Below are positions 1 to 64,000 of a DNA stretch of 64,000 nt, in pieces (position 1 is the stretch's first letter; every line of letters starts with the position of its first letter). Made by a program: the position numbers and the translations under genes. The notes under the pieces were generated by a model that searched no databases, was not told the origin of the DNA, and saw only the letters and a list, made by a program, of their open reading frames with translations. This stretch comes from Turritopsis dohrnii (Eukaryota > Cnidaria > Hydrozoa > Anthoathecata > Oceaniidae), in contig BQMF02000028.1 of the NCBI GenBank assembly GCA_027922465.2, positions 310,001 to 374,000 of the forward strand, given 5' to 3'.

Positions 1-569
1 ATTATTTGTATTATATATTTTTATTTTTATTATTTTGATGTTTGGTGTGTTGTCTATCCCACGTTAAAAGTCTTTATTTAGTTTAGCTCCAGTGTTGAGT
101 TGAGTGTTTAATCTGCATTAACTTATAGTATTGGTTGATTTTATAGACTTTCCAATCAAAAACCTTTACAAATTTTATCATTGATTTTGTTTTTTTTATT
201 AATTATTTTTAGGATAAATGCGTACATGAATTTTTTTTTGTTTTTTGTTTTGTTTTTTATTATAATAATCCGCGATTGTGCATCCCACTTTTATTTTAGA
301 GAGTGATATATTTAACTAAATTTTACGTAGGATTTCCTATATTGTCCGCGTAAAGCCACATAGAGGCGAGAACGTTTTTTTCTCTGTAATGACGTCAGAT
401 TCTACTGTATCATTGATTTGACGTCAGCTTTTTTTATCAGTAATACAACAACTTTTATACGCTTACAGGGGATTTGAATAAAGGGATCATCTTCGAAATA
501 AAAATCGGTAAGAAATGTTTTGCCTGCATGTTGATCGTTGGCGGCGTGCGACGACGCCTTGGCGTCTAG
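1..569 (+). mobile_element. Helitron-family fragments
   Basis: No gene is visible here. The stretch around 210-230 resembles interior sequence of the Helitron further right (near 4651 and 4788). From about 256 the sequence resembles a Helitron 5' module: an ATTATAATAATCCGCG-like start followed by the ACTTTTATTTTAGAGAGTG motif at 289-307, which recurs in every related unit. The segment ends at 569 with CTAG, preceded by a small GC-rich hairpin (GGCGT/ACGCC, about 542-557), and the next unit begins with TC at 570. The exact left boundary is not visible, and the expected TC is not clean. Confidence 0.5.
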
Positions 570-3500
570 TCTTATTATACTAATTTGCTTTGTGTGTCAC
601 ACTTTTATTTTAGAGAGTGACATATTTGTTTTTTTTTCACGGTCAAATCCTTCTTATTTTTTCCCTTTTTGTCGTAAAACCACGCCAAGGCGAGGACACT
701 TTTTTTGATTTTCCGCGATTAGTATATGCTCCTCCGTTTTGTTATTTTTGGTTTTGGCAGTGGAAATCAGCCGAAAAACGTCTTTGGAGGAGTGCGAGCA
801 ATGCAATTGCTTCGTTCGAAATTTGTCAACGATCATTTCGTGAGCAAGAAACTTCGCGAAGAAGACGTGTTTCTTTTTGTAAACGAATATTTTAATTTCA
901 AATTTGATTGTTTTAGGCAGCAAATCGACGAAAGAACTGACGAAGAAACACAGGTTTGTATGCACGAAGGTATTGTTATTATTATAAAACGTTTTATTAT
1001 CGTTTGTTTACAATGAAAAATCATATTTAGACTAGTATCCCGGGTAAAAACTTTTTACCGAACTTAACTTTGAAAACATTAGGTCAAATGCACCATTCCT
1101 GTGGTACGTACGCGTCGCTCGCCACCCATGTTCAGTATGCGTTGTGTCAGAATTTAACTCGTGTAAAAGTTTCTTTTCAGGCATTAATTTGTTATTACAT
1201 TCAGAAGATTAAAAACAGAAACAAATAGCAACATGGCTCAGAATAATATATTCATACGCAGAAGAGAAGTAACTTTAATGTAAAAAAAAATGGCAATATA
1301 TAACACAGAACTGTTTACCCAGATATACGAAACCAAACAAATGTTAATTCAAAAGAAATTGATACCTTCCAACTTTTTCTTTTGTTCCAAAGTTACTACT
1401 CAACTGCAACCATTAATGAATTTTTGAAATGATATATAGTCTGTTCTTCCTAAAACCATCAACGTCATGATTAAAACCATGAGTTTCATTTCCTTATGCT
1501 TTTTTTTTATTACCTGAAAAAATAATACTTGAATTGTAATACCGAAAACCTAATCATGCTATACAACAACAACAAAAAAAAAAATGCAATTCAACTACGC
1601 ATTTATCCTAAAAACAATAACTCAAAACAACAAAACACCGTAATAATAATTGTAATACTGTAATACCGAAAACCTAATCATGCTATAAGAATTCTGAAAT
1701 AAACAACAAAAAATGAAATTCAACTACGCATTTATCCTTAAAACAAAAATTTACCCAGAAGATAAAAAGTCACAAATAAAATCATAATGCCAAACTTATA
1801 TATATACCCAGGTACGTAAACGATTACCATAACACAAAATAATGCATAAACATTTCATTGCATAGTAATAACTAACGAACTTCTTAAATACATAATCCAT
1901 TCACATCTACCTTATGAATAATAATTAAAAACACAAACGTAATGACAGAACTTATATATCCAAAAGAGTGTATAAAAAATTGAAAACAACCACATTTTTA
2001 ATCTGAGTTAAAATCTCCTCTGGCTAATTCACAACAGTTAAACAACCCTTTATTCTTATTTATCCAGCATACCAACTGTGTTATAACTAAATAGATTTAT
2101 ACTATTTTAACTTTAGCTGAACTTCAAACAAAACGGGATACCTTTCACTTCCAATTCACATGTTAGTAAACTGAACTGCTTTGATCATCTTCTGTAGGCA
2201 TTTTCAAACACTTCTCAACTTTTTACTTCTATATTCATACCTGTAAACAAATTACTAATACTTTATTTACTTTCCAGCACAAACATACATAGGTATTTAT
2301 AAAACACTTTCACTACCATTTTTTTTAAGTGAAATACATAAAATAAAACTGCTCTCTTCGTTTGGAAAAACTGCTAAACTTTCTGTATTTTCCAGTAGAT
2401 TTTGTACTTTTTGGCAGGCAGACAAAAGCATCAAGCATCGATATAATTAGATACAATAGATACAATCAGACAGCATAACACATTCCCCACTTCCACAGCG
2501 TCATGGAGAAATAAAAACATTCATAGCTGCAGGACCATTTTTAATGTAATAATAGCGCGCATTACCAAAACAAATTTCTCTCGTCTTCCTTTTGATCCAG
2601 CAGCATATACACATACTAAACGACAGAATAACTGAGACATCCACTCAAAGCTAAAGCAATTAATCTTTCAAAACTTAAAACCATTCCTTACTGTGTAAAT
2701 AAACATCAAACTGCATTTCTTCACTTCACTTTCTTCTGTATAGCGATATTTGATAACTAAAACGTAAACAAACATTTAAAAACCTGTTCTTTTATTAATC
2801 TAAAATATTAAACAAAAGTCTTATTGTTCTGCACAGCCAATTTTTCAAAACTCCACTGCACTTCTTCTGTATAAAAGTTTTATAATAATACCTTTTGTTC
2901 GTTCGATCTTTCTGCAGCTAATTTTTAAAAACTTCACTGCACTTCTTCTGTATATCTAAATATGATTTTTCAAACAACTATCTCACTTTTACACGTGCTA
3001 CCCGATAATAAAACGAATAAAACAATACCTTCGTGCATACAAACCTGTGTTTCTTCGTCAGTTCTTTCGTCGATTTGCTGCCTAAAACAATCAAATTTAA
3101 ATTAAAATATTCGTATACAAAAAGAAACACGTCTTCTTCGCGAAGTTTCTTGCTCACGAAATGATCGTTGACAAATTTCGAACGATTAACATTGCATTGC
3201 TTGCACTCCTCCAAAGACGTTTTTCGGCTGATTTCCACTGCGCAAACCAAAAATAACAAAACGGAGGAGCATATACTAATCGCGGAAAATCAAAAAAAGT
3301 GTCTATCGCCTCCGCGTGGCTTTACGACGAAAAGGGAAAAAATAAGAAGGTTTTGACCGTGAAAAAAAAACAAATATATCACTCTCTAAAATAAAAGTGG
3401 TATGCACAAATGCGAATTAGTATAATAAGATAATACAGAAGAAGTGCAGTGAAGTTTTTAAAGATTAGCTGCAGAAAGATCGAACGAACAAAAGGTATTA

Positions 3501-5407
3501 TTATAAAACTTTTATACAGAAGAAGTGCAGTGAAGGTTTTAAAAATTGGCTGTGCAGAACGATAAGACTTTTATTGTTTAATAATTTAGATTAATAAAAG
3601 AACAGGTTTTTAAATGTTTGTTTACGTTTTAGTTATCAAATACCGCTATACAGAAGAAAGTGCAGTGGAGAAATGCAGTTTCATGTTTATTTACACAGTA
3701 AGGAATGGTTTTAATTTAGTTTTGAAAGATTAATTGATTTAGCTTTGAGTGGATGTCTTAGTTATTCTGTCGTTTAGAATGTGTATATGCTGCTGGATGA
3801 AAAGGAAGCCGAGAGAAATTTGTTTTGGTAACGCGCGCTATTATTACATTAAAAATGGTCCTACAGCTATGAATGTTTTTATTTCTCATGACGCTGTGGA
3901 AGTGGGGAATGTGTTATGCTGTCTGATTGTATCTATTGTATCTAATTTATATCGATGCTTGATGCTTTTGTCTGCCTGCCAAAAAGTACAAAATCTACTG
4001 GAAAATACAGAAAGTTTAGCAGTTTTTCCAAACGAAGAGAGCAGTTTTATGTATTTCACTTAAAAAAAAAAATGGTAGCGAAAGTGTTTTATAAATACCT
4101 ATGTATGTTTGTGCTGGAAAGTATATAAAGTATTAGTAATTTGTTTATAGGTATGAATATAGAAGTAAAGAGTTTAGAAGTGTTTGAAAATGTCTACAGA
4201 AGATGATCAATGCTGTTTAGTTTACTAACATGTGAATTGGCAGTGAAAGGTATCCCATTTTGTTTAAAGTTCAGCTAAAGTTAAAATAGTATAAATCTAT
4301 TTAGTTATAACACAGTTGGTATGCTGGATAAATAAGAATAAAGGGTTGTTTAACTGTTGTGAATTAGCCAGAGGAGATTTTAACTCAGATTAAAAATGTG
4401 GTTGTTTTCAATTTTTTATAAACTCTTTAGATATATAAATTCTGTCATCACGTTTGTGTTTTTGATTATTATTCATAAGGTAGATGTGAATGGATTATGT
4501 ATTTAAGAAGTTCATTAGTTATTACTGTGCAATGAAATGTTTATGCATTATTTTGTGTTATGGTAATCGTTTACGTACCTGGGTATATATATAAGTTTGG
4601 CATTATGATTTTATTTGTGACTTTTTATCTTCTGGGTAAATTTTTGTTTTAAGGATAAATGCGTAGTTGAATTTCACTTTTTGTTGTTGTTGTTTATTTC
4701 AATATTCTTATAGCATGATTAGGTTTTCGGTATTACAGTATTACAATTACTATTACGGTGTTTTGTTGTTTTGAGTTATTGTTTTTAGGATAAATGCGTA
4801 GTTGAATTGCATTTTTTTTGTTGTTGTTGTTGTTGTTTATTTCAATATTCTTATAGCATGATTAGGTTTTCGGTATTACAATTCAAGTATTAATTTTTTA
4901 GGTAATAATAAAAAAAAGCATAAAGAAATGAAACTCATGGTTTTAATCATGATGTTGATGGTTTTGGGAAGAACAGACTATATATCGTTTCAAAAATTCA
5001 TTAATGGTTGCTGTATAATGTAACTTCCGCACGAAAGAAACACAGTTGGAAGGTATCAATTTGTTTTCAATTCACATTTTGTAATGTTATTCAATGTTTG
5101 GTTTCGTATGTCTGGGTAAACAGTTCTGTGCTATATATTGCCATTTTTTTTACATTAAAGTTACTTCTCTTCTGCGTATAAATATATTATTCTGAGCCAT
5201 GTTGCTATTTGTTTCTGTTTTTAATCTTCTGAATGTAATAACAAATTAATGCCTCAAAAGAAACTTTTATATACACGAGTTAAATTCTGTGACACAACGC
5301 ATACTGAACATGGGTGGCGAGTGACGCGTACGTACCACAGGAATGGCAGATTTGACCTAATGTTTTCAAAGTTAAGTTCGGTAAAAAGTTTTTACCCGGG
5401 ATACTAG
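570..5407 (+). mobile_element. Non-autonomous Helitron H1, split by an inverted sibling
   Basis: The unit starts with TCTTATTATACTAAT at 570 and ends with CTAG at 5404-5407. The 3' hairpin GGTAAAAAGTTTTTACC lies at 5380-5396, seven bases before CTAG. These are the classical Helitron ends. The element proper is 570-1031 plus 3431-5407 (about 2.44 kb); between them a second copy sits in the opposite orientation. Across the break the sequence reads ATCATATTTAGA then TAATACAGAAG, which matches the uninterrupted sibling. I see no Rep-helicase gene; the open frames at 617-1016 and 3749-4063 lie in repeat sequence and match nothing, so it is non-autonomous. Confidence 0.85.
1032..3430 (-). mobile_element. 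Non-autonomous Helitron H2, inserted into H1
   Basis: On the minus strand the unit begins TCTTATTATACTAATTCGC at 3430 and ends CTAG at 1035-1032, with hairpin GGTAAAAACTTTTTACC at 1043-1059. The plus-strand base on the left is A (1031) and on the right T (3431), the A^T insertion site expected of Helitrons. Its 2.4 kb matches H1 nearly end to end in reverse complement, so together they form a huge imperfect palindrome (for example 1034-1100 against 5340-5406, and 2850-2955 against 3430-3540). No coding capacity is recognised. Confidence 0.85.
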
Positions 5408-5964
5408 TCTTATATATAATAGCGAGTGTGTGTCACACTTTTATTTTAGAGAGTGATAAATTTTGTTGAATTTTAAGGTCAAAATCTTCTTAATCGTGGT
5501 CATGTTTTTCGTTAGGCCATGCGTTTTTTTACGATTATTATATAGTAGCAAGTGCCGTGACGTCAGTTTTTTAATCTATCACGGGGAATCATTGCATTGC
5601 ATCCCTAATCGAACGCGACGTTTTTGGGGAAACATCTCGAGAACCAATAGGGAAAACTGACGTTTTTTAGGGTCCGAGATACGGGTGATGGGGTGACACA
5701 AAATTTGGGCCTAAATTATTTTTGGTATTGCCACTATGACGTCATCAAAATCTTTAACCGACGTTATCTCTGTAACGGTTGGTCGTAGCGAAACGATCCC
5801 ATACACTTTTTTGATCAGTTCTTCGAGCTCTACAACATAGATACACTTTTGAGCTGCGATTCTATGATTTATTTTTTCGTCACGGGGTAGGTACACGGGA
5901 ATGGTGGATTTGACCTATTGTTTTCGAAGTTAAGTTTGGTAAAAATTTTTACCCGGGTTACTAG
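5408..5964 (+). mobile_element. Short Helitron unit H3 (tandem array 1 of 3)
   Basis: It starts TCTTATATATAATAGCG directly after the CTAG of H1 and ends CTAG at 5961-5964 with hairpin GGTAAAAATTTTTACC at 5938-5953. The 5' 120 bases resemble H1, but the interior differs (motif GAACGCGACGTTTTTGGGG at 5611). It is noncoding. Confidence 0.8.
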
Positions 5965-6490
5965 TCTTATATATAATAGCGAGTGTGTGTCACACTTTTA
6001 TTTTAGAGAGTGTTGTGTTTTTTCTAAACTTACGGTCAAAATCTTCTTAATCGTGGTCATTTTTTCGTTAGACCATTGATAATTGACGATTAGTATAATA
6101 GCACCCGGTGTGACGTCAGTTTTTTTATCTTATGTTATTGCATTGCATCCCCAATCGAACGCGACGTTTTTGGGGAAATATCTCGAGAACCAATAGGAAT
6201 AACTGACGTTTTTTAGGGTCCGCAATACGGGTGATGGGGTGACGCAACATTTGGGTCAAAATTTTATTTGGTACTGCGGATATGACGTCATTAAAATGTC
6301 TGATCGACGATATCTCTACAACGGTTGATCGTAGCGAAACGATCCCATACACTTTTTTGATCAGCTTTTCGAGCTCTACAACATGGTAACACTTTCCAGT
6401 CACGATTTTGTGATTTAATTTTTCATCACCTATTTTCGACACATCCTTTTCGAAATTATAGCCGTAAAAAACTTTTACGCGAGATACTAG
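5965..6490 (+). mobile_element. Short Helitron unit H4 (tandem array 2 of 3)
   Basis: It starts TCTTATATATAATAGCG and ends CTAG at 6487-6490 with hairpin CGTAAAA/TTTTACG at 6463-6479. The interior motif GAACGCGACG is at 6157, 546 bases after its H3 counterpart. It follows H3 with no base between the units. Confidence 0.8.
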
Positions 6491-7048
6491 TCTACTTATA
6501 CTAATCCGCGTGTGTGCATACCACTTTTATTTTAGAGAGTGTTGTGTTTTTTTGAAATTTACGGTCAAAATCTTCTTAATCGTGGTCATTTATTCGTTAG
6601 ACCATTGATAATTGACGATTAGTATAATAGCACGCGGCGTGACGTCAGTTATTTTTACCTTATCACGGGGGATTCATTGCATTGCATCCCCAATCGAACG
6701 CGACGTTTTTGGGGAAATATCTCGAGAACCAATAGGAATAACTGACGTTTTTGAGGGTCGGCGATAAGGGTGATGGGGTGACGCAACATTTGGGCCTAAA
6801 TTTCATTTGGTACTGCGGATATGACGTCATTAAAATCTTTGATCGACAATATCTCTGCAACGGTTGATCGTAGCGAAACGATCCCATACACTTTTTTGAT
6901 CAACTTTTCGAGCTCTACAACATGGGAACACTTTCCAGTCCCGATTCCTTGATTGAAATTTTAGTCAAGGGGTACACACAGGGGAACGCGTATTTCTGCA
7001 GATTCTTTTCGAAATTAAAGTCGTAAAAACTTTTCCGCGAGATACTAG
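6491..7048 (+). mobile_element. Short Helitron unit H5 (tandem array 3 of 3)
   Basis: It starts TCTACTTATACTAATCCGCG and ends CTAG at 7045-7048, followed by T. The hairpin near 7023-7037 is slightly degraded (CGTAAAAACTTTTCCG). The interior motif is at 6696, 539 bases after the H4 copy. Confidence 0.78.
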
Positions 7049-7734
7049 TTTGATAACTAAAACGTAACCAAACATTTAAATACAAATACACATACCTAAC
7101 TTGTTCTTTTATTAATCAAAAATAAAAGTTTTATAATAATACCTTTTGTTCGTTCAATCTTTCTGCAGCTAATTTCTAAAAACTTCACTGCACTTCTTCT
7201 GTATATCTAAATATGATTTTTCATTGTAAACAAACAACTCACTCACTTACATGTGCTACCGTGTTCTTTTATTAGTAAGAGTAAAAGGTTAGCAATAAAC
7301 ACGATAATAAAACGTTTTATAATAATAACAATACCTTCGTGCATACAAACCTGTGTTTCTTCGTCAGTTCTTTCGTCGATTTGCTGCCTAAAACAATCAA
7401 ATTAAAATTAAAATATTCGTATACAAAAAGGAACACGTCTTCTTCGCGAAGTTTCTTGCTCACGAAATGATCGTTGACAAATTTTGAACGAAGAAGATTG
7501 CATTGCTCGCACTCCTCCAAAGACGTTTTTCGGCTGATTTCCACTGCGCAAACCAAATAAACAAAACGGAGGAGCATATGCTAATCGCAGAAAATAAAAA
7601 AAAACGCTCTAGGCTCTGCGTGGCTTTACGACGAAAAGGGAAAAAATAAGAAGGATTTGTTGGTGAAAGAAAAACCAAATATATCACTCTCTAAAATAAA
7701 AGTGTGACACACAGCGCGGATTATTATAATAAGA
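7049..7734 (-). mobile_element. 5' part of a minus-strand Helitron (H6)
   Basis: On the minus strand it begins TCTTATTATAATAATCCGC at 7734, with A upstream. It is collinear with H2 (2745-3430), including the long shared segment at 7310-7620, and stops abruptly at 7049 where the H1-H5 array abuts. The junction reads A then TTTGATAAC, so the array could itself have inserted at an A^T site of H6; the missing 3' half is not in the window. It is noncoding. Confidence 0.7.
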
Positions 7735-7762
7735 TGTATATATATATAATATATATATATAT
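7735..7762. repeat. AT microsatellite
   Basis: A run of TA dinucleotides with two phase slips separates the Helitron cluster from the direct-repeat element on the right. Confidence 0.9.
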
Positions 7763-7925
7763 GAACTAAAAAGCCATCTTGATTATGTAGTATAAAATAT
7801 ATAAAAACGAAGAAGCTACATGTTGATGAACATGACGGGTTTCGGTAAAAACCTTTTTCAAACGTAAGATATAAAAAAATTATTACAAGCTTTTATAGTA
7901 AAAATAATTTGAAAATTCATTCAGT
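7762..7925 (+). repeat. Direct repeat 1, probable Penelope pseudo-LTR
   Basis: A segment of about 163 bases running from TGAACTAAAAAGCCATCTTG to AATTCATTCAG recurs nearly identically at 8317-8480. The two are in the same orientation about 390 bases apart. Their junction with a GIY-YIG-like coding tail suggests the terminal direct repeats (pseudo-LTRs) of a Penelope-like element. Confidence 0.6.
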
Positions 7926-8313
7926 CGTGAAATTTAATAAATAGTACCAAGAGAATTGTGTTATTCACAGTCCAGAAAAGAGGAAGATTTTTGTGTTAAT
8001 CACAGTCCAAAGAAAAAACAAAAAGTTATGATATCCAACGGTGGGTCGCTACGCCACAAAGCCCTCTCACGGCTCGTCTTTGATCGGAATATCGATGGTT
8101 CTGCCACAACCAAACGGTATACATTGAAAATTGTCCAACAAAAAATATGAATACGTGTTATTCACAGTCCAAAGAAAGAGGAAATAAAGTTATACTATCA
8201 ATACGACATCCAGGTGTAAAGCAATTTCGACACTTCCAAGATAACGACGCAATCCAGTTGACACAATCCGATAATTTAATAAGCTTTGTAATTATAGACA
8301 CATCGCGAAGAAT
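7926..8313. other. Spacer between the two direct repeats
   Basis: No gene is seen. It contains three copies of TTATTCACAGTCCAGAAA-like sequence (7962, 7999 with a mismatch, 8159) and a compact GC-richer block (8041-8095) with a potential hairpin AGCCCTCTCACGGCT. The block resembles no motif I can name with confidence. Confidence 0.5.
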
Positions 8314-8316
8314 ATA

Positions 8317-8480
8317 TATGAACTAAAAAGCCATCTTGATTATGTAGTTTAAAATATATAAAAACGAAGAAGCTACATGTTGATGAACGTGACGCGTTTC
8401 GGTAAAAACCTTTTTCAAACGTAAGATATAAAAAATTATTACAAGATTTTATAGTAAAAATAATTTGAAAATTCATTCAG
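8317..8480 (+). repeat. Direct repeat 2, probable Penelope pseudo-LTR
   Basis: Second copy of the 163-base repeat, differing from the first at only a few positions. It runs directly into the coding tail that starts at 8484. Confidence 0.6.
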
Positions 8481-8483
8481 GAG

Positions 8484-8639
8484 GACCATCATGGACGCGA
8501 GGAGTGGGATTTTAGACTTATCGACGAAGCAAGTAACCTACCCTCAGTTAGACATAGGGAGGATTTTTGGCAGGAAACTTTAGATACGTTTCTCCCTGAA
8601 GGCCTGAATGAGTGGGATGTTCCATTAGATTTTGGATAG
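8484..8639 (+). pseudogene. C-terminal tail of a Penelope-like GIY-YIG protein
   Basis: The frame from 8484 to the TAG at 8637-8639 encodes 52 residues including REDFWQETLDTFLPEGLN. That tail (R-x-x-FWQ-x-L-x-TF-P-x-GLN) is the characteristic end of GIY-YIG endonuclease modules attached to Penelope-like reverse transcriptases in animals. There is no start codon and no reverse transcriptase or GIY-YIG core upstream, so this is a heavily 5'-truncated copy. Its position immediately right of a 163-base direct repeat fits the unusual truncated-tandem structure of Penelope insertions. It could instead belong to another GIY-YIG retroelement; the family call is from the short motif only. Confidence 0.55.
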
Positions 8640-9814
8640 GTGCTTTCATTTGTTTTTAGTTTGTTTGATTTTATATTTAAGTTTTTATAATTTTCCTATA
8701 TATTATTTTGCCTTTTGGTTACAATAGATTGAGTATTCTCTGCGGGTTATTGATTTAACCTGATAGGCCTACTTGCATATAGTTACCCCCTATTTACTTT
8801 TGATCATTTTGACAACTGTAACCTAGTATATTCTCTAGTGTATATTTTATATAGGTTTCTGTGTTTTTGTTTTCTCTTATGGCCTTTAGAGAGAAGAGGC
8901 TGTAAGTGTTTGTTTTTTTTTTGTTTTTTGTTTTTTTAAATGTATTTTCACCGACCTCACTTACATACTTTTTTGTTTTGTTATTTTTCGGTTGCTTAAT
9001 ACTGTTATCATCTTTTAATTTGTAAATGACTCTATAGTTATATTTTAATGTTTCTAGCGAATTCCTTTATGTAGATATCTTTTTAATACACCTTGTTGAC
9101 TTCTTTACGCACGTTTCATTTGTTGTATATTTCACACAATTTCTTTACCCACTAATTTTATTCTATTTACTTCTATAGTTTTTTAACCCCCTTGTTAATT
9201 GTCATTTTTTAGTTCATTTGAATCACGTGAACTTACCATTATCCTCGTCTATTATTCTGTTGAAATCTATGTTTCCAGCATGTTTATTACACAAATATCT
9301 CCTTTAAACAGGCATGAGAGTTCTTCAGGAAATTTTCATCTGAGGTCCCAAAATTTTTTTTTCAGGAAACTTTCATTTCAGGATTGAAAATATTTTCTGC
9401 TACTCAATTCTGGTAAACCGTGTTAGCACCTAATTCGATTTATTCAGTATCCACTCTGAATCTCTGGAGTTAAGCACAGATTTCAACATTTTCTCCGTAG
9501 TTCCCTGCGGGTTCCCTCATTTCCCTCACAATGCCTATTTCTCTTATGTTGTGCTTTCATTTATTTTAGTTCCTCTTCCGCTTGCGGGTTTCAAGGGATT
9601 CCTGAGGGAACCCTCATTTCCTCAAGTTATTTTTTATACATCTTTGTGAGTTCCTCCTCCACCTGCGGGTTTTTAGGGTTTCTCTCAATTTATTTCTTTT
9701 GTATTTCAAAACCCTCAGGCGGGAAATATTAAGGTGGATATTTAGTTGAAATCTTTGGCTAAATGAATCTCTGATATATTTCTGTCATGACCTAGATACA
9801 TAAGAGTCCAACAA
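8640..9814. other. Noncoding stretch
   Basis: No gene is recognised. Between 9500 and 9720 the phrase CTGCGGGTT and fragments such as GAGGGAACCCTCATTTCC recur three times, a loose degenerate repeat. The rest is AT-rich with T runs. Confidence 0.6.
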
Positions 9815-12720
9815 TTGTTATTGTCGATACTACTTTTCTGTTTAAGTTGTAGTATAAGAATGAGAATATTAGAAAGATCTAATCACATTGATGCTGCCAG
9901 AGTTACCGAGGTAGAGCAAAACATAACCAGCAAATGGCTCTTGCAGTGGATGGAGAAGTCAGTAGAGCTGGATCCTGCTGCCAAATTTCCGAAGTTAGAG
10001 TGGAAACATGGTCCTTTGAAAATAATGGCGAAAGACCACATTCGGAAAATTGATGAGCCAGGAAAAGCAATTTGCACCATCTGCAAAGACTCCGATGGAC
10101 AACAGCTTGTCATCAAATATGCTACTACTGGTGTGAAGGCAGTGACATCTCATTTGACCTCCAAGAAGCATGTTAGTATGATTGGTTCCTTGGTTGGGAA
10201 TCAGGTGATGCCTGGAGCTGTTGTCCCAAACAATATGTATGGGGCACCTACACTCTTCTTTGGTGGTAATCCCTCACTTGCTACATCTGCTCAATGCGTC
10301 ACACTGCCGACCACACTAATGGTTCATGTTTTAGACAGAGTGGCGAATTTTGAAGCAATGGTTGTTGCATTCCTAGCAGAACACAGCCTTCCACTCAGTC
10401 TATCCAGGGACATTATAGAACTTGCTAAAGAACTTGCGAAAGATCCTTCTCTGAAGAAACTGAAACTGCATAGGACAACAGCCTCCTACAAGCTGACACA
10501 TGATTGAGCCCTACCTGGCGAGCAGCACTGATTGAAAACTTAAGAACAAATCATTTCTAATTGAATATGGACAAATCTACATCATCCAATATTAACCATG
10601 TGTTCACTGTACTTGTTACGTTCTATGATCAAAACACTGAAGAGATAACTGTAAACCATCTAGGTTCCGTCGATGTTCCGTCTTGTACAAGTGAGAACAT
10701 TTATATTGAGACAAAGAAATTGATCGAGCTTGTATCTATTCCATGGACTAATTTGCTGGCTGTCCTTGCAGATTCTGCAATTACAATGAGGGGAAAAATT
10801 AGTGATGGGACAATGATGCTCCCCACTTGTTAGATATAGACGGTGATTCCTGCCATCATGTCCACAACATAGTGAAGAAGTTCACCTCTTTCTTTGACTA
10901 TTTTTTGGAAAATCTTGTTAGTGACTTATCCAATGAATTTAAATTGTCACTTGATTCCCTTGACCTGTACAGAGAATCCACCTTCCTGATGAACTTGAAG
11001 TTCAGGAAACCAATTGATTATCACTCGATCCGTTGGCTGTCTGTCTATGATGCCAGCATTGAGTTCCACAATTTTGTTGATGTTCACAAGGTGTATTTCT
11101 CAGCTTGCGAACAAGGTGACTTGGAGCAAAAACAAAGAAAATGTGAGCAAGCCACCAAAAAGCTTAGAGATCTAAAACCTTCTACAGAACTGGTGTCCTG
11201 TGTAAAGAAGCAAAGCTTGAAGGAACTGAAGAAAGAAAAGAAGGAATTGGTACGTTTAGAGGAGATGAGGTCAAAAAAGGTTGCGAACGTGTTCAAAAAA
11301 GTGCAAACTATCTGATGAGTCTGTTGCTGCACTAGGCGAGTTGGAAACTAAAATTACTTCAAAATTCAAAACTGCTACCGACAAAGGAAAAGAAAGAAAA
11401 CGAAGAATTATTTCATCACTCCCCCACCAACCAACCTACTACACATTAGTGACATCATTTTACCAAACTGTGCTTCCTCTGTTCAAATCCTACGTGATGC
11501 TCTTCCAGGGTTCAAAACCTCTTATCCACAAAGTTTACTTGCAACAAGTTGCTGTTGTGAGGAAATTTTTCTCATTTTTCCTCAAACCTGATGTTTTGGT
11601 GAAATGTAAGAAAGGGAAGGATCTCCTTTCAGTAGATCTAGGTAAAAAAAACTTGCTTCCAAGAAACCTGATGTAAGTTGGATTCAAGGCTAAGAAGCTA
11701 ATTGAGAGACTCGGAACAGATCATGCTGTTGTTGTTCGGTTCATGGACAAAGTTGAGGAATCGTATTTACAATGTGGGAGATACATCCAGAAGAAATTGC
11801 CTCTTCAGAATGATGTTCTGAAATCATTTGGGATGCTCGATCCCATGATTGTAAGCTGTAAGATTGTAAGTCAGAAAGTTATCCGGTATCTGCTGAAGTT
11901 ACCATCGCTGGTTACCACAGTACTAAGTGACGAGGAAGAAGATTCATACGATCAAGAGGTTAGAGCAATTTGTGTGGTCAGTGATCTTCCTGCTGCTATT
12001 GTTGACAATGTTGAAGTTGAATGTTTGGTTTGGTGGAAGTCTGTTAGTGCAAAATATCCGATTTTGTTCAAAATGGTGCGATCTGTGCTCTCCATCTTTC
12101 ACAGTCCTAATGTTGAATCCTCTTTCAGTGTGATGGGCGACGTGATCGACACTCGTTCTGGAAGAATGAACATGGATACTTACAGCGCTTATCAGGATAT
12201 TAAGTATGATTTGAAAGCACGCAAATCAAGTGTTGCAAACAAGTCGGTGAAGGTTTTTGCGAGAGAAGAGAAGTGGCACACTCCAGTTGACCCCAGATTA
12301 TCTAATAACATGAGGAATGCTTATAAGAAGTATAATGATAGTCTAAGAGAGAAGAGTAAAAGAGATGATGAACAGAGGAAGAAATATGGAGTTTGTAATC
12401 CCAAGAGCATCACCACAAAGAATCTAAGCTAGCGATCTGAGAAGGAGGTGGAAGAGCATCAAAACATCCTTAAAAAAGCATACAATTTGGAGAGGCTGAA
12501 GACACCAACAGAGGCTTGTGCTAGAGAAAAACCTGTAAGTGAATCTGAAGTTGGAGACGCGGTAGGTGTGCCTTCAGAAGTTGAAAGTGAAGTCGAAATT
12601 GTAGTTTCTCCTGTCCAGAAGAGTCCAGTTAAAGAGCAAGCTGAAGAAGAAGTTGTTGTTGTATCTGAAGAAGATGAAGATGTGGTCGATGTTCAGCAAA
12701 AGCAAAAGAAATCAAAATGA
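9815..12720 (+). pseudogene. Decayed hAT transposase (relic 1)
   Basis: Successive frames (9815-10507, 10561-10830, 10827-11315, 11281-11676, 11743-12432, 12448-12720) read as one protein. The first carries a BED-like finger (CTIC ... HLTSKKH, about residues 87-120). The block near 12070-12220 carries the hAT dimerisation signature (SPNVESSFSVMGDVIDTRSG). A second copy of the same family lies at 28870-51990 and aligns along its length, which confirms the order of blocks. At least three frameshifts (about 10507, 10827, 11300) and several stops (10552 region, 11674, 12430) make it inactive. The last 90 residues are acidic, with Glu/Val runs. I find no terminal repeats. It would have acted in the nucleus as a cut-and-paste transposase. 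Confidence 0.85.
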
Positions 12721-12735
12721 AAAGGGCAGGTTCAG

Positions 12736-13838
12736 TCATGGCCAATTCTTACAGCTTACAGCGCCCCCCCCCCCCCCCCCCCCCCCAGCTGATTTGCTCT
12801 TTGCGTCACTTGCATGAGCAAAATTATTAAAATTATTCCCTAAGTTGAAGACATGTTTACAGGGAAGACCAGTCGTAGAATAAGTAGGGCATAAACATTT
12901 TGTTGTCGATACAGTTATGACTCCAACACTGGATTGATAATTTGCCGATGTTTCATCAATTCTTTGCACAAATTTTGCTTTTTCTACACTTCCATATTGC
13001 TGCTTAACTACTTCTAGTGCATAGGGAATAATCTTTTCTTCGTAGCGCTTCAATGATTCAGCTATCTTCAGTACAGGAATTAAATATGGTTGCTGCTCGG
13101 TTATCGCGTTCAATATTTAAACTCGTTACACATTTCATCATATCCTTAAAAAACTGAACCAACCCCGAATACTTAGTGATAACAGCTTTAAATTTCTGGT
13201 TCAATGATTCAACCCTGTTATTAGTATTGTTTTGCAAATTTCTGCATTTGTTTTTGTAACAATGCGCCCAATCTCTACGAATTGGATGCCAATTTTTATC
13301 AAAGTACCAGGAGACGTTTACTAGTTTGAGATCTTTCAGTTCATTATAGTGTCTCATGTACTGCTGTTCTGTATTAGCATGTATCATTTTATCGATTAGC
13401 TCCAGACATTGAAAACACTGCTGCTCGTTGATGGTCATTTTGGTAGTGGTAAGTTCTCGTTTAAAAGATCTTTTAGTATGGAAAAGACAAAGCTGCAGGA
13501 CTGCATTTGGGAAATGCTGTTTTATAACCTCTCGTTCGATCATATCTTTGTCGGTAATAATGACCTTTGTTTCATTCAATCCTTGCTTGTACTTTTTGAT
13601 ACTGTCACACATTCTGTTCAACAGTTCTTGCTCTTCATTGGCCGCAATCCACAAACCAGCCAACTCCATTGCCATCAATGCACAACAACAAGTATACAGG
13701 CATCCGTAAATCATTCAGCTTATACGTTGCATCAATTAATAACAAATCTGGATATGTAGCGTATGTACTTTGTCTAGTTTTGTCTAAATATGGCCGTCAA
13801 TACGTCATTGTCGTCTACAACCACATCAACAGTAGCAC
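12736..13838 (-). pseudogene. ZSWIM3-like MULE transposase, catalytic and SWIM part
   Basis: Read on the minus strand, the exon starts after an acceptor at 13839-13840 (CAG then GTGCTACTG). It shows the MULE catalytic start LLIDATYKLNDLRMP, then VIITDKDM..., CLFHTKRSFKREL, and near the end a SWIM finger CLCPTYSTTGLPCKH (C-x-C...C-x-H). The SWIM block lies in another frame (12736-13113) than the core (13058-13714), and the segment at 13680-13790 is in a third. So there are at least two frameshifts, and a stop follows FRQN near 13785. Its N-terminal exons are at 26010-27064. They are separated by an intron into which a 12-kb transposon has inserted. MULE transposases of this type cut and paste DNA; ZSWIM3 is the domesticated vertebrate relative. 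Confidence 0.82.
12764..12786. repeat. Poly(C) run of 23 bases
   Basis: An uninterrupted C tract sits just beyond the MULE coding end (minus strand) and reads as poly-Gly in the overlapping frame. It marks a likely polymerase-slippage site. Confidence 0.95.
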
Positions 13839-14754
13839 CTGCAAAGGTAAAAGTATTTCTTTGCAAAAAAAATTAGTTAAACTCCAGTTATCAGACTTAG
13901 TAGTCAGGGCGCTGACGTCCAAAATTTTGGATTTTAAAACATTTCAGGCGGATTATTCAAAAAGTTGATAAAATTGTTGACAGCACCTTCACAATTATAA
14001 ATTTCCTTACTGGCTTTGTTAATTCTACCAAAAAGTGTATTTTCAGACCATTTATTTTTATAAAAATCTGCTTACTGCAATTCTAAACAAAGCCACTATG
14101 TTGTGCTTCTTCTTGTGAGAGCACACGCAAAAGAATAAAAAGAAATTTTAAAGAGACGGGGGTCTAGATATTTTTGCTATCCATAAAATCAACATTTAGA
14201 TAAAACTTCTTAAAATTTTGTTTTGTGTATAATTCAAAAAGTACTTTTTTATTTCTCTTCTATTAATAAAAAAAAGTAAATTATTTTAGGAAAATGCTAG
14301 CTAATAGCAACTTATATTTTTGTATTTGTGTTAATACCCCATGTTAAAATTATGGAAAAAAATTGCTCGATTCATATTTTTTTTACCCGCGAAACACAAA
14401 ATATAAACAAACACGTGGTGTGAGTAGAAAAATATTGAAGTGCATGCGTTACATATGATCAAATGGCCTCTAGTAAAAAAGGAATAAAGATTTCAGGTGA
14501 AAAGAAGGATAATATTTGCTTTATCCATAACAGTTATTATAATGACGAACCTCCGTTACGGAATTTAACAGAGAAATCGACAGAGAAGCTGAAAAATGCA
14601 AGGTGTGGCTTTTTTTCTTCTTCTTATGTTTTAGGGGTGTATGTATCAGCTTGTCCTCTAGCCTGGTTCTGCAGCATAAAATTGTAGCAAAACTCTACGC
14701 ATTCAGTCTAAAAAACATTGCATACACATGCGCGTGTAGCTCCCTAGCTTATCT

Positions 14755-17700
14755 CAGGCCCTGTCCGGAGACACGTGCGATCGCACCTGTACATGCAGGC
14801 ACACGTGCAAAACGATTGAGACGAGCGAAAAATCGCTCGTGCCAGCTAAGTTTATTGTTGCCCCATTGCACGCGCAAATTTTTATTTTACATTTTAATAG
14901 CTTGTGGAAGGATAATTGTAAAAGAAAAACGTTCCGATTACAACTTTCTTTACATCATTATTTATTTTGTTTTCTTTCTCACATTTAATTATTTGTTTCT
15001 AATTATTACGCAGGTAACAGATTTTGAAAGCAATACAATGTCTTCTTTTAATTGCTCTCCAACGTTTTGTTATCGTTTATAAAGGGTGTTGATTTTTTTT
15101 GACGCGATTTAGCCCGTAAGATGAAGAGTGCATTTTGTAAAACCATATTTTCATTTTCGAAAAATGTTTTCATTATCATTTTGGTTTCCAAACGAAGCAC
15201 GTCTTTTTTGTAATAATGGCAAGTAAGAAAGGAAATAGGGTCGAGTATTCTACGTTTTTTTCATGGGGAAAGTCTTCCGTTATTGGGCATGAAGATTTTG
15301 AAGAAAATGGTAAAAAGTATGTGGTGAAAGTTTGGTGCAAGATTTGTGCAAAGCATAAAACGAAAATAAATTATCAGCTGAAAGGATCTGCTAGAGAGCA
15401 TGCTAAGTCCTTTATCGAAGGAACAACATCTGTTACAAAGCATCAAGTAAGCATATCACTCCTTTTTTTTTGAATACAAAATTTTAACGAACGTCGCCAA
15501 AAGAAAATCTTTTATCTTTTATATATCATTTTTTCGTTAGAGGCGCATGATATTCTGAAAATTTTTGCATTACCTTTCAATTCATTTATCTAAGGTCATC
15601 AGGCATTTAAACGGCCAGAGTCACAAGATTGCCATTGAGCATGAACGAAATCAGCCAGTTGTGGACAGAATTCCTGATATCGATTTGACTGCTTCCAACC
15701 CATTGACTTCATTTTCCCAAGAAATATCCAGTCAATGTGTCAACAAAGCAACCACGACTCATTCATTAAGCTAGTACGAACTGCTTATGAGCTAGCGATG
15801 AACTCAACACTGCCACTGGCTCAATTTGAAACGTTGGTAAAAGTACAACGCATAAATGGGGTTCGTCTTATTAAAGGTTAGAGAAATTTGAATTAAAATC
15901 AAGTTTAGTGAATGTGTAAACAAAATAGCGTTCAAGGTTTATAACAATGTTCTCTCATATTTAATAAAAGAATTTAAAAAAGTGACGTTAGTGAAATAAA
16001 GCCGTTGCTAGGGAAAATGGACAGTGTTGCTATGAAAATTTTTCTTGTATGTTCTTAATAATGCATGATTTTGAAGTTAAAGCTGGTACCAGTAGGATCC
16101 ATTTTTTCAGTTGCTATACCGTGACTGACTTGCAGTCAGTTGCGATAAAAGTAACAGCTGGTGCCTGACGTCAAAGGTGAAGAATGAATCACATGAATAC
16201 GTCCTTTGAATACAGAAAACGAGTTGATAAAAGAAAAGAAAATTTTTGTAAATACATTAGTAGAGACTCGGTTCTTTAAAATAACAACTTATAAACAAAC
16301 AGACCTTTAGACATTAGTGTTGAACGAGCAATTTGTCAAATCAATTTGTCTATATGCCTGTCTCAGGCGCGCGATCGCGCAGGTCTCTTTAAGAACACTG
16401 TAAAACGGTAAATAAATCTCATGTTATAGGGCACCAAGATTCCAAGTCTGCACGTGAGTTCATACATTACATTGCTGAAGCTGTCCAAGAGAAATGCGCA
16501 GTAGTTTTGGCTAGCAGTAATTTTATGACCATTTTGAGTGATGGTTCACAAGCAAGAAAAACAGGATCTGACAAAGAATTGGTACTAGTCAGAGTAGAAA
16601 GAGCGGGTAGGTTGTTAAAAGTAATTACAGACTGGGCATCTGGCGGCCGGGAAGTATTTTACATAAACAAAATCTTATTCCAAAAATTATTCTAATTAAA
16701 TTAAAAATTAAATCAAGACTTTACTTTATGCAAAACGATATTTTCTGAAAATAGTTTCATTTATTTCATTTAGGACTTCCTGTTTATATGGTTGCCTCGC
16801 TTTTAGAGATGTCTGATTGGGGAGGAACTGACGCTTCTTCACTCAAAAAAGGCATTGACAGCATTTTTGAAGGAGGTCCTTTTAAAATTGACGACTACCG
16901 GAAAAAGCTTGTCAGTGTCACTGCAGACGGTGCAAGTGTAAATTTTGGAAAAATCACAGGGTTGTTGACTCGGTTATCTGAAAATCGCGAGTGGCTTGTG
17001 AAAATTCATTGTGCCAATCACCGTATTGAGCTTGCAGTAAAAGACGCAATTAAAGAAACGATATTTGATGATGTGGACAAGTTTTACGTTTCTTTAATAT
17101 ATTTTCTCAAAAACTCAGGTAAAACAAAAAACGAGATCAAAGCAGCTGCAACGCTATTAAACATACGGCATTATGGATTGCCAAAACTTACTGGTACTCG
17201 ATTTGTAGGACATCGAAGAACTGCTTATCAGAATCTTATGAATCTTATGAAAATGTGGCCAGCAGTTACAACAGCATTCGAAAATGTAGCAGCAGATCCT
17301 CAAACACGTAAAGAAACCTCAGCAAAGGTTAAAGGATTTTTAAAAAACAATTTCCACTCATATCGTTTTTTAAGTATAGTTTGCACCTATACAGATGTAT
17401 TGGAGATCATAACTCCCATTTCCAAAGTTTTCGAGGGAGAAGGTTTGCTCGCAAATGAACTTAAACCAGTTTTAGCGCAAACATTGCAAAGCATTAACGA
17501 AGAGATAGATGTTTCCTGTACAGAAGATGAACTTTTAACCAGCCATTTGGGTCAATTTAAAATAAATGATGATGAAACAGTCAAATGTTCATTCATAACC
17601 GCAGCCGATACCCACAAACGAAATATTGATAAACAAAGAATTGATGTTCAACTAAACAACATGACCTATTCGGAAGAATCGCGGATGCACGCCTCAAACA

Positions 17701-18916
17701 AAAAGAAGCAGGTGTTGGAGGAACTCAAAGAATTGCTTGGAGTTAGGTTTGCCGACCTGGACAGCCCAATTTTTACAAATCTAGCTTGGTATGATCCTAA
17801 ACAGTGGTCTAAAAATCGAACATACGGGATCGATCAGCTTACTACATTTGTTGAGCACTTTAAGGAACCGTTATCAAATACTAGCTTTGACCGTGAAATG
17901 TTATTTCGTGAATGGAAGCTGTTTCGTGTATTTGTCAATTCCAACTACAGAGGCCTTGAAGCCCCACAAATGTGGGCAAAAGTCTTTCAATACAAACGGG
18001 AAGAGTACCCAAACCTGGTTATCGTTGCCAGCCTTGTCATGGTTTTGGCTGGTTCGAATTCAACAGTTGAAAGGGCTTTTAGTTTACTGACCTCGATGTT
18101 GACAGATCGACGCCTTTCACTAGCACACTCAACATTAACGAATGTTCTGCTAATTAACATAAATGATAAACTCTGGACAACACACGAAAAAGAAGAAATA
18201 ATCAAAGTAGCAGTAGAGAAATACACAGCAAAACGCCGTGTTCAAATTATTGATGATTCATCGTCTCCATCAAAAATACCAAGGATGGATAATGTTGAGG
18301 TGGTTGATTTGAGTGAATCCTCATCTAGTGAGGAGAGTGAATGGGAAAGTAATGAGGAAGAGTAAAAATGAAATAAAATGCTCGTGTTATAAACTTATGT
18401 AAACTTTCTTTATTTGTAAACTTAACTTATTTTTATAGTTAAGACGCGCTTTTAATCGTGCACGTAGATACTCTTAAAAATTTCCACTAATGAACTAAAA
18501 CATGTTCAACTTTAAGCAATTATTCGCTGTTGCTAGGGAGAACGACCACCGTTGCTAAGGTAATTTTGAAATTTCCTTCGTCATACGAATTCATTTGTTC
18601 ACCTGACGAAAGAATATGAAAACGGAAGTGGTACCAGCAGGACTCGTTTTCGTGTTATCCAATGAAATTAAAAAGCATCTTAGTTTCCAGCTCCCTCTCT
18701 CGGTTTTATTTTTGTTTATAGAATTTAACATTCTTTATGTTATTTCATTCAACTGCAAAATAAGCTTGAAACAAAAAAGAAACGTTTATTTATAACAGTG
18801 TTTTTATCATAAAGATCGCACGTGCAAAATCGATAGTTAGAAAACTACTGCACGTGCAAAACTGTTTGCAGGTGTGAAAAGGAACTCCTGTATCTATTTC
18901 TTCCTGACAGGGCCTG
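14755..18916 (+). mobile_element. hAT element inside transposon A
   Basis: The ends are inverted repeats CAGGCCCTGTC (14755-14765) and GACAGGGCCTG (18906-18916). They are flanked by TTATCTC on both sides (14749-14755 and 18917-18923), an 8-base duplication with one mismatch if the outermost base is counted. Subterminal GCACGTGCAAAA motifs occur near both ends. It is inserted in intron 1 of the Academ-like gene and carries a near-complete four-exon transposase gene in the same direction. The ends are fresh and the main exon is open, so this is one of the younger insertions in the window. Confidence 0.9.
15216..18365 (+). CDS. hAT transposase, four exons, nearly intact
   Basis: Exons are 15216-15446, 15595-15876, 16430-16606 and 16774-18365, joined by GT-AG introns. 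Exons 1-2 hold a BED-like finger (WCKICAKHKT ... HLNGQSHKIAIEH). Exon 2 then reaches SFIKLVRTAYELAMN, but one base is gained or lost near 15750, so exon 2 is out of frame by its end and hits TAG at 15772. Exon 3 has ILSDGSQARKTGSDKEL, and exon 4 begins GLPVYMVASLLEMSDW. The last exon gives 525 open residues, including SVTADGASVNFGKITG (catalytic Asp region), KIHCANHRIELAV, and the dimerisation block SNSTVERAFSLLTSMLTDRR (about residues 420-440). It ends in a Ser/Glu-rich tail. It is the transposase that would mobilise the surrounding 4.2-kb element; activity would require the exon-2 shift not to be real. Confidence 0.85.
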
Positions 18917-20633
18917 TTATCTCCTATCTAATTTTACACAGCACCATACGAAACGACGAGAACACACTTTCTGCGTTATCTGCTGCTGATACCTCTCATC
19001 TAGTTTTCCATCAAAAATGTTACGACTCGTACACCCACAAAAAGGCGCTTGATAAAATCCGCGGAGAAAAGATTGAAACAGCATCTTGCGAAAATGAAAA
19101 AAACAACGACAATTCTCCGAGTTCATCGAGAGTCTCTTCAAGAAGGAAGAGTCGTACAGGTACGTAATCTTTTGATTCTGAAAAATTTCTGAAGTCTCGA
19201 TTTCGTTTTCCTTATATAAGTAATTTGTGAAATGATTTCTACATACCTTGAAATTTTGTTTTGTTTCAGAAAAAGTGTTGGCGGATGTAGAATCCTGTAT
19301 TTGCTTTTCCAAAAAGTGGTTGAAACCAGGTTATGTGAAGTTGACAAAACTGCAAACGCAATTGGCTGCAACAACTTTACAGAAAGAAGCCACGACAAAG
19401 AAAGACATCGGGAGATTATTGGCATACGTTTCTGGACTTGATTGGCAAAATATCGTGGCAATGGAATTGCACTACCATCACTCGTGCTACCGAAATTATA
19501 CTCGTCAAGAAAGAAATGAAAACATCGTTACCCTCGACACAACTGCTTTAGAGAAAACATTTAAGTTTGTTAAAAAGAACGTTATCGATGGGTACGAAGT
19601 CGTCCCTACTGAGTATTTGGTGAATGTGTATGGGGATGATGAAGAAAATAGAAAACTAGACAAAAGAACACTTGTCAAAGCTGTTGTTGATGAATTTGAA
19701 GGAACTGTGGCTTGTTGGACATCCAAAAAATCATCTTTTACATTTAATGACACTGTTGAGAAAGGTCGCATCATCGAGGTACTGCTTGAAAAGATAACCT
19801 GTCTTGAAAAAGATCTGCAACCGAAAAGTGTCAATAAAGCAATGGAAGATGTTGCCTACCTGATCCGAAAAGAAATTAACGAAATGCCAAAAACTGCTAG
19901 CAGTCAACACGAAGTTGCCACCTCTATTAGATTCAATGTTGGCACTCTGCCTATCCAGTAGAAGTCTCAACAGAACTAATGACAAAAAGAAACTCGTTAT
20001 TAATTCAATTGGACAAGATATCATTTATAATGTCACCAACGGTAGATGTCGAACGTCAAAGCATGTCAAGTTGGCGTTATGTATGAAACAAATGACAGGA
20101 TCCAAAGAAATGGTGCAATGGATGAACAGATTGGGTCATGGGTGTCTTATGATGAAGTCGCATTAGTAGAAACTTCTCTGACAGACGAAACAATGAAGCA
20201 CCAAACTATAAAGAGTTATTGCCCCTCTTCCATTCAATCGTCAATTTTTGTCACGTTTGTGTGGGACAATAACGACATCAATCCTGATTCACTAACAGGT
20301 AGCGTCATGCACTGCACAAACGGCATTATTATCCAAATGCGATCAGAAAACACCACATCAAACACCCCATCTGAAACCACTTTGCCGAAAAAAGTCACAA
20401 CACGAAAACGATCGTTCACTGCAAAGCCCAACTTTCTTCCATTATATGTTTCTAAAAAAAGGGGGAATCCATCACATCTAACAGGATTAACTCTCCCTAC
20501 CACAGATCCTGAGCACAACAAACACTCTGCTTTTATTGACTTTTTGTGGAGCCTTCTTAGTCAAGAATGCTCAGATGTTCCAATGTGGACTGGTTTCAAC
20601 TATCAGATCCAGAATGATCAAAGTAAATTATAA

Positions 20634-22294
20634 ATAATTTCGGTTTACTTTCTAAAAGTGTTCTATAGTGTGTTTGTTTGACTCTTAGATTTATATTTAG
20701 TATTCATTCATATTTTAGTCAACTATGATCTATGATTAATGTTTATTGGTCAGCGCGAAGCAGCTGATCTTTCATTAGCGTTTGTCCTTCCGTCCGTTAT
20801 TCCAGAATTTTTGTCCACAGTTCTAGCCTGGATTCATCATTGAAGGCTGATATCACTAGAGGCTGTTTACTAATCGTGGCTTAATTTAGGTTTTTCAGGT
20901 AATTTATAATTACAGCTATTTTATCAGGGTGAGTGCGGCTTGAAATTAAAACATGGGTTTAATGGTTTTAAGTCCGTCACACAGATATCGTTTTGGAAAT
21001 AAAAGGTACAGGAAGGGTTATTTTTCACCAGAGAGGTAAAGGGATGGTAATATTATCACCGTATACTATAATTCTTGAACCTGTTTGTATACTGTTCAGT
21101 TAGATTTTGTGTTTTGTGCTATATTGGTCAGACCTGGAGATAGAGAGAGCTCTGCTGCCTCCAAAACGACCTCCTACATTCAGTACATTGGATATGTGTT
21201 GTTTTTTATGTATTCGTACGAATGTGTCCATCAATATAGTCGATTTTTAAATGTTACTTTACCCTTTCTAAAATAACAATTATAAAATGAGAAATTTATC
21301 TAGTCATCCACACAAAAACAAACAGAAAACATCTTGAAGTTTATAAAGCATTTAAATACTCATGTAAGTGTAATGTAATGTAGTATTTATCAAGCAAAAG
21401 AACGAAATATATATGTTTATAAACTCTACATCCCTTTTTTCAACCTTTTAACGAACAAAATACCTATGCGCAGTCATTTAAGCAGAAAAGCTCTTCACGT
21501 ATTTAAAAAGTATTGTCATTTTTGTTTTCAATTTCGTCACGTATTTTTAAATTGTTTTTTACACTCTCTCTGCATGACCAGCAGTCTCTTTTGATTTTCT
21601 AATCTTTAAAATAATCTGCAGTTGTTTTTGCATGCTTTATTTTCATTTACAGTGAAGAAGGGCAAAAATTATAAAGGGCATTACCACTCATACAGGCACT
21701 TGTATATATGGGTTTTTTTAATATATCAGTTATCTTTGTAATTCGGTGAGACGTTTGTTTTTGAACTCTTGTCTTGTCACTTTGAACTCTTTGTTATTAT
21801 TACGGTCTGCATGAAATTTACTTCAGAAGTGTACTCTAAGCATTTTTAAGGAATTGGTTACTTCTTTTGATTTTAATACAAGCCTGTTTTATTCGCAGTC
21901 CGATTTTATTCAATTCACTTCAAAGATAATCCCATTTGTTTCATTGTAAAGACGTCCTTAGATATAGCATACATAAAATTGTACACAAAACTCAACGACA
22001 CATTGATAAGTGTTTGATATGCTTTGTATCTTTAATTTCTAGATAAACATTTTTTTGATGAATTAAGTTTTGTTACAATGACACTGGTACATGGACACAA
22101 TTTTGAGAGCACACCTGTTTGGTTTTTATCATTGAATGTCTTATTCCCACTATTACATCACTATTACTTCAGTTATCTCATGAATTCCTATTTTGGAACA
22201 AAAACATGATTACTCCATTCTGCTTCACAGTCAAACATTTTTCAACTTTGGCGAAAGTGCTGACCTTCAGGCCTCTTGTTTCGTTTTCCCTAGA
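20634..22294. other. Intron-like noncoding stretch in transposon A
   Basis: No gene is seen. It separates the block ending WTGFNYQIQNDQ from the block starting DVTKYITYLPAINDS. These are adjacent in the sister copy B, where the join lies within one exon at about 34160, so this is an insertion or a lineage-specific intron of 1.6 kb. It contains GGTCAGCGCGAAGCAGCTGA (20755) and long AT-rich tracts. Confidence 0.5.
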
Positions 22295-25200
22295 TGTCAC
22301 CAAATACATTACTTACCTGCAATTAATGACTCGCCAACTAAAATGGATGTTGTATTGGAAATCTTGACACAGTCCAAGCTTAAAGCTGAGAAACTCGGAC
22401 TCACTGAAACGGACGTGGTATTTGATCAGGTGATATATGCCAAGGCTGTCGAGATATTGCAGAACCCAACATTTGTCGACTTGAAGAGGTTCATTGTATT
22501 GAGGATGGGTGCCTTTCATACAGCGCTTACCTTCCTTGCGGTTATTGGAAAACGTTTTGGTGAAGCTGGGCTGCGTGACTGGATAGTTGAAGCTGAATTG
22601 CTAGGTATAGACCTTGAAAAGCAAGTCTTCTTTGCCATTTACTGTGAATGATCATCTCTAAAACTACAGCATTGGTAGGTGGTGATATATTAATTGTTTA
22701 TCATTCTTTTGAATCAGGTGAAGGAGCAGTGGAAAAGGTAATATCGGGAAAACATTACAATCGGGCGCTAAGGATATTAAAATATATATACGCTGCAATG
22801 GTAAAAATCGAAATTGAGAGGTTCAAAGATTTCGTAGACAACGACAGCAAGTATCCCTCGTTTTCAGAGACCACTTCCACAAACGATTTTTTGGATTGTG
22901 AAATGGAGGTAAGGAATATTACGATCGGAATCGCAAAATCAAGTACTGTAATATAATAACATGTGATATCTTTTTTTGGTGTGTAAATGAATCAAAACTG
23001 TCATCCGTGAATTCAACTATTCAATACTTTATTTTTAGCTCAACTCTGAAACTTTCTCAGCATTGATGGAGAATAAAGTCGTGTTGGATGCGTTGGAAGA
23101 ACATCGAGAAATACTTAATGATGTGCAATTTTCTGGACCTACCTCAGTTTTCTGGCTTTCCTTTATCGAAATGATGAACACATTGTTCCTTTTTCTACGG
23201 TCCATAAAGACTGGAAATTGGGAAGCACACCTCCAAGCAACGCATCAAATGATACCTTGGATGTTTGCTTATGACTGACCGAATTACTCTCGGTTTTTAA
23301 CATACTATTGGACTGAGATGACGCAATTACCTGAGACACATCCAGGGGTTCATCAACAATTCATGTAAGAAATTCATTTGAAATTAGTATAGATATACCA
23401 CTTATATATTTCTACATTTTAATTTTATTCTCATATAGGAATGGAAACTTTGTCGCTAAACGTTCACCAGGAAAGTTTAATTCCGTTTCTTCCGACCAAT
23501 GCATCGAAGAAACCGTGAATCACGAACAGTAATGCAGAGGTAGAATCACTGGATTTGCAAGCAACAAAAACACCGTACAGAGATGGGTGCTTACAAGTCA
23601 TACGATATCTCAACGTATGTCAGAAATGGAAGGGATGCTAAAAAGAAAGGGGAACGCTCGAAGACCTAAAGATCTTGGAAAGTCTCGTATGAAATTTGAT
23701 GACCAGTGCTGCAAACGTGCCTTTGATGTGATGGGGTAGTCCTTTCGAAACCCGTGATGTTTTGATAAATATTGCGACAGGTGGTGAAGCTCCAGAGCCA
23801 ATCATGAACGATTTGTTAGAGGCACAGAACATAGGTGAATCAGCGCTTACTGATTTTCTCCAGAAAAGGATCCAATCTAACGAAAAACCATTCTACAACC
23901 CAATCAAGGGATGTTCTTTGAAAACGTTTAAAACCATGTCTGTCATGAAGACTCTTCGCGCCAACGGAAAAGCAGTTGTCCTGGCAGCTGAACGAAACAT
24001 ATCGAAACGAAGGTTGACACTGCACACGGAGACATACCAACTGATGCTGTCCACATTTTTGATGGTATGGTATTGTTGCAACAGATGACCAAAATCTTGC
24101 TGCCAACCTTCGCTGACGTTTCAGAGTACTTGATCAAACATATTCTCAAAGATTCCACGATTGTTTATTTCGTCACTGATCAGTATTTACCAGGGTCTGT
24201 AAAATCGTTTGAGCGTCAAAAACGAATGTCAGCTGGCAGTTTGCGTTTTCGAATTGAGCGAAGATAGCAGAGGAGAACGAAACAATGGGGACGGTATCTC
24301 CAGAACGCCGAGAACAAAACTGAGCTTGTTAGTTTCTTGTTGAAAGACTGGTCCGACAACAAGAGATTCTACAATGTTTTGCTTGGGAAGATTCTCTACG
24401 TAAATGTGGGTTCCTCTTTCTACAAATTATGTTGCCGCGGAGATACCGTAAGTGAGATATCAGAAATATGATTCCTTTATTATCTAAAGACTACTCTATT
24501 ATCCTGTGCTGGTACTTAAATGTGTACGGTGATATTTTTTAAACTTGCGTATTGTAATGAAATCAAAAATATCAAGTCTAATATTTTCATCTCATATAGG
24601 TTGTATGTGAGGAAGAAGCTTCCCTCCGCAACAAACAAGAGGAAGCCGATACAAAAGTTTTTTTGTGCTCGAAACATGCCGTGGATGTTCATGCTGCAAC
24701 GTCAGTGTGTATCCATACTGTTGACAGTGATATTGCTATCTATGCAATCTATTTCAGCACAAAGATCAACACTGAAATAGTCATAAAGATTGGAGTGAGG
24801 GAACGCACCAGGGTTTTGATCGTTTCAAACATCGCCAGAGAGCTCGGAATAGAAACCTGCCTGGCACTTCCAGCATTGCGCAGCTTTTAAGGAAACGACT
24901 ACACCAGCTCATTTCATGGCATCGGGAAAGCCAAAGCATTGAATGTTCTTTTGAACTTTCCTGAATTCAAAGAAACCTTTTCAAAGATTGGGGATGAGCC
25001 AGTATTTGAAGCGACATTATTCGAATCTGTTGAACGGTTTGTCCTCAAACTGTATGGCTTAAAAGGTTGTACAGACGTAAACAAGGGACGTTACGTGAAG
25101 TTTACATCCACAAAAATCACTCCACCACCACAAAAACTCCCCCCAACCCGAGACGCACTCCTGTGTCACTGTAAGAGAGTTTCTTTTGTAACTTCGATGG

Positions 25201-26009
25201 TCAAGAAGTCTATCGAAGCTGATTTTGGGATGCCTTCTCCAGACGGTCATGGTTGGAGTATTGACGATGATGGCACACTCTCTATCGTCTGGATCATTTT
25301 GCCACCAGCACCAGAAGACGTTCTACAACTAGTTTCCTGTAACTGCAAAAAGTCAGCTTGCCAGAAAGGAAACTGTAACTGTTTAAGTCTCAATTTGGCA
25401 TGCACCGATCTGTGTGGTTGCGGTGATATATGCCAAAACGGGAGACTGGACAACTCCTCTGATTCTGGTAGTGACTCTGAAGATGAATCATGTGACAGTG
25501 ATGACGGTGACTATGGCAACAGTGACGATTTGAATTAATTCCTTTTTATGTCTGTATATTTTTTTGTAAATACCCTTTGTCATAGAAAAACGGAAGAAAC
25601 TGTACGAGCGCTATTCATTGTACCTGGATTATTTAATTGTCTATATATCGAAAAATATTTAGAATCAGGCTATCTTTTATATGTCATTTTTAATGGGAAT
25701 TGCATGGTCTAATGAATGGTATCATTAAGATTTCAATTTTAAGAAGAAAAAAAAAATTAGTACTAGGGCTTGTGACGTCATTGCCAATTTTTAAAAATGT
25801 GTCTGGGAAGTCTATTTTGGTCTTTGGAAGTTAGCCAGTAGACCATTTCGTACTCAGGAGAAGGTATTCAAACTATTGGAAGCAACCAAAATTAATCCGC
25901 ACCCCGCCATCTTTTTTTTGACGTCAGCGCCCTGACTATAGTGGATTCAATTAATGTTAAATATAAATATAAATATGTTTTCCAGGAATAGAACTGATAA
26001 AAAGTTAAC

Positions 26010-27064
26010 CTGGAATACGCGGCATTTCAAAAATCAAGTGCTCCACATCATTTTTATCTTTATTTGATAACTTGCTGTTAATATTATGCAAGTCTTTTAA
26101 CGCGACGCACTTTCCAGAACTTGCGATTATGTGATTTTGAACTAATTTTTTGTTTGCTTTATTTTGCAACATTTTTTGCATTTCTGTTTTTAGGTCTTTA
26201 ACTTCAATGCGGCGTTGTTGAGGAAGCCTTGGAAATGTTTCCTAAAATTAAGTTTGCTCAATTACAAATGCATCCCTTAAATTCGCACAGTTTATTAGCT
26301 AATGCTCCGTCTTTCTACATTGTAGTCTTACTTTCGCAACTGCATGATTATGTTGGTTAAACACTTCTTTGACAAACAAGTGTTGTCCATCGGGTGTTAC
26401 TCAAATTTTCAATGCATATTGGCAACCCATAATGTAAGTTCTGTAAATATGTCACAATGAATGGAATTAGCAACAAAAAAAGTTCCTGTGAATGTTACCT
26501 ATCAAATAATAAACAAAGAAACAAACAACAACAGCAACAATAACAAAACCAAACAAGATAAAAAAAGCATGAATGATCAACAGACCTTTTAAACTTAGCT
26601 GTATCAGTTCTAGATAATAGGTCCCCATTTCGAAATCATCCCGCGCTAATAGATGCTTCCTGAAAGTCCTCGAAGAATGATTTCTTTTATACACCCCATT
26701 CAAAGCATAGTCACATGAGTCTCTTGTCATCATGTTCAAGGTAACTGCCATTGAGTGTTAAAGAATGTCTTTTTTCGAAACTAAAGACTTGTTTTTAACC
26801 CCCAATGATAAGGTTCAAAATTATATTCTATTATACCTTTGGTTTGGACGTTTGCCAGTTGACGATCCTTGAAACTTTCGTCCTCCATGAATACATGCAT
26901 AGTCAATTTCAGAGACCTTTAAATCTTTATTATATACTTAAATTGGTGTTCTTTTGAAGCAGCTTCAATTGAGCGTGAACTTCTTTTATACAGTTGCACG
27001 AAATGTCTTTATTCATAGCTGCTTCGAGCTCGTTAAAAGACGAATACTTTTCTCCAACTTCCAT
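26010..27064 (-). pseudogene. N-terminal exons of the ZSWIM3-like MULE
   Basis: On the minus strand an ATG at 27064 opens MEVGEKYSSFNELEAAMN, a typical start of ZSWIM3-like proteins. Then come KVSEIDYACIHGGRKFQG (about 26930-26846), a block with DGQHLFVKEVFNQHNHAV (about 26430-26310), and an exon with FPRLPQQRRIEV and NKANKKLVQNHI (about 26245-26010). The last exon ends in a GT donor at 26009-26008 and joins in frame to the exon at 13838 (MPRIP then GATVDVVVDDNDV). Stops interrupt the first and third blocks. About 330 bases (26435-26765) between blocks two and three do not resemble the family and may be a further insertion. Confidence 0.75.
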
Positions 27065-28869
27065 TTTCGAATGGTTTGAAAGACAGGCACCACTACTAGA
27101 GATCTCTTATAACTTTTGTGTACATTCGCGCGCTTTTAAGTCGCATGTCTAGTTGAATCTACTTTGTCTAACTTTCGACATGGCTCTTATAGTAAATGGC
27201 GTTGTTACTTTAATTAATTCTTTCTTGTGCATGTATATTTTTAAAAAGAAAAAAGAATCATTAATCTACAGAATTGTTGTAGTAATGATTTGAATGACGT
27301 AAGAAAAAGTTCCGATGAAAGAAAGAACATGGAATTATCAACAATGAATCTTCACGTAAGAATAGCAGAAAAATAAAATGTTACCGTCACGTAAGAATAG
27401 TCACTGCGCAAAGAAATTGGTTCCAGGCTTCTACTATATTTTGCTGATAGCGCTATAAATGAAGAACTCCTTGGATAAAAGAGCCAAAATTTTTGAAAAT
27501 GGAGCAGGTGTTATTGGACGTTGTTTGGAGCAAAAATCCACCTGAGCAGCAGTTCTGGATGTTCATTTATAGTTTTGTCAGCAAAATACAAGAGGGGTCT
27601 GGAAACGGCTGGAGTGACAATGGCAAAAAACCTCTTTGTTGAATTTGCTACTGTATATCCTTCCCACCCTACATAAAAGATTCTAACGATGTATAATCAA
27701 AACTGCCTGATTTATTTACATATTTGTATGTCAGCAATTTCTTCTTGAACGTTGTGATGTCATGTTGCATGGAGATCATGTTTTGAACAGTAATATCTCA
27801 GGAAGGAAAAATTATTTTTCCGAATTTCAAAAACTGTTTTTCATAATTTTTTAAGCTGTTTTAATTAGGTCAAGAAACAAAACTTGTGATTTTTTAGTTT
27901 AGTTCCCCTTTAATATATAGATTAAAAAGAATGAATGAATTTTGTGCTAAAATCAATCATGCTCAGCTGTTCTTTTCAAATTTCTAAATTGATTAGCCCA
28001 CGCCGTTTTCTTATTGAAATAAATATGAAAAACAGAAAACAAGTTATTGCTGTATAACAGAAACGGAACTTCGTTTCCATAGATGATGTGACCACGGTAA
28101 CGACATGGAAATGGAACAATTTTACTGTGAAATTTCAAGGCCTGTCAAGTCAAATGTGAAATGTTCAATATGTTGCCCAATTATTTATTATAAGATAGTT
28201 GACTAACACCATCTAATTGTGGCTTATGTACATAGGGGGACAGTCATGTCATATTATAATCTTAGGAAACAAAGCAACACACTGTTTGACCCTCATTTGC
28301 GGATTCTGTTCATAGTTACGTTGTATATTAATAAAATACCCATCTTATTTTACAATGGTCTTCATTTTACCTATCTAGTCATCTATCTAGTTTCAAACTG
28401 TCAAAGTCATACCACAAAACACTTGTTCACAAAACAGGTGATTAAAGTATAACCAATATTTTATTCGATTCAAATGCATGAAACTAAATTTAGTTAATTT
28501 TCTGCATATAAAGTTCCTTTATTTTCTAAAAAATGTCCTAAATTACATCTAAAAATCCCTTTGTTCGTGAAAGTTTATCTTGCGACATTTTGCGACTTTT
28601 CCAATTCGCAAAAGTTTATCCAAAAATGTTGAGAGTTTCTGTCGCAAAAGTTTCTCTGATTTAAGTATTCAAAATGTCTTAAGTGCTTGATTGTATGAAG
28701 ACGGCTAGAATGGTTAGAATACCTAGCTAGTTTGTCTTGGTTGATTGCATTTATATGGAGAAATTATTCAATAAAATTGCTGGATCACTTAAATTTTCGA
28801 CCGGCTAGTGGCAAAAAGTCCATGATTTACATCAACTCAGTTTAGCTGACTTTTATTTAATCATAAGAA
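27065..28869. other. Noncoding stretch
   Basis: I recognise no gene and no clear terminal repeats. Around 28565-28670 phrases such as TTCGCAAAAGTTTATC and CGCAAAAGTTTCTC recall the subterminal repeats of the Tigger elements further right, but the match is too short to call. Confidence 0.5.
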
Positions 28870-29368
28870 AAAATCTGACACATATTGACCCAGTTGAAAG
28901 AGGGATCTGACTCAGTAAACAGAGTTGACTGGAACAGCTTTTGTCATTACAATCAGGAATCTATTTTAAATGATTTTCTGCTAAATACCAAGCTGTTAGG
29001 GCAAGTTACAAAACTGACATTAAAGGATGGTTCACAAGAATACCACTTCAACTTAGTTGCAACATTTCCATCTGGGCCTACAGACAATAAACAGACGTGA
29101 CACTGTACCAACTCCTCATGTGTCAATTAATGACCGAGTGATCAACTCGCAAGCTCTCGTACTCAGCACTGCATCAGAACATTCTTTGCCTTTCACAATG
29201 GTACCAGTAATGATCAATTTAGCGCAAGAATTGGCGAAAGATCCCGAAGCGTTAGCAAGGTTATCTGTAGATCGCACTTCTGATTCCTACAAAATGATAT
29301 ATGGTTTGGCTAAAACATTTGAGGATAAAACTTTGAATGCTATTCAAATTCTTTTCTTTCGTTGAATA
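28870..29368 (+). pseudogene. Decayed hAT transposase relic 2, N-terminal segment
   Basis: The translated segment around 29150-29370 (EHSLPFTMVPVMINLAQELA, then RTSDSYKMIYGLAKTFEDK) aligns with hAT relic 1 at 10370-10500 (EHSLPLSLSRDIIELAKELA). It continues to FLSLNI at 29366, where the Academ-like element D interrupts it. The coding resumes at 45228 with IDESTSNN, exactly as in relic 1 (LNMDKSTSSN), when one copy of the ATA duplication is removed. There are frame changes near 29098 and 29350. Confidence 0.78.
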
Positions 29369-29535
29369 TAGACCACGATCCGTGTACTTCATTTGTGTCA
29401 GTTCGTGACCTCCCTCACAGAACCAAACCAAATTTTCAGAAAATATAGGCCAAGTTATGTTGATACCAAATCAAAAAAGTTCCCAAGTTTTTCTCCTGCA
29501 GTTTTTGAGAAATTAGGTCATAATTTTTATAAATT

Positions 29536-30060
29536 TAGTCCGGGAGCCAGGGGGGTAAACTTTAAGGGTCAGGGGGGGCAAATTGTTAACTATACCACAG
29601 TGTTGCTATATCATTGGAGTTTCAGTAAAATGATGTTTGCCAGTCTGGATTTTCTTGCCAATGTGTATTTTACAGACCAGAATGGATATACACCTAGAAA
29701 AACTGGTCAAAAAGTGATAAGTACAATTAGGCTCATAAAATAAAAACTACAACATCTAAATGGCTGAAAACTGGTGATAACCTAGCCAATGGGATATACA
29801 ACAAATCTAAATAAAATTTGATTGAGTATTAGCACTTGATTTGATGATGTCAGCAAAAATGTCTTGTGTTTTTGCTATTTTTCCTTATTTTTTCATCAAT
29901 AAATAGCTATAAGTTCCTGAACTTGGGATATTTCTCACATAAATTGACATAAAGAGTATCACAAAATCATGTTCCACCATTTGACATAAGAAAAAAATCC
30001 AAAAACTAATTAGCTGTGTATTTTGCGGACCAGAATAAAAGTATAAGAAAAATACGATAT
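29536..30060 (+). repeat. Left 520-base terminal inverted repeat of B
   Basis: Nearly identical to the complement of 37183-37701; the match ends after TTGCGGACCAGAATAAAAGTA. The left copy has an extra G-rich bit (AGGGTCAGGGGGGG, 29567-29580) missing on the right. Confidence 0.9.
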
Positions 30061-31271
30061 AATATAAGATTTTTTCCTGCCAAACATAAATTCCACCAAG
30101 CGTTCCTAAGTTATTTAACTTTTCATTCTCTCTTGCAATGTAATGTCTTCACTGACATAGTTTTTCCCTTCTTCTTGCGTTTATTTACAAGGTCAGGAAG
30201 AACTTATATGGAATTATATTTGCATAGCTGTAATGTGTTGTCTTTTCTTAGTTACAAATTAATAATAGATTGATAAAAAATAATGAGTGATTGTCAGTGG
30301 CAGGATTCTCCAAAGAAAAAGAAAAGAAAGAAACGAGAAGAGAAAAATCAAAGAACTTGTATAATCCATGTTAGGGATGTGACAGAATCAGTGTCAGCTT
30401 TTACAGACATCTCATGGAAGGTAAGATATAGAGTTTGTATTAGACAAAAAGTCATCATCATAATGTCACTGCTCTGTTAACTGAACCTTTTTGTTCCTGT
30501 TGATTTAGAAAGCCTACACTTCGTCACAGAAAAGAGAAGATCACCTGTTAGATCAGCACGATGTTGGTAACCCACCAGATACTACACTATATGGATATCA
30601 CAGAAAGTGTTACCAGTCATATACCAATGTAAAGTCAACTCCAGATAACGAGAAGATACAGCACAGCGATGGACAACAACCTTTTAGTAATGCAGCAAGA
30701 AGTAGTCACAGAGATAAAACATTCAGGGGTAACCATATGCCAAAAACTCATTACAAACAGCTTATAATTGGCATTAGTGTGGTTTTACATATGCTTTATC
30801 TTAATCTTAGGTTTGATCCTTGCTCCTAAAGTTTGCATAATTTCCATGAAGAAGAAAACAAACTCCAAAGGTAGTGGTTACGAAAGTACAGTGAAATGTG
30901 TGACGACAACAAGTGCACAAAGCCTTATCGAGTACTGTCTAAATGGAAATGATTATCAGCAAGCGCAGATGACTGCACTTGGTCCATCAGATGTTATTTC
31001 AAAGGAGTTCTGCTTTCATCGTTCATGCTACCGAGATATTGGTCGAAAGAAAGAGAGTTCTGTTCAGGATGATCATTCTGAATGTCGAAATGAATGTTTT
31101 GAATCGTTGGCTCAATACATTGAGGATGCCGTAATCAACGAGGGTAAGATTGTGAAAATTACTCACCTGACAAATATGTATAAAAACATTCAAAATGAAC
31201 GAGGAATTGAAGTGAAAGGTGCACAGAACCAGGTTTTAAAATCCCGTATTATCAATAGATTTAGAAAGAAA

Positions 31272-32350
31272 GTAGACTTTTTCTATTTCCATATCTCCAA
31301 GCTATCTCCATTATTCTATTTATTCATTTATTATTTATTCCCCCCTGTTTGATAGCACCCATGTTAGAGCGCGTAACTTTTTAGAAAAAAAAGCTAATAA
31401 AAAGTTGAAGTTTTCTCTCTCTACGTTTTGAGTGTATTGTTACACGGATAAAAGATTGGTTTTACCAGAGGTTGTGACTTCGAATCTGCTTCTGGTTGAG
31501 CACAAGTTGTACGAGCCGTTTATAAGGAAATTTCTTCAGTATGTTATTGGTAACCTGATATATTTTGTCGCCTGTCTTGATTTGTTGTATTCTGATTTTT
31601 CCTGATGCACACCATTAAATATCGTCTCAATATGAAGTGAGTGTATTCATTTCCATTCATATAAGCAAATCGGACTTCATTTGTTTCAAATAACAAAAAT
31701 AAGACATCTTCTATGAAGCGCTTTGAAAAGCTTCATGAAGCTAGTTGGACGATTTCCAGTGTCATTCTGATGCCGATCATTGTTTCCATTGTTGAGATTG
31801 CAGTAAATCATGAAGAATCTGTAAACATATACTCTGATGACACTCTGCCTGTAGTAGGCACCACTTTACCGTTCATTTAAGTAGAGATGTGCAACATGAC
31901 CAAAAATAAAAGCCAGATAGTGCGTAAGCATCTAGAAAGTGATTGGCAAAATGGAAGTAAATACTTTACGTTACCTGTTGTTTGGAATTCCTTCACAGGA
32001 TTCGGTACAACGTCAGCAATCCAATGTTTTAGGAACCTATCGCTATTCAAAACTTCAAAATCTTAACCCTGCGCAAATTGAAAGAGTGTTTTATGAAAAT
32101 GAGTAGTTACCCGATAACATAATAGATACAACTATTCATTTCTTCGAACTAGTCAATTTATAACGATCTTTCCCAAATCAGGAAGACAAAGTATGAAAAA
32201 TTCATCTTCTATAGATTCTCACTTTCACGGTTTGAGAGTCTACCAACTCTAAGTATGAAACGCTTAGCATAACATGGGGTCTTGAAAATAGCTCATCATG
32301 ACTGATAGCAAACAATATCCACCAAAGCATCGAAAGAAAAAGAAGTAAAA
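31272..32350. other. Noncoding gap in the B gene
   Basis: No coding is seen, although copy A has about 80 residues at the matching place (19700-19960). It is therefore an intron carrying extra sequence, or an insertion that removed those residues. It ends at the minisatellite. Confidence 0.5.
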
Positions 32351-32359
32351 ACTCGCGAA

Positions 32360-33130
32360 TTTGCTACTGCAGTGTATTACAGGCTATTACTGTGTACTAC
32401 AGGCTATAACAGTGTACTACAGGCTACTACAGTGTACTACAGGCTATTACAGTGTACTACAGGCTATTACAATGTACTACAGTGTATTACAGTTTACTAC
32501 AGGCTATTACAGTGTATTACAGTGTACTACAAGGCATTACAGTGTATTACAAGGCATTACAGTGTATTACAGGCTATTACAGTGTATTACAAGGCATTAC
32601 AGTGTATTACAGGCTATTACAGTGTATTACAGGCTATTACAGTGTATTACAGTGTACTACAAGGCATTACAGTGTATTACAGGCTATTACAGTGTATTAC
32701 TACAGGCTATTACAGGCTATTATAATGTATTACAGGCTATTACAGTGTACTAAAGTGTACTACAAGGCATTACAGTGTACTACAAGGCATTACAGTATAT
32801 TACAGGCTATTACAATGTATTACAGGCTAATACAGTGTACTACAGTGTACTACAAGTCATTACAGTGTACTACAAGGCATTACAGTGTATTACAGGCTAT
32901 TACAGTGTACTACAAGGCTATTACAGTTTACTACAGGCTATTACAGTGTACTACAGGCTATTACAGTATATTACAGGCTATTACAGTGTACTAAAGTGTG
33001 CTACAAGGCATTACGGTGTATTACAGGCTATTACAGTGTATTACAGTGTACTACAAGGCACTATTGCAGTGTATTACAGTGTATTACAGGCTATTACAGT
33101 GTACTACAGGCCGTTGTACTGATTATCACA
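32360..33130. repeat. 10-base minisatellite, about 760 bases
   Basis: Units of ten bases alternate between CAGGCTATTA, CAGTGTATTA or CAGTGTACTA and CAAGGCATTA. Because ten bases is not a multiple of three and the unit lacks stops, all three forward frames are open and encode the same ten-residue repeat (YYRLLQCITG-like). These are not genes. It lies in the gap or intron of the B transposase gene. Confidence 0.95.
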
Positions 33131-36100
33131 ATGTGTGCTGGAAGCTATTACGCGATATTACAGGTTCTTATATAGGTCATTACACCGTATTACAGGTTAA
33201 GTACATAGATTTTAACAGGCAATTTGTGCTCAATGGACATCTTATATTATGTCGTATGACATTGACGTGTTCTTTTTTTACTGACGGAATGATATTTCAA
33301 AAGCTATATGACGGGTCTTTTCCATGGATGACGGGATATTTCGAGGGCATATGTCGGGTCTTTTTCATGGTAGTGATACACCAAGTCGTTGCCCAAAGAT
33401 TTCAAAGGACCTTTCAGTTGCTGGCCTCCTCCACTTAGTGAAATAAATATCAACAATGTGGAGTTACCTGAACTGTTAAAGAACTTCTTAGAAGCTCTTA
33501 TTTCAAACACTGAAACTAAAAGAAGTTTGAGACTTGTAAACTCAATTGGACAGGATGTGCTTTATGCAACCAGTAATGGCAAAATAAAAACAGTGAAACA
33601 TTTGCAGCTGGGTGTGTTTACAAAAAGGAAAACAGGCTTTAAACTGATGGTTCAATGTCTCAATAAACTTGGACATTCGATTTCGTACTGTGAAGTGAAT
33701 CGTTTCGAAACATTTGTGGCAGAACAAGAATGTCGTAATATTTGTTCTTTGTCCTATGTTCCCAACAATGTACAGCCTTCAACCTTTGTCACTTTTGTTT
33801 ATGACAACTGTGACCATAATCCGGAAACCATCAGTGGCGCTACCATGCATTGCACTAATGGGATAGAGAAATATCACTGGGAAATGAATGCACCACCAAC
33901 TCCTGCAAATCCTCTGAAACGCCGACGCTCCTTCAAGCCCATCCCCATTGAAGTTGCACCATATTACCAACCAAAAGAGAGACAACATCCCCCGACTCTG
34001 TCAAATATTGAACGCAACAATCATCATATTGGAGATATGCTATCAAAACTTGAAAATATCATCTGGGTTATTTCAAGAATGAAGGCAGCTGAAAACGGGG
34101 TGAAGCAGCAAGTTCCAAGTTGGACAGGGTTCTTCAGTGAAACTGCTGGTGCTGGACCAAGGCAAATACACTCAGTGCATTATTTACCAGCCATAAGCCA
34201 GTCTCCTACCAAATTTGAGACAGTCCAGGAGATTCTAAAACAAGTCAAAGCTAAGGCAGAAGCAATTGGTTTGAGCTATGCGGATCTTGTCCTTGATCTT
34301 GCGATATATGCCAAGGCGTTAGAGGTGTTGACTAATCCAATCAATCAAGATCTCCAAAGCTTCATTAATCTTCGAATGGGACCATTCCATGCATGCTGTA
34401 TCTTCATGGCTGTATTAGGGAAAAGATTCGGGTCAGCAGGTCTCAGAGAGATGATTATTGAAGCCAACCTCACTGGACCTGGCAGCGTTGAAGCAGTTCT
34501 CAGAGGAAAGCACTATAATCGTGGCTTCCGTGTTTTGAAAAGGCATTATCTCGGCTAAAACTAGAATCGTTTGAAGATTGGATGCAAGAGATGGGAAAAC
34601 ATGACGTTGTTGCAGCATTTCTTGAGTCAGAAGAGTTGATGCATCTTGTTGAATCACGGAATAAATCTAACATGCAAAAGGTAATAATGGTACTTACGTC
34701 TTAAAAGAATGTCTGAAACTTCAAAATTTCTTCACTTAAAGTAATCAATCCTTTTTCCTTAGGTTGTTAACTGTTCCGAGACATTGCGAGGTTACCTTGA
34801 CAATTTGAAGAGGAAATTCGAAACAACGCATATGGTCCAATGGCAAAGTTTTGGCAAACTTTCTTGGATTTAGTTGAAATTTTGTTGGATTACATCAAAT
34901 CAACTAGAAGTACTGACTGGGAGCTGCATTTAAGTAGCATGGAAAGAATGCTTCCATGGTTTCATGCCTATGACAGGGTCAACTACGCTCGCCATTTTAC
35001 CTATTGTTGGGCTACACTCAAAGATCTTGCACAAGCTAAGTCTGAAATCTTTACCGAATTTCAAAATGGTAACTTCGCTGTAAAGAGAACTGAAGGTGAT
35101 TTCAATATGCTCCCGCCTGATCAAGTCATCGAGCAAACTATTAACAAGGAGCAAAAAGGGCCTGGTGGTATAATTGGTATCGCAACCTCTGTAGGTTCTG
35201 TACAAAGATGGATTTTCTCTAGCCATATCATTGCTGAAATGAGCTGTGACTTCAAAAAGAGCATAGACGTGGACCAACCATCTTCTGGAACAAAAGATCT
35301 GGGAAAAACACGGAAGCTCCACGATGAAGTTATGGTAAATGATTGCTATGAAGTAATCTCTAATTGGGCAAATCCATTTCGAGTTAGTGAACAGCTGGTT
35401 TCAATTAACTCTGGAATATCAGCTCCAGTAGAAGTGGTGAATGACTTGAGTCGTGCAGAACAAGTAGGTTCATCATGTTTGGAAACATTTGTGAACAACT
35501 GTATCAACACAAACGAGGAAAATTTCAACGACCTAGTAAAGAAGAATAACCTTAAGACATTTGACAGTACACTGAAGAAGACAATCTCCAAAGAAAAGGG
35601 ATTAGTGATGGCACCCCGATCTGACAGAGAAACTTTTGCAAGGTTAATGTTGGTATCAAAAGACCGCGAAGTCAATATGAGAGATACCCTTAACTTTGAG
35701 TTAACTCCGTTACCACTATCATTAGCGAATCCAGACGGAACTTTGTCAAAAACAGTCAAATCAAAACTATTCACAGAGCTGTCCAAATCTGCAACAGTTG
35801 TTCAAGAATGTCAGGAAAACAGTGCACCTATATTTGATGGCATGGTGCTCTTCCAATCCTCCTACTCTTTCTACATTTGGTGAAATTGCCGATTATCTAC
35901 TGAAGGAGATGTACAGCAGAAAATGTCGAGTAGTGTTCTTCGTTACCGATTATTATTTGCCTTCTTCCATCAAATCGCTCGAAAGAAGACTACGCTCAGC
36001 AGTTGGATCACTGAGGATCAAAATCTTGCGTCGTGACCAACAAAGGCCAAAATCCTGGAGCAAGTACTTGCAACATCCCGATAACAAGATTGAACTGGTA

Positions 36101-37182
36101 CAATTTCTCATTGATGATTGGTCGCAAAATGAAGGCAATGTCAATTTCCTTTCCAACAGAGAATTATATGTTACATGCAAAGAAGATGCATACTGCATAA
36201 AGGTCAACAGATGTCGCCTAGAAAAACGAGTCACAGAAGAATTGAGGTCATTGCAAGAGGAAGCAGATACAAAGATGTTCTTATGCTCACAGTTTGCGGC
36301 ATCTTTAGGCTTTGAATCTGTTTGTATCATCACAGTAGACACAGATGTTGCAGTATTGTCTCTGTACTTTGCATCAAAAATTGAAGCAAGATTGTATTTA
36401 GAGATTGGAACAGGATCAAAACTTTCCCTGTACGACATGTCTTCAAATTCATTACAAGATGATCTGCTGGATGCGTTACCAGGTATCCACGCATTTTCAG
36501 GATGTGACACCACAAGTTGCCTTAATGGTATTGGCAAAGTTAAATGTCTGAAGTTGGTTAACATGGAGGAAAGGTGGATGATAGCAATGCGTCTTCTTGG
36601 AGCTTCAGATCACCTAAATGAAGGTACACTCGAAACCTTGGAGGAGTTTACATGTGCATTATACGGTGTCAAAGACTGCAGCAAAGTCAATGAAGCAAGA
36701 TATCGATTGTTTACCAGTAAAAGTAAATTTCCCGATCCACCCAAACTACCTCCAACATCTGATGCCCTTAAGCTAGACCTACAACGTGCTAATTACCAAG
36801 CGTTTGAATGGAAGCGTGCTCTCGAACGTAAACATGAATGTTTGAATCCTCAAGATCATGGGTGGAAAAGAACTGAGGAAGGTAATCTAGAAATTAAATG
36901 TACGAGCCAACCAGCTGCACCTGATGCTATCCTTCAATTTGTTTCTTGTGGATGTAAAAAGTCATCTTGCGATAACAATTTCTGTGCTTGTAGAAAGGCA
37001 AACATGAACTGCACGGAAATGTGCAAGTGTAAGCAATGTAGCAATAGAAATGAACAATTTGAGAGTGACTTTACCGAATCTGAAGACTCAGCCAGTGATG
37101 ATTACGATGAATAACTATGAATAACACTTATTTTATACACACTTTGTAAAACAGTACCAAGTGTTAGATGATAAGCACTTTT

Positions 37183-37701
37183 TCGTAAAATTTCCGCAAA
37201 AACCTTATCATATCTTTACTTTTATTCTGGTCCGCAAAATACACAGCTAATTAGTTTTTTGATTTTTTTCTTATGTCAAATGGTGGAACATGATTTTGTG
37301 ATACTCTTTATGTCAATTTACGTGAGAAATATCCCAAGTTCAGGAACTTATAGCTATTTATTGATGAAAAAATAAGGAAAAATAGCAAAAAAACAAGACA
37401 TTTTTGCTGACATCATCAAATCAAGTGACAATACTCAATCAAATTTTATTTAGATTTGTTGTATATCCCATTGGCTAGGTTATCACCAATTTTCAGCCAT
37501 TTAGATGTTGTAGTTTTTATTTTATGAGCCTAATTGTACTTATCACTTTTTGACCAGTTTTTCTAGGTGTATATCCATTCTGGTCTGTAAAATACACATT
37601 GGCAAGAAAATCCAGACTGGCAAACATCATTTTTCTGAAACTCCAATGATATAGCAACACTGTGGTATAGTTAAAAGTTTACCCCCCTGGCTCCCGGACT
37701 A
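37183..37701 (-). repeat. Right 520-base terminal inverted repeat of B
   Basis: The complement of 29536-30060 with few differences. It starts about 70 bases after the end of the B gene, so the 3' end of the transcript would run into the repeat. Confidence 0.9.
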
Positions 37702-37855
37702 ATTTGTATGATTTACTCGATAATCTCTTTATATCGATTTTTTTCGATTAAGCAAGTAATAAAAAACAGAATGAATATTCCAACCTTTTCATCGAAACGG
37801 CAAGCTGGATCACTACGTTCTGTGAAATAAACTTAGACGAATTCAAGTAAAAAAT

Positions 37856-39904
37856 ATGGCTGGCCACGAGGAGGATGAAAGTATTTGTCTTATTCATTTT
37901 TCTAGTGTAAATGACGGAGAATTAAGGTAGTTTACTGATAAAACATTTGAAAAGTTCATTTCTACGCGTACAGATTGGATAAGTATTGATGAAAAAGTTT
38001 AGAGGCTGCGTTAGTATCGTGAAGAGTAGAGTATATACATGAAAACCAAGAAGGGTTGCAGTATCACCCAAAGTGTTATAAATACTTAACTGATGTCACT
38101 AAAATTGAACGGGACAAAAAGAAAAGAGAAAAAAGAATGCCCAAGAAAAACTAAAAGTTAATCAGAGAAAAAGGAAATCATCCCGTCTTAGATTTGCTCC
38201 TTCACAAACAGTAACAACAACAAGTTCTTCATCTTTTCAAGTTCAGTTTTGTTGCCATCATCATTCTATATTATTTATGCAAAAAATCAGAAACGATGAC
38301 ATACAACTGTACACCTCATGTCACCCATGATATTTGCATACAAAATCCATCGCAGGTCCTTAATTTAGCAAAGAATATTGTTTCTGTTAATAAAACGTGT
38401 AAGAACTGTAGACTCTGACATTACTGAAATACCAACATATTTTTGGGGAAAGAAAGTATCACTCATATATCAGAGTATTTTGAACAGAATAACCCCATTT
38501 TGATTGACTCTGATCCTCTCCAGAATTATTTTAGAAATCTTAACTTAGCATATGTCACTTGTAAAATTTCAAAGTTAAACTCCTCAGTTATTTTACCATG
38601 TTGGACTGGTTATAATACAAATTGTGCACAATTCTAATGACATTGTATCAACCATCTCATACCTGCCTATTATAAATGCGCCGATATCTCTACAATAAAC
38701 AAATGTTTAAAAATTGGTGATGTCATTCTTATCAGCTATTTCAAAAGTCTTTCAAAATGCTGGTCTACAAGTAAGTAAATATGAAAAATATTTCTATCAA
38801 TGCAGTATAGCCAAAGTACAATTTATACTTCTATGAAAGCATTATGACCACTTATGGTTAAGGTGCTCCTTATACTGTGTTTGCATATTACATACTGTAG
38901 TGGTTATTTAATGTCTATAAATCACTACATTTAATATATTTGTGACATTAATCATTTTCTTTTAGATCATTATTGAATTGAATTGAATTGAATGCAATTT
39001 TCTTTTTGTTTCTCTGAAAATTAAACTCAAATCACTCCTCTATAGGTGATGTCTAGCCATTAGCATTGAAACTGTATTACTTTCTTTTAAAGTCTGTTCA
39101 AAAAATATGTGCACTAATTTCAGTTACCATGTGGAAACCAGATTTAGCAAATTACATAAATTCCCTTGAGCCTGGTTTTTATATAAAAGCTGAAATCAGT
39201 GCATATAATTTATGAACAGACTTTAATATGGTTTAATTTGAACTTTGTTTACAGGAAATTACTATCAAATTTGGTATTGTTGCACCTGGTTCATGTCGAG
39301 GTGTGATGCCTGGTGAACATTATAATCGTAGTATTCGGGCCCATAAATTGATGTCCGAAGCTCTTAGTCGTTTAAGATTCTAATCCTACTGGCTTCAAAA
39401 GATGATGAGAAGCAAAACGATATATTGGAAAGTCTCCATGAAAATCAATTTGAAGATTTTGAGCAAAGCCCTATTATCAAAGTTTCATTAAAAGGAGTTC
39501 TTCTGAATCAAAGCTGTTTTCATTTTGGAGTGTTTATATAGAAATGGTATAGTTGGTGTTGTTACATTTAAGGGCTACTCTTACAGGAAATTGGGATCAT
39601 CATCAGATAACTTTTAATTCTATGCTTCCATGGTTTTTTGTTACTACAGATATGCATCTTGTTATTGGTTAGAAATGAACATTCTTGATCAAATACATAA
39701 AGGTAAGTTTCATAGCTTATTTCAATGCTCACAGTTTCTTCCTTTAAAAATAAAGTTGTTGTTTTTTCTCAGATTGTGATAATATTAAAACTAATTGGAC
39801 AGTGAAAAGAGAACTGTTATGGATTTACAAACATTGCTTGTGATCAAACAATAGAGCAAATATTTAATAGAAGTAGTAAAGTCAGAGGTGGTATTGTAGG
39901 CATC
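37856..39904 (+). pseudogene. Academ-like transposase D, 5' and central remains
   Basis: Exon 1 (37856-37926) reads MAGHEEDESICLIHFSS, parallel to CFIHN in A and TCIIH in B, and ends in a GT donor. Next, QYHPKCYKYLTDVTK (about 38060-38110) is the second half of the finger. ILPCWTGYNTN (38590) and GEHYNRSIRAHKLMSEALSR (39315-39375) follow. The last part, DQTIEQIFNRSSKVRGGIVG (39845-39904), matches DQVIEQTINKEQKGPGGIIG of B and is cut by the pogo-like element. Many stops lie in between. It is the most decayed of the three copies. Confidence 0.75.
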
Positions 39905-39948
39905 AAAATAAATGGGGTGGGTTGGAAAATTTCCAAAAACCTAATAAG

Positions 39949-39949
<1 letters not shown>

Positions 39950-39980
<31 letters not shown>
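39950..39980. repeat. Poly(G) run of 31 bases
   Basis: An unbroken G tract follows AATAAGC. A similar but interrupted G tract (43232-43252) follows AACAAGC at the other end of the element. It can form G-quadruplexes. Confidence 0.95.
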
Positions 39981-39981
<1 letters not shown>

Positions 39982-40268
39982 CTTAATTTCCGGGGGGTTG
40001 GAAAATGTGAAAAACATCGATTTTCAATGAAATCAGAAGATTTGTGTTCTTAACGTGTTAATGTTACTAGTAACTATATACTATCATACAGGGAACTATG
40101 TTTTATATACAAAAAAGTGATAGGGAAACTTTTAAGCAAAATCCTTCCAGTTTTAAAAAACCTTAAGATTACTACTAGTAACAGTTATATACAAGAAGCT
40201 ATTTTTAAATGGAAACAGTTCTTTCAAAAAATAATCTAATAATGTCATGCAATATATGTATATTGTAG

Positions 40269-43090
40269 CTAAAAGTTATTGATAAAGTCAAATATATTCT
40301 CGTATTCGCGGGCTTGATCAGTTTCGTTTTCAGCATTTACCACTACTTCTTTAACGTTAACGAGTCTCAGTCGCTCCTTCACGTTTCGGCGAGCTATCAA
40401 ATATTGCCTTCTCATATTCCTCATTGCGGGTGCGATCCGAGGGGATGTTTGATCGTTGAGTAGCAATTGACCCATTTCATCAATAAATTTAGCATCATTA
40501 AGGATAGTCCATACCCTCCGAGGTGAATTTTTTTGAAAAAAAATTTTTTTCAATATTTCCTTTCAATTTTTTATTTAAAAACAGATTCTGCAATCAGAAT
40601 TTTAAAATTCCAAATAATTATGGAGTTATTAGCAAAAACCAAAAGGCAAAAAAATCTTTGTTTACACAAGTCATTAATCTCGCTTTATTATCCTTAAAAA
40701 TAAAACCAGGTGGTTTTCTTTATAATTATACACACTATCATTATTCAATGAGATAGTTTTCTAACTTTTCATACATTCCAACATCTCACATTCACAATAG
40801 AATTTGATCGCTATTCAATTTTGTTTACACAAGCGATGGAAGAAGAAAAAATCTTTAAATGTGATTTTCTCTGAAAGTAATTTTAGCTTGATGACCAACA
40901 TTTAAAGAGTTCCAACTCCCCTTGTGAACGAGATATAACCATGCAGGTTTTTTCATTTTGTTCAGTTGGCCTTTGCGCAAAAAAGTTTGCCACATATTTT
41001 GAAAAGAATCAGAATTCGCCCCGTGAGGGAGAGTTGAAGTTAAAGAATCAACGTTTTTATAGGGTCATGAACAAAAAGCTTTATATTTTTGGAAGTAATG
41101 AGTTTTAAAAAAAACTGTGGCAAACTTTTTTCGACAAATGATCATGGATTTCAAAAGTGCAATTTGTTTGAAAACAAAGTGTAATGGAGGGGAGTTGGAA
41201 CTTTTTAATTGAATGCGTTCTAAATTTTACTTTTTTTCTTCTAATTCCTGTCCTTTTCATTTTTAATAAACAAAATATGGATCATTAGACAGATTATTAA
41301 ATAAGGATTCAGAAAATATATACTTTTGATAAGAAAAAATCAACACATTTCAAATTATCAGGGAAAAACTGAAATCATGCTTAGGAGGGTATGGACTATC
41401 CTTAAGAAGATCTGCATCATCTTTAGGGCAAGAAAGAGCAAGCTGAGGAACATTCGGGACTTGAGCAACTGTAATACTTTCTGGAGTTTCCCAACTTTCT
41501 GGTTCTATTGATTCGGCTGGGTTCGTGTCTTCTTGGTCAGATAATTCTTCTTCATCTTCTTCTGGTACCAATTCCTCTCCTTCACAATCAAACAACTCAC
41601 CTCCTTCGTCAAACGGTGCTTCCAGCGGTTCCTCTATAACAGCATCCTTTCGTTTCACTCCTTTCGGTGGTGTTATAATTTTTGCCAACTCCTTAAGGTT
41701 CCTTGGGCTTGGCGTTTCCATTAGCTGCTTTCGGAAATCTACTAATTTCGCGCCAGCCAGTCCGTAAATTCTCTCAGATACCAGATAGTCTTCACTACCA
41801 TCTAATGCATTGGTGACCCAAAGAGTCCTGAACTCTTTCGAATAATCTTTTTCGAGGGCCATGTGACTTTCGTATAGCATTCTCATCATGTCATCCCTTG
41901 ATGGTTTGGGAATAGTCTTTGGATCTTTCTCAAGTTGTTCGATCATCAATTTTAGTTCGCGTTTCCGATACTTATGCTTCAGTTTCGAATGCAAATCGGT
42001 GTCATTTACCTGAAAGTAGAGAAAAAATATAATACAGGGTGTATCAAAAAACTCTTTACGCTGCAGAAACATCATTCTAAATAAAAATATCTCTATAAAT
42101 CGCTGCTGTTAATTGCAATCGAAAAGTTGTAGATTATAAAATATATTACGATGACTTCAAAAGAATAAAAATAACTATCAATTGAAGCATACTTACCTGT
42201 ATATCACCAGTTATTCCACCACCAATGCCAACATAAACGTAACCACGCTTTAAGAGAGCCTGCTTTATTTCAGGTAAAAGATGTACACTATAGTCGTCGA
42301 GGACATAAATGGCGTAGTTTTTTGGTGTAAACAAGTTGAACCGGTTCGGAAGATGAGAAATAGTTTCAAGCATATGCTCAAGTCTATACGATCCCTTAGG
42401 AGCCCATTGATAGTGCATATTGGCAGGCGGATTGACTTTTGTTCGAGTGCCTTTACCTTTAAAGACAAATTCAGGAATAAGTTTCATTGAAGCATCACTC
42501 GCAACTTGGGTATACACAGTGACTCTTTCTCTAGTGAGAGTATAGTTCTCTTTTACATATGTATCAAGACCGGTAAAATTCAATGTTTTTTGAGACGCAC
42601 TCTCATTCCTGTGGAGAGGCATTTGATCTCCATTGATGATTGGAGGATCAACTCCAAATTTGTCAATGAGTAATTTACGAACAGTCCAAATGTTTTTGAT
42701 GTATTCATAAATACGCTCCTCCCGGTCAGCTTGTTTTATTTGGAACCTTTTGTTTGGCTTACGCAGACTCACATTGTATTCTTGCATCCAGCCGCGGATC
42801 CATTTATTAGAGAACACGATTCTTTTTTCTTCTGGGATTTCTGTTTCCTGTTGCATTAGCCATTGTTCATAAAAAATCTTGCATTGCGCTTTGAACATCG
42901 ACTTTGGGAGTCTTGCTTTCAAGCTTGAACGAATGTCAATAAACCAATCGTACATGGCTACGCGAACTTCTGGTACTGACTTTTTCCTTCCTCCTCCTGA
43001 CTGGCGAAACTTTACTTTTGTTGGTGGCTCAAAGAATTCGTCTTTCTCTAAACTATCAAGGTATCTCTTTCCAAGTCTTTGTTACTGTAA
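40269..43090 (-). CDS. Pogo-like DDE transposase, spliced
   Basis: On the minus strand an exon begins after an acceptor near 43090 (GTTACAG) with RLGKRYLDSLEKDEFFEPP. It runs to 42197, where CAG meets a GTAAGT donor; the next exon starts at 42009 after TTTCAG. The join reads GGITGDIQ then VNDTDLHSKLKHKYRK. Motifs include NGDQMPLHRNES (first Asp) and VLDDYSVHLLPEI (second Asp), with GDIQVNDTDLH as the likely third acidic site. The acidic C-terminal part is interrupted at 41402 by a MITE. Without it and one TTAA the frame continues as LLNDAKFIDEMGQLLLND to a stop at 40269. I see no stop inside these exons. A 5' exon with a start codon was not identified; the first Met in this exon is at 42955. 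It would be an otherwise well-preserved transposase. Confidence 0.78.
40502..41401. mobile_element. TTAA-flanked MITE inside the pogo-like gene
   Basis: The 900-base element has perfect 18-base inverted ends GGATAGTCCATACCCTCC (40502-40519) and its complement (41384-41401), flanked by TTAA at 40498-40501 and 41402-41405. Inside are further inverted pairs (AGTTCCAACTCCCC at 40909 against 41196-41210; AAAGTTTGCCAC at 40983 against 41116-41128), so it folds back on itself. TTAA is the target of piggyBac and Kolobok elements. It has no coding capacity. Confidence 0.88.
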
Positions 43091-43274
43091 CACATAACTT
43101 CAGTATAAGAAAATGAGTTACTAGTAAACACAAAAACATCAGTTACACACATGTCTATCGGTGAAAATAAATAAACGGGGGGGGTCTAAATAAGGTCTGG
43201 GGGGTTGGAAAAAAATGGAAAAATTAACAAGCGGGGGGAGGGGGGGGGGGGCTGGCGTTTATTTGGCACACAAG

Positions 43275-43600
43275 AGTACATATCCTTTTAAAGTAAAGAA
43301 TTTAAATGATACATATCATGAAATACACCTCTTTTTGATATAGCTAAAACTACCAAGGAAAGAACGTTTTCTGACAGTTTTCTATGCTTTATAGATTTTT
43401 CTTTTTACAGTGGTAGAAAAGATTTGGATGCAACTAGGATCAATAGGGATGAGTGAGATGTTTTATACACAATGGTTAACCCTTTTGATGAGGAGAGAAG
43501 TCAGCTGATACAGATAGCAAGTGGTGTAGTAGCTACCCAATCTATATCTCAGGATATGAAGAACATTTCGGAGACAGGAAAGCACCTTCACAGACGAGAA
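43275..43600 (+). pseudogene. Academ-like transposase D, continuation after the insertion
   Basis: After the pogo-like element the reading KDLDATRINRDE, a stop, then VNPFDEERSQLIQIASGVVA (43420-43540) matches KDLGKTRKLHDE and ANPFRVSEQLVSINSGISA in copy B. After about 43600 no nuclease or CXC block is found, so D lost the C-terminal half of the gene by deletion. Confidence 0.72.
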
Positions 43601-43775
43601 ATAAAGTCCACGATGATGAAGACATGAAGAACAACTGCTCCGATTAGAATTCATGGTATCAATGACGAGAAATAAAGTCCTTGGTGATGAAGACATAAAG
43701 AACAACTGCACCGATTCGAATTGATGGTATCAACGACGAGAAATAAATTCCATGGTGATGAAGACATGAAGAGAA
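43593..43775. repeat. 70-71-base tandem repeat, 2.5 copies
   Basis: GACGAGAAATAAAGTCC starts at 43593, 43664 and (with changes) 43734. Each unit continues with GATGATGAAGACAT, AAGAACAACTGC and ATGGTATCAA. It lies in the noncoding half of element D. Confidence 0.85.
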
Positions 43776-45000
43776 TGTTACTGCCGTGTGTAGTAGCTTC
43801 CTTTGTGTTGTAATATAGGTTAATGTTAATTATGTTTTGTTTGTTTTATAGTAGTTAAATGACTATAGCATTGTATGCATTGTATATATATCATGAGTTC
43901 CTGTATTATTTAGTCGTATTGTAAAGCGTGTATGTCTCGTGTATTAATTTACATATTGTCTTGTAAACGTCTTATAATTTGGTCTATTATTTCGTTGTTA
44001 ATCGTTTGACTCGCGACAGTTTGTATCGTATGATTTGAATGTTATAAGGGTTGGTCAACTCCTGTGTCCGTCAGTATGTTACAGTAAGCTGTCTGTGCAA
44101 GTGTTTATGTGTTTGCCCACAGTGTTTTAGTAAGTGTTTATGAATGTGATTTGTATATAATCTTTTGCTTGGTTTATGTCTACATTTATTGGTTTAGTTC
44201 TTGTATATTTCTTGTGTTATTTCACTTTAGTTAATTATGTACTTGTATTTTATTTGTAGCCGTCATTCTATGTGAAGACGCGTCAAAACCATAAGGGAAA
44301 CAATACTGTCGTTGTTTCTGTGTCGCCATAAGTTTGGCCAGCGACAGTAACAGAGAAGACTGACTGCTTTTATTCAAATTGATGGTATCGAATAATTTGT
44401 CAGAAGAATGGTTCCATTCCAATCCATCTGCTTCTTTTTTTACTTTGATAGATTGTATGTTATAGACATTTATACTTCGAGGGTACGTGACTAGGGGTTT
44501 TTCGCTGCTGGCTTAGCCACATATTTTAAATGTATATATACGTACAGTACGGGTACGATCTAATTATGTTATTCCTTGTTTGGATCTGATGATACAATGA
44601 AACAGTAAGAGTTGCTAATGTTTGAAAGAGGGAATAAAAACATAGATATCGCATACACTGTGAACAGACGGTGAACCATTATCAAATTGTACCATGAAAT
44701 GTTGTTGTTTTCTAATCAAGAGTGAATATTAGTCGGATAGGTTAATTATGTACACATTTACTTAATAATGCAGCACAGATGTAGCTAATATAATATTCCA
44801 TTGTTTTGGTACCTTCCTATCCAAAATTATGCAGTTATGAAGGTTATTCGATGTTTTCCCGAGTCAGACTCGTTAATTGCACGATTGTTAAAATGTTTTG
44901 ACATTTATACGATAAAAATCACTCCCAACCAAAACAAAACTTTATTTTCAACAAATAATCTCACAAATTTTGAAATCCTTACATTGGTTTTGAAATTTTA
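43776..45000. other. Noncoding right part of element D
   Basis: AT-rich, with no gene seen. The nuclease and CXC coding present in copies A and B would be expected here and is absent. The last 200 bases before 45227 belong to the diverged right inverted repeat. Confidence 0.55.
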
Positions 45001-45227
45001 CTAACGAAACAATCAAAATCGATAACATACGATGAGAATCGATGTGCACAAGCACCGTAACTTTGAGGCCTTATTACTCGAAAATTGCAGGTGGAAAACT
45101 TGGGAACTTGTCGAATTTGAAATCTACTCACTGAAAAACGCCAAAAACAGGAAAATCAGTTGGTTCTGAGAGGGAAGTCACGAAAAGTATTTTTCAGAGC
45201 TTTTCTAATGTGATGGATCATGGTCTA

Positions 45228-46194
45228 ATATTGACGAGTCCACAAGTAACAATCTAATGCGTGTCCATTGTATACTCAGGAGTTATTTCTCAGAGGAGAA
45301 AAGCGAAGTAGTTGTTGAACATTCATAAACGTGAAAGCTGTTTCATTGTGTAGGGAGTTATGTGATGTTTCTGAACAAAACGATATACCCTGGGTGAACC
45401 TTATGTCTGTGCTGATGGATTCTTGCAGTGTAATGTGTGGTTCGAAAAGTGGCGTCGAAGCAAGGTTGAGAAGGAATAAAGCTCCTCATCTTCTACATAT
45501 CAATGGTAACTCTTGTCACCATATCCATAATGCAACAAAAATGTTTTGTAAACCTTTCAATAATGTAAAGTGGTCTACCAATGTTTGAGACTACATGAGA
45601 GAAGTTAGTTTTCTACTGGGCATCAAATTCACAATGCCTGAACATTTTGTTAAACATTGTTGGCTTTCCTGTTAGAACGATTCAGCTAGCAACTTAGAGA
45701 AACTTGACTTTCACACGATTTTCTACTCCGCGTTTCTGCAAGGTGAAGATAAAGTGCTGTACAAGTCAGAAGTGGAATCCATCAATGTTGTCATCACGCG
45801 ATTCTTCCATGAAGGATTGAAGACTGAGCTGATCCTAAATTGTTATGTCTCTGTCCTGCCCATGATGTAAAAATATGTTATGCTGTTGGAAATGACAGCC
45901 CCGATCATTCATCTTTTGCATGAAAAGCAAATTGAGATTTTCAGAAACTTCTTAGTTTGCTTTTGTAAACCAGGGAGTGTATGGTCCTTAAGCGCTTCGA
46001 AGCTGAAATCACTAAAACTAACTAACAACATATTGGCTAAGAAGAAAGAAATGTATGTTGGCGGCAAGAATTTCTGTTGTATTCAGCAAAGCACACAAAA
46101 TGAAGTTATTGATTCTTTTATGTCAGACGTATCCACTAGCCACACAACTACCACTGAATACCTGCAGATAAAATTGACATTAACAAATCTGTTA
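45228..46194 (+). pseudogene. Decayed hAT relic 2, middle segment
   Basis: Reading begins ESTSNNLMRVHC at 45231 and passes IPWVNLMSVLMDSCSVMCG, HLLHINGNSCHHIHN and later KLTLTNLLLY near 46185. Each block aligns with relic 1 (10570-11700). Stops and shifts are frequent (about 45330, 45588, 45870). It is interrupted at TA (46193-46194) by the Tigger element. Confidence 0.75.
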
Positions 46195-46655
46195 CTTTAT
46201 TGGTACAAACTTTCCCGGGGAGAAAGTTTCGCGTTTTTGCGGGGTTTTTTGCCAATTTCGCGAAAATAAATCCCCGCGAAAACGACCAGCATGAAAATTC
46301 GCGAAATTTTATTTTACGCAAAATGCAAGAAAAATGAGATTTGCAAAAGTTAAATCGAAAAAAAAACAAGGAAAAAAAAGTTTATTATGTTGTTTCTTTG
46401 TGCACTGCAAAAACGAAAGGAGAAAGAAAAGGATAAACAACCTCAAGAAGACACTGACATGACTGTTACAGGAGAAGTTTTTTTCAAATATATTTTTCTC
46501 GCTCCTTTTTAGGCTCAGAAGCCATGAGCCATATTTTTCATAAGCTAATGTTGCTTTGAAAATAAATGAAGTCGTAAACTTCTCCATTGAAAATTGTCGC
46601 AAAATATCTTGCAGGTATTCTGAATTTTCGTTTTTCTTCTTTTTCGTAGAAACTA

Positions 46656-49600
46656 CCGTAAAGCGGGGTGACTTGAAACACCCGGGGTGACTTGAAACAG
46701 CGCCAAAAAAACGTTATTTCTCATGAAATAATGAATGAAACTCCGAATTTTTTTCAAATTCCATTCGGAGACTATCTAGCGCAACATTCGATAGAAACAT
46801 TTCATTAATCAAGGAAGTTCTTCGGAAGCTGAAGATGAACAAAGCGCCGAAAATCAGTACCCCTGTAAAATAGCACGTCACGCCGATACAGCATATCACC
46901 AAATATAATTTTTTTTACATTTGTAAAATAGAAAGGTCAAAGGGAGTAATTCCAGAATTTTATCAAAAAATATTTAAAACTAGTATCCCGTGTAAAAACT
47001 TTTTACTGTTGCATTTCTCAAAACGACGCATCGCTCACACCCGTGTCAAACATTTATAGAAATAAAAAGTTATCATAATCGGCGCTGTGCATACCACTTC
47101 TAATTTAGGGAGTGAAATATTTAACTTTTTTTAAACGGTTTTTCCTACATATTTGAAGTAAGGCTACGCAGAGGCAGCACTATTTTTTAATCTAACGTCA
47201 TTATTAAAATGTCGTAAGATTTCAGTTCATCGTGAAAAGAGAAAGAGGTGATTACGAAACATAAAATGTAGATTTTGACACAGGCACAAAAAAAAACCTC
47301 ATGTCACGATGGATGAAGTGACTGCTGTATTTGTTGGTTAAGATGGCGCATAGGTTTGCTGCAATAGGTCGGAATTTTTTTCTTACAGTCTTTAGTGATA
47401 ATGGGTGGTAAACAAAGCTGCCTTGGTGTGTAGTGAAAAATAAAAATGCCAAAGGAAATATGAATGGCAAACGGAATTATACCTGCTAACGTTGCTTCTT
47501 TACTGCAATAAGATTCGATAGCATTCGTTATTTCATTAGTCAGTTCTTTACCAAACACCCTTCATATTACAATGTCGAATTTATTTATTCTTTCATAATT
47601 AATTTTACCTAAAAAAGAAGATTTCTATTAATCATAAAAACATATTTAGCTACATATACGCACAAACAAAAGCAAACTAAAAGAACGAACGCAAACTTGA
47701 AGCAAACATATGGGTAGGAACAGGGAATATTTATTAAAAGATCATGAGTTTAGCTTCAGCCTACCAAACAGTCAAAAAAGAAATAAAAGATATGTTATGA
47801 AGAAGAATAAAAACGCCATGTAAATGATATGCGGAATTATACCTGCTAATGTTGCTTTTTTATCCACTAAGATTCGATACCATTCGTTATTTTAATAGTC
47901 TTTTCTTTACCAAAACACTCAAGCATTTAGACTTGTTAAATTCTTTCGTAATTATTTTAAACTATAATATATATAAAAAAGAAGATTTCCATGAGCAATG
48001 AAAACCATATCATAATAAACAAAATGCTACACATACACACAAACAAAAAAGGAAAGCAAAATAAAACAAAACACTAACTTGATTTCTTATCCAAATTGGA
48101 ATGCAAGCATAGAAAAAGTTATTAAATTATCATGAGTATAGTTCCAGCCTACCAAATAGTCAAAAATGAATTAAATGGAAAAAGACGAAAACAGTCTCAA
48201 AACTTTGATTTTTGATTCAGTTCTTCCGTGAATTTACTTATACTTACGATACTTTTACGATACCATCTTTCTCTGAAAACGACTAAAACAATAAAATTAA
48301 AGATCTTCGTTTTAAAAAAAACTATCTTCGTGTTCGTGAAGTTTTTTGTTTTTGTTTTTACTGCTACAAAATGATCGTTAACCAATTTCGAACGAAGAAC
48401 ATTGCATTGCTTGTGCTTCTCCATTGACGTTTTTCGGCAGATTTTCAGTGTGAAACCAAAAAAGAACCAAACGGAGGAGCATATACTAATCGTGGATGTG
48501 CACACAGTACACTCAGTTACTCACTTTCTAAAGATGCCGTATTGAATTTTCCATAGAAACATTTCGTCCCCAAGTTAAAAACTGGATGCACAGCGCGTAT
48601 TAGGATATAGATTGACAGAAATATATGCCATTGAAATGTTTCGTTTTTTTTCACTCGATACACTTCGTCTCTTCGATTATTGCATAAATATTCTTATCAA
48701 TTATCATGCAATCGAATCATTGATGTGTGATAAAGTTCAGCCGATGGAGTTTCAAAGGTAGTATAAGTTATTTGGTAATTATTATAAGTTCCATTAATAG
48801 AAAGGGTCAATAATCTAAGAATTGAACCTCAATAGACTCGTTTTATAAGTACCATAACTGAATACTAATCAGAATTCTGAACAAATCGGTGGTGCAATTA
48901 TATCCTCCGTTCAAGGCTATGGGCACACTATTACTTATTGTGAAATTGGCGATAGACGGGCCGCATGTTGTTACTTTTACAATTTCATACTTAACCTCGT
49001 TACCAGGGCTTCTTCTTGACGCCGTTTCATACTCCATATACATGTCATATGCAATGGCGCAATAAATTCGCGTAATCCGGTTGAAATGATGAAGCGCTTG
49101 TGTGGAAAAAACAAAGACGATGGATCAATTTCTAAATGAAATCTCTATCAAAATGGTAAAGGAAGTATATCCTCAACCAAGAGAAGCACGAAAAAGAAAG
49201 TTGGATACTCTGAAACAGGAATTTTATTATATATATTCAATTTACAAGTTTTAAGTAAGTACAGTCGTGTAAACTAGCTATATATTCAAATTCATCTTAC
49301 CTGCTTTTGATATTGTTTCTGAAACAATTACGTTATCACAAGCTTAATGATTTTAATGGCTTCAGATAACTTATTTTTTACAATGTTTAAACATTCTGAA
49401 ATTTTGAGTTTTCAAAATTTACTAACACTCTCCATCACTTAATAAAAATAAAACTTGCAATAACAAATTATTTTAATTTATGTTTTATACGCAAGTAATC
49501 GTAGATCACACGTTTTCTGTTTTGGCGCTCTATACAACAACATTTTTGTTCAAACAGCACTGTTTCAAGTCACCCCCGCACGATAAATTTCAGTAGGTGT

Positions 49601-49783
49601 ACTTTGTGAAGCAATAACTTGAGATGGCATGCATCAATTAGTTTGAACACTTCGTTATCTGAAAGACAAAAGATGAATGGACCTTTTTTCAAAATGTCAT
49701 AGTAATTACTTTCTTAGATTAAAATTATGAGCAAATCTTTTCAAAAAACGGCGTTTTTTGTTTCAAGTCACCCCGTTTTACGG
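46656..49783. mobile_element. TIR element CCGTAAA, TA-flanked
   Basis: Inverted repeats of 25 bases with one mismatch (CCGTAAAGCGGGGTGACTTG at 46656 onward; complement at 49759-49783) are flanked by TA (46654-46655 and 49784-49785). GGGGTGACTTGAAACA is repeated just inside the left end, and a related GTTTCAAGTCACCCCC lies near 49561. The TA target and ends fit a mariner/Tc1-type nonautonomous element. The interior has no recognised gene and contains a Helitron. Confidence 0.85.
46980..48610 (-). mobile_element. Degenerate Helitron H8
   Basis: On the minus strand it starts TCTATATCCTAATACGCG at 48610 (A upstream) and ends ACACGGGATACTAG at 46980 followed by T, with the GTAAAAAGTTTTTAC hairpin at about 46992-47008. 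The minus-strand 5' module (48380-48500) matches the one in H2. A plus-strand 5'-like module at 47073-47180 suggests internal rearrangement. It is noncoding. Confidence 0.72.
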
Positions 49784-49785
49784 TA

Positions 49786-51310
49786 CGACTTTAAAAAAAG
49801 CAATCAGTTCGGAAAATTCCAGTGAATCAAAAGGGCTCGGCACAATTGACAGCAATGCAATCGATAAAGAAGTATTAGCAGTAAAAAAAGATTGTGTTCC
49901 GTATCAGAAATGGACACCGTCTGATCGGTTCAAGATAGGCAATCAGAGAATGGAAACATTTCAGCAGTTCGTAAATCCAAAGCTAAATTTCCCTGTCTAA
50001 ATGAAAGTACTGTGCGTGATTTTAAGAAAAGGTGTGCTGCAAAGGAGAAAAGAGAGGTGAAAAAATTGATCACTAAGTACTCATCAGAGACTGGCCGTCC
50101 ACTATTACTAGGAGATTTGGACAGTATGGTTCAGACATACATTAGACAGCTAAGCAGTCCCAGGAGCGTCATAAACAGAGCCATTGCAAACGCCACAGCC
50201 AAAGCTCTTTTGAACCGCTACCCTAACATCGTTGGTGAAATTGACCTGTCTTCCTCATCCTGGGCCCAGAACTTGTTCAGAAGAATGGGCTATAGAAGGC
50301 GCAGAAAACCTTCTTCGGCTGTGGAGATACCAGATGCTGCCAGAAAGGAAATCGAATATTTGTTTCTTCATTCACTTGTTGATACTGTAGAAAAATACCA
50401 AATTCCATTGTCGCTCATTCTGAATTTGGACCAAACTCCCTTGAAGTATGTTCCTGTTGGCAACGAGATGAGGGCTTTGAGTGGTACAAAAAGTGTCACA
50501 GTAGAACTGGAGCATTCGCCATCACCATGCACGGTGAATTTTTACCCATGCATCTAATTTACAAAGTAAAGACAGTACAAAGTCTACCAAGATTCAAGTT
50601 TCCCGATGGCTTTTGTCTCAGTGCTAACGAGAAACATTATTCTAACAGACATGAATCTTTGAAGTACCTAAAGGAAGTGATTGTACCATACGTTAAGAAA
50701 CAACGCTCAATTGAAGGTCTGGATGAAAACCGAAACGCTTTAGTCATAATTGATGTTTTCACTGTGCAAATGACCCCTGAAGTCCTTGTCAGTTACAGGG
50801 AATATAACGTCTGTGTCAAAAATGTTCCGGCCAATATGACGAAGTACTATCAACGGCTCCACTTGACGGTGAATCGAGAGGCAAAACGTTTCCTGAAACA
50901 AAAGTTTGTCGATTGGTACTCTCATCAAGTTACAGCCCAACTCAATGAAGGTAAAGTCTAAGATAGCATCAAAGTCCCACTGAAACTATCAATCATAAAA
51001 CCATTAGCTGCTGGATTGATCGTCAAATTCTACAATTTTATGAGTTCGGACAGCGGAAAGAAGCACATCAACAGCCGATGGCAGGCAACCAGAATTACAG
51101 ATGCCATAGAGATGGGTAAAGCAAACTTTCCACCAATAGACCCTTTTCATGATCTGGATCTGTTACTTCCTTCAGCCAAGGCAACACTAGCAATTAGATT
51201 AATGATCGCTATACCGGAAGAACAGATCGGCTGCGATGATGATGACGATGAAGAAGATAACTTTCCAAGCGATTCAGAGTGAGAGTATGATGAAAGAAAT
51301 GCTTTTGATG
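49786..51310 (+). pseudogene. Tigger 1 transposase, inactive
   Basis: An acceptor-like TTTCGTAG lies just left of the 3.1-kb insertion. The reading starts TTLKKAISSEN and includes the DNA-binding helix region WTPSDRFKIGNQRMETF. After a frameshift near 49985 come DFKKRCAAKEKREVKKL, GRPLLLGDLDSMVQTYI and WAQNLFRRMGYRRR (CENP-B-like). Catalytic blocks are LNLDQTPLKYVPVG (first Asp) and LVIIDVFTVQMTPE (second Asp). The third block, expected as QPVDLTVN, reads QRLHLTVN, so the third Asp is His. Further shifts lie near 50530 and 50960, and it ends in an acidic tail. Compared with the copy at 62444-64000 it is clearly the more decayed. Confidence 0.85.
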
Positions 51311-51566
51311 TATTTGAGTAGTGATAGTTACCAGAAAAAATAGTAAAAAAACATGGTTACAAAGACATATATATGTCTCCTTACCTTTTTGAAAATCTTA
51401 ACTTTTTTGGAAACGCGAAAGTTTATTTCACGCGAAACGCAGGTTTATGATAGAACGCGAAAGTTTATTTTACGAGAAATACGTTGTAATCGGGCATTCG
51501 CGAAAGTTAATCCCTGAAATTTCTCATTTTTTTGCTTTCTCCCTGCGAACGTTTGTACCAATAAAG

Positions 51567-51990
51567 TACTTCGCGCAATCACCGCCATTAGTCCTGCTGC
51601 CCGTGGTCATGAGATTACGTTGCGCTACCTCTTAAAGATTCTCGACTTCGTCACAAATGTTCTGACAGATGACGAATTGGAAAACTATCACCGTGAAATT
51701 TGCAGTGCTGAAACCATTTGATGATAAAGGAAACGAGACACAGATGGACCAATGGTGGGGTGCTGTGTCAAAATTGGGTGATTTCCTGTCACTTAGCAAA
51801 ATGGCTCTGTCAATTTTAACATGCTTCCATGGTCCATAAGTAGAGAGCAGTTTTAATGTCATGAACGATATCATCTATAGGTGCCCTGGTCATCTGGACA
51901 TTAAAACGTACAGTGCCGTTCAGTCTGTTAAATATTCCTTATGTGTGATTGGTAAAGAGTTTTCTCCAGCTGTAATCTTGGTATAGCAAT
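51567..51990 (+). pseudogene. Decayed hAT relic 2, C-terminal segment
   Basis: After the Tigger element the hAT coding resumes and shows MALSILTCFHGP, a stop, VESSFNVMNDIIY and KTYSAVQSVKYSL. This aligns with the dimerisation block of relic 1 (12060-12210: SVLSIFHSPNVESSFSVMGD). It therefore completes a transposase gene that is now spread over 23 kb. Confidence 0.78.
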
Positions 51991-52003
51991 TACCGAAAAT
52001 AAA

Positions 52004-52514
52004 TTGAATCTACCAATTTCAGAGCCTATATGGTCCAGCCAGATAAGTTACCCATATGTCTTTGTTGGGTCTGAAGCATTCTCATTGAGAACGAATCTAA
52101 TGAAGCCTTACCCTAGGGAAGTATTAGGAATGAAAGAACAGATATTCAAGTACAGATTATCTGGATGTAGACAGATAATTGAGAACACATTTGGAATATT
52201 GGCTTCAAGATTTCGCATTTGTAGAAGACCAATTATAGCCAGGGAAGAAATAGCCATTGCCGTTGCGAAAGCTTACATAGTTTTGTATAGTTATTTAATG
52301 GACAATAACATTGTCCATCAGAAATGATCAACACAGAAACGATGGAAGGAACACGATCTGGTACTTGGTGTAAAACGGAAGAATCTGGTGAATTGGTGCC
52401 TTTGAGGGGGGAACTTAGGCTCTAATAACTATTCAAAGAATGCTAAAACTGTTCGGGAACATTTCAAGGGCTTTTTCTCTGAAGGTCAAGGACAAGTTCT
52501 TTGGCAAATGTAGC
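52004..52514 (+). pseudogene. PIF/Harbinger nuclease, C-terminal fragment
   Basis: The frame from 52004 reads YPYVFVGSEAFSLRTNLMKP, then SGCRQIIENTFGILASRFRI and ARRPI-like CRRPIIAREEIA. These are the hallmark C-terminal blocks of PIF/Harbinger DDE nucleases (usually VGDEAFPL, with the catalytic-region Asp, here Ser). After a stop at 52327, other frames carry TVREHFKGFFSEGQGQVLW, the usual family tail. The N-terminal part with the first catalytic Asp is missing. It begins at the end of hAT relic 2 with no visible terminal repeat. Confidence 0.8.
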
Positions 52515-52520
52515 CAGGAG

Positions 52521-52559
52521 ACCCAGCTACATTCTCTCAAAGTCGAGAAGTAGCTGGGT
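52521..52559. repeat. Strong hairpin downstream of the Harbinger fragment
   Basis: ACCCAGCTAC (52521-52530) pairs with GTAGCTGGGT (52550-52559), and an inner TTCTC pairs with GAGAA. It lies a few bases past the coding end and could be the palindromic tip of a mobile element. Confidence 0.7.
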
Positions 52560-52879
52560 TCAAACGCTGACAGTTGAAAAAATAGTATGAATAAATTCAA
52601 ATTCAAAATTTTAAAAATTGGCGGTAAACATGCATAATTATTACATCAACAGCATAAACATTACGAATAATTAAGTGAATTAAATATGGCTGAAACATCA
52701 ATAAATAAAAAATTTTGAAGTTTATAGTTAACAGCTTCTTGATAAAAAAAGAAAAACGAAGGAGCTCCCCTGCGTGAAAGGAATTATAATATAAAACACA
52801 TTTTAAAAAACAACTTAGTTTCTCAAGATGATGTTATTTTGTGTTGAATCTATGGACAATCAAATAAATATCAACTAGA

Positions 52880-53807
52880 CACCAAGGCGGCGATGCTCGC
52901 CACCCATGTTCAGCCTTCGTTGTATCACCACCTGCGTTGTATCACCACCTGCTCCAAATTATTGCCCATAAAACCAGCGGTTAGACTTCCTTTGCTGCTG
53001 GCTTTATCGCTTAATAAAGCTCATTTGCACGTGAAGAGAAATATGTTCCTGGTGTTTCAAATCTTGCATCTTCTTAACCCGTTTATTGTCGCGGTCGCAT
53101 TTAAAATGTCAGCAGACTTTCTTGCTTTACACAATGCATTCCGAACACGAACTTCACATGGTTTTTCTTTACGATTTTAAACCAATCAAATATCAGTTTC
53201 ACAATACACTCAAAACGCTAAGAGAAAAAACTTTTCAATTATTAAATTTTGTTTTACGCGCTATAACATGGGTAACATGGTTTCTCTTGCAAAGATCACA
53301 CGAGAGGAGAGAAAAATGCACGTGCAGAATGAATGAAGTGAATAAAAAACGTTCGATCAGATTAAAAAAGATTAAAAGAAATTGATTAAAAGAAATTAAC
53401 ACAACTATTAAGACAAAAGCAAAAAATATTTTGATTGCTCGAAAAAAAGTTCACCGGTCTCAGACAGTCAGGCAAGTGTTAGGATACACTGGCAAATCGA
53501 ACATGCTGCCGCATTCTGTCACTGCTGCTTTTTGTCCAAAATATTTAATCAGTTAGTTTCTTTGTATTAAGTCGATGCATTTTTTTCAAAGCCAAGTCAA
53601 CGTGGAATATAAAACTAACAATAATGATAAAAACAAAACGTTATTCCTATTAGTTCATCAGCCAAAAAAAGTCACGTTTGATTGGGGTTGCAATGTATTT
53701 GCTTCGAACTCACGTCGCACACAAAAAATCAATCTACCATTTTGCGTGAATTACGAACAAACAAACAGGCAGACAGACGGAGGATCTGCTTTTAATATGT
53801 AGACTAG
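52880..53807. mobile_element. Helitron-family fragments
   Basis: 52885-52925 (GATGCTCGCCACCCATGTTC) matches H2 at about 1115-1135. 53640-53700 in reverse complement matches the interior of units H3-H5 (CCCCAATCAAACGTGAC against CCCCAATCGAACGCGAC). At 53803-53830 CTAG preceded on the minus strand by the GTAAAAACTTTTTAC hairpin forms a Helitron 3' end that points right. Boundaries between the pieces are not resolved. Confidence 0.55.
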
Positions 53808-55075
53808 TAACCTGTGTAAAAAGTTTTTACGGGTGCTGTTAAAGAATGGGTTTTATCAATCACCTAATAAACATCAACAATCATCACCATGGTGTCAGCC
53901 TTGTAAAATTTGCATAGGTGATTGAGTTCATAAGCAACATTTGCCTCATTCTTTCAAACATTATTATAAGAGTTCTAACCAAAAAGTTGGGCCGAAATTG
54001 TTAGATGAACATATTCGAGAGGAAGACAGCAAAACAAAGTGGAGCGAAAATGCAAGTCCTCCTATGCTAAGATTGTTTGTTATTCAATATCATATGATAC
54101 GATACAGAAACATTTCATTTCCAAAAAACTTTTAATAATATTCTGATGAATCATGATATCTCAATAATTTGTATGGATTGGAGCCAGGTGGAACAATTCG
54201 TATAAAATTGACTGTCAGCTACATCATTGACGATATAAATGGTCCGTTATTTCCGATCTAAAAGAAAACAGACGTCTTATTTTGTACAACCTGTGTAGTA
54301 TTCATATATTTCAGATATAATGACAAACTCAATTTTACTTACCAATTCACGGTAATTTTATGTAATTTTAAGGCAGCAAAGTTTCAGCTTGATTTTAAAA
54401 TGTTTCCATCAGGTTATTTATATGATTTACAAACTAAAAAAAATCATCATCAACATTCTATATCAACATGTAGAATAATGTTTCAATTAGATATTTTGAA
54501 ATGATATTGATTCACATAGGTAAAATCACAGTGAACTTTAGTGGATCATGTCAATTAAACTAAGAAAAGACAAAAATTGATAGTAAAACATATATTCTCC
54601 AACTGATAAATAACAAACTAAACAAACTAACTCTACCCTGTAGGCATTGCAACACTTATTCTAAATCACTTTAAAAAGAAGTTTCAAAACGTATGTTCTT
54701 AACTATCTATCTATCTTATTATACTAATCGCTTATTCCTACAGCGTAGAATTATTTAAGATTTTTATAATATCATTTAACAATTTATTTTTGTTATTTTT
54801 TCAAAATTTTTGTGCTTTGGTGGCACATTACCTGTGCGGTCTTTTCCGCCATTCCGGGCCCACACCTTGAACGCATGTTCAGTTTTTGAGCCCGGATGTT
54901 TTTCAGGATATCTCGCAAAATCAACGAAAGTTAAGTGTAAATAAAAACAATAATAAACACATTCTGGTTTCTCGGAATATAGTTGAGACTATCAGATTCG
55001 AGCTTACAGTAAAAGTCAACCACAAATTGTTGAAATAGTCTTTTACCTTTTAAGATGGTTAGTTATAAAAAGACC
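53808..55075. other. Noncoding stretch with one Helitron-like start
   Basis: No gene is seen. At 54714 TCTTATTATACTAATCGC preceded by A matches the 5' end of the Helitron family; no matching 3' end follows. Confidence 0.5.
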
Positions 55076-55262
55076 GACGAGCTGGAACACGGGGACGTAC
55101 ATGTGACGTACAAGAACACACAGGTGACACACAAGAACGTACGACAACGTACGACGAAGCACAGGTTACACACGACTACATACGAGTGACGTACAGGTTA
55201 CACACAAGGACGTACGAGTGACGTACGTGTCACACACAAGACGTACGAGTGACGTACAGGTG
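55076..55262. repeat. Tandem repeat with GACGTACGAGTGACGTAC
   Basis: Five to six imperfect units of about 30 bases combine GTACGAGTGACGTACAGGT with TACACACAAG. The TGACGTAC cores are CRE-like, but repeat structure is the safer reading. Confidence 0.8.
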
Positions 55263-55379
55263 TGGAAATGAAAGCAACGCATCTGCTGTGTCTTTTCTTC
55301 CCCTTGACACAATTTTCTGACCACATTACAAGTTTTTGCATGCTAGCATATAGAATGTGTTGCAAGAACATTTTTTATA

Positions 55380-55475
55380 CAGTCAACTCTAATTCAAACT
55401 TGTGTAATTCGAACTTTTCGTAATTCGAACAAATTTCAAATCCCACTGAGAGTTCGAATTAGAGAGAGTTGACTG
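55380..55475. mobile_element. 96-base foldback MITE, pogo-like ends
   Basis: CAGTCAACTCTAATTC at the left pairs with GAATTAGAGAGAGTTGACTG at the right, flanked by TA (55378-55379 and 55476-55477). TAATTCGAAC or its near match occurs three times in the middle. The CAGT start and TA target are typical of pogo-type MITEs. Confidence 0.85.
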
Positions 55476-55540
55476 TAGTATCTTTTACTTAGTTTGTAAA
55501 CAGCCTATTCATTGAAATAATTAGCGCTTAGTGTGAACAT

Positions 55541-58500
55541 GTGAAAGCATTGGTGAAAGAAAGTAAAATGGAAAGTAAGCAAACTCCGAAAAATGTTGAA
55601 GATGAAAATAAGGAAAATAACAAACGAAAGTATTTTACTCCTAAAAAAGAAGAACAAGAAACATGCTGGAAGCGTATTAATGTTTCTCGAGGATTATATG
55701 CAAGTACAAGTAAGTATAAAGTTTCCTTTCGAAAATTTCATTTCATCAAGAAAGTGCAAGCTGAAATTTGTGTATGCTTTGCGTTTGCAGGGCTAATGAC
55801 AAATGTTTAAAGTGAAGGGGCCTATTGTCAAAATTTTTTTGAAAATCAGACCCTCAAAATATATGTTTTTTTATAATAACAAGCAATATAAGAACATAAG
55901 GTTTCATTGGCCTAAAAGTTAAGAACAAGCTAAGAAAATTAAAGGCTTGAGAGACCTTGTTCTTAACATTTTACTTCTCATAACTAGTGCTAAACAGACG
56001 GAAGAAAAGGATAAAATATGTGTACGTACTAAAACAAGTAACACTCTAGATTACCCTAGATCATGCTAGACTAGGCTAGATCACGCTGGAAATAAAAAAT
56101 TCAACGTTCGCCCATTCGTGGTCATTCCCTTGTTTTAACAGAAAACGAATGGGACACATGGGAGGACTGCAAAATTGATTTGAAAGATTTGTATGCTGTT
56201 GTTTGGCAGAGATCCACCAACAAAAAGCTGCGTGAGTGTCACAACGTCAACTATACTCGAAGCATCACGTATGTCATGGATATTGAAGAGTACAACCAAC
56301 ATCCAAGCAACATCATTTGATGTTGCAAACTTATAAATTAGTTGAAACATGATCGAATAATAGTTCATCATAACATTGATGGAGCTGAGTTTTTATCGCA
56401 AGAACACGATTTGACTATTCCACACGGAAATAGCAAGAAAAAACTGACATCATATCGACTAACAATGCATTCTGTGAAAAAAGAATTGGAACAAGATGAT
56501 CGTCCTGGTCCAATCATCATGGACGAGTTTGAGAAAGAACACAACATATTTGCTAGACTTTCAGAATCATGTATACCACGAAATACACAACAGATTTATA
56601 ACTTTCAACAGAAACAAAAACAGACATCCTCGAAGGATGACATTAATAATATTTTGTTTTCGATGCTTGATCAGCCAGAAAACAGTGGCGCGTTTGACCA
56701 TCCTCTAAGTCAAATGCAACCGTTTGTCCGAGAGTTCAAGCTGTCCTCAGGAGAACAGCCTAGTTGTGCTTTGTTTCTAGATCAAACAGTCCCTGATGTT
56801 GTGCGCTTTTGCACCGGAGATGGAAAAATTTTGCCACTTGTAGCTGATACTACGTTCAACATAGGGAACTACTATTTTACACAGACTACGTTCAGAAATC
56901 TTAGCATTTTTGGCAGGCAGTCAAACGGAATGATAAAGCAGCGTTGTCAGTACAAGTGATTGGGACGGACGATTGCGATGAACTGTATGATGGACTTTTG
57001 TCTGAAATGGATCGATCAACAGTTCACTTGATAGGTATTGAGCATGTAAAGGACAACATTTCGATGAAGCTTAATGAACTCAATATCCCATTGATGAAAC
57101 GACAGATCATCATAGATGATATATTTGGCCCCAATGGACTAACATCATTCAACACGTCAGAAGAGTAGGATGAAATGGTTGACATCCTGAAAGTCAAATG
57201 GTTTGATATCGAATCACATTTCTCCAAGAACAATCCACCGAATCAGTTCATTAGCTATTTTGAGAGGTACAAGCAAGACAACATAAAGACGAAGTTATCA
57301 AACATCGTGTTATCATCGATAAAAGCGAAGAAACCGCATACGCAGAACAGCATTGAGTGGTTGAATAAGTTGAGTAAGCAGGAAATAGATGTTTGCGAAT
57401 TCAGCGGGTTTCACAAGACCACAACGTTATCGGAAGCATTTGGCAAACTCAAAAACCGATACATCAGATTATACAGAGGTTCATTGAAAGCGCTTTACGG
57501 TGAAGGTCCTTATATTGTGGCAAGACGCATCTTACGAAGATAGAATCGATGCAAGCAAAATGTTTTTGAAGCATATTACCGCCTTGTTCAACAAGTTCAG
57601 TGGAGAAGAAGAGCAACAGTTGCAAATACATGTGTCTGCATCAACGGCTGACGAAATTGTAGATAAAGAAGTAATGTCATCACAAGCTGGTCAAGAAGAA
57701 AAATCGATCAAATTGCCGTTCGGCTATGAAAACATCGGGATAAACGCTGATCAAGTTCTAGAAGACTCTCTGAAAGAAATGTTTTTAAGAGCAGAACAAC
57801 TGCTGAACGAAGAAGATACAATTTTGAAAGCTGCTTCCTCTGCTTCCTCTAGAATTTATACAGTACGAAGTTCATACAGAAATGCACTGCATATTGTTGA
57901 AGCAAAAGGAAGAAACAGGGATTATTTGCACTGCGATTGTAAAACTTTTTCTTGGTACAAGATGTGTCAACATGGTATCGCAGCTAGTCATAAATTGAAC
58001 TTTTCATTTGACTACTTTGTGGAAGCTCGAAAAAAAGTATGCAGTGTCAAAAATTCGCTCACAGCGGCTATCGAAAAAAATTTGCGAGTCACTGAGCAGG
58101 GAATGAAAAGGAACGAAATCAAGAAGGCAGCATCTAAACAACGAAAACGAGCGAATAACCAGGTTTCTAAGGAAAACACACCTACAGTATTAATATCACC
58201 ACCGCCAGTTTCGACTCGATCAAAGGCGCAGCAAGATTCACTAGACTCTTCTACTCAGAATTATGCCTGGATGCAGGAAGAGGTAACGTGTCCTGGCACT
58301 TCTGCTGTTTCCTCGTCAACGTCAACATCTGTCGCTAATATTGCCTTACCGCTTGATAGTCAGCCTTCAACTGCATCTTATGTACTCACAGCCACTCCAA
58401 ATCAGGGATCTGCAGCCAGTTATTCATCAACTGCCGCCTCATCTCAGAGAAATATGAGCACCTGTCCAACGCAGCAAAGTTCCAGCTCTGTTGCTCCAGC

Positions 58501-58960
58501 ATGGCCATTTATGAATCAACCCAGTTACTTCCAGATGATGCAGCAACCTATGTACTCAGCCATGCCTAACAATGTTTGGCCACAGCTCTCTAATAATTCC
58601 ACCCCTAGCTACTGTAATAATCCCAGCTTCATCTCATCACCATCACCTGTACAATCATTTAAGTGGCACTCTGGAATGTCTCCACATAAATACGAAGTTG
58701 TTCTGCTACCAAATAATGTTAAGAAATGCTATGGGTGTGGTATGCAATTCCCTGAGTGTTACCGACACCCACCCAAAAACATCGTCGTGAGACATAGGGA
58801 CAGAAGAATTCAGGGAATCGATGTCCATGGTCAACCTATTTTCAGTCGAGATTACCAGCATACGTATTATCACTTAAAGAGCGAACACATCTTAAGGAAG
58901 AATCCTACGTTCAGTTCGACAGCGTATGTTAGTAAACAATTGCACAATGATATTGTTTGA
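55541..58960 (+). pseudogene. MULE transposase with SWIM finger
   Basis: A short first exon (to a GTAAGT donor at 55710) is followed from about 56142 by ENEWDTWEDCKIDLKDLYAV and QHPSNI. The next frame (56342-56959) carries DQPENSGAFDHPLSQM and the catalytic start LVADTTFNIGNYYFTQTTFR. Then come VIGTDDCDELYDGLLSEM (second acidic site) and HLIGIEHVKDNI, VDILKVKWFDIESHFS, and KAASSASSRIYTVRSSY. The SWIM finger is YLHCDCKTFSWYKMCQHGIA (C-x-C...C-x-H). The last 250 residues are Ser/Thr/Gln/Pro-rich and end in a Cys/His cluster (KCYGCGMQFPECYRH). Breaks are at about 56320 (stops), 56955, 57167 (TAG) and 57530. The long 3' frame (57500-58960) is undamaged. It resembles multi-copy cnidarian MULE-like proteins rather than the ZSWIM3 type at 12736. 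Confidence 0.78.
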
Positions 58961-59610
58961 TGTGGCGATGCTTTCAATTTTGTTAACCAGTCTGGTCTGA
59001 GGATCGTGCCAGTCTAAAAGGTTTTTTTTAACTTTGATGTTATAAAGACTCATCGTTCTTTAGTAGGAAAGTCTTATAATTTTGTTCGGGAAATCGAGAG
59101 CAATTTTGAGGAATGCTTCGTTTCTTACAATAGCTTAAAAGATCATCCCAAGCAAGTTTTGATGGTCTTAACTCTTTGGGTACCGCAAGCTTTTTGAAAA
59201 AATCTTAGAAATTTTACCCGTTGTCACAATTTAGCTTATAACTCTTGAAGTTTTAGTTATAAACCTATATATATTTGGAAAGCTAATTACAAATTCTATC
59301 TAAGGATGACAAAATCAAATTTTTAAAAAAAATATGATGACGTCAGCATTTCCTCAAAATCAATTTCTTTTCAAGAAAAAAATATTATTTTATAAATTTT
59401 ATGTTTAAAACAGGCTACAAGGTTGAAAAATGAAGCAAGGCTTATGAAACTTGGCTTAGATTTGATTCATTATATCATCTAGCAATAGCAAAAAAACTTT
59501 TTGAAAAGAAGGTGCTGATGGATATTTATCCGCTGTCCAAATTTGCCTATTTTTCCATAAAATTCCTAAAAAAACAAGTTTTCGTGAATAATTTTACCGT
59601 TAGGCTAGAA
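58961..59610. other. Noncoding stretch
   Basis: No gene or terminal repeat is recognised; AT-rich with A runs. It separates two convergent transposase genes. Confidence 0.55.
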
Positions 59611-59695
59611 TTAATAATAACCAAATCGAAAAAATAAATAAAACATGTTAAGTGTCTGTAGTACTGTAAAAAGTGTCAGATGAGTCAAAACAATC

Positions 59696-61790
59696 TCAAG
59701 ACAGTTGCACCTTGGTATGGTACTCCGTGAAGCATTTACGACGAATGAACTTTTTGCACTGTTCGCAGAAATTATAAGTTTTTTTGTATCTAGGTTTTCC
59801 TTTATCATTTTTCTTGTAGCCACAATGAACACAACATCTTTTTTCATCAGGATACTTGCTAATGGCAAAATGCCTTCCTTTCAGCCTTGGTTGAAAAGCA
59901 TTCCCGGGAACCTTAACATTCACGAACTCGTCGTAGTGTACTTGCAACTGCGGCTCAACTAACTGATGGATGAGGGAAACACGAAACTTCTTATGTGATT
60001 GGTACTTCATTCCTAGATCAGGATACTTGGGAAAATACAAAACCATTGCATTGATGATGGCCAATTACATAAGTCTAACAAAACATTTCTTCCACCACTT
60101 CAATGTTTTTCTTGCAAAGGGATAACTTGATAGATATTGGTCGCACTTATCTACGCCAATCATAAACTTGTTGTATTCAACAACAGCGGACGGCTTTTGA
60201 ACTGGGTTTACATCACCGCGTCTGAAGACATTTTCTTTATGGGTCCCTTGTATGGTTGTGATGACATAAACATCCCTTTTATCGAACCAATGAACTGAAA
60301 CTAGGTTGTTGATACGCAAAAACATCATTTCGCCCCGTTTCAGTTTTTTGTGAAATCTCGGCGGAAAGTTACCACGATCCCGTCTAATAGTACCATGAGC
60401 ATAGGTACTTCGGTTCTCTAAGTCTTCCATAAGCTTCTTGTTAGAATAGAAGTTATCAAAGTAAAGATTGTGGTTTTTGTCTAAATAATGTTCCATTAGA
60501 TCAAAAACTATGTGATAGGATAATTCATGCTCACTTATTCCTGCGTCAATCTTTCCGGTGTAGATCTGGAACTGTAAACAATATCCACTCGAGGCTTCAC
60601 ATAAAGCCCATACCTTTATCCCAAACTTTGTAGGCTTTTTGGGCATGTACTGGATAAAATTAACCCGACACCGGGTTCCTATCATCTGTTCATCGATGGA
60701 TAGTTCCTTCTCTGGAGTGTACTGATGGCCGAATGTATTATTCAAAATACCCGGTAGCGTTCCAAATTTATATAATTTTCCACCTTCTTGGTCATTGCTG
60801 TGAGATAAATGCAGGTATTTCATAATTTCAAAGAATCTTTTCCTTTTCATAATAGTAGGAAACCAAGGCATTTGAGTTATCCCATCTCGGCTCCAGTAGT
60901 CGTGGAATTTTGGTAGATCCACAAAGCCCATGGCAATAATCAAACCGAAAAATGCCTTCATTTCTTCCACTGTTGTGTCTTTCCAGTTGTTTATCACCTT
61001 TCCTTGTTGCCTATAGTACCTATTACTCTCATCTACAATATCTTGAATGATGGCATCAGAGAAGAATAAGTTGAAGTACTCATAGGGTGTGTCTGCCGCA
61101 GATGATACACGATCTGGTCCGCTAACCTCTGCGAATGGTTTATATACTTTTGGATTTTTAAACAGATTGTTTTCATCCATCCAAGGGTTTGCAGGAGCGA
61201 CATTGGCAGCACCACGTCCACGACCACGAACACTGTTGCCACTACCAGGAACACCCCGGCCACATGCATGGTTACCACAAACACATCCACGATTACCACG
61301 TCCATGGTTACCACGTCCACGGCTACCACGTCCACAATTACCACGTCCATATCCATTGCTACAATGGGAACTGGAAGAGCCAGTTAATTCAGCTTCACTT
61401 GTTTCTGATTCAGTGTCAACCTATAAAATGAAATAGAACGTAATATTTTCATGCAAGAAAATGTAAGTGGCGCCGGTCAGCTGAAAATTTTGGTGGCATG
61501 CAGCATGGCTTCTTGGATGATAATTTTTTATTTTGTGACTTTTTTAGTGCTAGCAGTGGGTAAGTAAAAGTAATAGTGCCAAACCTTGCTTTCAAAGGAT
61601 AAATCTGCAAAGTTATCTTCCTGATCTGTATTTGTCTCACAAGCATCATTCTGCAACATGGCTAACTGTGTGTTGCGGCACGCTGTCATCAATAAAAATT
61701 TCAGAATCTCTGTAACAGGGATCATCATCATTATCTTCACTGAAGTCTGAATCTATTTCAGACAAAGAATCTTCGTCATCTGAAGCAAAA
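59696..61790 (-). pseudogene. piggyBac transposase with one in-frame stop
   Basis: On the minus strand an acidic first exon (about 61790-61580, DDEDSLSEIDSDFSEDN) carries a one-base shift and leads to a GT donor. The next exon (from about 61422, VDTESETSEAELTG) encodes a Gly/Arg stretch (GRGNCGRGSRGRG) before MDENNLFKNPKVYKPF. The core follows: YFNLFFSDAII, FGLIIAMGFVDLPKFHDYW, YTPEKELSIDEQMIG (catalytic Asp), NHNLYFDNFYSNKKL (second Asp), NKFMIGVDKCDQYLSSYPF (third Asp). A TAA at 60065-60067 interrupts FVRLM and LAIINAMVLY; reading then continues to a cysteine-rich tail CCVHCGYKKN...CEQCKK...KCF, the usual piggyBac C-terminal finger. Apart from this stop and the exon-1 shift it is intact. 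I did not find TTAA-flanked ends. Confidence 0.88.
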
Positions 61791-61822
61791 ATCCCAGCTA
61801 TAACTCAGCGCTGCAAATAACG

Positions 61823-61846
61823 GCCGGTCAGCGGTCAATGACCGGC
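61823..61846. repeat. GCCGGTCA palindrome
   Basis: GCCGGTCA (61823-61830) and TGACCGGC (61839-61846) form inverted 8-mers. ACCGGTCA also recurs at about 61899 and CGCCGGTCAG at 61471, so it is a local cluster of the same motif. Confidence 0.75.
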
Positions 61847-61989
61847 AATACAAGGCATTTGATCATGTATTTTTTCTAATGGTTGATCAACTTGACCGGT
61901 CAGAATTAATTTTATTGAAATGAAAGAACCATCAGATTTTTACGAAATATGATGATTGCTTGATAGCGAGGGATAACACTCCCTATAAC

Positions 61990-62035
61990 GCTCCTAGAGT
62001 TAGGCAAGACGTGCTTTTAATCGCGCACGAAGATA
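61990..62035. mobile_element. Fragment of hAT 3' noncoding region
   Basis: AAGACGTGCTTTTAATCGCG and the following CACGAAGATACT match 18440-18475 in the 3' part of the intact hAT with few changes. The Tigger element at 62036 starts right after it. Confidence 0.6.
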
Positions 62036-64000
62036 CTTTAAGGTGATTAATTTTCGCGGGGATTAATTTTCGCGGTTCAGCCCATCCGCGAAATTTTGGC
62101 ATTTCGCGGGGATTTATTTTCGCGGATGACGCATTTCCAAATACTTCGCGGGGACTTATTTTCGCGGATGAGGCAAAATTTGACGATTTTTAAAATGTAA
62201 CAAAATAAGTTCTAAAATAGTATTTTTGGACTTACAAGGGAATTAATCATCGAAAAGTTTCAGATTTCTAGCTGGCCAGGGAATTAGATCCTTTAAAGGG
62301 GTTAAGTAAAAACAGTAAAATCGAGACAAAGTTATTATTTACCATGGTTCAAACTATCTTAATAACAAACAAACTCATTAGTAGATAAAACACAACACAA
62401 TATAATAAAAACGAGAATCTCTTGCGACATTTAAAAAATAGTCTTATGGTTCATCATCAAACGCATCAAACGCATTACGAGAAAAATCAACATCAGCTTC
62501 ATCACTAGAGGCGGGTACATATTCTTCTTCTTCTTTATCTTCCGATTCATCCGCTACGTGTTCGCTTCTACGAGTGTACGCGACCTTTAATTGCCCTTCT
62601 GTAAGGTTGGAAATAGATGTCAAGTTAGGTTGATTATCTTCGTTTGAGACTGGCAGCATCGGATCGATATCCTGAAAAGGATCGAGTGATTCAAGACCTT
62701 CGATACCAGATTCAAGGGCTTCAGTGATACCTGCAGTTTTCCAGGCGCTTTTGATAACATTCTTGCCATCCTCTTTCGTCATATCATTATACAGATCTAC
62801 CATCCATTGAGCGTGGATAGGCTTCAAGCGGGAAAGAAGCAATGGAACGGTAATATCTTGCAGTGATTTGCCTTCATCTAGCTGTATTCCAATTTGTCTG
62901 GTATACCATTCATTAAATTTTCCACTTGTATACTTTTTAGCGTATCCATTGACGGTCAGATCAACAGGCTGCAGCAAGTGCGTCATATTAGCAGGAACAC
63001 ATGTGATTTTAATGTTTTGTTTTTCAAAAAGATCCAAAACTGCTTCCGTCATCTGCCCTGTAAAAACGTCCATTATAACTAACGCTTTTTGATCGATTGG
63101 CAAATTTTCCTCTTTAATTACGTTGTCGATGTAAGGCTTTAGAACCTCATTGATCAATTTGCAAGCTTCGTTTTCATTGCTGTAGTGAGTCTCATTGTAG
63201 CTCAACGAAAACCCATCAGGAAATTTAAATCGTGGAAGACATTTCGTAGTTTTACCTTTGTAAATTAATTGCATTGGTAAGAACTTATCATTGAATGTGA
63301 TCGCAAATGTTGCAGTGATTGTTCTTTTATCTCAACTCCCTGCTACAGCAACCGTTTTGGAATTTTTTTCTGCGAGTGTTGATCTACCAACTGGCACATA
63401 TTTAGTAGGTGTTTGGTCGATGTTGATAATGAGAGAATCGGGAATTTTGTGACGATTAACTTTCGATACGATATCGTTAAGGTATAGCAGTTTGGCTTCC
63501 TTAAAAGCACCATCAGGAATCTGTAACTTAGACGTTGTGGCCCTACGACGAACAAAGTTCATTCTTCTGAATAAGCTTTGAGCCCAGTGAGAAGATTCGA
63601 CATCAATATTTCCGATACGGTCTGGATAGCGAGCCATTAAAGCTTTTGCACAACATTTTGCGACACCTCTGGAGATAACAGCCCCCCTGTTACTAGCTGA
63701 TAAGAGATACTTCTGAACCATTTCGTCTATGCAACCAAGTAGAAGTTTTCTTCCTCGCTTTTCCGCAGGTATTGATTTCTCAGGAACTGTTCCTTTTTTC
63801 TTTGCAACAGAGATTTGCTCTTCATACTTTTTTCGAAATGTACGCCCGGTACTTTCATTCAAGTTTGCAAATTTTGAACTAAATTTTCTGACCGCAGCAA
63901 TCGGACCATTCTCACTAGCATACTTCCCTATGCTATGGCGATCTTCTGGTGTATATTTAGCGTATTCAGTTTTTCTCTTTGATGGTCTGTTAATGATTTC
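62036..64000 (-). mobile_element. Tigger/pogo element 2, runs off the window
   Basis: TA (62034-62035) precedes CTTTAAGGTGATTAATTTTC, similar to the tip of Tigger 1. It is followed by four copies of CGCGGGGA(C/T)TTATTTTCGCGG-like sequence (62058-62175). The transposase gene on the minus strand runs toward this end. The 5' terminus lies beyond 64000. Confidence 0.82.
62444..64000 (-). CDS. Tigger 2 transposase, one in-frame stop, 5' partial
   Basis: On the minus strand the frame enters at the window edge with EIINRPSKRKTEYAKYTPED, the psq-type helix-turn-helix (IGKYASENGPIAAVRKFSSK). The CENP-B-like domain follows (RGRKLLLGCIDEMVQKYLL; WAQSLFRRMNFVRR). The catalytic triad is visible as NIDQTPTKYVPVG, LVIMDVFTGQMTE and LLQPVDLTVNGYAKK (D, D, D). 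A TGA at 63332-63334 falls inside VAVAGS/DKRTITATF in the same frame; a Ser codon TCA there would make it open from the window edge to 62444. It ends in an acidic tail (SEDKEEEEYVPASSDEADVD). It binds and cuts its own ends at TA. It is much better preserved than Tigger 1. Confidence 0.88.

Follow-up and report, generated by a model that had tools for sequence, protein, structure and literature searches.

Transposons of the AcademX lineage, which was reportedly described by Kojima in 2020, encode an XPG-like nuclease. In the excerpt of PMC10045372 that treats these elements, AcademX and AcademH form a single superfamily, Academ, and their duplications, of 3 or 4 bp in AcademX and of 9 or 10 bp in AcademH, are linked to the encoded nuclease and helicase, respectively. 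Excerpts of two other papers mention a RecQ helicase for Academ (PMC3627910) and the amplification of Academ in bivalves (PMC10294476). A C/DxxH motif between the second D and the last E is given for hAT, P, MuDR, Kolobok and Dada in an excerpt of PMC9587614.

The window analysed here is a stretch of 64,000 nucleotides from the hydrozoan Turritopsis dohrnii, in which a model working from the letters alone (the original prediction) had described two copies, A and B, of a DNA transposon family combining an XPG/FEN-like nuclease with a TSO1-like CXC domain. We estimate a probability of about 0.78 that A and B, both of them decayed, represent an animal DNA transposon of the AcademX kind that is cut and pasted by the mechanism proposed below. 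The Academ-like assignment made earlier is supported by the DDE core, the nuclease in the same element and the 3-bp duplication, which match AcademX as described in the excerpt of PMC10045372.

Two damaged transposon copies

Copy A (13901-25938, forward strand) spans 12,038 bp and was delimited by inverted ends, a TAG duplication and coding homology. Its inverted ends (TAGTCAGGGCGCTGACGT) are 24-nt arms, 96% complementary, located at 13901-13924 on the forward and 25915-25938 on the reverse strand, and the target duplication TAG lies at 13898-13900 and 25939-25941. Copy B (29536-37701, forward strand, 8,166 bp), delimited by long inverted ends, duplication and homology, is flanked by ATT at 29533-29535 and 37702-37704. 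The first bases of both copies are TAGTC[A/C]GGG and the inverse of this sequence closes both. The inverted ends and 3-bp duplications bear out the boundaries originally predicted for the two copies.

The inverted ends of B, whose length the original prediction does not mention, measure 513 bp on the left (29536-30048, forward strand) and 489 bp on the right (37213-37701, reverse strand). The arms are 97.7% identical over 476 bp (29573-30048 versus 37213-37687), their outer 27 bp are identical and the left arm carries a 23-bp insertion. A 22-bp repeat occurs twice per arm, at 29662-29683 and 30015-30036 on the left and, in identical form, at 37224-37245 and 37577-37598 on the right; its pattern was derived from the ends of B itself and then counted in the window, where it occurs four times against zero expected by chance.

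The same relatives aligned in the same order to A and B, with the best homologues well beyond chance (E 2e-158 for the C-terminal part and 3e-166 for the core), and the copies are collinear as had been predicted. The multi-exon structure that was also predicted is likely but unproven, as the single GT...AG candidate in B (34681-34762, forward strand, 82 bp) is followed by a segment that is out of phase and is therefore no more than a possible intron. Several in-frame stops occur in A, and the frame of B shifts at two places, near 34545 and 35857. In each copy the motifs of the D-D-E core and of the nuclease can still be read piecewise.

A nested hAT-like element, outside the family, lies within A (approximately 14755-18916, forward strand) with ends CAGGCCCTGTC, TTATCT common to its flanks and a Pfam Dimer_Tnp_hAT match in the ORF at 16755-18362. 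Without this element A is about 7.9 kb, and therefore near B in size. Besides the nested element, an unrelated ORF at 11677-12429 contains the hAT dimerisation domain PF05699. Homology also revealed a fragment of a third copy, covering part of the DDE core, at 39249-39910 on the forward strand.

The transposase core

All coding features of A and B described below are on the forward strand. An N-terminal coding segment of B (30783-31283) that is 46-58% identical to the related proteins P0065 and P0064 contains Cys/His residues (HRSC and others) that may bind zinc. The first part of the DDE core of B (33395-34680, 66% identity to P0064) includes DNCDHN at 33803, LDLAIYAKA at 34292 and RMGPFH at 34370, and the remainder (34837-35757) holds the candidate catalytic Glu in DQVIEQTIN at 35119. 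The core of A is spread over 20046-20654, with the first Asp motif DNNDIN at 20265, 22298-22606, with the second Asp in FDQVIYAKA at 22421 and RMGAFH, and 23434-23754, where SSDQCIEETVN supplies a candidate catalytic Glu (codon near 23506).

The D-D-E residues, D62/D65, D237 and E459, were kept in 29 of the 30 alignment rows having all three positions. A model of the core showed an RNase H-like topology in which an extended helical region separates strand 5 from the last acid, and DDE enzymes made up 27 of the first 28 structural alignments, at modest Z. At E <= 0.001 the core model had no match in the PDB (Foldseek) and none among viral models. Taken with the inverted ends and duplications, the DDE-like core in the model sustains the claim that A and B are DNA transposons.

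Several other assignments were considered and rejected. The core carries GxxH (G265, 69/70; H268, 69/69) and not C/DxxH, on which basis membership in hAT, P, MuDR, Kolobok or Dada was rejected, and PF05699 was absent from the matches of eight family ORFs and nine relatives, which again spoke against hAT. Kyakuja-Dileera-Zisupton transposons also have clusters named CxC; no such family was present in the Pfam matches of eight window ORFs and nine relatives. Helicase families were not found over the cut-off in eight window ORFs and nine relatives, the one chance-level match being to a DEAH11-like KH domain (E 0.086); this and the 3-bp duplications speak against AcademH.

The nuclease module and the CXC domain

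The nuclease module of B, with approximate limits at 35758-36875, contains IFDG at 35830, VTDYY at 35942, EEADT at 36257, DTDV at 36338 and GCDTTS at 36500, with the second of the frame changes falling inside it. In A (approximately 24031-25130) IFDG is located at 24055, VTDQY at 24172, EEADT at 24639, DSDI at 24723 and GNDYTS at 24891, and the module has internal stops. The motifs cited in the original prediction were therefore recovered in both copies, A having the variant VTDQY where B reads VTDYY.

A FEN/XPG/EXO1-type catalytic-core fold was recognised in roughly residues 669-1036 of the relative P0153, at 10-15% identity to its matches. Seven acids, D696, D739, E835, D837, D861, D863 and D920, which from their order we take to be the active-site residues of FEN1/EXO1, were all kept in 78 of 79 rows, and several nuclease-bearing rows were just 22-30% identical to the first sequence. 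The module has a Glu-x-Asp, as does EXO1. When 44 relatives were scanned with Pfam, none of the 25 of 32 families listed was an XPG family, and thus the nuclease identity was settled by fold; one of the 44 matched the Pfam 5'-3' exonuclease N-terminal family (E 0.13). PDB sequences searched with a profile built from the protein alignment yielded LIN54 (E 0.0046) and three weaker, unrelated matches. The fold and the conserved acids bear out an XPG/FEN-type nuclease.

TSO1-type CXC domains were found at 25335-25442 in A (Pfam TCR 25.8 bits, cut-off 23.5) and at 36944-37048 in B (24.1 bits against the same cut-off), the latter also matching LIN54, a relative of solved structure, at E 0.0031. Besides these two scores, the predicted cysteine cluster is confirmed by the pattern in relatives. 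It was present in 82 of 89 proteins, these being the ones among 269 related proteins that carry the nuclease motif trio and whose tail is of sufficient length; the other seven comprised five with altered spacing or Cys and two broken off inside the domain. The intact pattern was also present in 22 of 30 genome loci, and in five of the eight loci without it (L009, L011, L012, L013 and L025) the match stops before or inside the CXC.

The CXC is the least described part of this kind of transposon, and its fusion to a transposase and a nuclease was not described, by title or start of abstract, in the literature among the matches listed. A 'Cys8 zinc finger' appears to figure in descriptions of Academ and may be the CXC of this family, in which case the fusion would be less novel.

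Genome copies and relatives

The genome (436 Mb, 891 contigs) was searched with the C-terminal, nuclease-CXC frame of B, which gave at least 104 matches, the nearest having 97, 97 and 95% identity over residues 42-462. The 30 loci retained were found via this frame, so that copies without it are uncounted. At least one TAGTC.GGG end was present in 19 of the 30 loci (23 ends), L014-L018 carry TAGTCCAGG end variants, and no left end was found in the flanking stretches examined for L004 and L006. Flanking sequence diverges between copies directly past the end, except in L012 and L013, whose common flank probably reflects one insertion represented twice. Where both ends were seen, 3-bp duplications accompanied both window copies and three of four genome loci (L005, L009 and L020, with ATT, TGT and ATT among the three); at L031, which also has both ends, the duplication matches at two of three bases.

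L005 and L020 are internal deletions derived from B, with 98.7-99.2% identity outside the repeated ends and an ATT duplication each. L005 is 2,785 bp long and has both inverted ends and an open frame of 473 codons with all nuclease motifs and the CXC, and no DDE core. In close B-type copies dN/dS was 0.85-1.63, a range based on eight pairs with the remaining pairs either below a dS of 0.005 or saturated, and this is as expected for copies that selection no longer maintains. The ends, differing flanks, 3-bp duplications and copies of about 99% identity are good evidence for recent movement of the family.

Among the 269 related proteins, 86 were picked for length and spread to form alignment A1. 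Named relatives, found in part among the best 120 of 191 proteins of one search, belong to records of sponge, sea urchins, moths, thrips, beetle, crab, limpet, sea anemone, coral, hagfish and hake. The core-nuclease-CXC order is contained in one frame in P0153 (1099 aa), and locus L001 has an uninterrupted frame of 1466 codons whose parts follow the order seen in A and B. The contig of L001 is filed under a planctomycete metagenome bin and would appear to be animal DNA. Viral contigs searched with A4 and A5 gave no related loci, while genome contigs gave none with A5 and two with A4.

Proposed mechanism and alternative explanations

The protein order, seen in sequence or model, is an N-terminal Cys/His segment followed by the RNase H-like D-D-E core, the FEN/XPG/EXO1-type nuclease and the CXC. 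In the proposed mechanism the DDE core would pair the ends, free their 3' ends and join them to the target with a 3-bp stagger. The fused nuclease would cut or trim the remaining (5') strand, or a flap or hairpin where the element meets donor or target DNA; alternatively, it could work on the target while the gap is being repaired. The role in end processing suggested by the original prediction is plausible. The CXC would serve as a zinc-stabilised DNA-contact module keeping the nuclease on DNA, probably without sequence reading of the LIN54 type.

The family could instead form an unnamed DDE superfamily of its own, which acquired its XPG-type nuclease independently and works like AcademX without being one, given that its likeness to Academ is drawn from description and that Pfam DUF6589 was matched below the cut-off only. 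We regard this as unlikely, because a nuclease together with a DDE core and a 3-bp duplication is the combination described for AcademX in the excerpt of PMC10045372. The loss of the DDE core from some genome copies that keep the nuclease-CXC frame, such as L005, might point to a repair-like gene of the host that an unrelated transposon captured or happens to adjoin. Such an origin is barely credible, as the nuclease lies inside the inverted ends in A, B and the four loci with both ends seen and the order is found in one frame elsewhere (L001 and P0153); that this order is common to animal sources is strongly contrary to it.

Within a transposon of the AcademX kind, the activity of the nuclease is predicted from sequence and fold, and as inactive PIN-fold proteins exist, the module could be an inactive scaffold for DNA bending or flap binding, but the retention of the seven acids in rows of such low identity makes this very unlikely. 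The original prediction has the CXC reading DNA, possibly the element ends. Were the CXC to recognise a particular sequence there, the 22-bp repeat, twice in each end of B and four times in the window against zero expected, would be a possible binding site; this repeat was, however, picked from the ends of B themselves, and it could be some other part of the protein that binds it. CXC domains of the LIN54 type bind TTYRAA, and the Tyr before the fourth Cys has a role in DNA reading. Tyr was found at that position in none of 85 CXC-bearing relatives, Arg being the commonest residue (44/85), and TTYRAA was absent from both long inverted ends of B (1.8 and 2.2 expected) and occurred four and three times in the terminal 500 bp of A (4.4 and 2.0 expected), without clear enrichment. 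Reading of the ends by the CXC is therefore not supported and seems rather doubtful; binding of another kind is possible. A more speculative and quite unlikely proposal is that the nuclease-CXC half can stand apart as a complete nuclease directed to DNA. Deletion derivatives like L005 would then be moved in trans and either provide the nuclease or regulate dominantly, and the CXC, whose LIN54 Tyr position is Arg in about half of the relatives, would have acquired a DNA preference of a new kind, linked to the element ends.

Implications and comparison with known systems

The full-length architecture of a transposase that carries a repair-type nuclease can be given with confidence, and with copies of about 99% identity and 3-bp duplications the role of a FEN/XPG nuclease in transposition becomes testable. 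The family also accounts for a set of animal proteins filed as 'uncharacterized', 'hypothetical', 'AWS domain-containing' or 'Tesmin/TSO1-like CXC domain-containing'. Among the best 120 of 191 proteins found, records so named from moths, thrips, sea anemone, limpet, hake, hagfish, crab and coral are related to the transposon protein.

Hermes (hAT), RAG1 and ISCth4 resemble the modelled core in having an RNase H-like fold and an extended helical region ahead of the last acid, whereas the family differs in its 3-bp duplication, that of hAT being 8 bp, and in GxxH rather than C/DxxH. LIN54, tesmin and TSO1 share the Pfam TCR match and nine Cys, but the family has one CXC, not two, and no Tyr before the fourth Cys. 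Human EXO1, FEN1 and XPG share the fold and the order of the acids, and the family differs from them by fusion to a transposase core and a CXC. AcademH has a helicase and duplications of 9 or 10 bp where this family has a nuclease and 3 bp. AcademX, compared with the family by its description, shares the DDD/E core, the nuclease and the 3 or 4 bp duplication, while the CXC, which goes unmentioned in the excerpt of PMC10045372, is present in this family.

Internal structure and derivatives of the two copies

Coding segments 1 and 2 of copy B (29536-37701) are separated by a stretch in which the 10-bp unit CAGTGTATTA is repeated in tandem about 73 times (window 32370-33109). Two internally deleted derivatives of copy B were identified in the same genome, L005 (889-3673) and L020 (889-3461), each of which has both ends and an ATT duplication, and L005 retains a 473-codon open nuclease-CXC frame. 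Copy A (13901-25938) contains a nested hAT-like element (window 14755-18916) with the ends CAGGCCCTGTC, the 6 bp TTATCT common to both flanks and a Pfam match to the hAT dimerisation domain in the ORF at 16755-18362.

DNA transposons are abundant in the window: further transposase ORFs are those of DDE_Tnp_1_7 (60068-61420, E 8e-89), DDE_1 (62447-63331), MULE (13061-13714) and hAT (11677-12429). Numerous direct and inverted repeats of up to about 2000 bp with 76-98% identity occupy window 257-7735.

Relatives of the XPG-CXC family and the DDE core

Two relatives of the XPG-CXC transposon family were located in bacterial assemblies, and both are probably animal DNA. The contig with L001 is catalogued under a planctomycete MAG, and L002 comes from a Bathymodiolus symbiont assembly.

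A literature search for DUF6589 found, among the papers listed, none that names this Pfam family. Precomputed DUF6589 matches were present, among the matches listed, for the relative proteins P0154, P0175, P0238, P0255 and P0264, and a Pfam scan gave weak matches below the cut-off in P0155, P0152, P0153 and P0052. DUF6589 may be the DDE core of the XPG-CXC transposon family.
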